Assembly: GCF_019924045.1 (NCBI RefSeq) | Contig: NZ_JAHXBN010000017.1 | Location: 248,001 to 312,000 of the forward strand | Length of the DNA: 64,000 nucleotides | Reading direction: 5' to 3' | Origin: Dyadobacter fermentans | Lineage (GTDB): Bacteria; Bacteroidota; Bacteroidia; Cytophagales; Spirosomataceae | Shown here: piece by piece, positions 1 to 64,000 of the stretch | Position numbering within the stretch: the first letter of the stretch is position 1 | How the letters are laid out: each line of letters begins with the position of its first letter | Translations under genes and position numbers: made by a program | The notes under the pieces: generated by a model | Databases searched by the model: none | Seen by the model: the letters and a program-made list of their open reading frames with translations, nothing else | What the model was told of the DNA's origin: nothing

Positions 1-1538
1 GGATTTACGGAAGCGGAGGTACTTGATGGCCAGAACTCCACCCTTTTGTCGCTTGTTTTGAAGCAATGTGTGGGGGTGAACTGTTGATATATTTTGCAAA
101 GCGGATTCAGACCCTTGCAAAAATTGGGATCAGCTTGTGTAATTTTTGCCCTTACGTATACCGTTGTATGGGGACGGAAATAGCCGCTGGCGCTGCCTTT
201 GTAAAATACACCTCCGCCCGATTTAAAGAATGTATCGAAAGTGCTTACCTTGTATACCTGTGGGTTGGTAAAGTTGTAAGTCGAGTCCATTTGTACCTCA
301 ATCTCTTTCACACGGTTATCATAATCCCAGGAAAAATTAACTTTAACGGCAGGCCATGGCTCGATGTTGGAGGAAGCGTTAGCAGGGTAAATGGAGAAGA
401 ATGGGAGATTGTTGTCGCATACGCCGACAGCGCACCACGCTTTTTCGACTGCCTGATATTCTGGAGAGTTTAGGCCGTATAGTTGTTTCGCTGCATCAAG
501 TGTAAATGTTTTGAATGCCGGATAGTCGGAGTATCCTTTCATTGAAGGCAATGACTTCCAGATAATTTGAATGACTTTTTCCACTCCGATTCCTGCCAGG
601 TCGGTGTAAGTGTAACCTAGATCATTCGTTGCTGACCCTGTTAGTCCAGATGACAACAGGTAAAACCATCTCGTGACGACTCCTCCGGCCTCATAGGGAC
701 TCGATCCAACACAAATCGGTGGGTAATATTGCCCATTGTAAGTGTCTGCATATTGACGCGTTTTGGGATGGCCGATGTCAAAATTGAGAGATAAAACTTG
801 GGGGGCAAGGATCCAGTCGTAATTTTGGGGTGTAGCGTTGTTGATTTTGTTTTTAATGTATATGCCAAAAACGTTACAGATGCCTTCGTTTATGGCGATA
901 TATTCGGAACACTGAATATTACTCTTATCATATATTCCGGTTTTGTACCGAATAATCGAATGCGTCATTTCATGGGCAAGAACGTCGATTGTAATTTGAA
1001 ATGGCTTGTTGTCGTTCAAATTTCTTTCAAATCCAAAGAACCCTCCGTTAGCATTGCCTGAGTAGTATGAGCGTATCTGAGAACCGGTCTCAAATTGATT
1101 CTCCATACGGATATCAATGGCGACGCTTCCATTACCATCACTTCCTTTCCAGTTAAACCTTTGGTCAAAAGTTTTCATTACCCGTTGAAACCCGGATAAG
1201 ATCTGCACCGCTTCGCTGCTCAGATAGGGAGTTGGGTTATCCGTAAATTGACTATCATATGGCTGTTTATCTTCAAAGTAAGCCGAATTCCCTTGGCTGA
1301 TCCCTTGCAAGGTTATTTCTGGAAACCCATTTTCGGGCAACGTCTGCAACCTATATATCTTTTCACTCTGCTGGTCAGGTAGTACGGTATATTCCAAAGC
1401 CCTGAACGTTTGCTGACCATCAAAGAAGCTCATCGCTGACCGATCGACATTTTTGGGGTTATGCAGATTTTGGGACGATGCTGTATAGTGAACCAACAGC
1501 GAGAAGGTCCATAGTAAAATGCATTGTAGATTTTTCAT
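1..1538 (-). CDS. Secreted M4-like (thermolysin-type) zinc metallopeptidase, 3' end cut by window edge
   Basis: Reading leftward from an ATG at 1538, the frame stays open for 512 codons to the window edge, so the C-terminus is missing. The first ~22 residues are a signal peptide ending near TASSQ. A zinc-binding HEMTH sits at residues 189-193, with a downstream NEG (Glu218) as likely third ligand, the HExxH...E layout of thermolysin-like (M4/gluzincin) peptidases. In thermolysin the glutamate is followed four residues later by Asp; here that place is Asn. After about residue 380 comes a fibronectin-like region starting near Pro-Trp-Pro-Ala-Val. The protein is clearly paralogous to the next gene upstream, with matching blocks such as AWCAVG(V/I)CDNNL and TNDLGY. 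It likely acts outside the cell or in the periplasm; the substrate is unknown. Only 34 bp separate it from the paralog, so co-transcription is likely. Confidence 0.82.
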   Translation of the reverse strand, partial: MKNLQCILLWTFSLLVHYTASSQNLHNPKNVDRSAMSFFDGQQTFRALEYTVLPDQQSEKIYRLQTLPENGFPEITLQGISQGNSAYFEDKQPYDSQFTDNPTPYLSSEAVQILSGFQRVMKTFDQRFNWKGSDGNGSVAIDIRMENQFETGSQIRSYYSGNANGGFFGFERNLNDNKPFQITIDVLAHEMTHSIIRYKTGIYDKSNIQCSEYIAINEGICNVFGIYIKNKINNATPQNYDWILAPQVLSLNFDIGHPKTRQYADTYNGQYYPPICVGSSPYEAGGVVTRWFYLLSSGLTGSATNDLGYTYTDLAGIGVEKVIQIIWKSLPSMKGYSDYPAFKTFTLDAAKQLYGLNSPEYQAVEKAWCAVGVCDNNLPFFSIYPANASSNIEPWPAVKVNFSWDYDNRVKEIEVQMDSTYNFTNPQVYKVSTFDTFFKSGGGVFYKGSASGYFRPHTTVYVRAKITQADPNFCKGLNPLCKIYQQFTPTHCFKTSDKRVEFWPSSTSASVN

Positions 1539-1572
1539 AATGATAGTGTTGTGTGAAATATTGGAATAAAAT

Positions 1573-4500
1573 TCACTTCACATCCAGGATGATATTACCA
1601 AACTGAAACCCTATTTTCCATTCATGGGAGAAGGAATTAGGATCAACAAAGTTGGCCGTGATCACATGGGGGTTTACGATCGGTTGCCCGTCAAGGAATA
1701 CGGAAAATCTGGGCTGATCGAAGGGATAGTAAATCAGCGGATCGAAAATATTCTTCAATTTGAGCCTTAGCTTGTACTCACCTTGTGGCTTGTTGAAGGC
1801 CTGCATGACTACGCCCGAATTTTCGGAGTCCACTAAAAGTTCTGTAACCTGGTTGCCATTCGGGTCCAACAGGGCAAGCAGGTTGCCATCCGGATCTATT
1901 AACTCTATCCCAAGTACATAATCAGATGTCCCGTATTCGGGCGGGAATACACTGCCGTCGGGGTTGTTCCGGAAGCCTTTCAGCTCGATAGTAAAGTTGA
2001 CCAGCTTAGGCGGTTGAGGTTGGTTGGAGCCGGAGCTTATTGCCGAGAATACGTTTTCTGACAGCAGTATCCCTGCACACGAGGCTGCATTTTTCACTGA
2101 CACCGAGAACTTTTTACCGTTGGTGAGCGTGCCTGCGGGGACGAGCATCGAAGTGGTTGTGGTGGGTTTGTTACTGAATCCGGGTATCGGTACGCCTGTC
2201 ATGGCGTCTTTGAGCGTGACGAGATAAGTGGTGTTTGGGTCGAAAAGGCTACTCTTCCATTGGACAATGAAATTCAAGGTCGCATCGACAACGCCAGTTT
2301 GATCTCCCGGGAAGAGTACCTCTGGATGATCTGCACAAATTTGATAGCTGAACGGCGGGGACAATGCAGATTTGGCCCCCAGTGGCCCAACGGCCAACAC
2401 TGCTACTTCAAAACCCGGTTTGTTGGTAAAGAGCGAGGCATCCATCAGGCCTATACTGAAACTCGCGTCCTGCGTTGGGAAGATCGAGATGACGTTAGAA
2501 GGCTTTTTCTTGAAATGTAATTCAAAATGATCAACCAGACCCATATTGAGGGCACCCGCTTTCCATTCAAATACGCCGAGGAATGCACTAAAAGGGAAAG
2601 CGGTACCGTCCATTGGCGCTTTCATCAATGGGGTAGCAGTGGCTGCCTTGATTTTTACACGCCAGGTGTTGTCGCAAAGTCCAGCCTCAGAGCCTTTCAG
2701 CGGTAGCACCCGAACTGATAAGTGTGCCAGATCAGGCAGCGACGGTAGTTCGATTAAAGCGGTGCTCAGATTGCCGGCCACGGTTTTCGTACGGATGATA
2801 TTCTGAAAAGCGTCGTCCGTGGCAATTTGAATAACATAATTGCTCGCACCTGAATAAGGATGCCAGCCTACCCAAAATCCGAGACTGCTGACCTCCGTAG
2901 CCGGGTCGCCCGGTTTTTGATTCAAAGCTTGTAGGACCGAGGTTCTTGGTGTTGATGCATAAACCGGTTCAGTCTTAGACCAGGCGCCGTAGTTGTTGAT
3001 GAGATAAGGGGTATTGAATCGCTTAGCCCTTATGTGAGCAAAATATGTTTTTCCTGGAGCCAGCATTGTATTGATAACACCGGATTCCGTGAAGTTACCG
3101 GAGAATGGCATAGTGCCCGTAAAAGCGATTTTTGAAAATGCTTCATCTTCACCTATTTCGTACACATATTGTTCTGCGTTCGCGACCGATTTCCATTCAA
3201 TGGTCGGAGTGTCCCATGGATTGAGGGTCCAGCTGTTACCTGGCACTGAATGCCAGAACTTGGTTTGTTTATCATCCAGTTCGAATGCATGAGCCGGACC
3301 ATATTGCTGGTACAGCACACAAAGCGGGTTGTATCCCTTGCAAAAATTGACACCGGCCTTCGTGATGCGCGCACGTGCATATACACGCGCCCCGGGAAGG
3401 TAGTGCCCGGTGGCAAAGCCGGAGTACGCACTCCCGCCCCCCGGTTTGATCACAACCGAAAAGTTTTTGATCGGAACATTCTGTACGTTTTCCGTAAAAG
3501 CCGCATTGGTAGCCATTTGAACTTCCCATTCGTCCACAGGCAAGCCTTCCCAGGTAACATTGACATCCACCCCTGGCCAGGGTTCGACACCGGTAGCCCC
3601 ATGTGCAGGGGACATATAAAATGGGCCGAGGTTGTTATCGCAAATGCCCACTGCACACCAGGCGTCCATTGCTGCAAGATATTCGGTGGAGTGAAGCCCG
3701 TAAAGTTGTTCGGCTGCTTTGAGCGTAGCACTTTTCAGGTCTTTGAAATTGGATTTTAGGTCGAGAAAGTCAATACATTTCCAAACGATTTGGATAGCTT
3801 TATTAACACCTATACCATTCAAATGATAGGAATATCCCAGGTCATTTGTCTCAGTTCCTGTCGTACCGGCGGCCAGCAGGTAGTACCAGTGATCAATGAC
3901 GGTAGCGTTCTGATGTTCAGGGAAGTTGCCGGCGATTGGGCAAGTGCTTGCGTAAAAGTTTCCGTAATACGTGTCAGGCAGATTGAAGTTGTTGGGATTG
4001 TCAAAGGGTCTACCCTGATATATCAAGCCCTTGGACCAGGTCCATTGGTATAATGCGGGGGAGTTTTGTTCGTATTCATTCAGAACATATAATCCGATAA
4101 TATCGCCAATGGATTCCTCTAACACATTCCTCTCACCGCAAGGGTCAATTCCCACCAGTGTTGCATTTCCGACTTTGGAGTGAATAATGGCATGGACGAT
4201 CTCATGACATACAGCTTCAATCCGGGTGACTTTCTCTAGCTCGTCTCCGTTTGCGAAGAGGAAAAATTCTTGTTGGACGGGGCCGTACTTGGGCGCCGGG
4301 ATAGAATTTGGGTTGACCGTTTCCACAACATTCCATATAATTGGCTTACCATTGACGGCCTGATTGTCGATTCCGATCCAACCGAACTTATCTTTAATTA
4401 CATTTAGTGATACTTCGGTGCCATGCAGTAGCGTAGCGGCTGTTTCTGCTATTTTAAAGTCAGGAGCTCCGTCATCGAATAGTGCGTCAAATGGTGGTGC

Positions 4501-4779
4501 ATTAACAAAAGGGAATACTGTAAGATTTTCGTCTAGCCGCGAGACCTTTATCGACGGTAGATCATTCTCGGGCAAAACTTCCAGTTGGCGTCGAATTATA
4601 GTTCCTGCCTGATCTGTGGAATATTCCATTACACGCAACGGTTTTGAATCGTCATAGTGTGTCGTCAGAGCGTCCTGCGTCACATTCTTTTGATTGTAAA
4701 TGGGCTGTGCATTAACCCAAGAGGCTCCGATCCAAAAACCTAATAGGCAACAACCAAGCAATAGTAATTTTCTCTTCAT
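1573..4779 (-). CDS. Large secreted M4-like zinc metallopeptidase with fibronectin-like repeats
   Basis: A 1068-residue protein. I start it at the ATG at 4779, where a clean signal peptide begins (MKRKLLLLGCC..., cleavage near VNAQ); the frame is open further upstream but that extension looks non-coding. The zinc site HEIVH is at residues 192-196, and Glu222 of an EESIGD segment supplies the third ligand with the expected Asp four residues on, so this copy keeps the full M4-like signature. From about residue 400 on there are several ~100-residue beta-sandwich modules with fibronectin/Ig-like spacing of Trp and Val-Xaa-Trp motifs. I see no obvious type IX secretion tail at the C-terminus. It is the first gene of a leftward pair with the paralog at 1-1538. 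Extracellular proteolysis is inferred from family; the target is unknown. Confidence 0.82.
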   Translation of the reverse strand: MKRKLLLLGCCLLGFWIGASWVNAQPIYNQKNVTQDALTTHYDDSKPLRVMEYSTDQAGTIIRRQLEVLPENDLPSIKVSRLDENLTVFPFVNAPPFDALFDDGAPDFKIAETAATLLHGTEVSLNVIKDKFGWIGIDNQAVNGKPIIWNVVETVNPNSIPAPKYGPVQQEFFLFANGDELEKVTRIEAVCHEIVHAIIHSKVGNATLVGIDPCGERNVLEESIGDIIGLYVLNEYEQNSPALYQWTWSKGLIYQGRPFDNPNNFNLPDTYYGNFYASTCPIAGNFPEHQNATVIDHWYYLLAAGTTGTETNDLGYSYHLNGIGVNKAIQIVWKCIDFLDLKSNFKDLKSATLKAAEQLYGLHSTEYLAAMDAWCAVGICDNNLGPFYMSPAHGATGVEPWPGVDVNVTWEGLPVDEWEVQMATNAAFTENVQNVPIKNFSVVIKPGGGSAYSGFATGHYLPGARVYARARITKAGVNFCKGYNPLCVLYQQYGPAHAFELDDKQTKFWHSVPGNSWTLNPWDTPTIEWKSVANAEQYVYEIGEDEAFSKIAFTGTMPFSGNFTESGVINTMLAPGKTYFAHIRAKRFNTPYLINNYGAWSKTEPVYASTPRTSVLQALNQKPGDPATEVSSLGFWVGWHPYSGASNYVIQIATDDAFQNIIRTKTVAGNLSTALIELPSLPDLAHLSVRVLPLKGSEAGLCDNTWRVKIKAATATPLMKAPMDGTAFPFSAFLGVFEWKAGALNMGLVDHFELHFKKKPSNVISIFPTQDASFSIGLMDASLFTNKPGFEVAVLAVGPLGAKSALSPPFSYQICADHPEVLFPGDQTGVVDATLNFIVQWKSSLFDPNTTYLVTLKDAMTGVPIPGFSNKPTTTTSMLVPAGTLTNGKKFSVSVKNAASCAGILLSENVFSAISSGSNQPQPPKLVNFTIELKGFRNNPDGSVFPPEYGTSDYVLGIELIDPDGNLLALLDPNGNQVTELLVDSENSGVVMQAFNKPQGEYKLRLKLKNIFDPLIYYPFDQPRFSVFLDGQPIVNPHVITANFVDPNSFSHEWKIGFQFGNIILDVK

Positions 4780-4928
4780 AATGCGTGTAGTTTTTGTACT
4801 AAATACATATTGCAAATAGCCTGAAAAAACGGCGCATTCTGCCACTTTTCGGGGTGGTTAAGTACTAGTCTGGTGATACTTTTAACTAGTTGTTGACAGG
4901 AGTAGCAATAGAAGCGTACACAGGCTAA

Positions 4929-4947
4929 TCAATCGGTTGCCGATTGA
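4929..4947. promoter_or_regulatory. Inverted repeat upstream of the XRE regulator, candidate operator
   Basis: TCAATCGG-TTG-CCGATTGA is a perfect 8-3-8 inverted repeat lying about 70 bp before the XRE gene and 150 bp before the divergent peptidase gene. Position and symmetry suit a repressor operator, perhaps autoregulatory. This is inference; a chance repeat is possible. Confidence 0.35.
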
Positions 4948-5015
4948 AAAGTGGGAATAGGAACGATGGGTAACAAACGGCCTTTATTCGTGTAAAGATC
5001 TGTCAGTGGCACCCC

Positions 5016-5345
5016 ATGAAAGAACATAAAATTCCTATCGGTGATAATATACGTCTCGTACGTAACAGGCTGGGGTATTCGCAGGAATACGTGGCCGGAC
5101 GGCTGGGGATTTCAAAGCAGCGCTACCGCCAGCTGGAAAATGAAGAGCAGGATTCCATCACGATGGGCCGTCTTTCGGAGATCGCGGTGGTACTGGAAAC
5201 CGATATTGAAACATTGGTGAGCCTGCATAAGGTGAAGTTTTTGAAAGCCGGATTGCAAAACGAAGACAGTCAAGTACTTCACCAATTGATCCAAACGCAA
5301 CAGGAGCTGATCATCGCCCTCAAAGGCAAGACCAGCTCCGAATAA
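5016..5345 (+). CDS. XRE/Cro-type helix-turn-helix transcriptional regulator
   Basis: A 109-residue cytoplasmic DNA-binding protein. Residues ~9-65 form an HTH_3 domain (IRLVRNRLGYSQEYVAGRLG followed by SKQRYRQLE), the five-helix Cro/C1 fold. The rest is a short helical tail that may serve dimerisation. The gene stands alone, divergent from the peptidase pair and convergent with the ABC permease, 24 bp from its stop codon. A perfect inverted repeat at 4929-4947 upstream may be its own operator. Similar small XRE proteins are common in Bacteroidota; the regulated genes cannot be told from sequence. It could control the divergent peptidases. Confidence 0.85.
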   Translation: MKEHKIPIGDNIRLVRNRLGYSQEYVAGRLGISKQRYRQLENEEQDSITMGRLSEIAVVLETDIETLVSLHKVKFLKAGLQNEDSQVLHQLIQTQQELIIALKGKTSSE

Positions 5346-5369
5346 GGGTAGCAAGTAGGTTGAATGCGC

Positions 5370-7724
5370 TTATTCGCTCCGAAGGCTTTTCACCGGGTTG
5401 AGCAGCGCCGCGCGGATCGCCTGGTAGCTGACAGTCGCCAGCGACACGACAATGGCCAGGAAACCCGATACAGCGAATATCCACCATTGAATGCCGATCC
5501 GGTACTCGAAATCATTGAGCCAGAGGTTCATGACATACCACGCAACCGGTACCGCAATAACGATGGAGATGATGACGAGCGCCATGAATTCGCCGGAAAG
5601 CAATGCGGCAATGCTCATTACGCTGGCACCCAATACTTTGCGGACACCGATTTCCTTCACACGGTTTTCGGCCATATAGGCGGCCAGCCCGAATAGCCCG
5701 AGGCATGATATGAAGATGGTCAGGCCGGCGAAAATACCGGTCAGCTTGGCTACCCGGCGGGTATCTTCAAATTTCAGTGCATAGTCCTCGTCCACAAAGT
5801 GGTATTCGAAGGGATATTCGGGATTGTAGCGGCGGAAAATGGCTTCCACGGCCGGCATGACGTCAGCAGCAGGTTTATCGGCACTGAGTTTCATGTGGAT
5901 GACATTGAAATAGCTTTGTGCCCCTTCGATGATCAACGGGCTTGGCCGGTCATAGGGCGAGCGGATCACAAAGTCCTTTACCACGCCAACGATGCGATAC
6001 TGAAGGCCGTTGTCTTTGATCGTTTGCCCGATCGGATCTTTGAAGCCCATGATTTTAGCCGCGGTTTCATTGAGCAGCACAGCGGCAGAGTCGGAGGGGA
6101 ATTTCGTAAGGTCCATATCGCGGCCCTGGATGAGTTGCAGTCCGGCGGTTTTAACGAGCCCCTCATCTTCGGTGAAAATATCGAAATCAATTTTTTCAGC
6201 CATGTTTTTGCCATGCCATTCAATGCCCCATGTATCGGAAGAGACGCTGCTTAGTGGGGAAGAGGTTTTGGTAACCGACGTGGCTATGCCCGCACTCAAC
6301 AGCTCGCGTTTGATTTGTGTATATTGTTTACCCAAATCGCCGGTAATCCAGTGGTACACCACTTGTCCGCGGTCGTAACCCGCGTCGCGGTTCTGAGCGT
6401 GGCGGATCTGCTGTACCACGATGAGCGTGGAAATGATGAGGACGATGGCAAAGCTGAATTGTACAACCACCAGTACTTTCCGGGGACTGAATGCCGAATG
6501 TGTCCTTTTAAATGCTCCTTTGAGCACGCTGATCGGCTTGAACGACGAGAGGTAGAATGCCGGATAGCTTCCTGCCACAACGCCTGTAAAAAGAATAAAG
6601 GCAAATGCCGCAGCCCAGAATGCCGGATTGGAAACCGGTACTTCCAGTTCTTTGCCGATCAGCGTATTGAATGCGGGTAGGATAAGGTAAACCGCCAGCA
6701 GCGCAATGGTTCCTGCGATCATCGCGATCAGGATCGATTCACCGATGAACTGGCCTACCAAAAGGCTTTTAGGGGCTCCCGCCGTTTTACGGATTCCCAC
6801 TTCCTTGGCGCGTTTTTCGCTGCGCGCGGTGCTGAGGTTCATAAAGTTGATGCAGGCGATCAGCAGAATGAAAGCCGCAATGATCCCGAACAGCCGCACA
6901 ATGGCGATCCGCCCGCCAACAACTTTCCCGTTTTCAAAATTGGAATATAAATGCCACTGGCTAATGGGGTGAAGGAACACTTCGTGCTCTTCGGTTTTGT
7001 TCGAATGGCGGATCGTGATATCCCGGATTTTTTCGGCAAATGCCTCCGGATTTGTGCCGGGTTTCAGTTGAACATAGGTGTGCACGGAGTTAAACACCCA
7101 GCCGTCGTCGGCCGAGCCGATCTTTTTCAAATACGCAATCGGAAGAATGTATTCAAACCTGAATGCGGTGTTGGGCGGAAGGTTCCGCATAACACCGGTG
7201 ATCGTAAAATTGTCTTTGTCGATCGATATGACTTTGCCCAATACATCCTCCGTACCGAACATTTTGATAGCCATCTTCTGTGTAACGACCATCGAGCCGA
7301 CCGAGTTAAGGGCCGTCTGAGCATTTCCCTGCAGGAGCGGGAAGTCGAACATGCTCAGGAAAGCGGGATCGGTTATGATGGCTTCGCTCGAAATCTTCTT
7401 GTCGCCTGCGCGCGTCACAAACCACCGGGAATAGTTACGTGAAATGTGGTCGACTTCGGGATATTCCGCTTTCAGGGCAGGGCCGAGTACTTGCGGAGTG
7501 GAATTCCAGCATTGCAGTTTGCCATCGAATGTCCCGCGGTTCCAGGCCTCGTAGAGGTAATCCTTGTTCTTGTGGAAGCGGTCGTAGCTGATTTCATTGT
7601 ACATCCAAAACAGGATAAGCACGGCGCTCGCCATACCCACGGATAACCCCAGAATATTGATTGCCGAAAACGCCTTGTTTCGAAGCAGGTTCCTGAATGC
7701 GATTTTGAGATAGTTTTTTAGCAT
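5370..7724 (-). CDS. MacB/FtsX-type ABC transporter permease
   Basis: A 784-residue inner-membrane protein with the duplicated architecture usual in Bacteroidota. There is an N-terminal membrane helix (~20-42), a MacB-type periplasmic core (~100-250), three FtsX helices (~280-400), then a second membrane segment and periplasmic core (~430-670) and three final helices (~675-775). The repeated signatures EVGIRKTAGAP and EIGVRKVLGAS mark the two FtsX halves. Such permeases work with a separate ATPase subunit in exporting peptides or lipids or in mechanotransmission; no ATPase gene is next to it here, so it is an orphan. It is preceded by a hairpin at 7735-7752. Confidence 0.88.
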   Translation of the reverse strand: MLKNYLKIAFRNLLRNKAFSAINILGLSVGMASAVLILFWMYNEISYDRFHKNKDYLYEAWNRGTFDGKLQCWNSTPQVLGPALKAEYPEVDHISRNYSRWFVTRAGDKKISSEAIITDPAFLSMFDFPLLQGNAQTALNSVGSMVVTQKMAIKMFGTEDVLGKVISIDKDNFTITGVMRNLPPNTAFRFEYILPIAYLKKIGSADDGWVFNSVHTYVQLKPGTNPEAFAEKIRDITIRHSNKTEEHEVFLHPISQWHLYSNFENGKVVGGRIAIVRLFGIIAAFILLIACINFMNLSTARSEKRAKEVGIRKTAGAPKSLLVGQFIGESILIAMIAGTIALLAVYLILPAFNTLIGKELEVPVSNPAFWAAAFAFILFTGVVAGSYPAFYLSSFKPISVLKGAFKRTHSAFSPRKVLVVVQFSFAIVLIISTLIVVQQIRHAQNRDAGYDRGQVVYHWITGDLGKQYTQIKRELLSAGIATSVTKTSSPLSSVSSDTWGIEWHGKNMAEKIDFDIFTEDEGLVKTAGLQLIQGRDMDLTKFPSDSAAVLLNETAAKIMGFKDPIGQTIKDNGLQYRIVGVVKDFVIRSPYDRPSPLIIEGAQSYFNVIHMKLSADKPAADVMPAVEAIFRRYNPEYPFEYHFVDEDYALKFEDTRRVAKLTGIFAGLTIFISCLGLFGLAAYMAENRVKEIGVRKVLGASVMSIAALLSGEFMALVIISIVIAVPVAWYVMNLWLNDFEYRIGIQWWIFAVSGFLAIVVSLATVSYQAIRAALLNPVKSLRSE

Positions 7725-7734
7725 CTTTTTGTTC

Positions 7735-7752
7735 TTCCAGACAAATCTGGAA
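7735..7752 (-). promoter_or_regulatory. Hairpin in the leader immediately upstream of the ABC permease start
   Basis: TTCCAGA-CAAA-TCTGGAA is a perfect 7-4-7 inverted repeat ending 10 bases before the ATG at 7724. In RNA it would form a stem-loop over the ribosome entry region, or in DNA it could be a protein-binding site. There is no T-tract, so it is not a terminator. Function is not shown by the sequence. Confidence 0.35.
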
Positions 7753-7876
7753 TATTTTGAATCAAATAGCCTGCCAAAAAAATAAATAATTGATAATCAA
7801 CTATTTGAAAATATGAGATGAGCAGCTATTGTCCGGTAACGAACAATGCGCGTCCGCGCCGGGACGCTCCGCTGCT

Positions 7877-10378
7877 TTACCGGTAGAGTTCGAATTCAAG
7901 TATTCCCATTCCGCCGCCCACGTCGCCTTGTTTTTCAGGTTTGAATGACCTGACTTTGAAGAAACGCGCATCGATAGGATTGAATTTCAGCTCGATGACC
8001 CGGTCTGAATTGTTCTTTTTCTCTAACAGGGTAGTCCACGTTTTGTTGTCGGGGGAAGCCATTACTTTGAATTCTGTCGAATAATTGGTTTTCGCAAAAG
8101 TAATTTTCGCTTGTTTGATGCCGGGTTCAACTTTCGAAAGGTCCACCAACAGTGTCCAGGGATATAGGCCTCCGGCCAGCGCCATCGTGGAAAGATCGCC
8201 GTCGACTGCGTTTTCTGCAAAAAATATGTGACTTGACGGGCCGAGAGCAGCTTCATTGTTAGCCCGTAAATATGCTTGTTTACCCAGTGCCAGGTTAATT
8301 TTTGTACCGCTGACACTCATCTTTTCGTATTTCAAACTCAGAAGCTGACCTATCTTATCGTCCACAATAGGCCGCTTGGTGCCCTGCGGACTCAAAATAT
8401 TGTAGTCGACAATTCGATAGTCCGGAAAAGAGGGGACATTCTTAAAATCCTCCGGCGCAAATTTATCATCGGCATTTTCCTGAATACTGATGATATACGA
8501 CTTCCCGGCTTCCAGCACGAGCGGGGGAATTGGCGCATATTGATAACCGTCATCTGCCACCGGGAGCAAAGCCGTATTTAACGACGCGGTCAGTATGGGG
8601 TGGTCGTCCGTGAAGCGTGTAATGATGATTGAATGCCGGCCATCATTGCCTTGGAGATATTTCCGGCCGACATCCGTGAGCCGGATAGATGTGGAGCCCA
8701 CCGTAATACGCATTCCCCTGTAAAACCCTTTCGGTTCGGTTTTTCCGGCGACATCCGTGGCCGCCAGGGCGGGGGCCGGTGCGGCTGAACGGGCATTGGC
8801 AGCCAGCCTGTTGGAACGGGTCAAAACAGTAAATATCTGGTCGAAGACTTTACTGGCAGGTTTCCCCGGCTCAACTGAAATAGCCTGGACACGAGCGGTC
8901 TTATTGATGGGAATTGGCCCCTTGTAGAGCTTAGATGCGGTTGTTGGCCGGTTTCCGTCAATGGTGTAGTATATTTTCGAACGCGGAGACGCCGTCAATA
9001 CCAGCTTCTGTCCTTTGTCGTAATCAATCGTGTCGGACAGGGATGCACGGGGCGTTTCACTCCATCCCTGGTTCTTTTTGACAAAACTGGCGATCTGTTT
9101 CAGCTCTTCCTGGTAGATTTCCGGAAAAATGTCCCCATTTGCAGGCACTGGATAACTCAGAATGTAAGTGGCGCCAACCTCCCAGTTTTTCTTGATGTTC
9201 CGGATCATCATATCCACCGGTTTCGGGGATCTGAGCTTAGGGTCTTCCCGCCATGACCACGTGTTGTCCAGCAAATTGTCGACCTCGATGGCCAGCTTTT
9301 TTTTGACGGTAGTCGGTTTCGCTACTTCCAGCGCTGTTTCGTGTGGCGACGTGCCACCTTCATAAATAATGACGTCCGTGTTGGGGTATTGCAGCACCGT
9401 GCCGCCGTTGTACAGGCCGGTGTTGTTGGCAAATATCACTTTGGGGTTATTGGCCCGCATGATCGGAATCATCTTGTCCCATGGAAACCAGTTATAGTCG
9501 AAACCCTGGTAAAGTTCTGTGGCAGAGGTCATGTCGATCCAGAAACCATCTACGCCCATCAGCACAAGTTCTTTGATTAACCCCAGGTTCAGCGTGCCAT
9601 AGGTACCGTCGAGGCCCGTATCGACGATGTCCTTGTTCCAGCCCTTGTCGGGAGCGAAGTAGGCCACGAACTTGATCCCTTTTTTATGGCAGGCATCTAT
9701 CAGCTCCTTCGCAATGTTCCGTTTTGTTTTCAATTCGAGCTTGCTCGGCGTCGTCGAAGGCCAGAGGCGCACCCCGTCACCCGTATTGATCGTAACCGTT
9801 AATACCTTTCCTCCCAGGTCGATAACCTGTTGTGCCCACTCGTCCGCATTAAACTTGGTAATTCGTTTTTCAAACTGTGCGATGCCGTCCTTGCCCTTAA
9901 GCGACGGCGGTGTGAAGATTCCCCATTGTATGAATATGCCGAATTTGGCATCGGAAAACCATTTGGACCTGAACGGGGCGGCTTCAAAAACGAGTGGCTT
10001 GGTAGCGGAAGCACCTTTCGAGTCGGTTACACGGGCAGTGAATGCATAGTTCCCCTCCTTGCTGGCCATACCCTGAATTTTTCCGGTCTTGTCCAATCGC
10101 AGCCCTTTCGGTAATTCGCCGTCGGCAAGGGCCCAGGTGTAAGGCGGCGTGCCGCCCTCTGCTGTCAGCTGAAAGAAGGGGGATGGCCCTGCCTCCGTCC
10201 ACGACTGGTAGATGATGTTATCGACAAATGCGGGGTATATGGAAGTCTTGGGGCTTTTGTTGTACTCACTGGAAGATGTGGTTGTGATTCGAAGACCAGG
10301 ATTTTGTCCTGAAACAGACAATGAAACCACCAGAACTGTAAACAAGATACCGCCCATCCATTCAGAAATCCTTTTCAT
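7877..10378 (-). CDS. Secreted multidomain glycoside hydrolase, GH29 alpha-L-fucosidase-like
   Basis: An 833-residue protein with a signal peptide (residues 1-24, cleavage near VSGQ). Domains in order: a putative Ig-like domain (~55-130, PPYTWALADGELPKGL); a GH29 TIM barrel (~135-430) opening with AKFGIFIQWG, the family hallmark, and carrying FWIDM with Asp282 in the position of the GH29 nucleophile; a chitobiase-type C-terminal beta-sandwich (~455-520, IYYTIDGNRPT); a less clear domain (~540-690); and an F5/8 type C (CBM32-like) domain at ~695-833. GH29 enzymes release alpha-L-fucose from glycans. The usual IHWG is IQWG here, so the His has changed and specificity may differ. It lies downstream of a TonB receptor but is separated from it by a terminator. 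Confidence 0.82.
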   Translation of the reverse strand: MKRISEWMGGILFTVLVVSLSVSGQNPGLRITTTSSSEYNKSPKTSIYPAFVDNIIYQSWTEAGPSPFFQLTAEGGTPPYTWALADGELPKGLRLDKTGKIQGMASKEGNYAFTARVTDSKGASATKPLVFEAAPFRSKWFSDAKFGIFIQWGIFTPPSLKGKDGIAQFEKRITKFNADEWAQQVIDLGGKVLTVTINTGDGVRLWPSTTPSKLELKTKRNIAKELIDACHKKGIKFVAYFAPDKGWNKDIVDTGLDGTYGTLNLGLIKELVLMGVDGFWIDMTSATELYQGFDYNWFPWDKMIPIMRANNPKVIFANNTGLYNGGTVLQYPNTDVIIYEGGTSPHETALEVAKPTTVKKKLAIEVDNLLDNTWSWREDPKLRSPKPVDMMIRNIKKNWEVGATYILSYPVPANGDIFPEIYQEELKQIASFVKKNQGWSETPRASLSDTIDYDKGQKLVLTASPRSKIYYTIDGNRPTTASKLYKGPIPINKTARVQAISVEPGKPASKVFDQIFTVLTRSNRLAANARSAAPAPALAATDVAGKTEPKGFYRGMRITVGSTSIRLTDVGRKYLQGNDGRHSIIITRFTDDHPILTASLNTALLPVADDGYQYAPIPPLVLEAGKSYIISIQENADDKFAPEDFKNVPSFPDYRIVDYNILSPQGTKRPIVDDKIGQLLSLKYEKMSVSGTKINLALGKQAYLRANNEAALGPSSHIFFAENAVDGDLSTMALAGGLYPWTLLVDLSKVEPGIKQAKITFAKTNYSTEFKVMASPDNKTWTTLLEKKNNSDRVIELKFNPIDARFFKVRSFKPEKQGDVGGGMGILEFELYR

Positions 10379-10439
10379 AGCATCAAGGTTGTTTTGGCAA
10401 ATATGGTTAGAAATATTGTGCCAAAGTGCGGATAAAGAA

Positions 10440-10465
10440 AAAGTCGCCTCACGTAAGGCGACTTT
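10440..10465 (-). terminator. Intrinsic terminator of the TonB receptor gene
   Basis: AAAGTCGCCT and AGGCGACTTT form a perfect 10-bp stem with a 6-base loop. On the minus strand it is followed by a T-rich run (TTTTTCTTT), so it ends leftward transcription 34 bp after the TonB receptor stop and insulates the GH29 gene. Confidence 0.85.
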
Positions 10466-10498
10466 CGGTTACTCTTCGGTATGGCTCCCGGTCAAAAA

Positions 10499-12919
10499 TC
10501 AGAAAGTATAGGTGAAGTTAGCTAGAAATGACCGCGGCATCTGCGGGGCGATCGTAGACCATCCTTTGTAATACTCCTTATCGAATGCATTGTTGAGTTT
10601 CAGCCCGATGCGGTAATGTGCGCCCTGGTAGAAGAGCGAGGCATTGGCAACGGTGTAAGCAGGCAGCATAAAGTCGCCCGTCGAGGCGTAGTTGATCGCG
10701 TACCGCTTGCTGGCGCCGTTGAACCCGGCACCAACGCCGAAGCCTTTTAATTTTCCTGCCGGTAGCTCGTAGTTAGCCCACATATTGTAGAGTGTCTTCG
10801 GGCCGGCTCCCAACGGACGCTTGTTCAGAATCTGCTCGTTATCGGATTTGGTCGTCTTGCTTTCATTGCTGCTGAATCCGGCACGGATATTGAACCCCTT
10901 CGCCGGATTGGCATTCAATTCTACTTCATATCCCCGGCTGTAAGCTTCTCCGCCCTGGATTTTGTTGAAAGGAGAGGCCGGATCGGTGATTACCTGGTCT
11001 TTCACCTTGATGTCGTAGTAGCTGACGGTCAGGTTCAGTTTGTTTTTGATGATATTGGTTTTAAAACCGAACTCGATCTGGTTTGCCTGTTCAGGGCGGA
11101 AAGATTTGATGGTCTGCGGGCCGTCCTCCGGGTTCCCGACGAGTTCAGGGGCCACGTTGGTGAAGCCGTTCTGATAGTTGGCGAAAACGGAAAGTTTGTC
11201 GATCAGTGGCTGGTACAGAATCCCGAACTTCGGCGAAAGGGTGGTTTGGTCGTAATCATCGTCGGAGCTGGATACGCTGCCTGCGTTGTTGAAATGGTCG
11301 AGGCGGAGACCCACCATTACCGATAATGCTTTGGTAATATTCAACACATCCGAAGCGTAGGCACTGTAAATGTTGTATTTCGATTTGGCATTAGCCACCG
11401 GTTGTGAAGCCAGCACCGCGTCGACGGCCGCTGAGGAAAGCGGATAGGCGGTCGTTTCCACACCGGGCGTAAATGGGTTGTCGCCGTTGGAACCGCCGTC
11501 GGGAGTAACATTTCCGTAAAACGCATAGCCGGTGCCGTTGCTGGTAGAAGTTGCCGTGAAATAATCCAGACCTAACACGACGCGGTTTCTCAGCGAGCCC
11601 AGCTTAAAATCCCCGATGAAGTTCTGCTGGATGTCCGACGTTCCGGTGTATTCATTTTGTTTGTTCAGAAAGCGCGAGAATGTGTTGCCTTTCAGGATAC
11701 CGTAATCGAAAAGATAGGTGTAATAGCCTTTGGTGGAGGTGGCGCTTTTGGAAACCAGTGTTTGCGACTGCCAGGTATCGGACAGTTTGTAATCCATTTC
11801 GACCCGGTAGTTCTGGGTCGGGTTCTGCAAGGTCAGGTCGTTGCTGGTGAAAGACAGTTTGTAGTTATATCCCAATTCCTTCATGTTTTTCGCGACCGAC
11901 GGAGCACTCCGGTTCAGGAAAAGGAACATCGGGTTAGTCTGTTCGGCTTGGGTAATTTCGCCGTAAAATGAGAAGGATAACTTGTTATTAACCTTGTAGG
12001 AAAGGGAAGGTGCTACGAAAAACGACTTTCTGAAACCTGCATCCTGGAAGCTACGTTCGGTCGTATAAGAGGTGTTCAGGCGAAAGTAAAGATTCTTATC
12101 CTTATTCAGGGCTGTGTTGAAATCGCCGATAATCTGGTTTAGGCCGAAAGAGCCGGTGGTAAACGACAATTCGCCACCCGTACCGATGTAAGGTTTTTTG
12201 GTAACCACATTGATAAGCCCGCCATAGGAACTCACCGCATTGCCAAACAGCGTCGCCGAAGGGCCTTTCAGCACCTCGATGCGCTCGATATTAGCCGGGT
12301 TAATGGTCCCGTTCGTTAGCCCTGGAAGGCCGTTCACGAGTTTTGGCTGAACGGAAAACCCGCGAAGCGAATAGTACCCGGCTCCGTCACCACCGCGGCC
12401 TGTGGAGGTCCAGAGGTTTTCGACCCCGGCCGCGTTTTTGAGCGCATCGTCAAAATTGGTAACGATCTGCGATTTCAAAAGGTAGTTCGTGATTGTGCTG
12501 TATACCTGCGTATTTTCAAAATCCTTCAAAGGCAGCTTAGCGACGTACGCTGTGTTGCTGCGTGAGAATTTATCCTCTCTCTCGCCTTGCACGACTACTT
12601 CCCGCAAAATTTCATCACCCTCGTAAAGCATAATCGCCCCAAGTTCGACTTCATTCTGCGAAATAGTCAGCGGTAATTCCCGGGTTTTAAATCCGACGGA
12701 GGAAATGGATAAAGTGTAACTGCCATCGCTGATATTGGATATTTCAAATGCGCCATTTCCGTCGGTGTGAGCGCCAAGGTTGCCACTTTTGATGACGATA
12801 CTCACCCCAGGTAAGCCGTTTTGGGTATTGTCGACAATCTTTCCGCTTACTTTTCCCGTTTGAGCAAGCACCAATGAAGGTAAAAGCAGCCAAATGGATA
12901 GTGATAATAAATATTTCAT
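10499..12919 (-). CDS. TonB-dependent outer-membrane receptor, siderophore type
   Basis: An 806-residue protein with a signal peptide (cleavage near VLAQ). A carboxypeptidase-regulatory-like domain spans ~24-110 (VSGKIVDNTQNGLPGVSI). A plug follows at ~125-245 with ERIEVLKGPSATLFG, typical of siderophore receptors, and then a beta-barrel ending in an aromatic residue (NFTYTF). It should import a ferric chelate or similar ligand using TonB-ExbBD energy. It is distinct from the SusC proteins in this window in length and plug motif. Its start faces the DUF4185/5005-like gene across 204 bp that hold the GntR-type palindromes, so it might share that regulation; no partner lipoprotein is adjacent. 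Confidence 0.88.
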   Translation of the reverse strand: MKYLLSLSIWLLLPSLVLAQTGKVSGKIVDNTQNGLPGVSIVIKSGNLGAHTDGNGAFEISNISDGSYTLSISSVGFKTRELPLTISQNEVELGAIMLYEGDEILREVVVQGEREDKFSRSNTAYVAKLPLKDFENTQVYSTITNYLLKSQIVTNFDDALKNAAGVENLWTSTGRGGDGAGYYSLRGFSVQPKLVNGLPGLTNGTINPANIERIEVLKGPSATLFGNAVSSYGGLINVVTKKPYIGTGGELSFTTGSFGLNQIIGDFNTALNKDKNLYFRLNTSYTTERSFQDAGFRKSFFVAPSLSYKVNNKLSFSFYGEITQAEQTNPMFLFLNRSAPSVAKNMKELGYNYKLSFTSNDLTLQNPTQNYRVEMDYKLSDTWQSQTLVSKSATSTKGYYTYLFDYGILKGNTFSRFLNKQNEYTGTSDIQQNFIGDFKLGSLRNRVVLGLDYFTATSTSNGTGYAFYGNVTPDGGSNGDNPFTPGVETTAYPLSSAAVDAVLASQPVANAKSKYNIYSAYASDVLNITKALSVMVGLRLDHFNNAGSVSSSDDDYDQTTLSPKFGILYQPLIDKLSVFANYQNGFTNVAPELVGNPEDGPQTIKSFRPEQANQIEFGFKTNIIKNKLNLTVSYYDIKVKDQVITDPASPFNKIQGGEAYSRGYEVELNANPAKGFNIRAGFSSNESKTTKSDNEQILNKRPLGAGPKTLYNMWANYELPAGKLKGFGVGAGFNGASKRYAINYASTGDFMLPAYTVANASLFYQGAHYRIGLKLNNAFDKEYYKGWSTIAPQMPRSFLANFTYTF

Positions 12920-13069
12920 TTATTTAGACTTAATATAATTTGAATGCCGCAAAAGTATTTCCTGAACGCAAGAGTTCCAAAGGTTTTTGTAATATTCCGG
13001 TAACATGAGAGCTGTGGGCGGGAGCCGACGAAGTAGCGAATGAAAAGGAAAAGATGCCGGTTAATGAAA

Positions 13070-13093
13070 TAATGTATATACATATGTACATAT
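13070..13093. promoter_or_regulatory. Candidate GntR operator (site A) in the divergent promoter region
   Basis: Two overlapping palindromes: ATGTATATACAT (13072-13083) and ATATGTACATAT (13082-13093). The 16-mer at 13070-13085 matches the ATATGT-N4-ACATAT pattern seen perfectly upstream of susC and of the ROK kinase gene at 10 of 12 half-site bases. It lies 31 bp before the DUF4185/5005-like gene. A weak -7-like TATATTTA follows at 13098-13105. Confidence 0.6.
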
Positions 13094-13123
13094 AAGCTAT
13101 ATTTAGGGAAAATTGGGCAGCGG

Positions 13124-14320
13124 ATGAGAAACACTACTCTGATTTTGGGGATCACATTATCTTGTCTCGGGTACGCGTCCGGTCAAGGGCGGGCAGGCGT
13201 GCGCGAGCTGAGTGTAAACGAATTCACAGCCTCGCCGGCGCCTGAATGGTCGGACCTGTTCCTGAGAAAATCGGGCTGGTTGGGCGGCGACGGCATATTT
13301 GCGATCCCGTTTTCCGGCCGCGATGCGCAGAGAGAGGACAGCATCCTTTTTCTTTTCAGCGATACCGTGCTGGGAGAAATTGATGAAGCTGCGTTGAAAT
13401 CCGGGTTCTCGCTGGTGAACAATTCGGTGGCATTGTTGAATGGGAAATCACCCGATCCGGACAAGGCCGCATTCAGGATTGCAAGCAGCGGCGAAGGCCA
13501 TCGGGCCGTATTTGTCCCGAAGTCGGACAAGCCCGACAAGGATACCTATTTCTGGCTGGGCGACGGTTTTGTGAACCCGGACGCAGGCAAAGACCTTTTC
13601 ATTTTTGCTTACAAAATCACCAACACACACGATCATTCGGCATTCCCGTTTAAGGAAACCGGGAACGCGGTGATCAGGATACCGGCAGGCAGCCATTTTC
13701 CGTATGCGGATCACGAGCAGTTTACGCTGCCGTTCAATGACTACCATGCGGGCGGCGAGACCATATCATTCGGTGCGGGCATTTATAACAACAGCCGGGC
13801 AGCGGGGGAAGCTTCGCCCGATGGTTTTGTTTACATTTATGGTACCAAAGGGCCAACCAAAAAGCTGGTTGCAGCCAGGGTTAAGCCGGACCGGCTCACG
13901 TCGTTTGATCAATGGGAATTCCGGGGGGAGCAGGGATGGTCGAAAAACGCGGGGGGCGTCGCTGCTTTAAGTGACTCGGTTTCGAATGAATTAAGTGTGA
14001 GTATGTTGGCGCCGGGTAAATATGCATTGGTGTATCAGCTGAGCAGCATTTTCCCTGAAATCTGCATGCAGGTGGGGCCAACGCCTTACGGGCCATTCGG
14101 ACCGAGAATCATATTGTACAAAACGTCCGCGGATATCCGTGATCCCGACCTGTTTACCTACAATGCCAAAGCGCACCCGGCATTGTCGGCGCCCGGCGAA
14201 TTACTCATTTCCTATAATGTCAATACTTTCAAATTTCTGGAAGTTTTGCCCAAGCAACCCAACCTTTATCGTCCGCGCTTTGTGCGGATCCAATTTAGCC
14301 AAAGCTCCAAATCAAAATAG
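13124..14320 (+). CDS. Secreted DUF4185/DUF5005-like beta-propeller protein
   Basis: A 398-residue protein with a signal peptide (MRNTTLILGITLSCLGYASG, cleavage near residue 20). The body has the repeating blade pattern of five-bladed propellers in the glycosyl-hydrolase/DUF4185-DUF5005 group. It shows an early GGDGIFAIP, LFSDTVLGE and later RDPDLF, resembling the Asp-rich substrate pocket of GH43/GH130-like enzymes. I cannot assign an EC activity; family placement is from overall pattern only. It is the first gene of the rightward string and is followed after 2 bp by the phosphomannose isomerase, so the two are translationally close. The operator-like palindrome at 13070-13093 sits just upstream. 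A role in glycan cleavage or binding before import is inferred. Confidence 0.6.
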   Translation: MRNTTLILGITLSCLGYASGQGRAGVRELSVNEFTASPAPEWSDLFLRKSGWLGGDGIFAIPFSGRDAQREDSILFLFSDTVLGEIDEAALKSGFSLVNNSVALLNGKSPDPDKAAFRIASSGEGHRAVFVPKSDKPDKDTYFWLGDGFVNPDAGKDLFIFAYKITNTHDHSAFPFKETGNAVIRIPAGSHFPYADHEQFTLPFNDYHAGGETISFGAGIYNNSRAAGEASPDGFVYIYGTKGPTKKLVAARVKPDRLTSFDQWEFRGEQGWSKNAGGVAALSDSVSNELSVSMLAPGKYALVYQLSSIFPEICMQVGPTPYGPFGPRIILYKTSADIRDPDLFTYNAKAHPALSAPGELLISYNVNTFKFLEVLPKQPNLYRPRFVRIQFSQSSKSK

Positions 14321-14322
14321 AA

Positions 14323-16074
14323 ATGTCTTCGAATTACGATAAATACCCCTTTATAGAAGTAAGCAAATCATCCGACAAGTGCTTTGTGGGCTGGGCCGGT
14401 ATTTTTGGGGAGATAGTGCGCTTTGTTCAGGAAACAGGTCAGCCGAAGTGCGTGGTTTGCATGGATGTGTACCACGGGGTCGATACCGGCCCGGTGCGCG
14501 AAGCAATCGGGCGGTATGTGCCTGCGGCCACGGTGATCCATACCGGCGGTGCGCTTAAAAGCGTATCCGGGATCGGGGCAATGGTGTACCCGTTTGTGAC
14601 CGATGACCAGGTCTTCGGGAAAATGAATGACCTGGAAATGGTCGATTTTTTTGATACGGACGAGCTGGAACGAGTGCGCGGGCAAATTCGCGCCATCGAG
14701 TCGGGTATAGTGATCGTTTATGGCGAGGGTGCTTCGCTTTTTGCGGATGCCGACCTGCTTGTTTACGCCGATCTGGCGCGCTGGGAAATCCAGAAAAGAA
14801 TGAAGCGCGGCGTAGTCGGTAATTTCGGAATGGACAACGCCGATGATCAGTTTGCATTGAAATACAAGCAAGGCTATTTCCTCGATTGGCGGGTTTTTGA
14901 TCGGCATAAACTCCTTTTCTTTGATAAAATAGATTTCTTCATTGATGCCTGTCAGGAGCACGAACCCAAAATGGTGGATGCGCAGCTTTACCAAAAAGGG
15001 CTCGATGAGGCTGTCAGGAGGCCATTCAGGGTTGTGCCGTTTTTCGATCCGGGACCGTGGGGCGGGCAATGGCTGAAAGAAGTCGCAGACCTGGATCGCG
15101 GAGAGGTTAACTATGCCTGGGGATTCGACTGTGTTCCGGAAGAAAACAGCCTGCTTTTCAAGTTTGGCGAATGCATTTTTGAACTGCCTTCGATCAACCT
15201 GGTGCTTACCCGGCCACGGCAATTGCTTGGGAAGCATGTTTACGGCCTTTTTGGAGCCGAGTTTCCGATCCGTTTCGACTTCCTCGACACCATGGATGGC
15301 GGTAATCTGAGCTTGCAGGTACACCCTACGAGGCAGTACATCAAGGAGCATTTTGGAATGGATTACACCCAGGACGAAAGCTACTATTTTCTGGAAGCCG
15401 ACGAGGACGCGTGCGTATACCTGGGTACGCGCAGGGGCGTGAAAGCGGCAGATATGATCGCTGACCTCGAAAAAGCCCAGGGCGGATTGGGGGATTTCGA
15501 TGCGGAAAAGTATGTCAATAAGCTGCCGGTCAAAAAGCATGACCACATTCTGATTCCCGCAGGCACTATCCACTGTTCCGGCAAGAATGCGGTTGTCCTC
15601 GAAATTTCGGCTACTCCCTACATTTTTACTTTCAAATTATGGGACTGGGGAAGGCTGGGCCTCGACGGAAAGCCGCGTCCGATTAATATCGAGCACGGTA
15701 AAAACGTGATCGACTGGGGCAGGGACGAGGATTGGGTGAAAGAGAACCTCTTTAACAACGTCGAGCAGATTTCGGTAAATGGCCACTCGATGGAAGAATC
15801 GACCGGGTTGTTCAATACCCAGTTTATAGAAACCAGGAGGCACTGGTTCGACAGCAAAGTGACTCATTATACCAATGGAAACCTGAATGTGGTGAATCTC
15901 GTGGAAGGTGACGAAGCCGTGGTAGAAAGCCCCGACGGCCTTTTTGAGCCCTATGTGATCCATTATGCGGAGACGTTCATCGTGCCGGCAGATGTGCCGT
16001 CGTACACAATTACGCCATCGGGCAGGAGCACAGGGAAGAAATGTGCCACACTGAAAGCCTACGTGAGAAAATAG
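14323..16074 (+). CDS. Class I mannose-6-phosphate isomerase with long N-terminal extension domain
   Basis: A 583-residue cytoplasmic protein. The second half is a type I phosphomannose isomerase cupin. Metal-ligand candidates are Gln332 and His334 (QVHP), Glu352 (DESYYFLEA) and His417 (IPAGTIHC), the order expected for this family, which interconverts mannose-6-P and fructose-6-P. The first ~250 residues are not part of a standard isomerase; they carry IVIVYGEGASLF near residue 130. This part resembles the C-terminal domain of the ROK kinase encoded at 25642-26925. The gene follows the propeller gene by 2 bp and precedes the mannosidase by 23 bp, forming one operon. The catalytic call is firm; the role of the extension is unknown. 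Confidence 0.8.
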   Translation: MSSNYDKYPFIEVSKSSDKCFVGWAGIFGEIVRFVQETGQPKCVVCMDVYHGVDTGPVREAIGRYVPAATVIHTGGALKSVSGIGAMVYPFVTDDQVFGKMNDLEMVDFFDTDELERVRGQIRAIESGIVIVYGEGASLFADADLLVYADLARWEIQKRMKRGVVGNFGMDNADDQFALKYKQGYFLDWRVFDRHKLLFFDKIDFFIDACQEHEPKMVDAQLYQKGLDEAVRRPFRVVPFFDPGPWGGQWLKEVADLDRGEVNYAWGFDCVPEENSLLFKFGECIFELPSINLVLTRPRQLLGKHVYGLFGAEFPIRFDFLDTMDGGNLSLQVHPTRQYIKEHFGMDYTQDESYYFLEADEDACVYLGTRRGVKAADMIADLEKAQGGLGDFDAEKYVNKLPVKKHDHILIPAGTIHCSGKNAVVLEISATPYIFTFKLWDWGRLGLDGKPRPINIEHGKNVIDWGRDEDWVKENLFNNVEQISVNGHSMEESTGLFNTQFIETRRHWFDSKVTHYTNGNLNVVNLVEGDEAVVESPDGLFEPYVIHYAETFIVPADVPSYTITPSGRSTGKKCATLKAYVRK

Positions 16075-16097
16075 GGATTGGAATTTCGATTATCCAA

Positions 16098-18761
16098 ATG
16101 TTACAAAGAGCAAAATTATTGTTTCTGATGGCGCTGGCTTTGCCGGCGTCGGCCCAGAAGAATGCGGCTGAACATCCGCAGGTTACGGATATCTGGTTGG
16201 TTTTCAAGACCCATTTTGACCTCGGTTTCACTGATTTGCCGGAAAACGTGTTTCAAAGGTACCGGGGTGAAATGATGGATGGGGCGATGAAAATCATTGA
16301 CGATAATGCGCAACTCCCGCCTGAAAAGCGCTTTACCTGGACGGTGCCGGGCTGGCCGCTTAGCGAGCAGATTCTGGGGCCATTGCAAACGCCCGACCGT
16401 AAGCAGAAAATCGAAAAGGCGATCCGGGAAGGCGCGATCGCCGTGCATGCCTATCCGTTCACGACCCATACCGAATCGCTCGACTACGAAGATCTGGTCC
16501 GTGGGTTGGGATTTTCTTCAAAAGTAGCCCGGGCCTACGGATTACCGTTGCCCATCAGCGCCAAGTTGACGGACGTGCCCAGCCATTCGTGGGTGTTGCC
16601 GACGCTGCTGAACCGAGCGGGCGTTAAATTTCTTCAAATGGGCTGCAACCCGGCGAGCCAGTACCCGCGGGTGCCGCCGCTGTTCTGGTGGGAAGGCGCG
16701 GATGGATCGAGGATATTGTGTCAGTACACAGCGCTTTATGGGTCGGAGATTAAGCCCGGGGCCGATTGGCCGTGCCGTAATTACCTGGGTATGATCATGA
16801 CCAACGATAATGAGGGGCCTCCGTCAAAAGAGCACCTGGATGCTATTCTTCAAAAAATTGCAACCGATCTGCCCGGTGTAAGGGTGCATTTGGGGACGTT
16901 GGACGATTTCGCCCGCGCCGTTTTGAAAGAGAATCCGGAACTTCCTGTTATCAAAGGGGATATGCCCGATACGTGGATACACGGGATTATGGCCAACCCA
17001 AAGGAAACCGGGGTGGCAAGGAGAGTCCGGCCGATGGCTCCTGCGCTGGAAGGTTTGAATACACAAATGAAAATATGGCAATTGCCTGTCGCGTCTATTT
17101 CGGGTCAATTGGCAAAAGCTTATGAGCAAAGCCTTTTGTACGCCGAGCACACGTGGGGAATGAATGCGGAATACGGGCCACGGTACAGCTATGGCGAAGA
17201 TTGGAAAAAATGGATGCGCGAAGCGGAGGCTGAACCCGTACCCGCTAATGGTGACTATTCTCAATTAAAGAATAGCTCGGCCCGCCGCCCGGAGACGGGT
17301 AGCAAGCGAAAATGGCTGCATTCTTATGACGAGAAACGGCAGTACATGATGAATGCAGCGCAGATTGTGGATGGCGAGCTGGCCCGTCATCTCGAATTGC
17401 TGGCGAAGTCGGTCGGTATGGAAGGGAAGCGGATGGTCGTGTACAACCCGTTGCCGTGGAAGCGGTCGGGGATGGTAGAAATACCCTGGAAAAAGGGGGC
17501 GTACTTCCTGGCCCGCGACGTGCCGGCATCGGGTTATATATCATTTTCGGAAAAGGAGATCGGGCAGGCTGCCCGTACTACAAGCACAGTTTCCGCATTT
17601 GAAACGCCGCATTTTAGGGTCGTTTTTGATCTGCAAAAAGGGGGGATTTCGTCACTCGTTGATAAAAGGAGTGGTAAGGAGCTGATAGACAGCAGCCAGG
17701 GATACGTAGCCGGCCAGTTTCTGCATGAGCGATTCAGCAGCAATGAGGTAGGTGCGTGGTTTAACCGATACAGCCGGATCAAGGATGGCTGGGGGCTGAA
17801 TGACCTCGGTAAACCCGGTATGGCCAATGCGGCGCAGGTCCCGTACCTGGCGGTAACCCCGCAAAACTGGCATATCGATATCACCGGGTCCGATGCGGCC
17901 GACATCGCTACATTGATCCCCACCGACACCCGGGGCCTGGGCAAAGGCTACAAGATCGTTTTCACATTTCCAAAGCACGAAGGTTATGTAGATGTGGAAT
18001 GGTCTGTGGACTCCAAAACGCCGGAAAAGCATCCCGAAGGAGGCTGGCTGTGTTTCCCGCTCGCGGTGAAAGAGCCGGTTTTCACGGTGGGAAGGCTCGG
18101 AGGAATAATTGATCCATCGAAGGATATCATTGCAGGCACCAACAGGTACCTCATGGCGGTTAGCTCAGGCGTGGCCGTTACCGGGTCGGACCAATCGGGT
18201 GTGGGTCTCTCGCCGATCGATTCTCCATTGATCAGCCTGGGTGAACCGGGCTTGTGGAAATATTCGGAGAAGGATGGGCCCCGGAAGGCTGCCGTGTTCG
18301 TCAATATCTACAATAATATGTGGAACACCAATTTTCCGCTGTGGCAGGATGGTTCGTGGGGTGAAAAAGTGAGGATTTGGGGAATCGACGGAAAAACGGA
18401 GACGAACCAGGCACTCGTACGCAATGCGTGGGAGGCACGGCTGCCCTTGCTTACCGGCGCAGCCGACGGTCCCAAAGGCCAGCTTTCCACCCGGCAGGAG
18501 GGATTGACTGTTTCAAGAAAAGGCACGCTGGTAACCGCTTTCGGTGATAACCCGGATGGAGCCGGAACGGTGCTGCGCCTGTGGGAGCAAGCAGGTGAGG
18601 CCGGGGATGTAACGGTTTCTTTTCCCGAAAAGTCAAAGTTTACAAAAGCCACTCCGGTCAACCTTCGTGGAGAGGTGGCGGGGAAACCTGTTTCCGTGAC
18701 GCGCGGTAAGCTCCGTTTCTCCCTCGGCGCGTACCAGCCTGCCAGCTTTTTGCTGGAATAA
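16098..18761 (+). CDS. Secreted GH38-like alpha-mannosidase (DUF5054 type)
   Basis: An 887-residue protein. I chose the ATG at 16098 because a signal peptide starts there (MLQRAKLLFLMALALPASAQ); the frame is open upstream within the isomerase gene end. The N-terminal barrel begins with FKTHFDLGFTDL, which matches the His-x-Asp metal motif near the start of GH38 enzymes. Further conserved-looking blocks are HAYPFTTHTESLD and HTWGMNAEYG. The C-terminal half is beta-rich, as in GH38. The enzyme probably removes alpha-mannose units in the periplasm, feeding the adjacent isomerase. Classification into DUF5054 rather than a named GH38 subfamily is from memory of that family; activity on mannose is supported by context rather than proven. 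Confidence 0.72.
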   Translation: MLQRAKLLFLMALALPASAQKNAAEHPQVTDIWLVFKTHFDLGFTDLPENVFQRYRGEMMDGAMKIIDDNAQLPPEKRFTWTVPGWPLSEQILGPLQTPDRKQKIEKAIREGAIAVHAYPFTTHTESLDYEDLVRGLGFSSKVARAYGLPLPISAKLTDVPSHSWVLPTLLNRAGVKFLQMGCNPASQYPRVPPLFWWEGADGSRILCQYTALYGSEIKPGADWPCRNYLGMIMTNDNEGPPSKEHLDAILQKIATDLPGVRVHLGTLDDFARAVLKENPELPVIKGDMPDTWIHGIMANPKETGVARRVRPMAPALEGLNTQMKIWQLPVASISGQLAKAYEQSLLYAEHTWGMNAEYGPRYSYGEDWKKWMREAEAEPVPANGDYSQLKNSSARRPETGSKRKWLHSYDEKRQYMMNAAQIVDGELARHLELLAKSVGMEGKRMVVYNPLPWKRSGMVEIPWKKGAYFLARDVPASGYISFSEKEIGQAARTTSTVSAFETPHFRVVFDLQKGGISSLVDKRSGKELIDSSQGYVAGQFLHERFSSNEVGAWFNRYSRIKDGWGLNDLGKPGMANAAQVPYLAVTPQNWHIDITGSDAADIATLIPTDTRGLGKGYKIVFTFPKHEGYVDVEWSVDSKTPEKHPEGGWLCFPLAVKEPVFTVGRLGGIIDPSKDIIAGTNRYLMAVSSGVAVTGSDQSGVGLSPIDSPLISLGEPGLWKYSEKDGPRKAAVFVNIYNNMWNTNFPLWQDGSWGEKVRIWGIDGKTETNQALVRNAWEARLPLLTGAADGPKGQLSTRQEGLTVSRKGTLVTAFGDNPDGAGTVLRLWEQAGEAGDVTVSFPEKSKFTKATPVNLRGEVAGKPVSVTRGKLRFSLGAYQPASFLLE

Positions 18762-18863
18762 TGCCCCGTTGGTTGCGGGACTTTGATGGGTTCGTTTTGC
18801 TTATTATTTCCGGGCGTGGTCAAAATTGCTATTTTTGCTTTTGTCTATCTGCAATCCGTCAAT

Positions 18864-19595
18864 ATGAAATTTAGTATCGATCACAAGAGTCCTGTTCCTT
18901 TGCATATCCAGGCAGAGAACCTATTACGCAACATGATCAACTCTCCGGAGCACCTGGATGGGAAGTTCTTGCCGAATGAGGTGGAGCTGGCAAAACGGTT
19001 GGCCATTTCCCGGTCGACCTTGCGCCAGGCGCTCAACAAGCTGGTATATGAAGGGCTGCTTATCCGGAAAAAGGGAGTCGGTACGAAAGTGACGGAGCCG
19101 GTAATTAGTTCAAAATCAAAAAACTGGCTGAGTTTTACGCAGGAGATGAATGCGCGCGGAATTATCGTCAAGAATTTCGAGCTGCATGTAACCTGGGTGA
19201 CGCCCGACGAGAAAATCGCCAATTTTTTTGACATCGGTACCGACAAAAAGGTCCTGAAATTGGAGCGGCTCCGGGGTAAAGCCGAAGGACCGTTTGTGTA
19301 TTTTATCTCCTATTTCCACCCAAGAGTAGGGCTTACAGGCGAGGAGGATTTCAAACGCCCATTGTACGACATTCTCGAAAAAGACCATATGGTGATCGCT
19401 ACGCTTTCCAAGGAAGAGGTGAGCGCGATCGCCGCCGATAAGTTCACCGCCGCCAAGCTGGAAGTTGAACCCGGAAGTCCCATTCTTTTTAGAAAACGTT
19501 TCGTGTTCGACCAGGGCGAACGGCCTATCGAATATAATATTGGCTATTACCGCGCCGACAGTTTCGTGTATACAGTTGAAAGCGTAAGGGAATAG
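18864..19595 (+). CDS. GntR/HutC-family transcriptional regulator with UTRA effector domain
   Basis: A 243-residue protein starting at the ATG at 18864; the open frame upstream has no plausible protein character. Residues ~10-75 are the winged helix of GntR regulators (LPNEVELAKRLAISRSTLRQ, then LLIRKKGVGT). Residues ~90-240 are a UTRA domain, which in HutC-type proteins binds a sugar phosphate or similar effector. It lies 102 bp after the mannosidase and ends at a strong terminator. A -7-like TATTTTTG at 18830-18837 may give it its own promoter. Palindromes of the form TGT-N4-ACA, typical of GntR sites, lie upstream of the propeller gene, susC and the ROK gene, so it most likely controls this whole locus (inference). 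Confidence 0.9.
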   Translation: MKFSIDHKSPVPLHIQAENLLRNMINSPEHLDGKFLPNEVELAKRLAISRSTLRQALNKLVYEGLLIRKKGVGTKVTEPVISSKSKNWLSFTQEMNARGIIVKNFELHVTWVTPDEKIANFFDIGTDKKVLKLERLRGKAEGPFVYFISYFHPRVGLTGEEDFKRPLYDILEKDHMVIATLSKEEVSAIAADKFTAAKLEVEPGSPILFRKRFVFDQGERPIEYNIGYYRADSFVYTVESVRE

Positions 19596-19622
19596 CCGGA
19601 CATAATCTTTAAACCTACTCGG

Positions 19623-19667
19623 GAGAGCCGCAGGTCCGTACATGATCGGATAGGCGGCTCTCTTTTT
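19623..19667 (+). terminator. Intrinsic terminator after the gntR gene
   Basis: GAGAGCCGC (19623-19631) pairs with GCGGCTCTC (19654-19662) and is followed by TTTTT. It ends the propeller-isomerase-mannosidase-gntR transcript 27 bp after the stop codon. Confidence 0.82.
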
Positions 19668-20175
19668 GTTTATCCATATCATTTCGGCTGGGCAACGGGC
19701 TATCATAAAAGGTCAAACGAGTATTAACCAGTCACAGTAATTGTACATACATTTATCGCCCTTTTGCGTATAGCTCAATGGGTTTCTTGTTTTTGTAGAA
19801 GCGTGTATACTTATAAAATTCATACAAAATCAATGAATTATTATTGTTGATATTATTTGTATGTTCGAATATATGTTTATATGTTTGTACATATTAAAGT
19901 GCGATTACCGATAATATCATAACCGAATAACGTGAGCCTCGCTCCGAAGGCTACTGCATTGCTTTTGTTTCGGAAAAGGGCAAAGCAAAAGGCCGATAGG
20001 ACTGCCTGGTGGAGCAATTGCGGCGTAATGGCCGTGTGCAATCTGTGCAGAATGCAGCGACGTTTACCTATTACCGTTATACATATCATCAGCAAACCCG
20101 GAAGAATTGACGATCATAACCCAGCAGGCTTCCCGGCCGGCAGGGAGGGACTTTATTAATTAAATCTTGCCTTTT
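19668..20175. other. Long regulatory and leader region upstream of susC
   Basis: About 500 bp without a convincing gene. The left part (to ~19910) is AT-rich and holds the operator/promoter described separately. The right part (~19920-20170) is of ordinary base composition and would be an unusually long 5' leader if transcription starts near 19895. A 75-codon frame at 19932-20159 exists, but its residue make-up (Lys/Arg/Cys rich, no domain) does not convince me. A small GC-rich inverted repeat occurs around 20130-20150. No other structure was recognised. Confidence 0.5.
19856..19894 (+). promoter_or_regulatory. susC promoter overlapped by GntR-type operator (site B)
   Basis: TTTG (19856-19859), a 20-bp spacer and TATGTTTG (19880-19887) match the Bacteroidota -33/-7 consensus (TTTG-N19/20-TAnnTTTG). 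The -7 box lies inside the perfect palindrome ATATGT-TTGT-ACATAT (19879-19894), and a second degenerate copy (GTATGT-N4-ATATAT, 19859-19874) fills the spacer. Binding there would block the promoter, as expected for a repressor. Confidence 0.65.
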
Positions 20176-23100
20176 ATGAAACCAAAACTACTGACTGAAA
20201 ATGGGCACGGTGCGTCGTGTACCTTGTGGGGGATTGCGTTGATGGGGTTTCTCGCTCCTATGACGTGGGCGAATGCCGGTCCGCTCAGTCGCGCCCCGGG
20301 CGGGCGTCTGCCAGGCGTACCAACGTCCGGCATTGCCACACATGTAGCACACCCAACCCGGGCCGAACGAGCCGTTTCCGGAAAGGTTACGGATGAAAAC
20401 AATGCCGGAATTCCGGGCGTCAACATCCTGGAAAAGGGAACCAATAATGGTGTGGTATCCGATCAGGATGGGAATTACTCCATCCGGGTGAAAGACGAAA
20501 ACAGCGTGCTGGTTTTTTCCTACATCGGCTACACGAGCAAGGAAGTCAAGGTCGGCTCGCAGTCGGCGATCGCAGTGAAGCTGGATGTCTCGCCCCAGGA
20601 ACTGAACGACGTGGTGGTGGTTGGCTACGGAACGCAGAAACGGTCGGAACTGACCAATGCCGTTGTGCAGACAACCGGTGCGGAGATCAAGAAATCCAAT
20701 GCGGTGTCACTGTCCAACTCGCTCGCGGGCCGCATGGCCGGGGTGTATGTGACGCAACGGAGCGCTGCGCCGGGTTTCGACGATTCACAGATCCTCGTGC
20801 GGGGCGCCGGTACGTATCGCAATACTTCGGCGCTGATCGTAATCGACGGGGTGGCTAATGCCGATCCCGACGGCTTGAACCGCCTCGATCCCAATGATAT
20901 CGAATCTATTTCCGTCTTGAAAGACGCTTCTGCGGCTATTTACGGCGCGCAATCGGCGGGAGGGGTTATTCTTGTTACTACCAAAAGAGGTACAACCGGA
21001 AAGCCTGCATTCGACTTTTCTACCACGCAATCATGGCAATCGCCGACGATGAAAGTGAAGTCGGCCGATGCATTCCAGTATATGAAGGTGCTGAACGACA
21101 GAAGAGCGCTGGAAGGAACGCCGCCGGACTTTCCCGATGCATTGGTAGAGGCATTCAGAACAGGCCAGCGCCGGCCGGAAAACTGGTGGAATGCCCTTAT
21201 TGGCCCGCCGGTGCGGCAAACACGCTACTCGCTCACCATGCGGGGAGGTACCGACCGAGTGAGGTATTTCCTGTCGTTGGGTACGGCTTCGCAAGGCGGT
21301 ATCCTGCGTGGTGATACCAAGTCGAAGCTGAGACAATACAACGTAAGGAGTAACATCGACGTAACGGTAACCAAAGATTTTGAGGTAGGTCTCGATCTTT
21401 CAGTTCGTGAAAAATATACCCAGACACCGCAGGGTGGCGCCGGTGGGGAAGTGGGTGCGCTTGCAAGCACAAGCCCGTTGCAGGAAGCCTATATCGGTGG
21501 GGATTACCGCTATCCCGGTGAAGGATGGTCGCATTTGAACCCGGCCGCGCGCCTGCAAAGCCCCGGCTACCGCAGATACAAGGCCGACGTGGCCAGCGGA
21601 ACGCTGCGGGCCAAGTACAGCATTCCGTTCGTGAAAGGATTGGCGCTGGACGGTTACCTGTCGCTGGTTAAAACGGTGGATTACAATAAGCAGTTTAACT
21701 ACGTATGGCCCTATTATGAGCGTGCTCCGGATGGATCGATTGTGAAAAAGCAATCGAGAACGGTGGAGGATATTGGTCTGCGGGAGGATTTTAAACAAAG
21801 CCTGCGTACCACCGGAAACGTGAAGCTCTCATATGCCACTACGTTTGCACGAGACCATAAAATAAATGCATTTGTGGCCTATGAGCAGATGAGTTACAAC
21901 GACAACCTGTTCTGGGCGCAGCGCCTCGGCTACGATTCGCCGCTCATCGACCAGCTTTTTGCCGGAAGTACCAACCGGGCGAACTGGAACAATGACGGAA
22001 CAGCTACCGAATCGGGCCGCCAGAACTTTTTCGGACGCGTGAGCTACGACTTCAAGGAAAAATACCTTTTTGGTTTCAGTGCGAGGTATGACGGTTCGCC
22101 GATTTTCCCGAAAGAAACCCGGTTTGGATTTTTCCCGCAAGTATCTGCCGGCTGGGTGATCAGTAATGAGGCCTTCATTCCGAAGAATATCATCAGTAAT
22201 CTGAAACTGAGAGCATCCTGGGGGCGACTGGGTAACGACCGGGTAAATCCGTTCCAGTACATCGCTGCCTATGGCTATGACGCCGGTTGGGTAGTGAATG
22301 GGGTGGATGCCCGCGGGATTGCCGTGAAGTCGACACCGAACCCGAATATCACGTGGGAAGTGAGCGAAAAGACCGATTTGGGTCTGGAAGCGGCATTTTT
22401 GAATAACCGCCTGACGTTCGAGGCCGATATTTTCAAAAACAAAACTTCCAATATTCTCGGCAGAAGGCAGGCTTCGATTCCCAGCTACACCGGTTTGATC
22501 CTGCCGGATGAGAACATTGGTAAGATGAACAGCCAGGGTATCGAATTGCAGGCGGGCTACCGGCACAACTTCTCGAATCTCACGCTGCGTATCAACGGAA
22601 ATATCTCATATAACAAAAATGAGATTGTCTATTTCGATGAAACCCCTCAGGCCGAGCCTTATCAAAAGCTGGAAGGGCAGCCGTTCGGCTCGCGCCTGGT
22701 TTACAAGGCCATCGGCATCTACCGGACGCAGCAGGATCTGGACAACAGCGTGAAATATCCGGGCGCGACTTTGGGCGGGCTGATTTTTGCCGACCTGAAC
22801 AACGACGGTAAAATCGACAGCAACGACCGTTACATGTTCAATACCACTAATAATACCGATGCTACCACCGGGGTTACGACCATTTTCCCAAGTACACAAT
22901 ATGGTGTGAGCGTAGGATTGAACTACAAAGACTTCGATCTCACGATGTTGTTGCAAGGCCAAAGTGGCGCCAAGTTCCGTTTGAGCACAGGATTCAACTC
23001 CGGTGCGGGAGGTAATGGTCTGGAATACGTAGCGTTGAACAGCTATTCCAAGGAGAATGTAAATGCGGAGTTGCCGATGATCGCTCCGACAGGTCTTGCC

Positions 23101-23361
23101 AATTCGGACAGCGACTTCTATTACCATAAGGCGACCTGGATGCGCATGAAAAACATGCAGCTGGGTTATACGCTTCCCAAAAGCCTGCTTTCGAAAGCAA
23201 GGATTACCGCTCTGCGGATCTACGTTTCAGGGGATAATGCATTCATGCTCTTCAATTCGCTTAAAAAGTATGGCAATGGTGACCCCGAATTCCTAAGCGG
23301 AAACGGTGGTGCGTATCCTAATATGAAGACCCTGAGCTTCGGCCTCAATCTTACTTTCTAA
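20176..23361 (+). CDS. SusC-family TonB-linked outer-membrane transporter
   Basis: A 1061-residue protein, started at the ATG at 20176 in preference to a TTG three codons earlier. The N-terminus carries a hydrophobic export signal (~15-38). A carboxypeptidase-regulatory-like domain follows (~70-150, VSGKVTDENNAGIPGVNI), then the SusC plug with VVVVGYGTQKRSELTNAV and SISVLKDASAAIYG, and a large beta-barrel ending in LTF. No STN domain is present, so signalling through an anti-sigma factor is not expected; control by the GntR protein through the palindrome at the promoter fits better. It forms a lidded import complex with the SusD product encoded 12 bp downstream, taking up oligosaccharides. 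By context the cargo is probably a mannose-containing glycan (inference). Confidence 0.95.
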   Translation: MKPKLLTENGHGASCTLWGIALMGFLAPMTWANAGPLSRAPGGRLPGVPTSGIATHVAHPTRAERAVSGKVTDENNAGIPGVNILEKGTNNGVVSDQDGNYSIRVKDENSVLVFSYIGYTSKEVKVGSQSAIAVKLDVSPQELNDVVVVGYGTQKRSELTNAVVQTTGAEIKKSNAVSLSNSLAGRMAGVYVTQRSAAPGFDDSQILVRGAGTYRNTSALIVIDGVANADPDGLNRLDPNDIESISVLKDASAAIYGAQSAGGVILVTTKRGTTGKPAFDFSTTQSWQSPTMKVKSADAFQYMKVLNDRRALEGTPPDFPDALVEAFRTGQRRPENWWNALIGPPVRQTRYSLTMRGGTDRVRYFLSLGTASQGGILRGDTKSKLRQYNVRSNIDVTVTKDFEVGLDLSVREKYTQTPQGGAGGEVGALASTSPLQEAYIGGDYRYPGEGWSHLNPAARLQSPGYRRYKADVASGTLRAKYSIPFVKGLALDGYLSLVKTVDYNKQFNYVWPYYERAPDGSIVKKQSRTVEDIGLREDFKQSLRTTGNVKLSYATTFARDHKINAFVAYEQMSYNDNLFWAQRLGYDSPLIDQLFAGSTNRANWNNDGTATESGRQNFFGRVSYDFKEKYLFGFSARYDGSPIFPKETRFGFFPQVSAGWVISNEAFIPKNIISNLKLRASWGRLGNDRVNPFQYIAAYGYDAGWVVNGVDARGIAVKSTPNPNITWEVSEKTDLGLEAAFLNNRLTFEADIFKNKTSNILGRRQASIPSYTGLILPDENIGKMNSQGIELQAGYRHNFSNLTLRINGNISYNKNEIVYFDETPQAEPYQKLEGQPFGSRLVYKAIGIYRTQQDLDNSVKYPGATLGGLIFADLNNDGKIDSNDRYMFNTTNNTDATTGVTTIFPSTQYGVSVGLNYKDFDLTMLLQGQSGAKFRLSTGFNSGAGGNGLEYVALNSYSKENVNAELPMIAPTGLANSDSDFYYHKATWMRMKNMQLGYTLPKSLLSKARITALRIYVSGDNAFMLFNSLKKYGNGDPEFLSGNGGAYPNMKTLSFGLNLTF

Positions 23362-23373
23362 TTCAGATAACCT

Positions 23374-25230
23374 ATGAAATATTTAGTTATAAAAAATCAG
23401 GTAATGAAGCGGGCATTAACGATGTCGGTCGTCGGCATCATTGCCGCGGCTACTTCCTGTAACGTGCTCGACAAGAAGCCGCTGGACGCGATATCGGATG
23501 AGGCGGTATTTAATGATGCGGTTTTTCTTCAGAACTATGTGTACAATATCTATAACGGGATCAAGCCGCCCTGGGCGCCTGGTACCGGCGGCTATGATGC
23601 GCTGACGGACATTGCAGTGAACCAACCCGAAACCCATGAGCGCTCGGCAGGTATCCGCAACTACATTGAAGGAAATATGACCGCGGACAATGTTTCGGAT
23701 CTGGCCGCGATGCAAGATGGCACGCCGCTTTGGAATTATGAATACGGCTTTATCAGAAAGGCAAACGTATTTTTTGAGAATATCGAGAAATCGAGTATTC
23801 CCGCCGATAAACTGGATCCCATGAAGGGCGAAGTACATTTCCTGCGTGCGTGGATGTATTTCGAATTGATGCGAACATTTGGTGGCGTACCCATTATTAC
23901 AAACAGTTTTCAGCTGAACTCGGAGAGTTTTGACGTACCCCGGAATACGTTCGATGAATGCGCGAAGTTTGTATTGGAAGAGTCGGATAAGGCTATCGGA
24001 TTTTTGAATGGAGTGCCGGTCAATACCGGAAAGATCAGCAAAGCGGCAGCGATGGCGCTCAAGGCGAGGGTGCTGCTTTTTCTGGCAAGTCCGCTCAACA
24101 ATCCTTCCAACGACATGGCCAAATGGAAAGCCGCCGAAACGGCTACCAAGGCTGTTCTCGACCTGGGCTTTACGCTGCACCCGGAATATGCTGCGCTGTT
24201 TAAGAAGCCTTTGAAAACAGATGAAACCATCTTCGGGAAGTCGTTCACACCTGCTACCCGGATACCCGGCTGGGGTTACAATTACGACTACTGGCCCAGC
24301 GGTTTCGATGCGCAGCAGCGGATCGTTCCGACGCAGAACTTCGTAAATATGTTCCAGATGACCAACGGCGAATATCCCTACCTGGCCGACGGCGTGACGG
24401 TGAATGCGGCTTCGGGTTACGACCCACAGAAGCCGGAGAAAAACCGGGACCCAAGATTTTATGACGCGGTGATTTATCCCGGTGCGGGACCGCTTAATAT
24501 CGTAGACGGTTCGAAAAGTACCGAGCGCCTGTACGAATATTGGGAAGATGCCAATCCAAACCCAGACAATGCGCCTCCTTATATTAACCCTAACAAAGTA
24601 GACCCTAAAAACGGCCAGAACTTGTTTGACTTCGGCCGCGATTCGAAAACCTACTGGGTAAAAGGGCTCACGCCTTTCCACTGGCGGGTACAAACGGGTT
24701 ACACTTTCAAAAAGACCGACGACTTTGTCGGCCCGCGCGCGAGCTTTGATTATGACTATAACCAGGTGGTGGTGTTTATGAGGTTGACTGAGTTTTTCCT
24801 GAACTACGCCGAAATCGAAATGGCATTGGGCAACGAGGCAGTTGCAAGGGAATATATCAATAAGGTGAGAAAGCGGGCGTCGGTGCATATGCCCGATGTG
24901 AAAAGTACGGGTGCAGATCTGGTGCGGGTGTACCGGAACGAAAGGGCTATCGAGTTGCATTTGGAGGATTCCCGTTTCTTCGACCTTATGCGTTGGAAGG
25001 CGGCCCCCGGAAATGTGGATATAGCGGTGAGAGGGCTTACAAAAGTTACCATGGACTGGACAGGTGCTAAGCCGGGGGACGCTCTGGGAAAACTATCCTA
25101 TACCTACGGCGTGATTCCCGAAGCCGAGGTACGGAAGCCCTGGAAGGGCGACCATTATTATCTTTTCCCAATCCCGAATACGGAGATCCGGAAAAGTAAT
25201 GGCGCGCTTAAACAGAACCCGGGCTATTGA
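23374..25230 (+). CDS. SusD/RagB-family glycan-binding lipoprotein
   Basis: A 618-residue outer-membrane lipoprotein. A lipobox-like AATSC places the lipidated Cys at residue 29; an internal ATG at 23404 gives a more standard signal (Cys at 19) and may be the true start. The N-terminal TPR-like SusD region (~30-250) and the C-terminal half, with the typical LTEFFLNYAEIEMALG and NERAIELHLEDSRFFDLMRW blocks, place it in the SusD family. It acts as the surface lid that captures oligosaccharide for the SusC pore encoded just upstream. The pair is closed by the terminator at 25283-25314. Ligand cannot be read from sequence. Confidence 0.95.
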   Translation: MKYLVIKNQVMKRALTMSVVGIIAAATSCNVLDKKPLDAISDEAVFNDAVFLQNYVYNIYNGIKPPWAPGTGGYDALTDIAVNQPETHERSAGIRNYIEGNMTADNVSDLAAMQDGTPLWNYEYGFIRKANVFFENIEKSSIPADKLDPMKGEVHFLRAWMYFELMRTFGGVPIITNSFQLNSESFDVPRNTFDECAKFVLEESDKAIGFLNGVPVNTGKISKAAAMALKARVLLFLASPLNNPSNDMAKWKAAETATKAVLDLGFTLHPEYAALFKKPLKTDETIFGKSFTPATRIPGWGYNYDYWPSGFDAQQRIVPTQNFVNMFQMTNGEYPYLADGVTVNAASGYDPQKPEKNRDPRFYDAVIYPGAGPLNIVDGSKSTERLYEYWEDANPNPDNAPPYINPNKVDPKNGQNLFDFGRDSKTYWVKGLTPFHWRVQTGYTFKKTDDFVGPRASFDYDYNQVVVFMRLTEFFLNYAEIEMALGNEAVAREYINKVRKRASVHMPDVKSTGADLVRVYRNERAIELHLEDSRFFDLMRWKAAPGNVDIAVRGLTKVTMDWTGAKPGDALGKLSYTYGVIPEAEVRKPWKGDHYYLFPIPNTEIRKSNGALKQNPGY

Positions 25231-25282
25231 TCAGGCATAAATTCTCATAGAGTGAATTAGTAAATAGTTGAGGTATTTGGGA

Positions 25283-25314
25283 CCAATGGCGGGGTATACC
25301 CGCCATTGGCTTTT
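25283..25314 (+). terminator. Intrinsic terminator after susD
   Basis: CCAATGGCGGG and CCCGCCATTGG form a perfect 11-bp stem with loop GTATA, followed by CTTTTA. It ends the susCD transcript about 50 bp past the stop codon; with weaker T-tracts it may allow some read-through. Confidence 0.8.
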
Positions 25315-25411
25315 ATAGACGGTTCTCGTAAAAACTCCTGCTGGGCACCTGCGGAAAGGGGTCGCCAGCTGGCAGGAATGAGCCTTCCAGTATATGTATA
25401 TTGTGAGTTTC

Positions 25412-25429
25412 GATATGTATATACATATC
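25412..25429. promoter_or_regulatory. Candidate GntR operator (site C), perfect 18-bp palindrome
   Basis: GATATGTATATACATATC is a perfect palindrome and contains ATATGT-ATAT-ACATAT, identical in both half-sites to the susC promoter site. It is 213 bp upstream of the ROK gene. Confidence 0.6.
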
Positions 25430-25602
25430 ATACATATTGGCTGAATTTCGACGAAAAATTTCTGTTTCTCTTAGAGCTTGTAGAACTAAAATACAAAACG
25501 ATATCTGATGCAATTTTTGTAATTAATTTAAAATCAATTATTTATATTTATGATGGATTATTTTTGTATGTTGATTTAATGCAACTTTTTTGACTGTTAG
25601 TG

Positions 25603-25626
25603 ATATGTTTGTATATTTGAACATAT
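25603..25626 (+). promoter_or_regulatory. Candidate promoter/operator (site D) of the ROK-porter operon
   Basis: TATGTTTG (25604-25611) matches the TAnnTTTG -7 box. It overlaps ATATGT-TTGT-ATATTT, 14 of 16 bases like the susC site, with a further ACATAT at 25621-25626. The start codon is 16 bp further on. No clear -33 TTTG is seen, so the promoter call is tentative. Confidence 0.5.
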
Positions 25627-25641
25627 ATTACAAAGTCCCTT

Positions 25642-26925
25642 ATGAAAGCGCCAAATGTAAGTCTGGGGTTGGATGTCGGAGGAAGTCATGTTACGGCCAG
25701 TGTCGTGGATATGTCTTTCACCGGAGAGCGGTCGCTTTCGATGGTGCGAAAGGAAATAGATAGCTTCGGCGCTGCCTCGGAGATTGTGGCTGCGATCGCC
25801 GATTGTATCACGGAGGCGCTCGCGGGCAGGGAGCCGGTTGCCGGAATCGGGATCGCATTCCCAGGGCCTTTCAATTATGCCAAAGGGGTTTGTACAGTCC
25901 TTCACGTAGGCGGGAAATTCGAGCGAATGTTCGGGCTTCACCTCGGGCAGGCGCTCAGAGACGCTGCCGGTATGTCCGAAACCGCAATCCGGTTTTTCAA
26001 TGATGCGCATTGCTTTGCCGTCGGTGCCTATATGCAAAACTCGCTGCAAAGTAAACGGACGGTTTTTCTCACACTCGGATCCGGCTTTGGATCGTCGTTC
26101 ATGGAGAATGGCGAACTGTTAACACATCATATCACACTGCCCGCGTCGGGTGCATTCTACAATGAGCCTTTTGGGGAATCCATTGCTGACGATTATTTCT
26201 CTACGCGCTGGTTTCACCAGGCCTATCAGCAGGCCACCGGGCAGAATATCCGAAATGTTCGTGAGCTGGCTGAAATGGATTCGGAAGTCTCGAAAAGCAT
26301 ATTCCATGAATTTGGTGTTAACCTGGGCGGGTTTCTGCTTCCATGGCTGAAAAACTTCGGGTGTGATGAGCTGGTGATTGGCGGGAATATCGCAAAAGCG
26401 GGCCATTTGTTTCTCAATGCATTAGAAAATGAATTGAAATCGCTTGATGGTAAAGTGCATGTGGTTTTTTGTGATGATACGGAAGCGTGTATCCTGACCG
26501 GCGCTGCCTGCCTGGGCAATCGGGAAGGGGAAGCCTCCGACGATGCTGCCGGGGCTCCGGTTCCTGCCTGTGACACCGATCTTTTGGTCGAACGGTTGCG
26601 TCATGAAAAAACGGCCGCGATCGATGGTTTGGAAGGGCATCCATGGGAAGTCGTCCGGCAGAAACTGCACGCCGCCCTGACGGCGGCGGGGCGGAAGGTA
26701 CTTTGGTACGACATAGATGCCTGTCTTAAAAACCCGGCCGCCGATGAAAGACCAACCGGAAGCTTTGGAAACGTATTTTACGCATTAGATGATCAGAAAA
26801 TGAGGGTGCTGCACCCTGATACTTCTGCTGACTTGTGTATTGTTTACGGCACCGGCGCTGCTTTGTGTGGTTGGGAGGGCGAGCTGGTGAACCTCGGTTC
26901 TGCCCTTGAAACGAAACCCGTTTGA
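25642..26925 (+). CDS. ROK-family sugar kinase with extra C-terminal domain
   Basis: A 427-residue protein. Residues 1-~300 are an actin-fold ROK domain: phosphate loop LGLDVGGSHV, the catalytic-type Asp121 in FFNDAHCFAVG, and LTLGSGFGSSF. The Cys-rich zinc motif of many ROK kinases (CxCGxxGC) is absent. Residues ~310-427 are an added domain with ADLCIVYGTGAALCGW, which resembles part of the N-terminal extension of the isomerase at 14323-16074 (IVIVYGEGASLF). The usual ROK product is a sugar 6-phosphate, which would supply the isomerase in the same locus. It is the first gene of a rightward operon, with the porter 46 bp downstream. A regulatory rather than catalytic role is possible because of the missing zinc site. 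Confidence 0.8.
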   Translation: MKAPNVSLGLDVGGSHVTASVVDMSFTGERSLSMVRKEIDSFGAASEIVAAIADCITEALAGREPVAGIGIAFPGPFNYAKGVCTVLHVGGKFERMFGLHLGQALRDAAGMSETAIRFFNDAHCFAVGAYMQNSLQSKRTVFLTLGSGFGSSFMENGELLTHHITLPASGAFYNEPFGESIADDYFSTRWFHQAYQQATGQNIRNVRELAEMDSEVSKSIFHEFGVNLGGFLLPWLKNFGCDELVIGGNIAKAGHLFLNALENELKSLDGKVHVVFCDDTEACILTGAACLGNREGEASDDAAGAPVPACDTDLLVERLRHEKTAAIDGLEGHPWEVVRQKLHAALTAAGRKVLWYDIDACLKNPAADERPTGSFGNVFYALDDQKMRVLHPDTSADLCIVYGTGAALCGWEGELVNLGSALETKPV

Positions 26926-26971
26926 TGACCGAAAGCGGATCTTAGAAGAAAGCCCTTAACCAAAGAACACC

Positions 26972-28381
26972 TTGCAAACACAACACGTAAAACACTTTAC
27001 ATTTCTCATTACGCTCATCGCGGCGTTGGGAGGCTTTTTGTTCGGGTTCGATATGGCCGTTGTGAGCGGGATCATCGAGCCGGTCAGAACGCAATATGGC
27101 TTGTCGGCTGCGGAAGAGGGACTGTTTGTTTCGTTTGCTTTGCTGGGCTGCATTATCGGGGTTGCGTTCTCGGGTTACCTGGCCGATAAAATAGGCCGGA
27201 AAAAAGTCCTGTTTGTAGCGGCCTTGCTTTTTTGGGTCAGTGCAATAGGTTTTTCATTTTCAAGTACTTACACTATTCTCATTATATTTCGCATCATGGC
27301 TGGCGCGGGGGTGGGAGTGGCTTCCAATGTGTCGCCGCTGTACATTTCGGAAATAGCGCCTGCGCCGAAACGCGGCGGGCTGGTTACGTTCTACCAACTG
27401 GCTATCACCATAGGTGTGCTGGCGGCGTACATCAGCAACTTATTCCTGCACAGGTATTCGCTCGCCCATGCGGGCACGGGAAGCGGCGTTTTGCATTGGC
27501 TGTTTGTGGAAGAGGTATGGCGCGGGATGTTTTTTGTAAGCGTAATCCCGGCGGCAGTGTTTTGTGTATTGCTCCTGACGGTGCCGGAAAGCCCGCGCTG
27601 GTTGGCCAAACACAACAGAAACGAAGAGGCACTCGGGATACTGGTCAAAATAAATGGGGAGGATGAGGCCCGTACGGAATTCGGGGCAATAAAGGAAGCC
27701 TTCACACAAAGAGAGGGAGGCGTAAAGGAGTTAATGCAATATCCCTTACGAGGCTTGCTGGTAATGACGATGGTCCTCACCGCCCTTTCGCAATTCAGCG
27801 GAATCAACGGCGTGGTATTCTACGGCCCGACGATTCTCCGGTCCGCCGGCATCGTGATCGGCGACGTGCTGTTGTACCAGGTAATGCTTGGCCTGGCCAG
27901 CATGGTGTTCACGCTGATAGCCATCTGGAAGGTCGATACGCTGGGACGGAGGTCGTTGTACCTGATAGGTTCAGCCGGGGCGGCGGTATCGCTCGCATTA
28001 ACCGGCCTGTGTTTCGCCTACGGCATTAATGGCTGGGGGATGCTGGTGTGCATCATGCTATTCCTGCTTTTTTTCGCCTTCTCGCTCGGGCCGTTGAAGT
28101 TTGTCATTGCTACGGAAGTATTTCCAAATCATATCAGGGGAACCGCATTGTCTATCTGTATTATGACGATGTGGGTGTCGGACTGGATCGTAAACCTGCT
28201 CTTCCCGCTCATGCGCGACGGGCTGGGAGTGGCTAATACATTTTTCGTTTTTTCCTTCTTCTGCGTGTGCTCGTATGTGTACGCGAAGCGGAACCTGTTT
28301 GAAACGAAAGGAAAGCGGCTGGAAGAAATAGAACAGTTCCTGAGTTCGGAGACTGTGAAAGGCGAAGTAAAGATTGGTTGA
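26972..28381 (+). CDS. MFS sugar porter
   Basis: A 469-residue inner-membrane transporter with 12 predicted helices. Family signatures are DKIGRKK between helices 2 and 3, PESPRWL before the central loop, QFSGINGVVFYGP in the second half, and GRRSLYL. These define the sugar-porter group (XylE/GLUT-like), which carries hexoses or pentoses with protons. There is no ATG near the expected start; a TTG at 26972 (TTG-CAA-ACA) is the only reasonable initiation codon before the first helix. It sits between the ROK kinase and the cytochrome lipoprotein gene with short gaps, so it probably brings the released monosaccharide into the cytoplasm for phosphorylation. Confidence 0.92.
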   Translation: MQTQHVKHFTFLITLIAALGGFLFGFDMAVVSGIIEPVRTQYGLSAAEEGLFVSFALLGCIIGVAFSGYLADKIGRKKVLFVAALLFWVSAIGFSFSSTYTILIIFRIMAGAGVGVASNVSPLYISEIAPAPKRGGLVTFYQLAITIGVLAAYISNLFLHRYSLAHAGTGSGVLHWLFVEEVWRGMFFVSVIPAAVFCVLLLTVPESPRWLAKHNRNEEALGILVKINGEDEARTEFGAIKEAFTQREGGVKELMQYPLRGLLVMTMVLTALSQFSGINGVVFYGPTILRSAGIVIGDVLLYQVMLGLASMVFTLIAIWKVDTLGRRSLYLIGSAGAAVSLALTGLCFAYGINGWGMLVCIMLFLLFFAFSLGPLKFVIATEVFPNHIRGTALSICIMTMWVSDWIVNLLFPLMRDGLGVANTFFVFSFFCVCSYVYAKRNLFETKGKRLEEIEQFLSSETVKGEVKIG

Positions 28382-28393
28382 TTGTGTAAAAAA

Positions 28394-30721
28394 ATGCAAA
28401 TGAAAAAGAAGTTCTTGTATCTGGGGGTACTATCCGGCGCCGTTGCTTTTCTGGCGGTTTCTTGTTTCAAAAAGAACGGCGTGTTACAGTCTCAGTCGGG
28501 TAGTGAAGCTGTGAGTTATAATTTCGATATCCGGCCGATTTTGTCCGATAAATGTTTCGCATGTCATGGTCCCGATTCGAAAAAGCGGGAGGCTGGTCTA
28601 AGGCTCGACTTGGCCGAAAGCGCCTATGCCAAGCTGAAAGACGGAAAAGGTGTGGCGATCTTCCCGGGCAAGCCGGAGCAGTCGGAGGTGTACCGGAGGA
28701 TAACTTCGGCGGACCCGTCTTACCAAATGCCGACACCCGAATCGCACCTGGGTTTGCTGAATGAAAGTGAAATAGGGCTGGTGAAGAAATGGATCGAGGA
28801 AGGTGCCAAATACGAGCGGCACTGGGCATTCACCACGCCGGTATTGCCGGCAGTGCCCGAGGTTTCGAAAGAAGACTGGCCCAAAAACGAAATAGACAAT
28901 TTTGTGCTGCGTAAAATGGAAGGCGCCGGACTGACACCGAACGACGAAGCCGCTAAAAGCTATTTGTTGAAAAGGGTGGCGCTGGACCTTACGGGCCTGC
29001 CACCGACCGTGGAAATGCAAAAGCAGTTCGAAGCCGACAAAAGCGACAAGGCGTACGAAAAAGTAGTGGACCAACTGTTAGCGCAGAAAACCTATGGCGA
29101 GAAAATGGCCGTTCACTGGTTGGATGTGGCGCGATATGCCGACTCGTACGGTTACCAGGACGATGAAGTGCGTACCCAATGGCCGTGGCGCGACTGGCTG
29201 ATCAATGCGTTCAACAAGAATATGAAGTACGACCAGTTCCTGATGTGGCAGATCGCGGGTGATATGCTGCCCAATGCCAACAAGGAGCAGATACTGGCCA
29301 CGGCATTTTTCAGAAACCATAAATACACCGAAGAGGGCGGCGTAATACCGGAAGAATACCGGATCGAGTACAATATCGATAAAACGAAAACTTTTAGTAC
29401 CGGTGTGCTGGGGCTCACCGTCGAATGCGCGCAATGCCATGACCACAAGTATGACCCTATTTCGCAGGAGGATTACTACCGGATGTTCGCATTCTTCAAT
29501 AACTCCAAAGAGCTTGGATTTGAGGGGGATATTTCGCAAACGAAACCTGCCAAGAACCCGATCATGACCATTTCGGACGAGGAGGCGAAGACATTGCTGT
29601 CGTTCATCAACCGGCCGGATACGAGCCGTCTGATGGTATCGGTTCTGGGCGACCTGGATACGCTGCGCCCGACGCACATTCTCAATCGGGGATCGTACGA
29701 TGCGCCGGGTAGGGTGGTTACCGCCTCGGCATTGCCTGCGGTAATGCGTTTTGATACCCTCAAACTACCGCAAAACCGGTTGGGACTAGCCAAATGGACG
29801 ACCAGCAAGAGCAATCCGCTCACGGCCCGGGTTTTCATTAATCAGATATGGCAGGAGTTTTTCGGAAGGGGCATCGTGAAAAGTACCGGGGATTTTGGCA
29901 TGCAGGGCGACTTGCCTACCAATCCCGCATTGCTCGACTGGCTTGCGGTCGACTTCATGAACCACGGTTGGGACATTAAAAGGCTCGTGAAACAGATCGT
30001 CACTTCGGCGACCTACCGGCAATCTGCCAAGGTTACCGACGAAAAACTGAAAGCCGACCCCGAAAACATCTACCTCTCGCGCGGCCCCCGCTACCGTCTG
30101 CCTGCGGAGCTCGTGCGCGACATGGTGCTCTCGACCAGCGGTTTGCTGAATCCCAAAATAGGAGGCCCCAGCGTAAAACCCTACCAGCCGAAAGGCATGT
30201 GGGAGGCGGCTACTTCGGGACGCGGCACCCTGCGCACCTACCAGCAGGACAAAGGTGATGCATTGTACCGCAGAGGGATGTACACGTTCATCAAGCTCAC
30301 CGTGCCGCCGCCGTCGATGATCATTTTCGATGCCAGCAACCGCGACCACTGCGAGGTGAAACGTTCCAAAACCAATACACCTTTGCAAGCGCTGGTGATG
30401 CTCAACGACCCGACCGTGCTCGAAGCCTCGCGCGTGTTCGCCGAGCGCCTGGTCGCGAAGTCGACCGACATCGAGAGTAATATCCGTTCGTCGTTCCAGG
30501 CGATCGTCTGCCGCCAGCCGACCGATAAGGAAGTAGAGCTGCTCAAAAAATATTACAATGAAGAAGCTACCATGTTCTCGAAACAAAAAGACAATGCCGC
30601 GAAAGTCTTGAATGTAGGTGAATTCCCCCACGAGGCCAAAGCCGACAAGGTACGTGCAGCAGCATTGATGCGCGTGATCAACACCCTGTATAACATGGAG
30701 GAGACGATTACGAAGAGTTGA
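28394..30721 (+). CDS. Envelope c-type cytochrome lipoprotein, PSCyt1-DUF1549-DUF1553
   Basis: A 775-residue protein starting at ATG 28394, with a second ATG six bases on giving a tidier signal (MKKKFLYLGV...). The signal ends in a lipobox LAVSC. Residues ~45-130 are a planctomycete-type cytochrome c domain with heme motif CFACH (Cys54, Cys57, His58). DUF1549 follows (~155-360, DNFVLRKMEGAGL, LDLTGLPP) and contains a second heme-type motif CAQCH near residue 345. DUF1553 (~450-740) holds VFINQIWQEFFGRGIVKSTG. This trio of domains is common in Planctomycetes and Bacteroidota, always beside DUF1501 genes, with no established reaction. Here it is inside a sugar operon, so a redox step on sugar or an electron relay is plausible but unproven. 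Confidence 0.85.
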   Translation: MQMKKKFLYLGVLSGAVAFLAVSCFKKNGVLQSQSGSEAVSYNFDIRPILSDKCFACHGPDSKKREAGLRLDLAESAYAKLKDGKGVAIFPGKPEQSEVYRRITSADPSYQMPTPESHLGLLNESEIGLVKKWIEEGAKYERHWAFTTPVLPAVPEVSKEDWPKNEIDNFVLRKMEGAGLTPNDEAAKSYLLKRVALDLTGLPPTVEMQKQFEADKSDKAYEKVVDQLLAQKTYGEKMAVHWLDVARYADSYGYQDDEVRTQWPWRDWLINAFNKNMKYDQFLMWQIAGDMLPNANKEQILATAFFRNHKYTEEGGVIPEEYRIEYNIDKTKTFSTGVLGLTVECAQCHDHKYDPISQEDYYRMFAFFNNSKELGFEGDISQTKPAKNPIMTISDEEAKTLLSFINRPDTSRLMVSVLGDLDTLRPTHILNRGSYDAPGRVVTASALPAVMRFDTLKLPQNRLGLAKWTTSKSNPLTARVFINQIWQEFFGRGIVKSTGDFGMQGDLPTNPALLDWLAVDFMNHGWDIKRLVKQIVTSATYRQSAKVTDEKLKADPENIYLSRGPRYRLPAELVRDMVLSTSGLLNPKIGGPSVKPYQPKGMWEAATSGRGTLRTYQQDKGDALYRRGMYTFIKLTVPPPSMIIFDASNRDHCEVKRSKTNTPLQALVMLNDPTVLEASRVFAERLVAKSTDIESNIRSSFQAIVCRQPTDKEVELLKKYYNEEATMFSKQKDNAAKVLNVGEFPHEAKADKVRAAALMRVINTLYNMEETITKS

Positions 30722-30726
30722 AAAAT

Positions 30727-30895
30727 GGCTTTAGGCTATAAGCTATAAGCTATAAGCCTTAGGCTATAAGCTTATCTAGGCATACCACTTGCAGCCTAAA
30801 GCCTATTGCTTAAAGCCTACAGCCTATTGCCTAAGTCTACAATGAACAAAAAATCAAAACAAGAAGCTTACGGCCTAAGGCTTATAGCTTAAAGC
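30727..30895. repeat. Heptad repeat blocks in both orientations between the DUF1553 and DUF1501 genes
   Basis: Three blocks of 7-bp units of the form GCTATAA/GCCTAAA/GCTTATA: 30727-30773 (GGCTATAA, GCTATAA, GCTATAA, GCCTTAG, GCTATAA), 30791-30835 (GCCTAAA, GCCTATT, GCTTAAA, GCCTACA, GCCTATT, GCCTAAG) and 30864-30895 (GCCTAAG, GCTTATA, GCTTAAA). The last block is largely the reverse complement of the first (GCTTATAGC against GCTATAAGC). The transcript could therefore fold into a long imperfect hairpin between the two genes. Nothing in it codes for protein. Confidence 0.85.
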
Positions 30896-30904
30896 AATAA
30901 AAAT

Positions 30905-32365
30905 ATGGAAAAGCCAATATTCGATTACGGAGTCAATACCACGCGGAGGCATTTTTTGTCCAAACTAAGCCTCGGCCTCGGCAGCGCGGCCCTGGGGTCG
31001 CTGCTCATACCGGACCTTTTCAAAGGCGGCGGCGGGGAGCCCGATGTGAACGAGCTGATGGCCGGCCTGCCGCATTTCGCTCCGAAAGCCAAGCGGGTAA
31101 TCTATCTGTTCCAAAATGGTGCCCCCTCGCAGCTCGACCTGTTCGACTACAAGCCGATGCTCAACAAAATGCACGGGCAAGACCTGCCTGAGTCAATCCG
31201 GGGCGGGCAACGCCTGACGGGTATGACCGCCAACCAGGCCAAGTTTCCGCTGGCGGGCTCGATTTTCAATTTCAAACAGCACGGAAAGAGCGGTGCCTGG
31301 ATGAGCGAACTGCTGCCGCACATGGCCGGCATTGCGGACGATCTTTGTATTATCAAAACCCTTAATACCGAAGCCATTAACCACGACCCCGCGCTGACTT
31401 TCTTCCAGACGGGCGCGCAGGTAGGGAACAGGCCAAGCTTCGGTGCATGGCTGAGCTACGGATTGGGCAGTGAAAACCAGAACCTACCTGGTTTCTGCGT
31501 ACTGCTTTCGCGCGGGAAAGGTAATGGGCAGGGTGTTTATTCCAAACTCTGGACCAACGGCTTCCTGGATTCGGTGCACCAGGGCGTGCAGTTCAGCAGC
31601 GGCGAAAACCCCGTGTTGTATCTCAATGACCCCGATGGGATGGACCGCACCCAGCGCCGCAAAATGCTCGATAATCTGGCCGAACTGAACCAGGGCACAT
31701 TCAACGACTTCGGCGATCCGGAAATCACGGCCAAAGTACAGCAATATGAAATGGCGTTCCGTATGCAGACGGCCGTTCCGGAAATTACCGATATGAGCAA
31801 GGAACCGGAATCGATCGTGAAAATGTATGGTCCGGAATGCCTTGTGCCCGGTACTTATGCTGCGAACTGCCTTCTGGCGCGGAAACTTTCCGAGCAGGGT
31901 GTGCGGTTCGTGCAGCTTTATCACCAGGGATGGGACAGCCATGGCGGACTGCCGACGGAAATCAAAGGGCAATGTATGGATGTGGATCAGGCGTCGGCCG
32001 CATTGGTTACCGATCTCAAACAACGCGGCTTGCTGGACGAGACGCTCGTGATCTGGGGCGGGGAGTTCGGGCGTACCAACTACTGTCAGGGAACGCTCAC
32101 CAAAGACAACTACGGCCGTGATCACCACCCGAGGGCGTTCACCGTGTGGATGGCCGGCGGTGGTATCAAACCGGGCATGGTGTACGGCGAGACCGACGAG
32201 TTCGGATACAATATTGTGAAGGACCCTGTCCACGTCCACGATTTTCATGCGACCATCCTCAACCAACTGGGACTGGATCATGAAAAATTGGTGTACAAGC
32301 ATCAGGGCCGCCGCTATCGTCTTACGGACGTTGCCGGTAAGTTGGTGAAAGGAATTATTGCGTAA
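30905..32365 (+). CDS. Tat-exported DUF1501 protein (sulfatase/phosphatase-like fold)
   Basis: A 486-residue protein. A twin-arginine signal is present at the N-terminus (TTRRHFLSK followed by a hydrophobic stretch, residues ~12-36). The body matches DUF1501 with RVIYLFQNGAPSQLDLFDYKP, a His/Asp-bearing HQGWDSHGG, WGGEFGRTNY and YGRDHHPRAFTVW, placing it in the alkaline phosphatase/sulfatase superfamily. It lacks the Cys/Ser-x-Pro-x-Arg formylglycine signature of true sulfatases. Tat export implies folding with a cofactor or metal in the cytoplasm. It is followed by an overlapping membrane cytochrome gene and preceded by a DUF1549/1553 cytochrome, its usual neighbours; the reaction is unknown. 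Confidence 0.88.
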   Translation: MEKPIFDYGVNTTRRHFLSKLSLGLGSAALGSLLIPDLFKGGGGEPDVNELMAGLPHFAPKAKRVIYLFQNGAPSQLDLFDYKPMLNKMHGQDLPESIRGGQRLTGMTANQAKFPLAGSIFNFKQHGKSGAWMSELLPHMAGIADDLCIIKTLNTEAINHDPALTFFQTGAQVGNRPSFGAWLSYGLGSENQNLPGFCVLLSRGKGNGQGVYSKLWTNGFLDSVHQGVQFSSGENPVLYLNDPDGMDRTQRRKMLDNLAELNQGTFNDFGDPEITAKVQQYEMAFRMQTAVPEITDMSKEPESIVKMYGPECLVPGTYAANCLLARKLSEQGVRFVQLYHQGWDSHGGLPTEIKGQCMDVDQASAALVTDLKQRGLLDETLVIWGGEFGRTNYCQGTLTKDNYGRDHHPRAFTVWMAGGGIKPGMVYGETDEFGYNIVKDPVHVHDFHATILNQLGLDHEKLVYKHQGRRYRLTDVAGKLVKGIIA

Positions 32366-34547
32366 AGTACAAACCTCTAATACAGTGAGTAGAATTTTGT
32401 CGGATTGGAAAGGGTACGTCTACAATATTGCCTTTTTCCTGAATGGATTGCTCGTATTTCTGTTGTTCTTCGAAAGCCGGTTCGCCGTTCCGCAATGGAT
32501 GCAGGCTTTGGGGAGAATGCACCCGCTCGTGCTGCACTTTCCGTTGGTTGTATTAATCCTTTACAGCCTGTGGGTAATGATCGTGCGGAAGCCGGATTCT
32601 CATACCTGGAATGAAGGCCTGGCCGACAGCCTGCTGGTGATTGGTACATTCACTGCTGCGGTGGCTGCATTTTCCGGCTTTGTGCTGTCGCATGAGGAAG
32701 GTTACGAATCGGACACATTGCTTTGGCATAAATGGCTGGGTATCGCCATTTCCATTGCGGCGGTGGTTTGGTACGGGGCAAGAAAATCCCTGTTGCCGTG
32801 GACGACCGGTGCAAAAGTGGTTGCCGGGGCATTCCTGGTGTTGCTTTTTGTGGGCGGGCACCTGGGGGGAAATCTTACCCATGGCGAGGATTTCCTGATT
32901 TCGCCGCTGGGGCCGTCGGCCGAACCGGCGCAACACGTGGCGTTTGAGGAGGCCAAAGTATACGAGCATCTGGTGAAACCGGTGATCGAGCAGAAATGCC
33001 TTTCCTGCCATAATGAAGAAAAATCGAAAGGAGGGCTGCAAATGCAGACAGAAGCCCTGCTTAAAAAAGGTGGAAAAGGCGGCATGCTCTGGGACACCAC
33101 CAAGGCGGACCTGGGCTTGCTCATCAGCCGCCTGCATTTGCCGCTGGATGATAAAAAACATATGCCGCCGCGCGGTAAAGTGCAGCTCACGGAAGAAGAA
33201 GTGGTATTGCTTGCGGCCTGGGTCAAAAGCGGTTCGCGCTTCGATCAGCTTGTGAGTTCGCTGTCGCCGCAGAGCCCCGTGTATTCCTACGCGCAGAATG
33301 TGCTGGGCGGGGATCGTACCGAGGAGCAATATGCATTTAGTGCCGCATCGGCCGACGAGGTGAAGAAGCTGAATACCAACTATCGCCTCATCAAGCCGTT
33401 ATCGGCAGGCTCTCCGGCATTGTTCGTGAACTTTTACAACAGGGCTAATTTCAAGAGTCAGGACATCGAGGGCTTGCTGCCTTTGAAAGACCAGATTGTT
33501 TCCATGGATTTGAGTAAAATGCCTGTGAAAGACGAGGATCTCAAAACACTGGCTAAATTTCCCGAACTTCGCAGGCTCATACTAAACTTCACGGACATTA
33601 CGGGTAGCAACCTGACGGAACTGAAAAAGCTGGCCAATCTGCGGGAGCTTTCGTTGAGCGGTACCGGCATTACCATGGCGCACGTCAAATCGCTCGAAGG
33701 TTTCCCGGCGCTTCGTCGAGTTTATCTTTGGAGTACGGGTATTGGCCCGCAAGATCTGGAAACTTTGAAAAAAGGCCAGAAAATCGCATTTGAAACCGGT
33801 TTCCGAAGCGATACCCTGGTGATGGCGCTTAACCCGCCGGTAATCGTCAACGAAAAGCAGCTGATCAGCAAGGGGGAAACGGTTGCGATGAAGCACCAGA
33901 TCGCGGGTACGGTCATCCGTTATACGCTGGATGGCTCCGAGCCCGACAGCGCCAGTTCGCCTGTTTACGACAAGCCGATTGCTATCAATGGAAACTTAAA
34001 GCTCAAAGCAAGGGCATTCAGGAAAGGATGGTACGGCAGTACGCAAGTGAGCAAATTGTTTTTCAAAGAAGGCTTCCACGTCGATAGTGCGCAGCTGATC
34101 ACGCCGGTAGACCAGCGGTATCATGCAAAAGGTGCCGCGTCTATCTCGGACGGCAAGGTCGGCGACACCGAGCGGGTGAGTGGTACCTGGCTCGGGTATG
34201 TCGAGAACGATTTCCAGAGCTATCTGTTTTTCAAAAAGCCGGTGAAAGCCAGTGTGGTGACTGTGAGTACATTGCGGAGCTTCGGGAGCTTTATTTTTGA
34301 ACCAACTAGGATTGAAGTATGGGGCGGTGCCGACCCGAAAACCTTGAAATTATTAAAAGTGATCACCCCGGGAGTCCCGGCGAAAGACATTCCGGGTACG
34401 GAAAATATTGTGTATGAAGCCGGATTTGAGCCACAGCAACTGAGCTGCATCAAGCTCGTCGCGAAACCGCTTGCAAAAATACCTGCCTGGCATTCGGGTA
34501 AAGGCAATAAAGGTTGGCTGTTTGTCGACGAAGTAATCGTAAATTAA
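32358..34547 (+). CDS. Membrane-anchored c-type cytochrome with leucine-rich and chitobiase-like domains
   Basis: A 729-residue protein from a TTG at 32358 that overlaps the DUF1501 stop by 8 bp; a GTG at 32385 is an alternative start and neither has a good ribosome site. The N-terminal ~190 residues hold about five membrane helices with GRMHPLVLHFPLVVL, like DUF2231-type heme-binding membrane domains. A cytochrome c domain follows with CLSCH at residues 214-218 and MPPRG as a possible Met ligand region. Then come leucine-rich-repeat-like turns (~380-480), a chitobiase C-terminal-type domain (~510-570, IRYTLDGSEPDS), and a discoidin-like end. It likely links electron flow between the membrane and the two upstream proteins (inference). 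The operon ends at the terminator at 34602-34633. Confidence 0.8.
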   Translation: MRKVQTSNTVSRILSDWKGYVYNIAFFLNGLLVFLLFFESRFAVPQWMQALGRMHPLVLHFPLVVLILYSLWVMIVRKPDSHTWNEGLADSLLVIGTFTAAVAAFSGFVLSHEEGYESDTLLWHKWLGIAISIAAVVWYGARKSLLPWTTGAKVVAGAFLVLLFVGGHLGGNLTHGEDFLISPLGPSAEPAQHVAFEEAKVYEHLVKPVIEQKCLSCHNEEKSKGGLQMQTEALLKKGGKGGMLWDTTKADLGLLISRLHLPLDDKKHMPPRGKVQLTEEEVVLLAAWVKSGSRFDQLVSSLSPQSPVYSYAQNVLGGDRTEEQYAFSAASADEVKKLNTNYRLIKPLSAGSPALFVNFYNRANFKSQDIEGLLPLKDQIVSMDLSKMPVKDEDLKTLAKFPELRRLILNFTDITGSNLTELKKLANLRELSLSGTGITMAHVKSLEGFPALRRVYLWSTGIGPQDLETLKKGQKIAFETGFRSDTLVMALNPPVIVNEKQLISKGETVAMKHQIAGTVIRYTLDGSEPDSASSPVYDKPIAINGNLKLKARAFRKGWYGSTQVSKLFFKEGFHVDSAQLITPVDQRYHAKGAASISDGKVGDTERVSGTWLGYVENDFQSYLFFKKPVKASVVTVSTLRSFGSFIFEPTRIEVWGGADPKTLKLLKVITPGVPAKDIPGTENIVYEAGFEPQQLSCIKLVAKPLAKIPAWHSGKGNKGWLFVDEVIVN

Positions 34548-34601
34548 GGCTGTTATGGCATAATTCATGCTATTTAGTCCATTAGGTTAATCGGTGATGC
34601 A

Positions 34602-34633
34602 TAAGCCCGTAGGTCTTTGACTTACGGGCTTTT
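34602..34633 (+). terminator. Terminator of the rightward sugar/cytochrome operon
   Basis: AAGCCCGTA (34603-34611) pairs with TACGGGCTT (34623-34631) and runs into TTTTA on the plus strand, 55 bp past the last stop codon. Confidence 0.78.
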
Positions 34634-34639
34634 ATAATG

Positions 34640-34669
34640 AAAAAGGCCCGTAGCTTTTGCCACGGGCCT
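34640..34669 (-). terminator. Terminator of the leftward polysaccharide locus
   Basis: AGGCCCGT and ACGGGCCT form an 8-bp stem around CTTTTGC-like loop bases. On the minus strand the stem is followed by TTTTT, a few bases after the stop codon at 34676. Confidence 0.78.
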
Positions 34670-34675
34670 GATTTG

Positions 34676-36958
34676 TTAATGTACCGATCGTTTGAGTGTG
34701 CAGAATGGCCTGCTGTTTTTACCGTCCAGGTCCGTTTGGAAGAGTTTCCAGGTATCCTTGTCGAGTTCTTCGAGATGGAACTGGTTTGCAGGATCGGCCA
34801 GCTGCTTTTTGACCCATCTTGGAAATGCGTTGGCAGCCCGTGCATTTTCCCACGTTCTGATGGCCTTGAAAATCGCATATTTTTCTGTGCAGGCTTCCAC
34901 GTCCTTTTGGTTGATTTGGAGGCTGTAAGTAGAGCCAATGCCCACGGAAATCGCCTGAATATGCTCATACTGCGCCACCGTGGAGCCCGCTTTGATCGGG
35001 AAGTTGCCGCCCATGCCGGACGGGAAGAAATTGGCGTAGGTCACATCGCGCAGGTCCTTACCCTGGCTGGTGCTGCTGCCCCATTCCCGCGTCTCCACAT
35101 CGTAAAGGTTTTTGCCTCCGCCTACGTTCCAGATGCTCTGGTAGTGCCATGAGCCCTCCGAAAGTGTTGATCCCGTGAAGCGGATGTACGGTACGCCCAG
35201 GGTTTTGGCTTTATCGAACATATGGCGGAAAAAACGTTTCACGGAGTAGTAACCGTGGCCGTTGTTGAACAAAAATTCCTGGCCGTCGAAATCGTAATAG
35301 GCCAGACCGTTTACCTTGCAAAGGGTTGCGTAGTACTCCGCGATCTGGTCCTGCAACTGCATATTGGGGATCAGGCCGTCGTACCCGTAGTTGATCGTCA
35401 CTTGCAGCTTGTAAATGGTATCGCCTGCTGCATGGCTGGCGGTAGCGGTGTTCCAGTAGCCGCGTTTCACGTTCAGCAGCCGGTAGGGCGCCTCTTTGGA
35501 AATGCCCAGATAGTGAATAAGTTCCTTGCCGATCTTTATCATGTTCAGGTCCTTGCAATGGCCCTCCCAACTGGCTATCTCATCCAGGTATCTGGGATCG
35601 TTGACGAATATCAGCGTGTCGGACGCCCCGATGCTCCTGGTCAGAATGCGCTTTTGCTGGTAGCAAAGGCTATCACTCGGAAATGGGCTGGCATCCTGTG
35701 TACCGGGCGCGAGGGCGGTGGTAATGGGCGTGCGGCCGATGATAATACCCAGCCGGGCTGCGATTTCGGACAGTTCTTTGTGCGATTTGTTCCCCGCCGC
35801 CATCTTCAATGGCTTTTTCTCGAAATTCTTCCCGTCGATATATCCTCCGTTACCACGATCGGGGCGGATAAAACCCTGGTCGTAAAGGCTGATGGCCTTG
35901 AAGCCCAACTGATGCGTGTACGGTACAATGCTATCGTACACGTTGCCGCTTGTGAGCACGTCGGGCGTGTAGGCGGAAGGATCTTTGACCCATTTCCCAT
36001 TGAAAGTAGGGTAGGGCAATCCTTCGGACAAGACGATATTTTGCACCACATCCAGCAGCGCTGTACTATCGGGACTGCCCCAGAATGCTACCGAGGAACC
36101 TACGTAGTCGATGCCCGGCAACGGTTGCACGTCGAGGTGGTTCGGGATGTTGGCTTCCATATTGGGGATCAGCGAAAAGAGCACGGTCCGCTCGGGTGCC
36201 CTGTCCCTTGAATTGTAGGCAATGGATATCCTGCCTTGCGGGTCAATCTGCGCGGCGTTGCCGTATAAGATCCGGTAATAAGGTTCCTTGTGTGCATAGA
36301 ACGCTACATCGCTGATACCGTCGCCGCCGATCGGAAACACCTGGCCTTCATGCAGGTGCGCGGGAAGCGGGAAGCGCTTTTTGTCCGGGCTATGGATAAT
36401 GTACTGGAAAGGCGCCGCATCGGCCACAGTTTCGGACGTGCCGCCGAGGGTATTGTCGTTAAGCGCCAGCATTCCGATGGCGTAGTTGACCGCCTCGCTG
36501 GTATCCCGTGCCACGCCGATGATCTCCCCGAAAAGATTGGTGATATTGGTATGATATGCGCCCCATTGCACATTATCGATGCCGTTGCGGGGGTGCAGCG
36601 ATTGCAGGGTCAGTTTGAAGTATTTTTTGTGGGGGACCAGCGAAACCGTGGCCACCGAACCATTGGCATAATGCAATGTAAATGCCTGTTTGGTTTTATT
36701 AAAAATGGCTTTGGTCGGCTGGTAGTATTTGTTCTTTTGGCTGTCGAACAGGGATAGCAACGGCGACGGTTTTTCAGCGGGGCTGAACTCGCGCTGATTC
36801 GTTTTCCCTGTCACGTTCTTCATACTCGTGATCCATCCCTTGTTGTTGATATGGATTTTAAAATAACTGGTGCTGAAATCGTGCTGGGCATGGGCTAAGG
36901 ATGCCAGAAAAACGGCAACGAGGGTTAGAACAACTGTTTTGGGAATTTGAAATCGCAT
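34676..36958 (-). CDS. Secreted protein of unknown family in a SusCD locus, possible glycosidase
   Basis: A 760-residue protein started at ATG 36958, where a signal peptide begins (MRFQIPKTVVL..., cleavage near AHAQ). I do not recognise the family. The first ~270 residues look beta-rich (ITSMKNVTGKTNQREF, then FKLTLQSLHP). The later part has alternating strand-helix segments with LAYYDFDGQE near residue 556, a placement reminiscent of acidic residues in TIM-barrel hydrolases, and the Gly/Trp-rich SEGSWHYQSIWNVGGG. By its place downstream of SusC and SusD it is the only candidate enzyme of this locus, so a glycan-cleaving role is likely but inferred. It lies 114 bp after the SusD stop, beyond a terminator, and may have its own promoter. 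Confidence 0.65.
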   Translation of the reverse strand: MRFQIPKTVVLTLVAVFLASLAHAQHDFSTSYFKIHINNKGWITSMKNVTGKTNQREFSPAEKPSPLLSLFDSQKNKYYQPTKAIFNKTKQAFTLHYANGSVATVSLVPHKKYFKLTLQSLHPRNGIDNVQWGAYHTNITNLFGEIIGVARDTSEAVNYAIGMLALNDNTLGGTSETVADAAPFQYIIHSPDKKRFPLPAHLHEGQVFPIGGDGISDVAFYAHKEPYYRILYGNAAQIDPQGRISIAYNSRDRAPERTVLFSLIPNMEANIPNHLDVQPLPGIDYVGSSVAFWGSPDSTALLDVVQNIVLSEGLPYPTFNGKWVKDPSAYTPDVLTSGNVYDSIVPYTHQLGFKAISLYDQGFIRPDRGNGGYIDGKNFEKKPLKMAAGNKSHKELSEIAARLGIIIGRTPITTALAPGTQDASPFPSDSLCYQQKRILTRSIGASDTLIFVNDPRYLDEIASWEGHCKDLNMIKIGKELIHYLGISKEAPYRLLNVKRGYWNTATASHAAGDTIYKLQVTINYGYDGLIPNMQLQDQIAEYYATLCKVNGLAYYDFDGQEFLFNNGHGYYSVKRFFRHMFDKAKTLGVPYIRFTGSTLSEGSWHYQSIWNVGGGKNLYDVETREWGSSTSQGKDLRDVTYANFFPSGMGGNFPIKAGSTVAQYEHIQAISVGIGSTYSLQINQKDVEACTEKYAIFKAIRTWENARAANAFPRWVKKQLADPANQFHLEELDKDTWKLFQTDLDGKNSRPFCTLKRSVH

Positions 36959-37005
36959 AGCTGGGTAATGATTAATAAACACATATTCTGATAGGTAGAA
37001 ACCTT

Positions 37006-37051
37006 TATAAAAAAGCGATGATGCCTATTCTCTCGAAGTAAGCATCATCGC
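37006..37051 (-). terminator. Intrinsic terminator after the second susD
   Basis: GCGATGATGC (37015-37024) and GCATCATCGC (37042-37051) form a perfect 10-bp stem with a 17-base loop. On the minus strand the stem is followed by TTTTTTATAAA. It lies 22 bp after the SusD stop and would reduce transcription into the downstream secreted-protein gene. Confidence 0.85.
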
Positions 37052-37072
37052 CCCAAGGACCTACTTTTATTG

Positions 37073-38872
37073 TTATTCTAACGGATTAAATGTGCCGCCC
37101 CATTCCGCATTTTGCTTCAACACGGAGCTGGCTTCCAGGTTCTTCTGGCTGATCGGATAAAACCAATGGCTCGTATCAAGATTGAACTTGTATTGCGGAT
37201 CGCCGTCGAGGTTTTCGATGAATACTGCCGTGAATTTCTTGCGGACAGCCGCATTTGAAATGTCATCCGTCCATTCAATCTTTTCTCCATCCTTCAAAAC
37301 AAAATAAATACCCTGGCGGAACTTCGTTTGGTTGACCAGGTCAAACCGCTTCCATCTCCGCAGATCGCCCCAGCGCTTGTTCTCGAACGCGAATTCTACG
37401 AACCGCTCGCTGATATAGGCGTCCCTGATTTCGGCCTGAGAGGCAGCCGCGATCCCATATTTGCCCGCTGCACCCGGCGTGATGCCTGCCCGCGCGCGGA
37501 TGTCCTTCAATACCTGCAATGCTTCATCGGCCTTGCCAACTTCATTAGCGGCTTCGCCATAGTTCATCAGCACTTCCGCGAACCGTATTTCCACCCAGTC
37601 GGTGGCTGCATTGCCGATGACCGTGCTGGTGAGCGTGTTGTCAAGTCCCTTGATCTCGAAGAAGCCTGATACACCCGAGCCGATCGTTACAGCTTTCTGG
37701 TCGCTGGCAAGCGATATGTATTTGAAACCACCGGGAGCGCTGGCGTCCGCCGCTTTTCTCCACGCGCTCCAGTACCGCGTGCCGGTGGGAAGGTCGGGTG
37801 TAGGGTAAGGTGTTCCGCCGGTGAAGATGGTCGCGTAGAACCGGTCGTCGCGGTTGGTCACGAAATCGGTCATGTACTGCTCGTTGTAAGCAGGATCGCT
37901 CAGGAGTTTTGCCGGATCAAACTGCATGGGCGAGCCGTCCTTTTTGGGATATGCATGCAGCAATGGCAGCAGTGGCTGGTTTCGGTTCGCATCTCCCTGC
38001 GTGAGCGGCTGCGGGCGGATACCAGCCTGGTTGAACGGGTGATCGGGGTAAGAAAATTGATTCACCATAATTACCTCCTTATTTCGCTCCTGTTTCCAAA
38101 TTTGCCCGTAAGCACCAAGAAGGCCTTTTCCCTGCGCTTTCAGGAAGTCTACGGCCGCTTTGTTCGCTTCGTAAGCTTTCTGCCAGCGTGACTGATCGTT
38201 CGACGGGTTGAACATAGGGCTCGCGTACCAGAGCAGCACTTTGCCTTTGAGGGCCATGGCAGCACCCTTGTCAATGCGTCCGTAGTTGGCATTATCCCAT
38301 TGATCGGGCAGGGAGGCGATGGCCGCATCCAGGTCCGCAATGATCTGCGTCACGCATTCCGAGGTTTTGTTACGGGGGATGAAGAGGCTTTCCTTGTTGG
38401 AAGGGTCCTGCGGATTCAAAATCAGGGGCACACCTCCGAAAGTAACGACTTTACCGAAGTAATCCCATGCTCGCCAGAAAAGCGCCTGTCCGGTCATCTG
38501 CTTCTTTTTCTCCTCGGAAAGTACGGTGGGAGATACGGTAGGCAGCTTCGCGAGGAAAAAGTTGATCTTGTCGATATTGGTGTAAACCAGGTCCTGCCCA
38601 TCGGAGGCGACGCTGATGATGCCCCTGAGGTAATTTCCCATCGAACCGGGTGCATTCATGGCTTCGTCGCTGCTGTTGCCATTCACCGGCCACGACGGGA
38701 TCATACTGCCGTGAATGTCAGTCAGAAAAGCATTAATCAGCTTTTCGTCGTTCCAGACGTTGTCGGGGTTGATGGCACCGGTGTTGACGTAGTCGAGAGC
38801 GGGCGTGCAGGCCTGGGGAAGGGCACCCGCCGCCATGCAGAACAATGAGAGTCTTATAATATGTTTACGCAT
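37073..38872 (-). CDS. SusD/RagB-family lipoprotein of the ECF-controlled locus
   Basis: A 599-residue lipoprotein with signal MRKHIIRLSLFCMAAGALPQAC, giving a lipidated Cys22. The SusD fold is shown by an N-terminal helical region (INAFLTDIHGSM, ALFWRAWDYFGKVVTFGGVP) and the C-terminal VEIRFAEVLMNYGEAANEVG and FVEFAFENKRWGDLRRWKRF blocks. It partners the SusC protein encoded 20 bp upstream at the outer membrane to bind and hand over a glycan. Sequence similarity to the other SusD in this window is only at family level, so the two loci probably take different substrates. Confidence 0.95.
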   Translation of the reverse strand: MRKHIIRLSLFCMAAGALPQACTPALDYVNTGAINPDNVWNDEKLINAFLTDIHGSMIPSWPVNGNSSDEAMNAPGSMGNYLRGIISVASDGQDLVYTNIDKINFFLAKLPTVSPTVLSEEKKKQMTGQALFWRAWDYFGKVVTFGGVPLILNPQDPSNKESLFIPRNKTSECVTQIIADLDAAIASLPDQWDNANYGRIDKGAAMALKGKVLLWYASPMFNPSNDQSRWQKAYEANKAAVDFLKAQGKGLLGAYGQIWKQERNKEVIMVNQFSYPDHPFNQAGIRPQPLTQGDANRNQPLLPLLHAYPKKDGSPMQFDPAKLLSDPAYNEQYMTDFVTNRDDRFYATIFTGGTPYPTPDLPTGTRYWSAWRKAADASAPGGFKYISLASDQKAVTIGSGVSGFFEIKGLDNTLTSTVIGNAATDWVEIRFAEVLMNYGEAANEVGKADEALQVLKDIRARAGITPGAAGKYGIAAASQAEIRDAYISERFVEFAFENKRWGDLRRWKRFDLVNQTKFRQGIYFVLKDGEKIEWTDDISNAAVRKKFTAVFIENLDGDPQYKFNLDTSHWFYPISQKNLEASSVLKQNAEWGGTFNPLE

Positions 38873-38892
38873 GATGAAATCCTTTTGAAGTG

Positions 38893-41800
38893 TCAGAATG
38901 TGACATTGATACCAAAGTTGAAACTACGCATGACGGGATATGCAAATCCGTTTTCAATTTCAGGGTCGTAGTAAGAGAATTTGGTGAGGTTGAACAAATT
39001 GGTCCCCGAGAAGTAAAACTTCACACTTTCCAAAGCCTTGTTATAAAGCCGTGGGGGCACGGTATACCCGATGGTCAAAGATTTCAACCTGGCAAAGCCG
39101 GCGTTCCGGTACCAAAATGTCGACGCTGCATTGTAGGTATTAGACTGCGTTGCCGATATCGCTTTGGGCAAGGTTGCATTGGGGTTTTGCGCCGTCCAGC
39201 TGTCGCTATACCATCCCGAGTACAGGCGGTTCCACTCTACACCGCCCGCAAGATCCTGATACGATTTTTGTTGTTTGAGATTCCCGTTGAACATCAGATC
39301 AACGCTGATGCCCTTCCAGCTTCCGCCCAGGTTCAACCCGTATACAATCGGAAAGTTGCTCTTTTTGAGAACCACGCGGTCGTAGGTGTCGATGATCCCG
39401 TCCGGGGTACCGGCCGGACCGCTCAGGTCTTTATACACCATCATACCTAATGCGGGCGTCATTCCATTATGCTTGTAACCGCTATGCTCACTGTTGAACT
39501 GATCCAGCTCTGCTTGTGTGCGTATGATCTTGTCAAACTGATATCCGCGTATGACGGTCAGTGATCGGCCGGTCGGAATGTCTATTTGTTGTGCGTTTTG
39601 AGCATAATCCTGCTTAACGATCCGGTTCCAACCGTATGAAGCGGTCAAATTCCCGTAGTAGGAGAAGGCCTTCTTGGAGCTCGAATAACCCAGGCTGAAA
39701 TCAAACCCCCTGGCTTTAATCACGCCGTAGTTTTCCGGTGGCAAGCTCAGGCTAAATGTTGGAGGAACGGAAACGACCCTCAGACCCAGAATATCATATG
39801 ATTTGCGGTTCCAATATTCGAGGGTTGCTGTCCAGTGTTTCAAAAAGTTAATGTCGGCACCCGCATTATAGGTCAATGACTTTTCCCAGGTCAGATTAGG
39901 GTTCACGACAGATCCGTAAGTAACACCGGTAGCCGTTTTGGCATCCGTGCCAAAGTAGGCGGAAGTTCCTTGTTTGTAAGATTCCTGCCATTGCCAGCCA
40001 GTCACGATCGGATTGCCGTTCACATCATTCGCCACATCATTTCCGGTCAGACCGGCAGATAACCGAAGTTTAAGATTATCAATTCCGGAAGCTTTGGGAA
40101 AGAAGTTCTCTTTCGAAACCACCCAGCCCAACGATCCTGCCGGAAAAACACCCCATCTTTTCTCAGGTCCAAAGTTCATAGAGCCATCTTTACGGAATGA
40201 AAAGGCTGCGAGGTATTTGCCGTCATAATCGTAGTTGAACTGGCCGATGTAAGAAGCCCGTCCAATCGTAAAATCGGTCTTTCCTCCTGCGTAATCATCG
40301 GCACGCGTGCCACTGGCAGCCCACCATTGATCCGTGGTATATACGGGGAATGTTTCACGTCCTGCAAAAATGCCGCTTCCGCTGGATTCCGCTTTTTCAT
40401 AAACCAGCAGGCCCTGTACGTGATGAAGGTTGTTGAATGTATTCTCGTAGCTTAATTGCAGATCGACCTGGTAATCCTGTCCCCAATCCACATTTGTACG
40501 CAGATAATCCTTTGGAATGTTTGTGGAAGCTTTGGTGCTCAAAATGTCCGCATCCTTTGTGGAGATAATATGCTTGTTGACCGGATCGCGCTTCATTACA
40601 TTCATCAAATAACTCTTCTGGAAGATTTTCTCCCGCTTGTATTCGAAGTTTTTACTAAACGCTACCTTGGCGCTAAGGCCTTTGATCACGGGGATATTGT
40701 ATGTCGCATTCAATACGATCTGCGGTTTAAGAAAGTTGATTTTATCGTACCCTCCATCTCCTTTAACCGTCGCTCCTACGTTGGCGATCCATCCGTAATC
40801 AATCGGTTTTCCACCGTCCGTAAAAACAGGCTGATCAGGCTGCCAAACGAGCAATTTTCTGTAAAGCGCCTCTGTGCCTTCCCAGGTTAAAACACCCTGC
40901 AGGTTATTGCTCAGTCCCAATCCTGCGAAGAACTGTAAATCCTTTGTCGCGTCGACTGTTGCATTGAGACGGATGTTATATTTATCGTAGGTAAGCGGTT
41001 TGAGAAAGCCGTTCTGTTTCACGTAGGACGCACCGGCGAAGTATCTCACTTTTTCGTTGCCGCCATTTACGCTGAGGTTGTGTTGCGAGGTAGAAGGATT
41101 GCGCCAAACAGCTTCCAGCTGATCATATCCCCAGCCATTATCGATATTTTTATAATGGTCCAAATCCGCTTGTGTCCACGCCCAGCCTGCGGGGTCTGTC
41201 GTGCCGTTGATGCGGTTGTAAAGCTCGCCCGCCTCCACGGCACTGGTCCGCGATGCATTTTTGGTTCTGGTATCAAACCCGGTATTGAAGGAGTAGTTAA
41301 ACGAAGGCTTGCCTACTTTCCCCCTCCTGGTGGTGATCAGGATGACGCCACCCGCAGAACGCGAACCATAGACGGCAGCCGAAGCCGCATCTTTCAATAC
41401 AGTGATGGTCTCTATTTCGTTCGGACTCAGGTTGTTGAAGTCGGCTGATCCGCGTATCACCCCGTCAATCACATAGGTTACCGGTTGGTTATTAGGAGAA
41501 GAGCGGGTTCTGATGCTGATCTCCGGATTGGTGCCGGGTATCCCGTTGGGCGTTTTGATATTGACACCGGCGAGCCTTCCCGAAAGCAGGTTACCTGCCG
41601 ATGTTGTGGGCATTGTCTGCATTTCCTCGGTCACATTCATGCTCACCACAGAGCCGGTCATCAACGATTTTTTCTGAGAGCTGTAACCGGTCACCACAAA
41701 CTCTTCCAGTGATTTAACGTCCGACGCAAGCGTTACATCTATCCGGGTTTTGTTGCCCACAGTTTGTTCTTGCGACAAAAAGCCGACGAAAGAAAAGACG

Positions 41801-42405
41801 AGAATGGCGTCTTTGTCAACGACCTCCACGGAAAACTCACCGCGCTCATCCGTAATCGTTCCGCGCTGTGTACCCTTCACCACCACGCTTACGCCGGGTA
41901 ATCCAGCGCCTTTTTCATCAGATACCTTGCCTTTGAGCACGATTTCGGCTGCTGCGCCGGTAGTTTGTCCGCCCGTCGAGGCGAATAAGGAAAATTGGCT
42001 TAGCGGGCTGTCGGCCGGCTGGTTGGAGGCATCCGATACCGGTGCCTGCTGGGTTTTCTTGTCACCTTTCAGCGGCTTTACCACAATATACCCGCCGGTT
42101 TTGGATTTCCGGTATTGCAAGCCCAGCGGTTTCAGGATCCGGGCAAGGGATTTTTCCGCATTGGCCTGAAAATCTAGCGCGTTCACCGGTACTTCGTAGC
42201 CTTGTACAACGCTATCGAAATAGAGGATATCGACTTTGTAGTGGATTTTGAAATCCTGCAACACTGATTTCAGGCTTCTGGTCGATTGCTGGGCCACGAA
42301 CGGATGTTGCCGCTGCCCGATGGCGGCGAGCAGCTGTGCGTGGCCGGGGGAACCGGCACCAGCGGCAGCCAGCACGAATAGAAGGGATCGTAACGGTCTT
42401 TTCAT
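38893..42405 (-). CDS. SusC-family TonB transporter with N-terminal STN signalling domain
   Basis: An 1170-residue outer-membrane protein with a signal peptide (cleavage near GHAQ). Domains: STN (~45-112, VLQDFKIHYKVDILYFDS), which touches a periplasmic FecR domain; a carboxypeptidase-like domain (~155-235, LKGKVSDEKGAGLPGVSVVV); the plug (VVTGYSSQKKSLMTGSVV, ITVLKDAASAAVYG); and the barrel ending in NVTF. The STN domain and the directly upstream FecR and ECF sigma genes make this a trans-envelope switch: ligand binding to SusCD signals FecR to release the sigma factor, which raises expression of the locus. About 110 residues longer than the other SusC here because of the STN part. Confidence 0.95.
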   Translation of the reverse strand: MKRPLRSLLFVLAAAGAGSPGHAQLLAAIGQRQHPFVAQQSTRSLKSVLQDFKIHYKVDILYFDSVVQGYEVPVNALDFQANAEKSLARILKPLGLQYRKSKTGGYIVVKPLKGDKKTQQAPVSDASNQPADSPLSQFSLFASTGGQTTGAAAEIVLKGKVSDEKGAGLPGVSVVVKGTQRGTITDERGEFSVEVVDKDAILVFSFVGFLSQEQTVGNKTRIDVTLASDVKSLEEFVVTGYSSQKKSLMTGSVVSMNVTEEMQTMPTTSAGNLLSGRLAGVNIKTPNGIPGTNPEISIRTRSSPNNQPVTYVIDGVIRGSADFNNLSPNEIETITVLKDAASAAVYGSRSAGGVILITTRRGKVGKPSFNYSFNTGFDTRTKNASRTSAVEAGELYNRINGTTDPAGWAWTQADLDHYKNIDNGWGYDQLEAVWRNPSTSQHNLSVNGGNEKVRYFAGASYVKQNGFLKPLTYDKYNIRLNATVDATKDLQFFAGLGLSNNLQGVLTWEGTEALYRKLLVWQPDQPVFTDGGKPIDYGWIANVGATVKGDGGYDKINFLKPQIVLNATYNIPVIKGLSAKVAFSKNFEYKREKIFQKSYLMNVMKRDPVNKHIISTKDADILSTKASTNIPKDYLRTNVDWGQDYQVDLQLSYENTFNNLHHVQGLLVYEKAESSGSGIFAGRETFPVYTTDQWWAASGTRADDYAGGKTDFTIGRASYIGQFNYDYDGKYLAAFSFRKDGSMNFGPEKRWGVFPAGSLGWVVSKENFFPKASGIDNLKLRLSAGLTGNDVANDVNGNPIVTGWQWQESYKQGTSAYFGTDAKTATGVTYGSVVNPNLTWEKSLTYNAGADINFLKHWTATLEYWNRKSYDILGLRVVSVPPTFSLSLPPENYGVIKARGFDFSLGYSSSKKAFSYYGNLTASYGWNRIVKQDYAQNAQQIDIPTGRSLTVIRGYQFDKIIRTQAELDQFNSEHSGYKHNGMTPALGMMVYKDLSGPAGTPDGIIDTYDRVVLKKSNFPIVYGLNLGGSWKGISVDLMFNGNLKQQKSYQDLAGGVEWNRLYSGWYSDSWTAQNPNATLPKAISATQSNTYNAASTFWYRNAGFARLKSLTIGYTVPPRLYNKALESVKFYFSGTNLFNLTKFSYYDPEIENGFAYPVMRSFNFGINVTF

Positions 42406-42478
42406 AGAAAATGGGTTTTAAGCAGGGTAAGAAAAGATTAAGGGGTTGGTATAGCAGTATAGGTTTAGATGAATGGCA

Positions 42479-43483
42479 TTAGTAATCGAGCGTGATGACT
42501 TTCCCATCCTCGGAGCGGGAATAGGATAGTCCGGAATCGTCGGCCAGTATTTCGAAGAGTTCTTCGGCATTTAATGCGGTGAACGAACCGGAGACTGTCT
42601 GAGCGGCGAGGGTAGAGTCAGGAATTCGGATTTTAAGCCCGAAATTGTCTTCAAACAGGTCGCATATTTCGCGCAGGCTTTCATTTTCAAATACAAAGCG
42701 ATGGGCTTTCCAGGCGGAGTAGTTGGCAGGGTTGGTCGTTTTCCTCACGGATGCATGGCCGGGGGCGTCGAAAGTGACCAGGTCGCCGGGCCGCATCACG
42801 ATCTGATCGGTTTCGGAGCCTTTCAGGTAATGCAGTTTTACCCTACCCTTGTTCAGTACCACGCGCGAGCGCCGCGGTCGCGCATATACGTTGAACTCCG
42901 TACCCAGCACTTCCACATCGAAGTTCTTTTCCGTGTGCACGATGAATTTCTGATGGTCCTCTGTGTGGGTAATGGCGAAATCCGCCTCGCCGGTCATGTA
43001 CACATCCCGCGTGGTTTTTCCAAAGCCGAACCGCGGGACCCGCAGCGTGGAGTTGGCGTTGAGCACAACTTTGCTGCCATCGGGCAATACGAGCCGCTCG
43101 ATCTGGCCGAAACCAGTTGTGTAAATCTCATAACGCACGTGGTCGCGCGCGAGCCAGCCGCCCGAAAGCAGTAGCAACGTGACCGCGGCTGCCATGAGCC
43201 AGGATTTTCCCTGGGCCGGTAAACTCAGCCTGCGTTGTGCGGGGGCGGGCTCACCGACGGCTTCCACCGCCTGGTCTTCAATGCGCGAGAAATGGCGGGA
43301 AATCGCGCGGTCGATGTCGGCATTGTACTGAATGTTCTGATTTTCCCATTCCACCAGCCAGATGAACAATTGCTCCCTGGCCTGCGGATCGGCGCTCCAG
43401 TGATCGATCAGGTCCTTTTCAAATGCCGTAGCGTTTCCTGAAAAGTAATTGAAAATAAGTTCTTTACTTATTGAATCTTTCAT
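42479..43483 (-). CDS. FecR-family anti-sigma factor
   Basis: A 334-residue inner-membrane protein. The cytoplasmic N-terminus (~1-85, DLIDHWSADPQAREQLFIWL) is the sigma-binding part. One membrane helix lies at ~99-117 (MAAAVTLLLLSGGWLA). The periplasmic FecR domain follows (~125-225, LPDGSKVVLNANSTLRVPRF), then a DUF4974 domain (~255-334, AHRFVFENESLREICDLFED) that meets the STN domain of SusC. It sits between the sigma gene (46 bp upstream) and the STN-SusC gene (73 bp downstream), the standard order. It holds the ECF sigma factor inactive until substrate is sensed. Confidence 0.94.
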   Translation of the reverse strand: MKDSISKELIFNYFSGNATAFEKDLIDHWSADPQAREQLFIWLVEWENQNIQYNADIDRAISRHFSRIEDQAVEAVGEPAPAQRRLSLPAQGKSWLMAAAVTLLLLSGGWLARDHVRYEIYTTGFGQIERLVLPDGSKVVLNANSTLRVPRFGFGKTTRDVYMTGEADFAITHTEDHQKFIVHTEKNFDVEVLGTEFNVYARPRRSRVVLNKGRVKLHYLKGSETDQIVMRPGDLVTFDAPGHASVRKTTNPANYSAWKAHRFVFENESLREICDLFEDNFGLKIRIPDSTLAAQTVSGSFTALNAEELFEILADDSGLSYSRSEDGKVITLDY

Positions 43484-43529
43484 GGTTAATTTTTGCGATA
43501 ATGTGTTCCATGCCGCCTTGGGGCAGGGA

Positions 43530-44198
43530 TTAATTGAATAGAGCGAGCAGCGCGAAGAACCATTTGGCTTTGATAATCCTCCTCAGTTCCTGCATCGCCG
43601 TGTACATCTGTGACTCCACCGTCCGGTAGGATACGCCCAGCTCCGTTGCGATCTCACTGTATTTTTTACCTTCATACCGGTGCATGAGGTATACGCGGCG
43701 CTGCTTTTGCGGAAGCGTGTTGATGGCGTTCTGCACGTCGTTGTACAGATCTTCATATTGGGTAATGTGGTCGGGCTGTTGTTCCGGCTGGAGCGTTACA
43801 TATTCGGCATGATCCAGCGAGGTATTCCGCTTCATTTCGAGCCGGGCGTAATCGAAGGCGCTATACCGGACGGCCGAAAACAGGTAGTTGCGGAAAGATG
43901 TTTCCACAGTCGCGAAAACCTTGTCCTTGTGGAATTTGTAGAAGACTTCGGATACAATATCCTCGGCGATTTCCTTCGACGAGACATACCGCACCACGTG
44001 GCTGCACAATGGCCGGTAATACCAGCGGAAAAGCAGTTCTATTCCCGTATTGGTGTCCGATTCAAATGCCTTTTTCAGCAACATCTCCGATTCGGCCGGA
44101 AACTCGGGCCGGCGCGAAAGCCTGTCGGGGCCCTGGCCGGGAGGTGCGAGCTGGCCGGGACCATTCTCGTGATGATCAGACAATTCCAAACTATCCAT
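43530..44198 (-). CDS. ECF-type RNA polymerase sigma factor (FecI-like)
   Basis: A 222-residue protein from ATG 44198 (the frame stays open 30 bases further up without a better start). Sigma region 2 is at ~55-125 (LLFRWYYRPLCSHVVRYV, AEDIVSEVFYKF). Region 4 is at ~155-215 (INTLPQKQRRVYLMHRYEGK, SEIATELGVSYRTVESQ), ending in a hydrophobic tail FFALLALFN. A ~35-residue Pro/Gly-rich N-terminal lead before region 2 is longer than usual. It heads the leftward locus with FecR, SusC and SusD and probably transcribes it. The upstream region toward 44699 should carry its promoter. Confidence 0.92.
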   Translation of the reverse strand: MDSLELSDHHENGPGQLAPPGQGPDRLSRRPEFPAESEMLLKKAFESDTNTGIELLFRWYYRPLCSHVVRYVSSKEIAEDIVSEVFYKFHKDKVFATVETSFRNYLFSAVRYSAFDYARLEMKRNTSLDHAEYVTLQPEQQPDHITQYEDLYNDVQNAINTLPQKQRRVYLMHRYEGKKYSEIATELGVSYRTVESQMYTAMQELRRIIKAKWFFALLALFN

Positions 44199-44699
44199 GA
44201 TTAGCGGGTTAAAAAGTACCGACAGCAAGCCGGTTCAGACGGCCTGTTATAGTAATGTCGATCTCACCGCCCGAAACACTTAGAAGAAAAACAGATTTTT
44301 TATTAAATAATCTGCAAATGTATGAATGTTCGGACAAAGTTGCGCTCCGGGAAACGGCGTGCGGGGTGTGATTGGGGCAGATATAATCAGCAATCGGCAA
44401 ATTAAATTGACCTAATGGCTTAATGCATTGATTATTAATATATGGGTAAAATTTTGGTTACAACGACATTAGTTTCTAAATTTAGGGATAAGCACCTAAT
44501 TAGTTTGCATTGCCGGATGAGCTCAGATGACAGTTCAGTAGCATTTTCTTCAAACTAAGACCACAATGACCGCCCAGCGAGATCCGGGATAAGAAACGGG
44601 CCGTGATCATTATTTCAATCTAGTATTCATCAAAATAGAACTCAAAGGGACCCTCAGGTTCCCGATGGTTTGTGACCATTATAGATCAACGTTTTCGAT
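44199..44699. other. Divergent intergenic region between the ECF sigma gene and a glycosyltransferase gene
   Basis: About 500 bp with no convincing gene. The left half is AT-rich and should contain the sigma gene promoter, which I cannot place exactly. A good rightward promoter lies at 44453-44484. The remaining ~215 bp before 44700 would be a long leader with small inverted repeats, one being ATGGT-TTGTG-ACCAT near 44666-44680. Confidence 0.45.
44453..44484 (+). promoter_or_regulatory. Bacteroidota-type promoter of the lone glycosyltransferase gene
   Basis: TTTG (44453-44456), a 20-bp spacer, and TAAATTTA (44477-44484), which differs from TAnnTTTG only in the last base. Transcription would start near 44491, leaving a leader of roughly 210 nt. 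Confidence 0.45.
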
Positions 44700-45722
44700 A
44701 TGAACAAAAGGGTAGATGTCAGCATCGCATTTTATGGTAAACCTTACCAGGCCATAGTCACCATAAAGTCACTGATGAAACACAGTGGTGCGCACATTGA
44801 CAAAATCTATTTTTCAAGGGAGAGAAAGCAGCCCCACAACGACTATGTCGGCATTTTCAAAGTCATCGACTACTTCCGGAATGATCCCGACGTGCGACTG
44901 GTCGTTCAATATCCCTACCATCATTTAGGCTTGGGCGTGATGGACATCGAGCGGGCGAAAACCGACACACGCTGGCGGCAGAGCATCATGTACCAGTATG
45001 CGTTGGAAACTACGGACAAGCATTATCTGTGCATTATGCATAATGATATGCTCTACTCCAAAGATATGATCGGCGATATGCTCCGGGAGTTTGATACCGG
45101 TGCCTCCAACCTGGCCGGTGTCGGGTCAATCGGCCAATGCTGGTCTTGTCCTGCCGGTCCTGCGTGGGCGAATAAATGCAACTCGTATATGTATCAGGAA
45201 TACGTTCCGTCTGTGGAGGAAGCGCTGGAAATAACGGCAGCCTACGCCACCCCGAGGCAAAAACTCCAGATGGACATTATCGGGCGGGGCAGGATTCATA
45301 TCATGCCGGAATGCCGGTTAAATGAGTATTGTGCACTTATCGATGTAGACAAATACCGGCTTGAAACCGTCCCGAACGGAAACATAGGCTGCTATGGCGG
45401 AAACTGGGGAGGGGTAGATACTGCCACTGTCTGGTCTCACGACATGTATAAGAAAGGGTATGTTTTCAAACATTTGTGTTTGGAAGACTATGCGCTGCAC
45501 GCTCCATTCGATCGAACCGGGAGCGGCACCCAGGCCAATACCAGCCGGGATATTTACCAGAATGCCGAAAGAAATGCCAAAGCGTACATCGAAGAACATT
45601 TCGGAGCAATCCGGGAGACCCCTTACGTGGGTCTGGCGAATTTGTATGACTCCATAAAAAGGAACGTATGGCTCGGAATTATCCATACGTATGGATTTTT
45701 GAAGCGGGTATTGGGTAAATAG
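44700..45722 (+). CDS. Putative glycosyltransferase, GT-A (GT2-like) fold
   Basis: A 340-residue cytoplasmic protein. The start VDVSIAFYGKPYQAIVTIKS and the central LCIMHNDMLYSKDMIGDML, with Asn-Asp-Met in the place of a DxD metal motif, suggest a GT-A nucleotide-sugar transferase; assignment is by pattern only. Further on are a Cys/Trp-rich GSIGQCWSCPAGPAW and NIGCYGGNWGG, which I cannot place in a known subfamily. It has no membrane helix and stands alone between the ECF sigma gene and katE, with its own promoter candidate. Substrate and acceptor are unknown; it may serve the glycan cluster at 49.5-57.4 kb. Confidence 0.6.
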   Translation: MNKRVDVSIAFYGKPYQAIVTIKSLMKHSGAHIDKIYFSRERKQPHNDYVGIFKVIDYFRNDPDVRLVVQYPYHHLGLGVMDIERAKTDTRWRQSIMYQYALETTDKHYLCIMHNDMLYSKDMIGDMLREFDTGASNLAGVGSIGQCWSCPAGPAWANKCNSYMYQEYVPSVEEALEITAAYATPRQKLQMDIIGRGRIHIMPECRLNEYCALIDVDKYRLETVPNGNIGCYGGNWGGVDTATVWSHDMYKKGYVFKHLCLEDYALHAPFDRTGSGTQANTSRDIYQNAERNAKAYIEEHFGAIRETPYVGLANLYDSIKRNVWLGIIHTYGFLKRVLGK

Positions 45723-45909
45723 TGTATTGCCGGCATGCCAGCGCCGTTGTAAATGAATTTCCACACATTGCCATTCCTGTCGTGCTGCCACCCCCGTAAA
45801 TCCGGTTCTGCCTGTTGGAACAGGAATTGCTTTCAGCCCTCAAATTTCGCGTCGGACAAACCCGGTAGTCGGGCGTTCTGCGGATTTGTAACAATCAAAA
45901 AGGGGCATC

Positions 45910-48102
45910 ATGGCAAAAAGAAAAGCACAACAGGACCCGGCAGTGGACCAGCCGGAGAACGATAAGATCAGAGATCTTGAGCAATTCATGGAAGATTCGT
46001 CAGGAGCACTGATGAATACGAATACCGGGGTGAAGATCAACGATGATCAGAACTCGTTGAAAGCGGGCGAGCGCGGCGCATCATTGCTGGAAGATTTTAT
46101 TCTGCGCGAAAAAATCACGCATTTTGATCACGAGCGCATTCCCGAACGCGTGGTACATGCCCGCGGATCGGGTGCGCACGGGGTTTTTAAACTCTATGAG
46201 CCGCTCCCGGAATACACCAAAGCGCAGTTTCTCAACGATACATCCATCGAAACGCCCGTTTTTGTGCGTTTTTCAACCGTGGCAGGGTCGCGCGGCTCCA
46301 CCGATCTGGCGCGGGATGTGCGTGGGTTTGCGGTGAAATTTTATACACAGGAAGGCAATTTCGACCTGGTAGGGAACAACATGCCGGTCTTTTTCATCCA
46401 GGATGCGATGAAGTTTCCCGACCTGGTTCATGCCGTGAAGCCCGAGCCGGACAATGAGATACCGCAGGCGGCATCGGCCCATGACACGTTTTGGGATTTC
46501 ATTTCCGTCATGCCCGAATCGACACACATGATCATGTGGCTCATGAGTGATCGTGCCATTCCGCGCAGCTACCGCATGATGGAAGGTTTCGGCGTGCACA
46601 CGTTCCGGCTGGTGAATGCGGAGGGCAAGAGCTGTTTTGTGAAATTTCACTGGAAACCCTTGTTGGGTGTGCATTCGGTAGCCTGGGACGAAGCGCAGAA
46701 CATTTCAGGCAAAGACCCTGATTTCCACCGCCGCGACCTCTGGGATGCTATCGAAAGCGGTAACTTCCCTGAATGGGAACTGGGGTTACAGATTGTTCCC
46801 GAAGAAGATGAATTTAAATTCGACTTCGACTTGCTCGATCCGACCAAAATTATTCCCGAAGAGCTCGTGCCGGTGCGGCGGGTAGGCAAGCTGACGCTGA
46901 ACCGTAACCCTGAAAACTTTTTTGCGGAAACCGAGCAGGCAGCATTCCATATCGGGCATGTTGTCCCGGGTATCGACTTTACCAACGACCCGCTCCTGCA
47001 AGGACGACTTTTCTCTTATACCGATACGCAACTGATTCGTTTGGGTGGCCCCAACTTCCAGGAAATCCCGATTAACCGCCCTATTGTACCTGTACACAAT
47101 AACCAGCGTGACGGGTTTATGAGGCAGACGATCAACCGTGGAAAGGTAAGTTACGGCCCTAACTCCATCGGCGATAATTTCCCGGTGCAAGCGAAAGTTG
47201 CCGAAGGCGGGTTCGCTTCCTACCCCGAGCGTATCGACGCACGCAAGGTGCGGGCGCGGAGCAAGAGTTTCCTGGACCATTTCAGTCAGGCGAAACTGTT
47301 TTTCAACAGCCAGTCGGAACCTGAGCAAAACCATATGATTGATGCATTCAGTTTCGAACTGGGCAAAGTCCAATCCAATGCGGTGAGGCAACGGATGCTT
47401 GGGATATTGTCGCTGGTGGATGAAAGGCTGGCGGGCGAAGTGGGCTTTGCATTGCGCCTGGCCATACCGGAAAACCCTGAGCAGCCCATGAACAGAAGCA
47501 TTCCGGCGGACGCCGACCCTGCCGACTATGAACCCGTGGTGAAAGAACCGTCCATTGCGGTGTCGCCTGCGCTGAGCATGGCAACGAGCCCGAAAAACAG
47601 TATTCAAACGCGTAAAATCGCATTTATCGCGGCTGATGGTGTCGATGGGAAATCTTTGAACACCGTCAAAACCGCGCTGGAAAATGCCGGGGCCATTGTG
47701 GAAGTGATTGCGCCGCGGCAGAATTTCATTCTTTCCGAAACGGAGAAAGAAGTGCCGGTCAATCACAGCCTCCTAACTGCGGCTTCGGTATTTTACGATG
47801 GTGTTTATGTGCCGGGTGGCGCCGACAGCGTCGCTACTATTGCCGCAGACGCGGATGCAGTGCATTTCCTGAACGAAGCATTCAAACACTGCAAAGCCAT
47901 TGCGGCGGACTCCGCTGCGATGCCGGTGATCGAAGCCACTTATTTTGCAAAGCAGGTTCCTGCCGAATGTACCGACGAATCGGTGCTGCTGGACGGGATC
48001 GTTGTCGGGGACAAGCCCGCAACGCTCGCCGATCGGTTCATTCTGGCGCTGGCGCAGCATCGGTTCTGGGAGCGTGAGAAGCCCAGAAAAGTTCCCGCTT
48101 GA
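45910..48102 (+). CDS. katE: Catalase HPII, large-subunit heme catalase
   Basis: A 730-residue cytoplasmic enzyme that converts hydrogen peroxide to water and oxygen. The length and the C-terminal flavodoxin/DJ-1-like domain (~570-715, RKIAFIAADGVDGKSL, VPGGADSVATIAADAD) mark the large-subunit clade (KatE/HPII) rather than the ~500-residue clade. Active-site His83 lies in VVHARGSGAHGVF, the distal Asn in NMPVFFIQDAMKFPDL, and the proximal heme-ligand Tyr370 in RLFSYTDTQ. The N-terminal arm (~1-60) is Lys/Glu/Asp-rich as in HPII. It is monocistronic and shares a bidirectional terminator with the convergent ankyrin gene. Confidence 0.97.
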   Translation: MAKRKAQQDPAVDQPENDKIRDLEQFMEDSSGALMNTNTGVKINDDQNSLKAGERGASLLEDFILREKITHFDHERIPERVVHARGSGAHGVFKLYEPLPEYTKAQFLNDTSIETPVFVRFSTVAGSRGSTDLARDVRGFAVKFYTQEGNFDLVGNNMPVFFIQDAMKFPDLVHAVKPEPDNEIPQAASAHDTFWDFISVMPESTHMIMWLMSDRAIPRSYRMMEGFGVHTFRLVNAEGKSCFVKFHWKPLLGVHSVAWDEAQNISGKDPDFHRRDLWDAIESGNFPEWELGLQIVPEEDEFKFDFDLLDPTKIIPEELVPVRRVGKLTLNRNPENFFAETEQAAFHIGHVVPGIDFTNDPLLQGRLFSYTDTQLIRLGGPNFQEIPINRPIVPVHNNQRDGFMRQTINRGKVSYGPNSIGDNFPVQAKVAEGGFASYPERIDARKVRARSKSFLDHFSQAKLFFNSQSEPEQNHMIDAFSFELGKVQSNAVRQRMLGILSLVDERLAGEVGFALRLAIPENPEQPMNRSIPADADPADYEPVVKEPSIAVSPALSMATSPKNSIQTRKIAFIAADGVDGKSLNTVKTALENAGAIVEVIAPRQNFILSETEKEVPVNHSLLTAASVFYDGVYVPGGADSVATIAADADAVHFLNEAFKHCKAIAADSAAMPVIEATYFAKQVPAECTDESVLLDGIVVGDKPATLADRFILALAQHRFWEREKPRKVPA

Positions 48103-48124
48103 TTGAGAATTCGAGTGTATTTAA

Positions 48125-48153
48125 AAAGCGGCTGCGTAACATGCAGCCGCTTT
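48125..48153. terminator. Bidirectional terminator between katE and the ankyrin gene
   Basis: AAAGCGGCTGC and GCAGCCGCTTT form a perfect 11-bp stem with a 7-base loop, flanked by CTTTAT-type T-rich sequence on the plus side and TTTTTAA on the minus side. It fits both convergent transcripts. Confidence 0.85.
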
Positions 48154-48155
48154 CT

Positions 48156-48635
48156 TTATGCTTCCTGGCCCAGCAGAAAAGCTGCTTCCCGGTTGCCCTG
48201 CTGAATGGCGATGTCGTATGCAGTTAGTCCGCGTGAGTCCTGAATAAGTGGATCAGCACCGCTTTCGAGCAGCAGGCGCATTACCTCGTTTCGCCCGAAA
48301 AGCACCGAGAACATCAGTGCAGTCCCACCATTCCCATGCTGCCGGTCGAGGTCGGCACCGTGCATGAGGAGCAAGCGGGCAATATCGGCGTAGCCTTTGA
48401 AGGCGGCACCCATCAAGGCCGTATTTCCGCCGAAGTCGGCGGTATTGACGTCCGCGCCGTGACGCAGCAATAATGCGGCTGCATCGTAACGATTGTTATA
48501 ACATGCGATAATGAGCGGGGTGTAGCCTTTTTCGTCCTGGACATTCACGTCCGCCCCGCGGTCGATCAGTTCGGTCAGCACGGCCGTCTCTCCCAGACGC
48601 GCCGCGTGCAATGTAATTCCGACGACGTTCTCCAC
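48156..48635 (-). CDS. Ankyrin-repeat protein
   Basis: A 159-residue protein made of about four ankyrin repeats, each showing the G-T-L/ADVN hallmark: TELIDRGADVNVQDEKGYTP, LLRHGADVNTADFGGNTAL, LLMHGADLDRQHGNGGTALM and LLESGADPLIQDSRGLTAYD. There is no signal peptide, so it is cytoplasmic. Small ankyrin proteins encoded beside catalase genes are known in other bacteria (for example ankB with katB in Pseudomonas) and support catalase activity there. Here the gene is convergent to katE, so the link is only suggested. It lies 4 bp downstream of the SDR gene and is probably co-transcribed with it. Confidence 0.92.
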   Translation of the reverse strand: MENVVGITLHAARLGETAVLTELIDRGADVNVQDEKGYTPLIIACYNNRYDAAALLLRHGADVNTADFGGNTALMGAAFKGYADIARLLLMHGADLDRQHGNGGTALMFSVLFGRNEVMRLLLESGADPLIQDSRGLTAYDIAIQQGNREAAFLLGQEA

Positions 48636-48639
48636 GCGG

Positions 48640-49437
48640 TTATGGCTGCTCTACCGGCTTTTGTTGTTCGTTCATCTGATGTGCTACTACGCTGTCGGGC
48701 GTAAGATTGCTCACCGCGATCTGCACTTTGTTTTTCAGACCGGACACCACCTTGTCTTTCCCTTCCATCAAAGCCTCGTAACCGTCCCTGGCTACGTCGG
48801 CAGGATCGGCCAAATCGTCTTCGTCCTGAACGGCCTTACTGTCCTGCATATCGGCTTTGTTGAAAAAATCGGTGTCGGTAACGCCGGGCATCAGGGCGGT
48901 GAGCGTGACGCCGGTATCCTTCACTTCTTCCCGGACAGCCTCGGTAAAGGAAAGCACAAATGCCTTCGTGGCATGGTATACCGCCTGCCACGGACCCGGT
49001 AATTTGCTGGCAATGGATGCGAGATTCAGGATTTTACCTGACTTACGGGCGGTCATGTCCGTTAAAAAGCATTTGGTGAGGACCACGAGCGAGGCAATGT
49101 TCAGGTCGATGATGCCCAGCTCCCGGTCGATGTCTGTTTTATCAAATTTGCCATAAACCCCCTGGCCCGCATTGTTGACCAGCACGTCGATTTCAAGGCC
49201 GCGCTGTTTGATGTCGGCATAGAGCGCGAAAGCCTGTTCCCGATCAAAGAGATCTTTGGGAATGGGTAGTACTTCCACGCCGAATGCCCGCAGCTGCGAG
49301 CTGGTTTCGTCCAGCTCGGCAATGTCGCGGGCTGTAATGACGAGGTTATAGCCGTCGCGAGCGAAAAGTTTGGCAAGTTCAAGTCCTATTCCACTGGTAG
49401 CCCCGGTGATCAGGGCATATTTTCCATTGTTTTCCAT
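48640..49437 (-). CDS. SDR-family NAD(P)-dependent oxidoreductase
   Basis: A 265-residue cytoplasmic enzyme of the classical short-chain dehydrogenase fold, started at ATG 49437 right before MENNGKYALITGATSGIG. The cofactor loop TGATSGIG, the NNAG motif (DVLVNNAGQG), and the catalytic Ser-Tyr-Lys set (LASIASKL...YHATK) are present. Arg in ITARD after the second strand favours NADP. Substrate is not indicated. The gene is followed after 4 bp by the ankyrin gene, so the pair forms an operon facing katE; a role in oxidative-stress handling is possible but not shown. Confidence 0.93.
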   Translation of the reverse strand: MENNGKYALITGATSGIGLELAKLFARDGYNLVITARDIAELDETSSQLRAFGVEVLPIPKDLFDREQAFALYADIKQRGLEIDVLVNNAGQGVYGKFDKTDIDRELGIIDLNIASLVVLTKCFLTDMTARKSGKILNLASIASKLPGPWQAVYHATKAFVLSFTEAVREEVKDTGVTLTALMPGVTDTDFFNKADMQDSKAVQDEDDLADPADVARDGYEALMEGKDKVVSGLKNKVQIAVSNLTPDSVVAHQMNEQQKPVEQP

Positions 49438-49518
49438 GATATCGTGTATTTGAAATGAAAGGGTGTTTTGGATTAAAACCATGCCGGAAGCATGGGAAGC
49501 GGATTCCGCGATTCACTT

Positions 49519-50520
49519 TTAACCGGCGTAAACATGGCGTTCTTCCAGCAGCATCAGCATCGAGTTCAGCACCACATCGAAATCCTGGCAGGTGTTCCAG
49601 TTGATCGTCTTGTGCAAAGCTTTGTTCAAAGGGCCCCAGCGTTCGGGTTCTCCGTCCATGCTGATCACGATACTGGGCGTGCCGGTAGCCGCCGCAATAT
49701 GCGATACGCCGGTGCAGTTGCTGATCAGCAATGCAGATTCCCGGATCAGCTGCGCGATCTCGCCCGGCCCTGTCCGACCCGTGAGGTCGATAGCCGGATA
49801 GTCCATCGCTTCAATAACCTGCCTGGTAACATCGGCTTCGCCGGCCGTACCGGTAACCACTATCTGGTAATTCATTCCGGCGCATTCATCGGCAAGACAC
49901 GCGAAATGCGAGGGCGGCCACTGGCGCCATGCGCCGCGCGAACCCGGATGCACACACACATAGCGTCCTTCTTCGAGCATTGGATTTTGGGCGTGAAAAC
50001 GGGCTGCTTCTGCTTCGGTAACCGGATATTCGAGATGTGTGCCGATTGCCGGAATGCCAAGGTGCCTCATCAGCTGCAAATGCCGTTCTATTTCCGAAAT
50101 GCCGGTCGGGTATTCGAGGAATCGGCCGGAATCACGATAATTCCCTTCGCTATGAAAGCCCGCCACAGGGCCGGCGCCCAGGTTTTCGAGCATTTCGTTA
50201 ACGATGCTGCCGTTGCCTTGCATTTGCAAGATCAGGTCGAAGGGGTTCTCGTGCATGGTATGCCGGAATTGCTCCCATTTCTCGGGGTCAACCGCTTGCT
50301 CCGGGAGTCCTTCGTAACCGGGGAAATGAACAAAATCATCCAGGTACGCAGAAAAGCGTTCGCAGAAGGATTTGGCCCAGGGCAGGCCCAGTAGCGTAAT
50401 TTCGGATTCGGGATAGGAGTGGCGTAATGCCCGCAACGCAGGTACGCAACAAAGCATATCGCCAAGTTGTAATGCCCGGAAAACGGCAATACGGTGTGTC
50501 GTTTGAGTTGGAAACGTCAT
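49519..50520 (-). CDS. GT9 heptosyltransferase-family glycosyltransferase
   Basis: A 333-residue protein. I place the start at ATG 50520, overlapping the stop of the GT2 gene by 4 bp (ATGA), rather than far upstream where the frame merely happens to be open. Features of GT9: IAVFRALQLGDMLCCVPALR at the N-terminus, DLILQMQGNGSIVNEML, YVCVHPGSRGAWRQWPPSHF, and the late SNCTGVSHIAAATGTPSIVI for nucleotide-sugar binding. GT9 enzymes move heptose from ADP-heptose to a lipid or glycan acceptor. It is third in the leftward string after carbamoyltransferase and GT2; a heptose-bisphosphatase-like gene in the divergent string supports a heptose-based glycan. Confidence 0.88.
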   Translation of the reverse strand: MTFPTQTTHRIAVFRALQLGDMLCCVPALRALRHSYPESEITLLGLPWAKSFCERFSAYLDDFVHFPGYEGLPEQAVDPEKWEQFRHTMHENPFDLILQMQGNGSIVNEMLENLGAGPVAGFHSEGNYRDSGRFLEYPTGISEIERHLQLMRHLGIPAIGTHLEYPVTEAEAARFHAQNPMLEEGRYVCVHPGSRGAWRQWPPSHFACLADECAGMNYQIVVTGTAGEADVTRQVIEAMDYPAIDLTGRTGPGEIAQLIRESALLISNCTGVSHIAAATGTPSIVISMDGEPERWGPLNKALHKTINWNTCQDFDVVLNSMLMLLEERHVYAG

Positions 50521-51500
50521 AGGAAAAAGACTTTGTATCGCAGTGCCCCGCGAATGGTCCAGTAAACAGACAAGTAAGGAATGGCAATAGAGGTAACCAT
50601 CATCTCCGTGCGATGCGAAAGCGAAGCGTCGGTCCCGTTGAGACGTTTGGCTATGAAATATAGCAGCGCACCGGCCCATACCAGCAGGGCTATTCCACCG
50701 ACAGCCGGTGAACCCGCCACGAAACCGAGCGCGGCAACAATGCTCGCCAGGATGATCACATAGTAGTTCCATACCGGGCCCCGGGCAATTCTGCTCCGGT
50801 ACAACTCCGGGTGTTTTTTGAAAAGCAGTGCATTGAACATGCTTTTACGCTGCTCGGCGATGCTTATACCCCACGAAGTCTTTCGGACGGGGTGACAAAC
50901 CAGTGCGTCGGACACATGGTAGATCGGGATCTGCCCGGTCAGCAGCTTGAACTGTAAATCCGAATCCTCCCTCCAGGCCGTGGGAAATGCCTCGTCGAAA
51001 CCGCCCGTCAGTTCAAGAGCGCCCCGGCTGCAAGCGCAATTGGCGGTAATGAACTCCGCAGTGGATAAATAGGCGACATTTTTCTCGTAGTCGGTCGGGC
51101 AATCGCGCACGGGCACCGTCACTTTGCCGGTAAGGGCAACGTACCGGCGGTCGTAGAAGCGATAGGCACGCCAATAGGCGGCGAGCCAGCCGTTCTCGGG
51201 AATGCAGTCGTCATCGGTGAAAACCACCAGGTCGCCTGCCGTTCTGCGCCAGCCGTAGTTGCGCGCGGCGGCCGGACCCCGCCGGGTCGGTAAACTGTGG
51301 AATGTAATGCAGAAGTCGGGATATTCGCCGGCAAAAAACTGTACGATGGCTTCTGTCTGTGGATCGGGACCATCCGACACGACCGCTACTTCAAAAAAAC
51401 ATCCCGGATAATCCTGCCTGTATAGCGCCGTCAGACACCTGTACAAAAGTTTAGGGCGTTTGAATGTCGGTATGATCACGCTTATGCTGGCTGTTATCAT
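50517..51500 (-). CDS. GT2-family glycosyltransferase with C-terminal membrane segment
   Basis: A 327-residue protein from ATG 51500, which overlaps the carbamoyltransferase stop by 4 bp. The GT-A domain (1-~225) shows ISVIIPTFKRPKLLYRCL, the DDD metal motif in LVVFTDDDCIPENGW, and the ED acceptor region in TAWREDSDLQFKLL. Two to three membrane helices follow (~245-320, NYYVIILASIVAALGF). It should add a sugar from a nucleotide donor at the inner face of the membrane. ATGA overlaps on both sides indicate translational coupling with the genes before and after it. Confidence 0.9.
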   Translation of the reverse strand: MITASISVIIPTFKRPKLLYRCLTALYRQDYPGCFFEVAVVSDGPDPQTEAIVQFFAGEYPDFCITFHSLPTRRGPAAARNYGWRRTAGDLVVFTDDDCIPENGWLAAYWRAYRFYDRRYVALTGKVTVPVRDCPTDYEKNVAYLSTAEFITANCACSRGALELTGGFDEAFPTAWREDSDLQFKLLTGQIPIYHVSDALVCHPVRKTSWGISIAEQRKSMFNALLFKKHPELYRSRIARGPVWNYYVIILASIVAALGFVAGSPAVGGIALLVWAGALLYFIAKRLNGTDASLSHRTEMMVTSIAIPYLSVYWTIRGALRYKVFFL

Positions 51501-53215
51501 AGCTTCTCGAGGATAAATGAGTTGATAATCAATGCGTCGAATGGCGATGTCCAGAAACACTCGATGGCGTCCCTGGGTGAGCACACGATCGGCTCACCGC
51601 GTGTGTTGAATGAGGTATTCACCAGCACCGGAACGCCGGTAAGGGCCTTAAATTCGCTGATCAGGTCATAGTAGAGCGGATGTTGGTCGCGGTTCACGGT
51701 TTGCACACGTGCGGTGCCGTCGGTATGGCGCACGGCGGGAATGCGGTCGGCTTTATCCTCTTTCACCGGGTAAACAAAAAGCATGAATGGCGATACCGCC
51801 GCCCCCTCGAACCACTCGTGGGCGTCGTCTTCGAGGACTACCGGGGCTACCGGCCTGAAATCCTCCCGATCTTTGATATCATTGAGCCGTGCCTGCATAT
51901 CAGGGTGGATCGGGGAGGCGAGGATGGAGCGGGCGCCGAGCGACCGTGGACCGAACTCCATCCGCCCCTGGTACCAGGCAATGATTTTATCCTCGGACAG
52001 GATCGCCGCGGTTTCTTTTGCGATGTTTGTCAGGCGCTTGTACGGCATTTTAGCCCAAAGCATGAATCGCTCGATTTCCTCATCGGAATAATCGGGTCCC
52101 CAGTACACATGCTCCATCGGCGCGGTGTAGCGCGGTCCTTCTTCGCGGGTGTTCAGGCGCACATCCAGCCATTGGGCAGCTCCCAATGCGGTGCCGGCAT
52201 CCCCGGCGGCCGGTTGCACCCACACATGCTGAAACGGCCCCCGGTCCCGGATCACGGCATTCATGACACAGTTGAGCGCAACGCCTCCCGCCATGCAAAG
52301 GTTTTGGGCGCCGGTTTGGTCATAGAGCCATTGGGCCAGCTTTAAAACCGTTTCTTCCAATGCCTTTTGCAGGGAATGCGCAATGTCGTAATGCAATTGT
52401 TCGAAAGGATCTTCTTTCCGGCGCCCTGCCCCCCACCATTGTCCAGGGTCGAAATCGTCGATGGTGTACTGGCCGTCGTTCCCTACGTGGATCACCGACC
52501 GGAAATCTTCCAGGTATACCGGCCGCCCGTAGGACGCCAGCGCCATGACCTTGTATTCGTCGGACGAATGCAGGAAGCCCAGGTAAGTGGTTATTTTTTC
52601 GTACAACATCCCCAGCGAATGCGGCATATCCACTGAATCGATCTGAACCAGCGAATTGTCTTTGCCGATAAAATAGCCGGTGGTTGCCTGCTCGCCCCTG
52701 CCATCGAGTGTGAGCACCGCAGCTTCATTGAAGGGCGAAGGGAAAAATGCGCTGGCTGCATGGGCCACGTGGTGGTTGACATACTCCCATTTACTGATAA
52801 TGTCGCCGCCGTTGGCCAGCCGTTTCTGCAAATGGTGCGGATAGCCGTCGCGGAGCTGCTCCGGCGCTTGGCGGATATAGTTCAGAAAAAGCGTATCCCA
52901 GTCCTGATACACATCCGGCACGGTCAGCACATCGGCTGCGTCGTCGAATGCGCTTTTATAGACCGATGACTCGGCTACGCCCTCCGGATCAAAGGAATAG
53001 GCGATGCGGTCCACATCCTGCAAGGTTATGCCCGCGGTTTTCAGGCAATAGTCGATGGCGTGGAAAGGGAGTTCCCAGGTAGAGAATGGTATGGGGCGTT
53101 TGCCATGTTTGATATGGGTAAAACGCTCTTCTTCGGCGGCAGCGATGATTTTTCCGTCTTTCACCAGCGCGGCGGCGGTATCGTGAAACGCTGCATTGAT
53201 TCCAAGAATGTACAT
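51497..53215 (-). CDS. NodU/CmcH-family O-carbamoyltransferase
   Basis: A 572-residue cytoplasmic enzyme from ATG 53215 (MYILGINAAFHDTAAALV). The family transfers a carbamoyl group from carbamoyl phosphate, via an ATP-dependent carbamoyl-adenylate, to a hydroxyl of a sugar or antibiotic. Recognised blocks are EEERFTHIKHGKRPIP with the metal-binding His residues, VNHHVAHAASAFFPSPF, LCMAGGVALNCVMNA, and the C-terminal YrdC-like-binding GRMEFGPRSLGARSILA with NTSFNTRGEPIVCSP. It heads the leftward string with GT2 and GT9, so the acceptor is probably a sugar of the glycan built there; carbamoylated heptose is one option (inference). Confidence 0.94.
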   Translation of the reverse strand: MYILGINAAFHDTAAALVKDGKIIAAAEEERFTHIKHGKRPIPFSTWELPFHAIDYCLKTAGITLQDVDRIAYSFDPEGVAESSVYKSAFDDAADVLTVPDVYQDWDTLFLNYIRQAPEQLRDGYPHHLQKRLANGGDIISKWEYVNHHVAHAASAFFPSPFNEAAVLTLDGRGEQATTGYFIGKDNSLVQIDSVDMPHSLGMLYEKITTYLGFLHSSDEYKVMALASYGRPVYLEDFRSVIHVGNDGQYTIDDFDPGQWWGAGRRKEDPFEQLHYDIAHSLQKALEETVLKLAQWLYDQTGAQNLCMAGGVALNCVMNAVIRDRGPFQHVWVQPAAGDAGTALGAAQWLDVRLNTREEGPRYTAPMEHVYWGPDYSDEEIERFMLWAKMPYKRLTNIAKETAAILSEDKIIAWYQGRMEFGPRSLGARSILASPIHPDMQARLNDIKDREDFRPVAPVVLEDDAHEWFEGAAVSPFMLFVYPVKEDKADRIPAVRHTDGTARVQTVNRDQHPLYYDLISEFKALTGVPVLVNTSFNTRGEPIVCSPRDAIECFWTSPFDALIINSFILEKL

Positions 53216-53453
53216 AGGCAGGTCTTTGGTTTGTGAATGTTGGCCGCTGGGCACAACTACCATGCCAGTTCAAACTGTGGATATTCTTCCATGTCGCGGA
53301 TTTCCGGGACCTCTTCATATACGTTGCGTTTGGAAGCGTTTCGCACGGTTTAAGCGCTTCTCACCCGCCAAAGGCCTGATACACAAAAGTGCGCTTGTCG
53401 CCAATGGCATCGTTTTTGACAAGGCGCGGCCTGTTTCACATCAACGATTACAT

Positions 53454-54446
53454 ATGAACGGGAATAACGGCGGCCGGTTAAGGATTTTTACCTGGCACAT
53501 TCATGGGAGTTATCTTTATTATCTTTCAAAGGGCAATTACGATATTTTTATTCCCGTCAACGGCACTCGCAGCGAAGGGTATTACGGGCGTGGCGAGACA
53601 TTTCCTTTCGGTCCCAATGTGATCGAAGTGGACGCAGCGGACGTGCGTAACAGGGAGTTCGATTGTATCCTGTTTCAGTCGGAGCGGAATTACCTGATTG
53701 ATCAGCATGATATCCTTGCAGATTGGCAGAAGCGGCTTCCACGCCTCTACGTGGAGCATAACACGCCTGTGCAGCACCCCACCAACAGCCGGCACGTCAT
53801 GACGGACCCGGCCGTGAAGATGGTGCATGTGACTCATTTCAACAAACTCATGTGGGACAATGGCGGTTCGCGCAATGTGTGTGTGATCGAGCATGGCGTA
53901 TGCATTCCGGAAGTTTCCTACCGTGGGGATATTCCGCGCGGCATTGTGGTGATCAATCACATCGAGCAGCGGGGACGGATCACCGGTTGGGATGTTTTCG
54001 ATGAAGTCCGGAAGCACGTGCCCTTAGACCTGATCGGCATGGGCACCAGCGGCTCGGGCGGGCTGGGAGAGGTGCTCAATCCGCAGTTGCCGGAATTTAT
54101 CAGCCGTTATCGCTTTTTCTTCAATCCGATCCGCTACACGAGTTTCGGCTTAGCCGTTTGCGAAGCCATGATGACTGGCATGCCCGTGGTCGCGTTGGCG
54201 ACGACCGAGTATGTGACGGTGATCAAAGACCGTGAATGCGGATTGATAGATACCGATATCGATCGCCTGATCGAAGGTATGAACGGCCTCATTGCCGACC
54301 CGGTTTGGGCGCGGCAGCTGGGCGAACACGCCGCGGAGGTAACCAAAAGTAAATTCAGCATTACCCGGTTCGTGACGGATTGGGAAAGCACTTTCAGACA
54401 AACTATTCAACACAACTATGAAAAGGGAAATAGCATTTATCAGTGA
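53454..54446 (+). CDS. GT4-type glycosyltransferase, short form
   Basis: A 330-residue protein. The ATG at 53454 is preferred because upstream codons in the same frame cover the divergent promoter. It has a GT-B layout: a short N-terminal domain (GRLRIFTWHIHGSYLYYLSK, RLYVEHNTPVQHPTN) and a C-terminal donor-binding domain with FNPIRYTSFGLAVCEAMMTG, the E-x7-E type motif of GT4, followed by GMPVVALATTE. A first gene of the rightward string, it overlaps the next GT4 gene by 29 bp. Substrate is unknown. The 238-bp region to the carbamoyltransferase start must contain both divergent promoters; I could not place them. Confidence 0.82.
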   Translation: MNGNNGGRLRIFTWHIHGSYLYYLSKGNYDIFIPVNGTRSEGYYGRGETFPFGPNVIEVDAADVRNREFDCILFQSERNYLIDQHDILADWQKRLPRLYVEHNTPVQHPTNSRHVMTDPAVKMVHVTHFNKLMWDNGGSRNVCVIEHGVCIPEVSYRGDIPRGIVVINHIEQRGRITGWDVFDEVRKHVPLDLIGMGTSGSGGLGEVLNPQLPEFISRYRFFFNPIRYTSFGLAVCEAMMTGMPVVALATTEYVTVIKDRECGLIDTDIDRLIEGMNGLIADPVWARQLGEHAAEVTKSKFSITRFVTDWESTFRQTIQHNYEKGNSIYQ

Positions 54447-55749
54447 GCATGCCTCTCCGCTGGCGATATTAGGGGGAGTGGATAGCGGCGGGCAGAACGT
54501 CTACGTCGCCGAACTCTGCAAATCGCTCGCCAAACTGGGTTATAAGATCGACATTTTTACGAGAAAGGACTGCGCCGAGCTTCCCGAGATTGTTTCATGG
54601 CTGCCGGGCATCCGCGTGATACACATCGAGGCCGGCCCCGCTACGGACGTGCCGAAGGAGCACCTGCTGGGTTTTATGGAAGAATTCGGCAGAAATATGA
54701 TCGGTTTCATGAAGCGATTTCAAATAGAATATGAATTGGTACATGCCAATTTCTTTATGTCGGGCTTGGTGGCGTCCTACGTGAAACGGCGGCTGGGCAT
54801 TCCCTATGTGATCACATTTCACGCATTGGGTAAAATCCGGAAACTGCATCAGAAAGAGCAGGATGCATTCCCCGAGGAACGCCTCGGCATTGAACAGATG
54901 ATCGTTGACGATGCCGACTATATCATTGCGGAATGTCCGCAGGACAAGCAGGACCTAGTGGAGCATTACCAGGCCGACCCGTCGAATATCACCGTTATAC
55001 CGTGCGGCTTCAGTGGCGACGAGTTTCATCCGGTAGCCAAGTCGGTCGCACGCAGGCAACTGGGGCTGGAAAGGGACGAACTGGTATTGCTGCAACTGGG
55101 CAGGGTGGTACCCCGCAAAGGAATCGATAATGTGATCCGCTCGCTGCGCTACCTCCGCGACATCCCCAAACTGCGATTGCTCGTGGTCGGGGGAGCGAAG
55201 GACGTCCCCGATTTCAAAAACGATCAGGAGTTTATCCGCCTTCGTGATATTGCGCGGGAAGAGGGGGTGTTGGCGCAGGTTGAATTTACCGGCCGCCGGA
55301 ACCGGCAGCAACTTAAACAGTACTACCAGGCGGCAGATTTCTTTATTTCCACACCCTGGTACGAGCCTTTCGGTATTACCCCATTAGAAGCAATGGCATG
55401 CGGCACGCCGGTTATCGGCTCTGCGGTGGGTGGAATCAAATATACGGTTAAAGACCAGGAAACAGGTTTTCTGGTGCCGCCGCACGATCCACAGGCGCTG
55501 GCGCTGGCCGTACGTGAGGGCATTTCGTGTCCCGACAAATACCAGGCATTGTGCCGCAATGCACTCAAACGCGTGAATGCATATTTTACCTGGGAACATG
55601 TTGCGCGGAAAGCCGACGATCTCTATCACCGGGTCAATCTGCGCACGGTTTCGCGGCCGGCTGCTTCCTTACTTTATATGCGGAATGCCGGCGTCATGCG
55701 GCAAGCCGATTACCGCAACAGCATAAGAGCCTATGCAATACCACGTTAA
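54418..55749 (+). CDS. GT4-family glycosyltransferase
   Basis: A 443-residue cytoplasmic GT-B protein. The opening SPLAILGGVDSGGQNVYVAE is the hallmark of GT4 sucrose-synthase/MshA-like enzymes. The donor domain has LQLGRVVPRKGIDNVIRSL, YYQAADFFISTPWYEPFGIT and the EAMACGTPVIGSAVGG loop. It transfers a sugar from a nucleotide donor. Overlaps of 29 bp with the preceding GT4 and 17 bp with the following phosphatase gene show a tightly coupled operon. The last ~45 residues (after RVNLRTVSRPAAS) are basic and outside the core fold. Confidence 0.92.
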   Translation: MKREIAFISEHASPLAILGGVDSGGQNVYVAELCKSLAKLGYKIDIFTRKDCAELPEIVSWLPGIRVIHIEAGPATDVPKEHLLGFMEEFGRNMIGFMKRFQIEYELVHANFFMSGLVASYVKRRLGIPYVITFHALGKIRKLHQKEQDAFPEERLGIEQMIVDDADYIIAECPQDKQDLVEHYQADPSNITVIPCGFSGDEFHPVAKSVARRQLGLERDELVLLQLGRVVPRKGIDNVIRSLRYLRDIPKLRLLVVGGAKDVPDFKNDQEFIRLRDIAREEGVLAQVEFTGRRNRQQLKQYYQAADFFISTPWYEPFGITPLEAMACGTPVIGSAVGGIKYTVKDQETGFLVPPHDPQALALAVREGISCPDKYQALCRNALKRVNAYFTWEHVARKADDLYHRVNLRTVSRPAASLLYMRNAGVMRQADYRNSIRAYAIPR

Positions 55750-56305
55750 CAAGGCGGTTTTTCTGGATAAAGACGGCACGCTGATTCGCGACGAACCCTA
55801 TAATGTCGATCCCGCGAAAGTTGTCTTTGAAGCCGAGGTATTCGAAGGCCTGCGGACTTTGCAGGCCGACGGATACCGCCTGGTAGTGGTGTCGAATCAG
55901 CCGGGCCTGGCGATGGGCCTATTCTCTAAAATCGAGCTGGATGCACTGATAAGGTATTTCGAAGATGTTTTTGTAGAGAATGGGTTGGTACTCTCGGGGT
56001 TTTATTACTGCCCGCATTTACCTGCCTCCGCAGACAGGGCATGTGAATGTCGTAAGCCAGGGCCGGGCTTGCTGATACAGGCCGCGGCAGATCTGCACAT
56101 TGATCTTCGACATTCATGGATGATCGGGGACATTCTCCATGATGTGGAAGCGGGTAACCGGGCGGGTTGTCACACAGTTCTGATCGACAATGGAAATGAG
56201 ACGGAATGGATGGAAGGCCCGTACCGGGTCCCGCATTACACCACACGTTATTTCAAGGACGCCGCCGACTATATTACCACCCAAACCATTGCCGAGAATG
56301 ATTGA
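55733..56305 (+). CDS. gmhB: HAD-IIIA phosphatase, D,D-heptose 1,7-bisphosphate phosphatase-like
   Basis: A 190-residue cytoplasmic HAD phosphatase. Motif I is FLDKDGTLIRD (nucleophile Asp12, acid Asp14), motif II VVVSNQPG, and motif IV MIGDILHDVEAG. Between them a Cys/His zinc loop (CPHLPAS...CECRKPGPG) matches GmhB, which takes the 7-phosphate off D-glycero-D-manno-heptose 1,7-bisphosphate on the way to ADP- or GDP-heptose. Histidinol-phosphatase is the related alternative, but the two GT9 genes nearby favour heptose. No gmhA or hldE partner is seen in this window. Overlaps of 17 bp and 8 bp with its neighbours couple it to the GT operon. Confidence 0.85.
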   Translation: MQYHVNKAVFLDKDGTLIRDEPYNVDPAKVVFEAEVFEGLRTLQADGYRLVVVSNQPGLAMGLFSKIELDALIRYFEDVFVENGLVLSGFYYCPHLPASADRACECRKPGPGLLIQAAADLHIDLRHSWMIGDILHDVEAGNRAGCHTVLIDNGNETEWMEGPYRVPHYTTRYFKDAADYITTQTIAEND

Positions 56306-57407
56306 TAATAAGTGTCTGCGGCGCGTACTCTGCATCCGCGCCGACAATATGGGCGACGTTATCATGTCGTCGCCGGCCATGCGCGCCCTGAAAGAAACCT
56401 TCGGAAGCCATATTACCTTACTCACTTCCAGGGCGGGGGCATTGGTAGTTCCTTATCTCGACTGTGTTGACGGGCTCATCACAGCCGATTTACCGTGGGC
56501 GGGGCATGCCGGGTCCACAGATTATGACCTGCCTGCATTGGCGGGTGAAATCGCCTCCATGCATTTCGACGCAGCTATCATTTTTACAGTTTACAGCCAA
56601 AGCGCGCTCCCCGCAGCGATGCTCGCGTATATGGCGGGCATTCCCGTACGCGTCGCCTACGCGAGGGAAAATCCTTATGCATTGCTTACTACCTGGCTTC
56701 CCGATAATGAACCTTATGAGCGGATCAGCCACCAGGTAGAGCGCGACTTGCATCTGGTTCGCAGCATTGGCGCCGACGTCGCCGATGACCGGCTTCTTTT
56801 GACCCCACATGCGCAAACACTGGAAGGGTTGAAGGACAAACTTTCTTCCATTTCTATTCATTATAATACATCCTATTGGGTGCTGCATCCCGGTGTCTCG
56901 GAGGAGAAACGAAAATATCCGGCAGAATTCTGGATCGAAACCGGCAAGCTTTTGGCGGCAAAATTTGGTTTGCCATTGTTAATATCCGGGTCGGCGTCCG
57001 AGAAGACGCTCGCAGATGCTATCGCTGCCGGTATTGGTAGCAGCGCACGGTCGGTAGCCGGGGTATTGTCGTTGGGTGAGTTCATCGCGTTGGTGGACAA
57101 AGCAGCCGGTGTAGTTTCCGTGAATACTTCCACCATTCATATTGCAGCAGCCGTGCAGACGCCCGTGGTTGTTTTATATGCACAAACCAATCCCCAGCAT
57201 ACGCCCTGGAAAAGTCTTCAGGAAGTATTGCCCTTTTCCGTTCCAGCCCATCTGCAAAGCCGGAATGCCGTTATCCGGCACGTTGCCCAAAGCCTGTATC
57301 ATGAAGTAGTACCGTATCCGGCCCCGGTGGAGATTGTAGGGGCGGTGGAAAGACTGCTTAGTTCAAAGGCGGCCCCTCCGGGCCTTGTTGAACAGGAGCG
57401 TTACTGA
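56298..57407 (+). CDS. GT9 heptosyltransferase-family glycosyltransferase (second copy)
   Basis: A 369-residue protein from ATG 56298, which overlaps the phosphatase stop by 8 bp. GT9 features are VLCIRADNMGDVIMSSPAMR at the start, YWVLHPGVSEEKRKYPAEFW, and VSVNTSTIHIAAAVQTPVVV followed by YAQTNPQHTPW. It probably transfers heptose in the same glycan as the GT9 at 49519-50520 but is only distantly similar to it. Its last 50 bp overlap, in antisense, the end of the MFS gene at 57358-58866, so the two 3' ends are convergent and share DNA. Confidence 0.9.
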   Translation: MIDNKCLRRVLCIRADNMGDVIMSSPAMRALKETFGSHITLLTSRAGALVVPYLDCVDGLITADLPWAGHAGSTDYDLPALAGEIASMHFDAAIIFTVYSQSALPAAMLAYMAGIPVRVAYARENPYALLTTWLPDNEPYERISHQVERDLHLVRSIGADVADDRLLLTPHAQTLEGLKDKLSSISIHYNTSYWVLHPGVSEEKRKYPAEFWIETGKLLAAKFGLPLLISGSASEKTLADAIAAGIGSSARSVAGVLSLGEFIALVDKAAGVVSVNTSTIHIAAAVQTPVVVLYAQTNPQHTPWKSLQEVLPFSVPAHLQSRNAVIRHVAQSLYHEVVPYPAPVEIVGAVERLLSSKAAPPGLVEQERY

Positions 57408-58866
57408 CGCGTTTGCCTTTGAACAATGTATTCAATGACGATTGCCAGTTCAGGAGCACATCAATGATGAAGAAATCGCGGAGATTACTGCGAATACTCG
57501 TGCGCAGGATGCGCTTGACGATACTTTTGTGCACCTCGCCTTCCTCCCGAACACGTGGCAGCAGCTGAATAGCCACCACCGTGAGCACCGCCCCGATCAG
57601 GAAGAGGAAGTTCCATTCGTGCAAGAGCAACAACCTGAAACTTTTTTGCAGGGTCGGGCCGGTCCATTCGGCCATGATGCGTAGCTGGCGCAGTGTAAAG
57701 TAGTCGGCCAGGAAGCCGCCGATCATGGGCGCCAGGGAGGAAAACACAGCGGTAATGATGTTCTTGACAGAAAGGTAAACAATGGCTTCCCGCGAGGGGG
57801 CGAGTTTAAGCCCGATGTTGGTCAATGCGAGGTTGATGCCCGCATTGCTGGCCCCGCTCAGCATATGAATGAACGCCAGCAGAACCATGTTTGAAACCAG
57901 GCTGTAATAAATGCCCACAAAACACCACGCGATCACGCAGAGGAGGTACAGTGGCGCGCAAATGGCGATGATCGTTTTGTTGCTGTAACGGTCGGCAAAG
58001 ACGCCCCATAATCCGATAGTGATAATGCTGCTCAGTTGGCTGAGGATCGTCAGCGGGACAATGTAGAGCAACGTGAGGCCAAGGGTTTTCAGCATAAACA
58101 CCGTAAAAAACGGCGTTGCAATATTGACTGCGAAAAGCCATGCTGAATTAAATACCAGCAGCTTTCGGAAGTTGAGGTCTTTCAGCGGGCGCACAAACAT
58201 TCTGAGAATGTTGTCGCGGTCCAGAATCGACATTGGCTCCGGAACCGTAGAGAGCAGCCATGCTCCCGAGAGGCCGATGATACCAGCCAGCACGAACATG
58301 ATTGAGTAGGTTGTCAGTTCAAACTGGGGATAATTTTTACGGATACTATCAACCGCAATCGCCAGGATAATGCTCAGGACTACGTTCAACATCTGTGCAT
58401 ACCGGCCACGTTTGGAGAAATATACACCCAGCATTTCGCCGGGGACAAGGTCTTTCATCCATGCATTCCAGCTGGGCCCGGCAATGGAGCCGAACAGGTA
58501 AAAGAAGAAAAGAAAAAAAAGCAGCAGGTTCACCGGCGCTTCTTTCCCGAACACGAAAGGCAACAAGCCGATCAACAGGAGCGGTACGCGCGCTAATATG
58601 GAGCATATGACCGACACGGCGCGACGGTTGTTGTACTTCCGGATCAGCCAGATAGACGTGAGCTGAAATACATTGGTTAACGTAGGCAGGGAGGCCAGTA
58701 ACCCAATTTGAAAGTTATTGGCACCGAGCAGTAGTGCAAATGCAACCAGAAAGGTTCCACCGGTGAGGGTGGTCATGGCCTCGGTAGTCAGGCCTTCCTT
58801 CAGAATGGTATTCAATCCGCTGTGGACCTCCTGTTCGGAGAGTCGTTCCTTGGGTCTGAAAATCAT
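57358..58866 (-). CDS. MFS membrane transporter
   Basis: A 502-residue inner-membrane protein with about 12 helices, the first at ~33-55 (TLTGGTFLVAFALLLGANNF). MFS-like loops include WLIRKYNNRRAVSV between helices 2 and 3 and FADRYSNKTIIAI in the second half. The protein lacks sugar-porter signatures, and the closest general type is the drug/solute MFS group with GSIAGPSWNAWMKDLVP. The cytoplasmic C-terminal tail (~445-502) is basic. It may export a product of the adjacent glycan cluster or be unrelated; it faces the cluster and overlaps its last gene by 50 bp. Confidence 0.85.
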   Translation of the reverse strand: MIFRPKERLSEQEVHSGLNTILKEGLTTEAMTTLTGGTFLVAFALLLGANNFQIGLLASLPTLTNVFQLTSIWLIRKYNNRRAVSVICSILARVPLLLIGLLPFVFGKEAPVNLLLFFLFFFYLFGSIAGPSWNAWMKDLVPGEMLGVYFSKRGRYAQMLNVVLSIILAIAVDSIRKNYPQFELTTYSIMFVLAGIIGLSGAWLLSTVPEPMSILDRDNILRMFVRPLKDLNFRKLLVFNSAWLFAVNIATPFFTVFMLKTLGLTLLYIVPLTILSQLSSIITIGLWGVFADRYSNKTIIAICAPLYLLCVIAWCFVGIYYSLVSNMVLLAFIHMLSGASNAGINLALTNIGLKLAPSREAIVYLSVKNIITAVFSSLAPMIGGFLADYFTLRQLRIMAEWTGPTLQKSFRLLLLHEWNFLFLIGAVLTVVAIQLLPRVREEGEVHKSIVKRILRTSIRSNLRDFFIIDVLLNWQSSLNTLFKGKRVSNAPVQQGPEGPPLN

Positions 58867-58978
58867 AGGCGTGAATGGATTTCGACTCCTTACTCTCCCC
58901 GCGTTCGGGGCTTAGATCGGGCAAATCCGTAAATAAGCGTGCCACAGGATCCGGGCAAAGCGAAGGGCGATGAGGGGA

Positions 58979-59443
58979 TTAGGGCATGCCGGTGGGCGAC
59001 TGCGATTCGGCCAGTTCCTTGATTATTTCGAGTGCTTTTGCCCAGCAATCCGATACTTCATTGTAGAAATCGTCTTCAACGGTCACCTCCACATGCATTC
59101 TAACCGAGTCATGGTCCGTCGTGAAAAGGTACTGTTCAAAAAACTCCCGGCTCTCTACTGCTTCGTCACTTTCACAATCCTCTACACCGTTTGTGATCAT
59201 GCCTACGTTCTGCATGCGTATTTTTTCAAAAGGCCGGGCTACCCTGATCCGCGTAATCAAACCGGTTTGATCATCATCGACAAAAACTGCTTTGCTTCCT
59301 TCCTGCCAGTCGGTTTGCGCGATTTTTCGTCTACCCAAAGCGGCAAGCCAGACAACGTTGTACTGTGCTTCGGTAATAACCCGCCAAATTCTTTCGGCGG
59401 ATGCGTTTATGGAAATCGACTTTTGAACGAGCTTGCGTGCCAT
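58979..59443 (-). CDS. SRPBCC (START/AHSA1-like) domain protein
   Basis: A 154-residue cytoplasmic protein of the helix-grip SRPBCC fold. The first strand and helix SISINASAERIWRVITEAQY are typical, as are TDWQEGSKAVFVDDDQTG and the long C-terminal helix DDFYNEVSDCWAKALEIIKE. Such proteins bind hydrophobic ligands or act as co-chaperone-like AHSA1 domains; no ligand is suggested. It stands alone, leftward, between the MFS gene and the hybrid sensor gene, with about 190 bp of AT-rich sequence separating it from the latter. Confidence 0.85.
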   Translation of the reverse strand: MARKLVQKSISINASAERIWRVITEAQYNVVWLAALGRRKIAQTDWQEGSKAVFVDDDQTGLITRIRVARPFEKIRMQNVGMITNGVEDCESDEAVESREFFEQYLFTTDHDSVRMHVEVTVEDDFYNEVSDCWAKALEIIKELAESQSPTGMP

Positions 59444-59632
59444 ACGTGCAAAGGTTTTGGGGTGGATGAGAAAAACCTTTGAGAAAAGAATGTGCCGGGG
59501 AGCATTAATTTGCTGAACAGGGAGAACCGTTAAAGATCCTTTCGGTTCGAGCCTCCCAATCTATATTGAGTGGTTTGATTTGCTAAGTAAATTTCATTTA
59601 ACTTACCAGGATTAAATTTAACCCACGTTATT

Positions 59633-62600
59633 TTGAACATTTTATTTGGCTTTCGCCGGGTAGTACTGGTAATTACCATATTATGTTATGCTCATTTTGC
59701 TACGGCTCAGGCTTTCAGGAATTTGGCTAGCCAGGAAGTCGGTTCCATGTCTAACGCCCGAGGGGTAGTCCAGGATAAGCAGGGCTTCATGTGGTTTGCC
59801 ACCTACGCGGGCCTGTTCCGGTATGATTCTCACACGCTGAAAAAATACCTGCATAATTCTTCCGACCCGAGCTCTATTTCGTCCGACATGCTGAATACCG
59901 TTTTCTGCGACTCGAAAGGCGACCTTTGGGTGGGCGGAACGGGCGGGCTCGATCGGTACAACCGGGAGACAGACAATTTTACGCACGTCGATCATAATCT
60001 GCCTAACACTAATCCCGAACACAACAACAATATCTATTTCATAGCGGAAGACCGTGATCACCGGTTATTGGTGGGAACACCTTTCGGCCTGAACAGTATC
60101 GCGGTTACAAAAGGTGGTATAAAGGTGACCTATATCCTTCACCGTACTTTTGAGGGACTCGACAAGGACATTTTTTCGGTAAGCCAAACAAGGCAGGGTG
60201 ATTTATGGGCGGGAAGCGATAATGGGTTGGTCTATGTGCCCGCCGACGGAAATCCTCCGCAAGTCTTTCGCTTCAACTCTGCCAATGAATCGCCGCTGAT
60301 GAATGATTTCCGTACGCAGTACCTGGATGAACGGAACGTAATCTGGCTGGGGCCGAGCTCCGGCGGGATTGTTCATTTTGATATAGCGACGAAGACGTTC
60401 AATCCCATGAAAGATTTTGTCGATCCCGATGGGGCGGCACCTGTTGTAAGCTGCATCCTGCCCGACGGCAAGGGAAAACTTTGGATCTCGACGCATTCGG
60501 GGTTGGCTTTGTTCGATCCCGTTAGCCGAAAGACCTTCTGGTACAGAAACCAGCCGGGCAATATTTATAGTCTGGCCGATAACTACATTCAAACCATGTG
60601 TTTGGATCGGCAGGGGGGAGTGTGGCTTGGAACGTACTATTTTGGGATCAGTAATTTCTACCCGAATGCTCCCCGTTTCGTTTCATGGCCTTTTACAGTG
60701 AGCGGTATCTCCGATGTTCGGTATGCCAATTCATGGATGGGCAATAGCAGGGACGGTAAACTTTGGGTAATCGGGAAGGATCAGAAAAAGTTGCTCTTGT
60801 TTGACACCTCGGGTACGCAGACCGGATCGTTCGATCTGAAATTACGGCCCTCCTCCGACTATTATCATTTTTACATTGACGGGAATAACACGCTTTGGGG
60901 GGCAGGGAATACGGTGCTGACAAGTTTCAACCTTAACTCGGGGAGCTATCGCCATTATCCCACCGTAGTCAGCGGAAGTTATAAGGCAGTGGACGACGGG
61001 AGGGTGCACCAGATTCTGGAAGATTCGAAAGGCCGGTTTTGGCTGATAGGCACCTTCGGAGCATTATTGTTTGACAAACATACGGGCCGGTTCACAAAAT
61101 ACAAGTCTGTCACCTACTCCCACAGTATACTGGAAGATTCGAAGGGAAATATATGGATAGGCGGTGGCGACGAGGCATTTGTACTTAAAAATGGCGCCGT
61201 CGATTTCGAAGAATTGGCCACGGACAAAAGCAGGGGAGCCGGGAATTTTGCCGCGGTATGGCGATTGGCGGAAGACGGGGCAGGCAAAATATGGGCAGTC
61301 ACCCGGCAAGGCTTGCAGAGCTTCGACCCCTCTTCGGGCACATTCCGGCTTGACCCGAAAATAACACTTTCAAAAATCGAAGATATCCAGGTAGACAAAA
61401 AAGGTTATTTCTGGCTTGCAACAGAAGCCGAGTTGACACGTTACCATCCCGAAAAGCGGACTCTTCAAACTTACGGTTACCAGGACGGTCTCCCTTTCAA
61501 CGGAATTTCGCGGCCTGCATCGAGCGTGAAAAGTACGTCGGGCATGCTTTATTTTACGACCAACAAAGGGATTTTCCAGTTCTCGCCCAGCCAGGTGACG
61601 GCAAGGAGCGGCGCTTCACAGTTAGTATTAACGCAGCTGAAATTATTGGACCGGGAAGTCAGGGCCGGTGATAATACGGGTTTGCTCGCGCAAAACCTCG
61701 ATCAAACCCGGGAGTTGACCATGCATCATGACCAGAACATCTTTTCTGTCAGTTTTGCCCTGCTGAGCTTTCCAAGATCGGAACGAAACCGTTATGCTTA
61801 CAAGCTGGAAGGGTTCGATAATACCTGGACTAACACGGTTAACCAGTCTGCAACTTATATGAACCTGCCGCCGGGAGATTATGTGTTCACGGTACGGGCT
61901 GCGAACGGGGATGGTTACTGGAATCCTCAGCCGCTTCGCTTAAAAATCAATATACTGCCGCCCTGGTGGAAAACCTGGTATGCCTATCTGGCTTATATTT
62001 TGCTGATTGCTGCCACTGTGTACGCCGTTACCAGGTTTTTCTGGCTCCGCAGTTCTTTCCGAAAGGAAAATGCGCTGAACCAGGTCAAACTCGACTTCTT
62101 TACCAATGTTTCCCATGAAATAAGGACCCACCTTTCGTTGATTTCAGGGCCTATGCAAAAGGCTTTTCAACATGCATACGAAGGTAAAACAGTTGAGCAT
62201 TATCTGGGATTTGCTAAAAACAGTTCTGACCGTTTGCTACTGCTGGTCAATGAGCTGCTCGACTTCCGTAAAGTTCAGAGTGGCGGAGTGAGGCTGCAAG
62301 TCCGGGAATATGACGTGGTCAAAATCGTGAAAAGCGTTATTGCCGCGTTCGAGCATACTGCGAAGGAAAAGGACATTGAAACGATGTTCGTATGCCCGGA
62401 GACGCCGGTGCTGTTGTGGCTGGATATGGCTCAGATGCAAAAAGTGTTTTATAACCTGCTGAGCAATGCATATAAATTCACCTCCGAAGGCGGTAAGGTT
62501 TTGGTGCGCATCGTGGAAGTCAGCAATGAGGTGAGCATTGCCGTCCAGGACAACGGCAAAGGCATACCGGCAGAACATTTGCGGAAACTATTCACATATT

Positions 62601-63640
62601 ACTACCAGGCCGATTCGGAAAAACCTGGTTACGGGATCGGACTGGCGCTTTCCAAGAGCATTGTGGAACAGCATCGCGGCTACATTACCGCCGAGAGCCG
62701 TCTTGAGACCGAAAATATGGCCGGTGGCACAACGTTGACGATCCGGTTGCTGCGTGAGAACCGGCATTTCTCTCCCGAACAAATTGCACCGAAAAACAGT
62801 GATTATGTGGGCAGCACGTTAACGGAAACGGTGGCAAAGTTGACTGCGGCGCACAACGGCGTCTCTGCAAAGAAAGCCAATACGATCCTGATTGTCGAGG
62901 ATAACGACCAGTTACGCGTGTTTATCAGGGAGCTTTTTGAAAGCGAATTCAATACGTTGGAAGCCGAAAACGGGCTTCGCGGCCTGCAACTTGCCAACGA
63001 GCACCTTCCGGACATCGTCCTGTCGGACATCATGATGCCTGATATGAACGGGTTGCAGTTATGCGGCCATTTGAAGGAGAATATCACGACTTCACATATA
63101 CCAGTCGTGTTACTGACGGCAAGGGCACAAAACCAACAGATTATCGAGGGGCTCGCTTCGGGAGCTGACGATTATTTGGTTAAACCGTTCGATCCGAGGA
63201 TTCTGGAATTAAAGGTGCGCAACCTGATCCGACTGCGAGACGATTTGAAAGATCGTTACCGTCAGTCTGTCATAACGGACCACCAGGAGAGCAGAGCCAT
63301 TGCCCAGGACAAGAACCAGGAGTTCATCATGAAACTTGGCTCACTTGTTAAGGAGCATATTTCTGATCGTGACTTTGGCGTCAATGAGCTTGCTATGCAG
63401 ATTGGCATGAGCGTATCTGCATTGTATCGAAAATTGAGATCGCTAACGGGAATGACGATCAATGACTTCATGAAAACGATTCGATTCAATGAAGCGAAAA
63501 AACTGCTCGATTCGGGCGTTTACAACGTCAGCGAGGTGAGCATGATGATCGGTTTTGACGACAGCAAGTATTTCAGTACAGAATTCAAAAAGATTTTTGG
63601 CCAAACGCCGACCGAGGCCAGAAAGGGCAGTGGTTTATGA
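59633..63640 (+). CDS. Hybrid two-component system regulator (propeller sensor, kinase, receiver, AraC output)
   Basis: A 1335-residue one-protein signalling system. No ATG precedes the signal peptide, so the TTG at 59633 is used (MNILFGFRRVVLVITI). Periplasmic part: two Reg_prop propellers (~30-720) and a Y_Y_Y domain (~735-795). One membrane helix lies at ~785-807. Cytoplasmic part: HisKA with phospho-acceptor His828, HATPase (~930-1045, NLLSNAYKFTSEGG and GYGIGLALSKSI), receiver with Asp1132 (LSDIMMPD), and AraC HTH (~1235-1335). The H-box reads SHEIRTHLSLI where families normally have SHEIRTPLSLI. Such regulators sense oligosaccharides and control nearby glycan genes. Its target locus is probably outside the window, and it ends tail-to-tail with a related regulator. 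Confidence 0.95.
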   Translation: MNILFGFRRVVLVITILCYAHFATAQAFRNLASQEVGSMSNARGVVQDKQGFMWFATYAGLFRYDSHTLKKYLHNSSDPSSISSDMLNTVFCDSKGDLWVGGTGGLDRYNRETDNFTHVDHNLPNTNPEHNNNIYFIAEDRDHRLLVGTPFGLNSIAVTKGGIKVTYILHRTFEGLDKDIFSVSQTRQGDLWAGSDNGLVYVPADGNPPQVFRFNSANESPLMNDFRTQYLDERNVIWLGPSSGGIVHFDIATKTFNPMKDFVDPDGAAPVVSCILPDGKGKLWISTHSGLALFDPVSRKTFWYRNQPGNIYSLADNYIQTMCLDRQGGVWLGTYYFGISNFYPNAPRFVSWPFTVSGISDVRYANSWMGNSRDGKLWVIGKDQKKLLLFDTSGTQTGSFDLKLRPSSDYYHFYIDGNNTLWGAGNTVLTSFNLNSGSYRHYPTVVSGSYKAVDDGRVHQILEDSKGRFWLIGTFGALLFDKHTGRFTKYKSVTYSHSILEDSKGNIWIGGGDEAFVLKNGAVDFEELATDKSRGAGNFAAVWRLAEDGAGKIWAVTRQGLQSFDPSSGTFRLDPKITLSKIEDIQVDKKGYFWLATEAELTRYHPEKRTLQTYGYQDGLPFNGISRPASSVKSTSGMLYFTTNKGIFQFSPSQVTARSGASQLVLTQLKLLDREVRAGDNTGLLAQNLDQTRELTMHHDQNIFSVSFALLSFPRSERNRYAYKLEGFDNTWTNTVNQSATYMNLPPGDYVFTVRAANGDGYWNPQPLRLKINILPPWWKTWYAYLAYILLIAATVYAVTRFFWLRSSFRKENALNQVKLDFFTNVSHEIRTHLSLISGPMQKAFQHAYEGKTVEHYLGFAKNSSDRLLLLVNELLDFRKVQSGGVRLQVREYDVVKIVKSVIAAFEHTAKEKDIETMFVCPETPVLLWLDMAQMQKVFYNLLSNAYKFTSEGGKVLVRIVEVSNEVSIAVQDNGKGIPAEHLRKLFTYYYQADSEKPGYGIGLALSKSIVEQHRGYITAESRLETENMAGGTTLTIRLLRENRHFSPEQIAPKNSDYVGSTLTETVAKLTAAHNGVSAKKANTILIVEDNDQLRVFIRELFESEFNTLEAENGLRGLQLANEHLPDIVLSDIMMPDMNGLQLCGHLKENITTSHIPVVLLTARAQNQQIIEGLASGADDYLVKPFDPRILELKVRNLIRLRDDLKDRYRQSVITDHQESRAIAQDKNQEFIMKLGSLVKEHISDRDFGVNELAMQIGMSVSALYRKLRSLTGMTINDFMKTIRFNEAKKLLDSGVYNVSEVSMMIGFDDSKYFSTEFKKIFGQTPTEARKGSGL

Positions 63641-63689
63641 GCTGCCCTATTGCTTTTTCTCGCCGGTTATGGCGTAAACTTCTTTTCAG

Positions 63690-64000
63690 TTAGCTGGCAT
63701 TCTGTCTTTTTATGTCTTTCGGTTTTTTACCGAAAACTTTGGTAAATTCTCTACTGAAATATTTAACATCTTCGAACCCGATGAGCAAGGCCACTTCTCC
63801 CACCTGGTAAACACCTGATTCCAGCAGCTTTTTAGCTTCGTGGAAACGGATGGTTTTTACAAATTCGTTGATGGTCATTCCCGTTAGCGACCGCATTTTT
63901 CGGTACAATACCGAAGTACTCATGCCTATTTGCATGGCCAGGTCATTGACGCCGAAATTGGGGTCGGAAATGTTCTCGATCAACAGAACTCTCAGTTTTG
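63690..64000 (-). CDS. C-terminal end of a second hybrid two-component regulator (partial)
   Basis: The leftward frame is open from the right window edge to the stop at 63690, giving 103 codons of a longer gene. It is an AraC-type HTH domain (NFGVNDLAMQIGMSTSVLYR, SLTGMTINEFVKTIRFHEAK, LIGFEDVKYFSREFTKVFGK). It matches the end of the regulator at 59633-63640 nearly block for block, including SLTGMTIN and TIRF(N/H)EAKKLL, so it is almost surely the output domain of another propeller-type hybrid regulator. The 49 bp between the two stop codons hold no clear terminator hairpin. Confidence 0.85.
   Translation of the reverse strand, partial: KLRVLLIENISDPNFGVNDLAMQIGMSTSVLYRKMRSLTGMTINEFVKTIRFHEAKKLLESGVYQVGEVALLIGFEDVKYFSREFTKVFGKKPKDIKRQNAS

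Follow-up and report, generated by a model that had tools for sequence, protein, structure and literature searches.

The PSCyt2/PSD1 (DUF1549/DUF1553) and DUF1501 pairs of Planctomycetes and Verrucomicrobia are composed of the same domains as two of the three genes described here. In the accessible portions of previous studies, PSD1 and PSC2 were each counted 41 times in Rhodopirellula baltica (PMC2754498), a role in carbohydrate metabolism was proposed on account of binding modules fused to such proteins and of sulfatases next to them (PMC5615132), and DUF1800-DUF1501 pairs were found in operons with bacterial chitin synthases (PMC5122149), so that the domains and their pairing are already in print. 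In Bacteroidota, unlike in those two groups, the unit also comprises DUF2231-PSCyt1 as its third gene, and some relatives have an NHL propeller as well.

The nearest biochemical hint comes from Cbp2D of Cellvibrio, a polysaccharide-linked c-type cytochrome and candidate electron donor of lytic polysaccharide monooxygenases (LPMOs). According to the accessible part of PMC8981238, it has carbohydrate-binding, YceI-like quinone-binding-type and heme domains together with DUF1587, and CjX183 of Cbp2D reduces LPMOs; a CBM2-DUF1592 protein of Cellvibrio is listed in the available part of PMC6004670. Its carbohydrate-binding module and YceI-like domain set Cbp2D apart from the three genes studied here. 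The literature searched consisted of freely accessible papers with few preprints; within it, we found neither a fold for DUF1501 nor a trio that includes DUF2231, and nothing that connects the three branches discussed below. DUF1501 and DUF1553 were absent from the listed papers that combine several subjects such as cytochrome, SusD and Dyadobacter, and no paper on a cytochrome-linked glucoside 3-dehydrogenase was found. The first-pass annotation of this DNA regarded the trio as the best candidate for an undescribed system, which holds for its function and not for the domains, their pairing and the carbohydrate guess.

The trio (genes A, B and C) lies in a 64-kb stretch of Dyadobacter fermentans DNA, hereafter the window. 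The best explanation, to which we give a probability of roughly 0.42, is that A-B-C represents, in Bacteroidota, an envelope enzyme that is widespread but uncharacterised.

Gene content and conserved residues of the trio

Gene calls and Pfam bear out three consecutive genes with at least three CxxCH motifs, two in gene A and one in gene C, directly after a ROK-family gene and a sugar porter, with 12 bases between the porter stop and the start of gene A (Table 1). The overlap of genes B and C in the first-pass annotation exists only with the TTG start at 32358. The closest orthologues of gene C are 720 aa long, which argues for the GTG start and a 19-bp gap, makes the TTG start unlikely and led us to reject a functional overlap. 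The repeat between genes A and B also has copies between A and B of a paralogous locus (L011; G000:C154:314183-314312). Elsewhere in the window, a 583-aa protein (14323-16074) has no Pfam match at E 0.001 and recurs in the sugar operon (a cluster of nine proteins including that of the window), and a 768-aa protein (34676-36982), without a Pfam match over the cut-off, precedes a second SusC/SusD-like pair with FecR and sigma genes on the minus strand.

Table 1. Features of the trio and its surroundings, in window positions; residues are numbered from codon 28397 in gene A and from 32358 in gene C.
Feature	Position	Strand	Remark
GntR-UTRA regulator gene	18783..19595	+	Pfam
Operator-like site before susC	19871..19894	.	
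susC and susD	20167..25230	+	
Terminator-like hairpin after susD	25283..25309	.	
Perfect 18-bp palindrome GATATGTATATACATATC, likely GntR operator	25412..25429	.	
Second operator-like site before ROK gene	25603..25626	.	
ROK-family gene, first of ROK-porter-A-B-C unit	25642..26925	+	Pfam
Sugar porter (MFS), upstream in unit of genes A-B-C	26972..28381	+	
Gene A: lipoprotein PSCyt1-PSCyt2-PSD1	28394..30721	+	775 aa from ATG 28394, two CxxCH
First heme motif CFACH of gene A (PSCyt1)	28553..28567	+	M111 likely axial ligand; invariant in 63-row alignment
Second CxxCH of gene A (CAQCHDHKYDP, PSCyt2)	29426..29440	+	C347 invariant; C344, H348 at least 90%
Dispersed genomic repeat between genes A and B	30721..30904	.	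66 genome matches, both strands, some overlapping
Gene B: Tat-exported DUF1501, predicted alkaline-phosphatase-superfamily fold	30905..32365	+	Pfam and fold prediction
Twin-arginine codons R14 R15 of gene B	30944..30949	+	
Codon of invariant H160 of gene B	31382..31384	+	Presumed superfamily nucleophile position, by register
D344-S-H346 of gene B, candidate metal ligands	31934..31942	+	D 59/59, H 58/59
E387-F-G-R390 of gene B	32063..32074	+	Stands where sulfatases have D-N pair
D406-H407-H408 of gene B, candidate metal ligands	32120..32128	+	D406 55/59, H407 59/59, H408 54/59
Gene C: DUF2231 membrane domain, PSCyt1, LRR, CHB_HEX_C/Fn3_assoc	32358..34547	+	Probable start GTG 32385
Membrane part of gene C, five invariant His (H55, H60, H124, H168, H175)	32520..32882	+	90/90 rows
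Heme motif CLSCH of gene C	32997..33011	+	

Gene A scores over the Pfam cut-offs of PSCyt1 (59 bits), PSCyt2 (285 bits) and PSD1 (338 bits), and C53, C56 and H57 are invariant along with M111. Gene C matches DUF2231 (PF09990) with 32.3 bits against a cut-off of 26.4, PSCyt1 with 32 bits and CHB_HEX_C_1/Fn3_assoc with about 50 bits; a leucine-rich-repeat match is weak, and the single CxxCH lies inside the PSCyt1 domain. In 90 aligned proteins of the gene C type, the five membrane His are invariant together with C214, C217, H218 and M269; the non-Dyadobacter rows were picked for exactly one CxxCH and a length of 440-820 aa, with three fusions and one short form added, so that their heme Cys and His say nothing about conservation, whereas the membrane His are unaffected by this choice. 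Placed by eye from the order of hydrophobic segments, all five His would lie on one outer face, where heme b or a metal may be bound. Several of them are retained in stand-alone DUF2231 proteins, which are encoded beside what is presumably a metal-efflux gene. The functions of genes A and C belong together, since their domains occur fused as DUF2231-PSCyt1-PSCyt2-PSD1 in single polypeptides (L015, L064).

Gene B matches DUF1501 (PF07394) with 523 bits against a curated cut-off of 27. Its N-terminus, NTTRRHFLSKL, is a twin-arginine signal, with RR invariant in 28 rows and at least 90% conserved in 59 rows, in agreement with the Tat-exported DUF1501 protein of the first-pass annotation. Fold prediction made gene B a relative of the alkaline phosphatase superfamily (NPP/ENPP, PafA, sulfatases), and a known redox fold was rejected. 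The DUF1501 profile matched six sulfatase-like sequences at E 1.5e-7, and a PDB sequence search returned, among ten matches, weak ones to sulfatases and LtaS (E 0.066 or worse); the NHL family, fourth for DUF1501 in the profile comparison (E 0.0017), runs against this reading of the profiles.

In contrast to the described superfamily, gene B has His at the nucleophile position and several metal ligands replaced. His occupies the nucleophile register in 59/59 rows, in place of a Ser, Thr or formylglycine at the start of the helix; the register of H160 was drawn from sequence motifs, that of NPP among them, and a predicted helix (160-169) rather than from coordinates. The D-N pair of sulfatases is E-F in 59/59 rows, and D344, H346, H407 and E387 are conserved, while the first Asp (N71) and the D-H/D-N pair are not (59 rows). 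Gene B is probably a metal-binding enzyme of alkaline-phosphatase fold whose nucleophile was replaced by an invariant His; the metal and, by register, the position of the His are inferred.

Two other branches have comparable pairs. HXXSHH (PF07586), whose genes are neighbours of those for PSD4/PSCyt3 proteins, is homologous to DUF1501 (E 3.1e-10, 366 columns); HXXSHH alone matched the sulfatase-like set weakly (E 0.0013, probability 18%), with a decoy family close behind at E 0.002, which likewise runs against our profile reading. By a loose pattern, 23/30 HXXSHH proteins carry a His that precedes a [TS][GA] pair by nine residues. Across eight genomes, 75 of the 89 PSD4 matches had an HXXSHH match within 4 kb, and the reverse held for 74 of 81. 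The heme-protein architecture of PSD4/PSCyt3 differs from that of gene A, and homology of the two outside the cytochrome domain is weakly indicated (E 0.0099 in direct comparison).

DUF1800 is present in 37/41 genomes of the family, and loci with room had a downstream DUF1501 gene in 26/29 cases by our profile, Pfam confirming 10/10 tested. These 26 partners largely keep the candidate active-site residues of gene B ([ST]EFGR and GTDHG in 26/26, GxDxH in 22/26, SHxRS...T[AG] in 18/26). Unlike gene A, the DUF1800 proteins have no CxxCH (30/30). When the cytochrome domain was removed, PSCyt2-PSD1, PSD4 proteins and DUF1800 found each other, as distant neighbours, above 67 decoy families: DUF1800 was the best target of the other two, and these were its own two best targets (E 2.6e-4 to 0.01, probabilities 4-42%; decoys at E 0.017 or more). 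Outside the decoys, gene C took second place among the targets of PSD4 proteins (E 0.0026), which runs against this profile reading and is probably caused by the heme motif. When gene A without its cytochrome domain was compared with 73 targets, DUF1800 came first (E 8.4e-4; probability 24%, or 42% in reverse). We propose that the three are homologous; if this is right, heme would be an addition to a heme-free core, and gene A would be a heme lipoprotein possibly related to the DUF1800 proteins.

Since the heme-free DUF1800 branch largely shares the residues of gene B, a non-redox reaction is nearly as likely, which is the main doubt about our reading. On that view, gene B would be a metal-dependent hydrolase or transferase of the ordinary kind, with phosphate or sulfate esters of a glycan as substrates; the hemes of A and C would have another purpose, such as sensing or assembly, and no substrate would be oxidised. 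The predicted fold, the sulfatase-like profile match, the PDB matches and the DUF1800 residues would all suit such an enzyme, and it is the invariant His and E-F pair, together with the heme motifs of the partner in two of three branches, that make us regard it as somewhat unlikely.

Operator-like sites and origin of the sugar link

The sequence ATATGTNNACATAT, with up to two mismatches, has ten partly overlapping matches in the window against 1.67 expected, a number reached by 0/100 shuffles; three lie before a DUF4185 gene, two before susC, four before the ROK gene and one before a second susC. A palindrome common to the trio's unit and susCD, as noted at first pass, was thereby recovered, and it recurs in related loci: operator-like sites stand before ROK and/or susC in L126-L134, L138, L139 and L141-L143 of the sugar clade described below. 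The search listed none for L136, L137 and L140 of that clade, and found none before susC or ROK genes outside it; L150 and L154, neither of them a sugar locus, each have a two-mismatch match ahead of gene A.

Between susCD and ROK-porter-A-B-C lies a hairpin followed by CTTTTAT, which probably makes them two units, each under an operator of one common kind; together with the perfect palindrome, the hairpin suggests that ROK-porter-A-B-C is a transcription unit of its own. The GntR-UTRA protein may bind the operator-like sites, and susCD and the trio's unit would then be regulated together. As in a polysaccharide utilisation locus, there is a susC/susD pair, with operator-like sites common to the trio's unit. 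FG-GAP/UnbV_ASPIC and PAP2 proteins lie between susD and the ROK gene or gene A in L062 (4438-9374, Pfam), L130, L131, L133 and L134. In L136, the GntR gene alone is left of the operon, directly upstream of gene A, which looks like a loss of the sugar genes with retention of the trio.

A single scan across named genomes yielded 80 loci, 53 of them from Bacteroidota; 42 of these (four Dyadobacter) have gene A and at least 5.2 kb downstream, and B follows A in 40/42 and C in 39/42. An NHL-repeat protein stands between B and C in 12/42 (Pfam NHL for one); this exported propeller (e.g., L036 4921-5946) is absent from the window. A gene C homologue was present in 48/48 Dyadobacter genomes searched, and 40 regions were fetched around matches of at least 55% identity, G045:C99 and G003:C3 being left out and four regions coming from two genomes (G004, G042). 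The order A-B-C is kept in 40/40. Fifteen regions contain the sugar operon (L128 cut by a contig end), two its remnants (L136, L137), 16 a recurrent non-sugar neighbourhood and seven other contexts, several with another SusC. The recurrent neighbourhood includes a gene that we labelled carboxylase-like, and L151 has the neighbours without it.

In a midpoint-rooted tree that FastTree built from the joined proteins (41 tips including the window), the 18 sugar-operon and remnant tips form one clade with support 1.0, and the 16 recurrent-neighbourhood tips are not monophyletic. Of the 40 loci from named Bacteroidota that span 15 kb or more, four have both SusC and SusD nearby (two Dyadobacter), three SusC only and one SusD only. 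From the single clade and the few named loci with SusCD, the link of the trio to the GntR-controlled sugar-uptake operon arose once, in one Dyadobacter clade. A conserved linkage to sugar genes, which the first-pass annotation had made the test of its proposal, was therefore rejected for the trio, 16/40 Dyadobacter regions also having the one recurrent non-sugar neighbourhood. Linkage to sulfatases is weak (1/40 Bacteroidota loci, 4/27 other loci), and the operon lists hold no constant neighbour beyond B, C and the NHL protein.

The wider PSD1 modules behave differently from the trio and are enriched near SusD. The Dyadobacter genome studied has eight PSD1 loci, a DUF1501 gene adjoining 8/8, and 5/8 are no further than 5 kb from a SusD gene, a zone that covers 13.6% of the genome (P 0.0018). 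When two single-contig Dyadobacter genomes are added and exact gene ends are used, SusD is within 5 kb of 10/22 modules (binomial 1.4e-4, with 12.5% expected) and within 10 kb of 14/22 (2.5e-5, with 21.6% expected), all from one genus and not independent; G021 alone has no enrichment at 5 kb (2/8, P 0.23). Three of four paralogues of gene A tested have a LamG insert, paralogous B is followed by GH32 (L009) or GH95 (L012), and SusCD lies directly upstream of the modules in L012, L014 and L015. This proximity and these neighbours agree with the carbohydrate proposal in the available part of PMC5615132. An MbnB/TglH/ChrH-family gene (PF05114) lies beside the paralogous module of L011 (6777-7910). 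The sugar-operon link of the first-pass annotation is thus upheld by the same kind of operator and by PSD1 near SusD, and weakened by its single origin.

These contexts also bear on the possibility that the trio serves as a redox unit of the envelope in general, has nothing to do with glycans and came into the sugar operon by accident. It would account for the recurrent non-sugar neighbourhood, for the few named loci with both SusC and SusD, and for the genes preceding the trio in L032, L033, L040 and L095, which are fabH-efp-accB-accC-like. We consider it unlikely in view of the PSD1 modules near SusD in three genomes (same genus, not independent), the GH32, GH95 and LamG of paralogues, and the operator-like sites kept in the sugar clade.

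Proposed function of the envelope enzyme

The first-pass annotation presumed an envelope redox complex. The conserved heme motifs of genes A and C, the membrane part of C and the A-C fusions are consistent with this, and gene B, which has no known redox fold, is not. In the preferred reading of the trio as an envelope enzyme, gene B would be exported by Tat, presumably already folded, and would most likely be the metal-dependent catalyst, with gene A as its regular heme-bearing partner. Gene C, with its His cluster and c-type heme, would connect gene A to the membrane, most likely to the quinone pool, so that A and C may carry electrons to or from the membrane. Together, the three would probably act in the periplasm to modify a small glycan or a sugar derivative, and the trio would have been captured once by the GntR-controlled sugar-uptake operon in one Dyadobacter clade.

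That A and C instead supply electrons to a separate oxidative enzyme (e.g., an LPMO or a flavin sugar dehydrogenase), with B preparing the substrate, is improbable, since against the LPMO reduction by CjX183 (PMC8981238, accessible part) and the GMC oxidoreductases within 10 kb in L010 and L048 stand a GMC-like cluster in only 3/88 loci and the lack of a constant further neighbour in the operon lists.

A bolder form of the envelope-enzyme reading, which we hold to be rather unlikely, would make DUF1501/HXXSHH a branch of the alkaline-phosphatase superfamily in which an invariant His replaced the nucleophile and which supplies the catalytic partner in an ancient enzyme of two proteins; the other partner, of DUF1800 type, would have gained hemes in two of three branches, with a membrane cytochrome added in Bacteroidota, so that an enzyme of hydrolase fold became a respiratory glycan-oxidising complex.

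The PSCyt/PSD proteins have no assigned function in the accessible literature, although PSD1 and PSC2 are so numerous in R. baltica (PMC2754498). The predicted fold and candidate catalytic residues of their exported partner, which the heme-free and heme-bearing branches largely share, turn this question into one for point mutations and metal-content tests, and Dyadobacter, with a regulator gene and a candidate operator nearby, is a tractable case.
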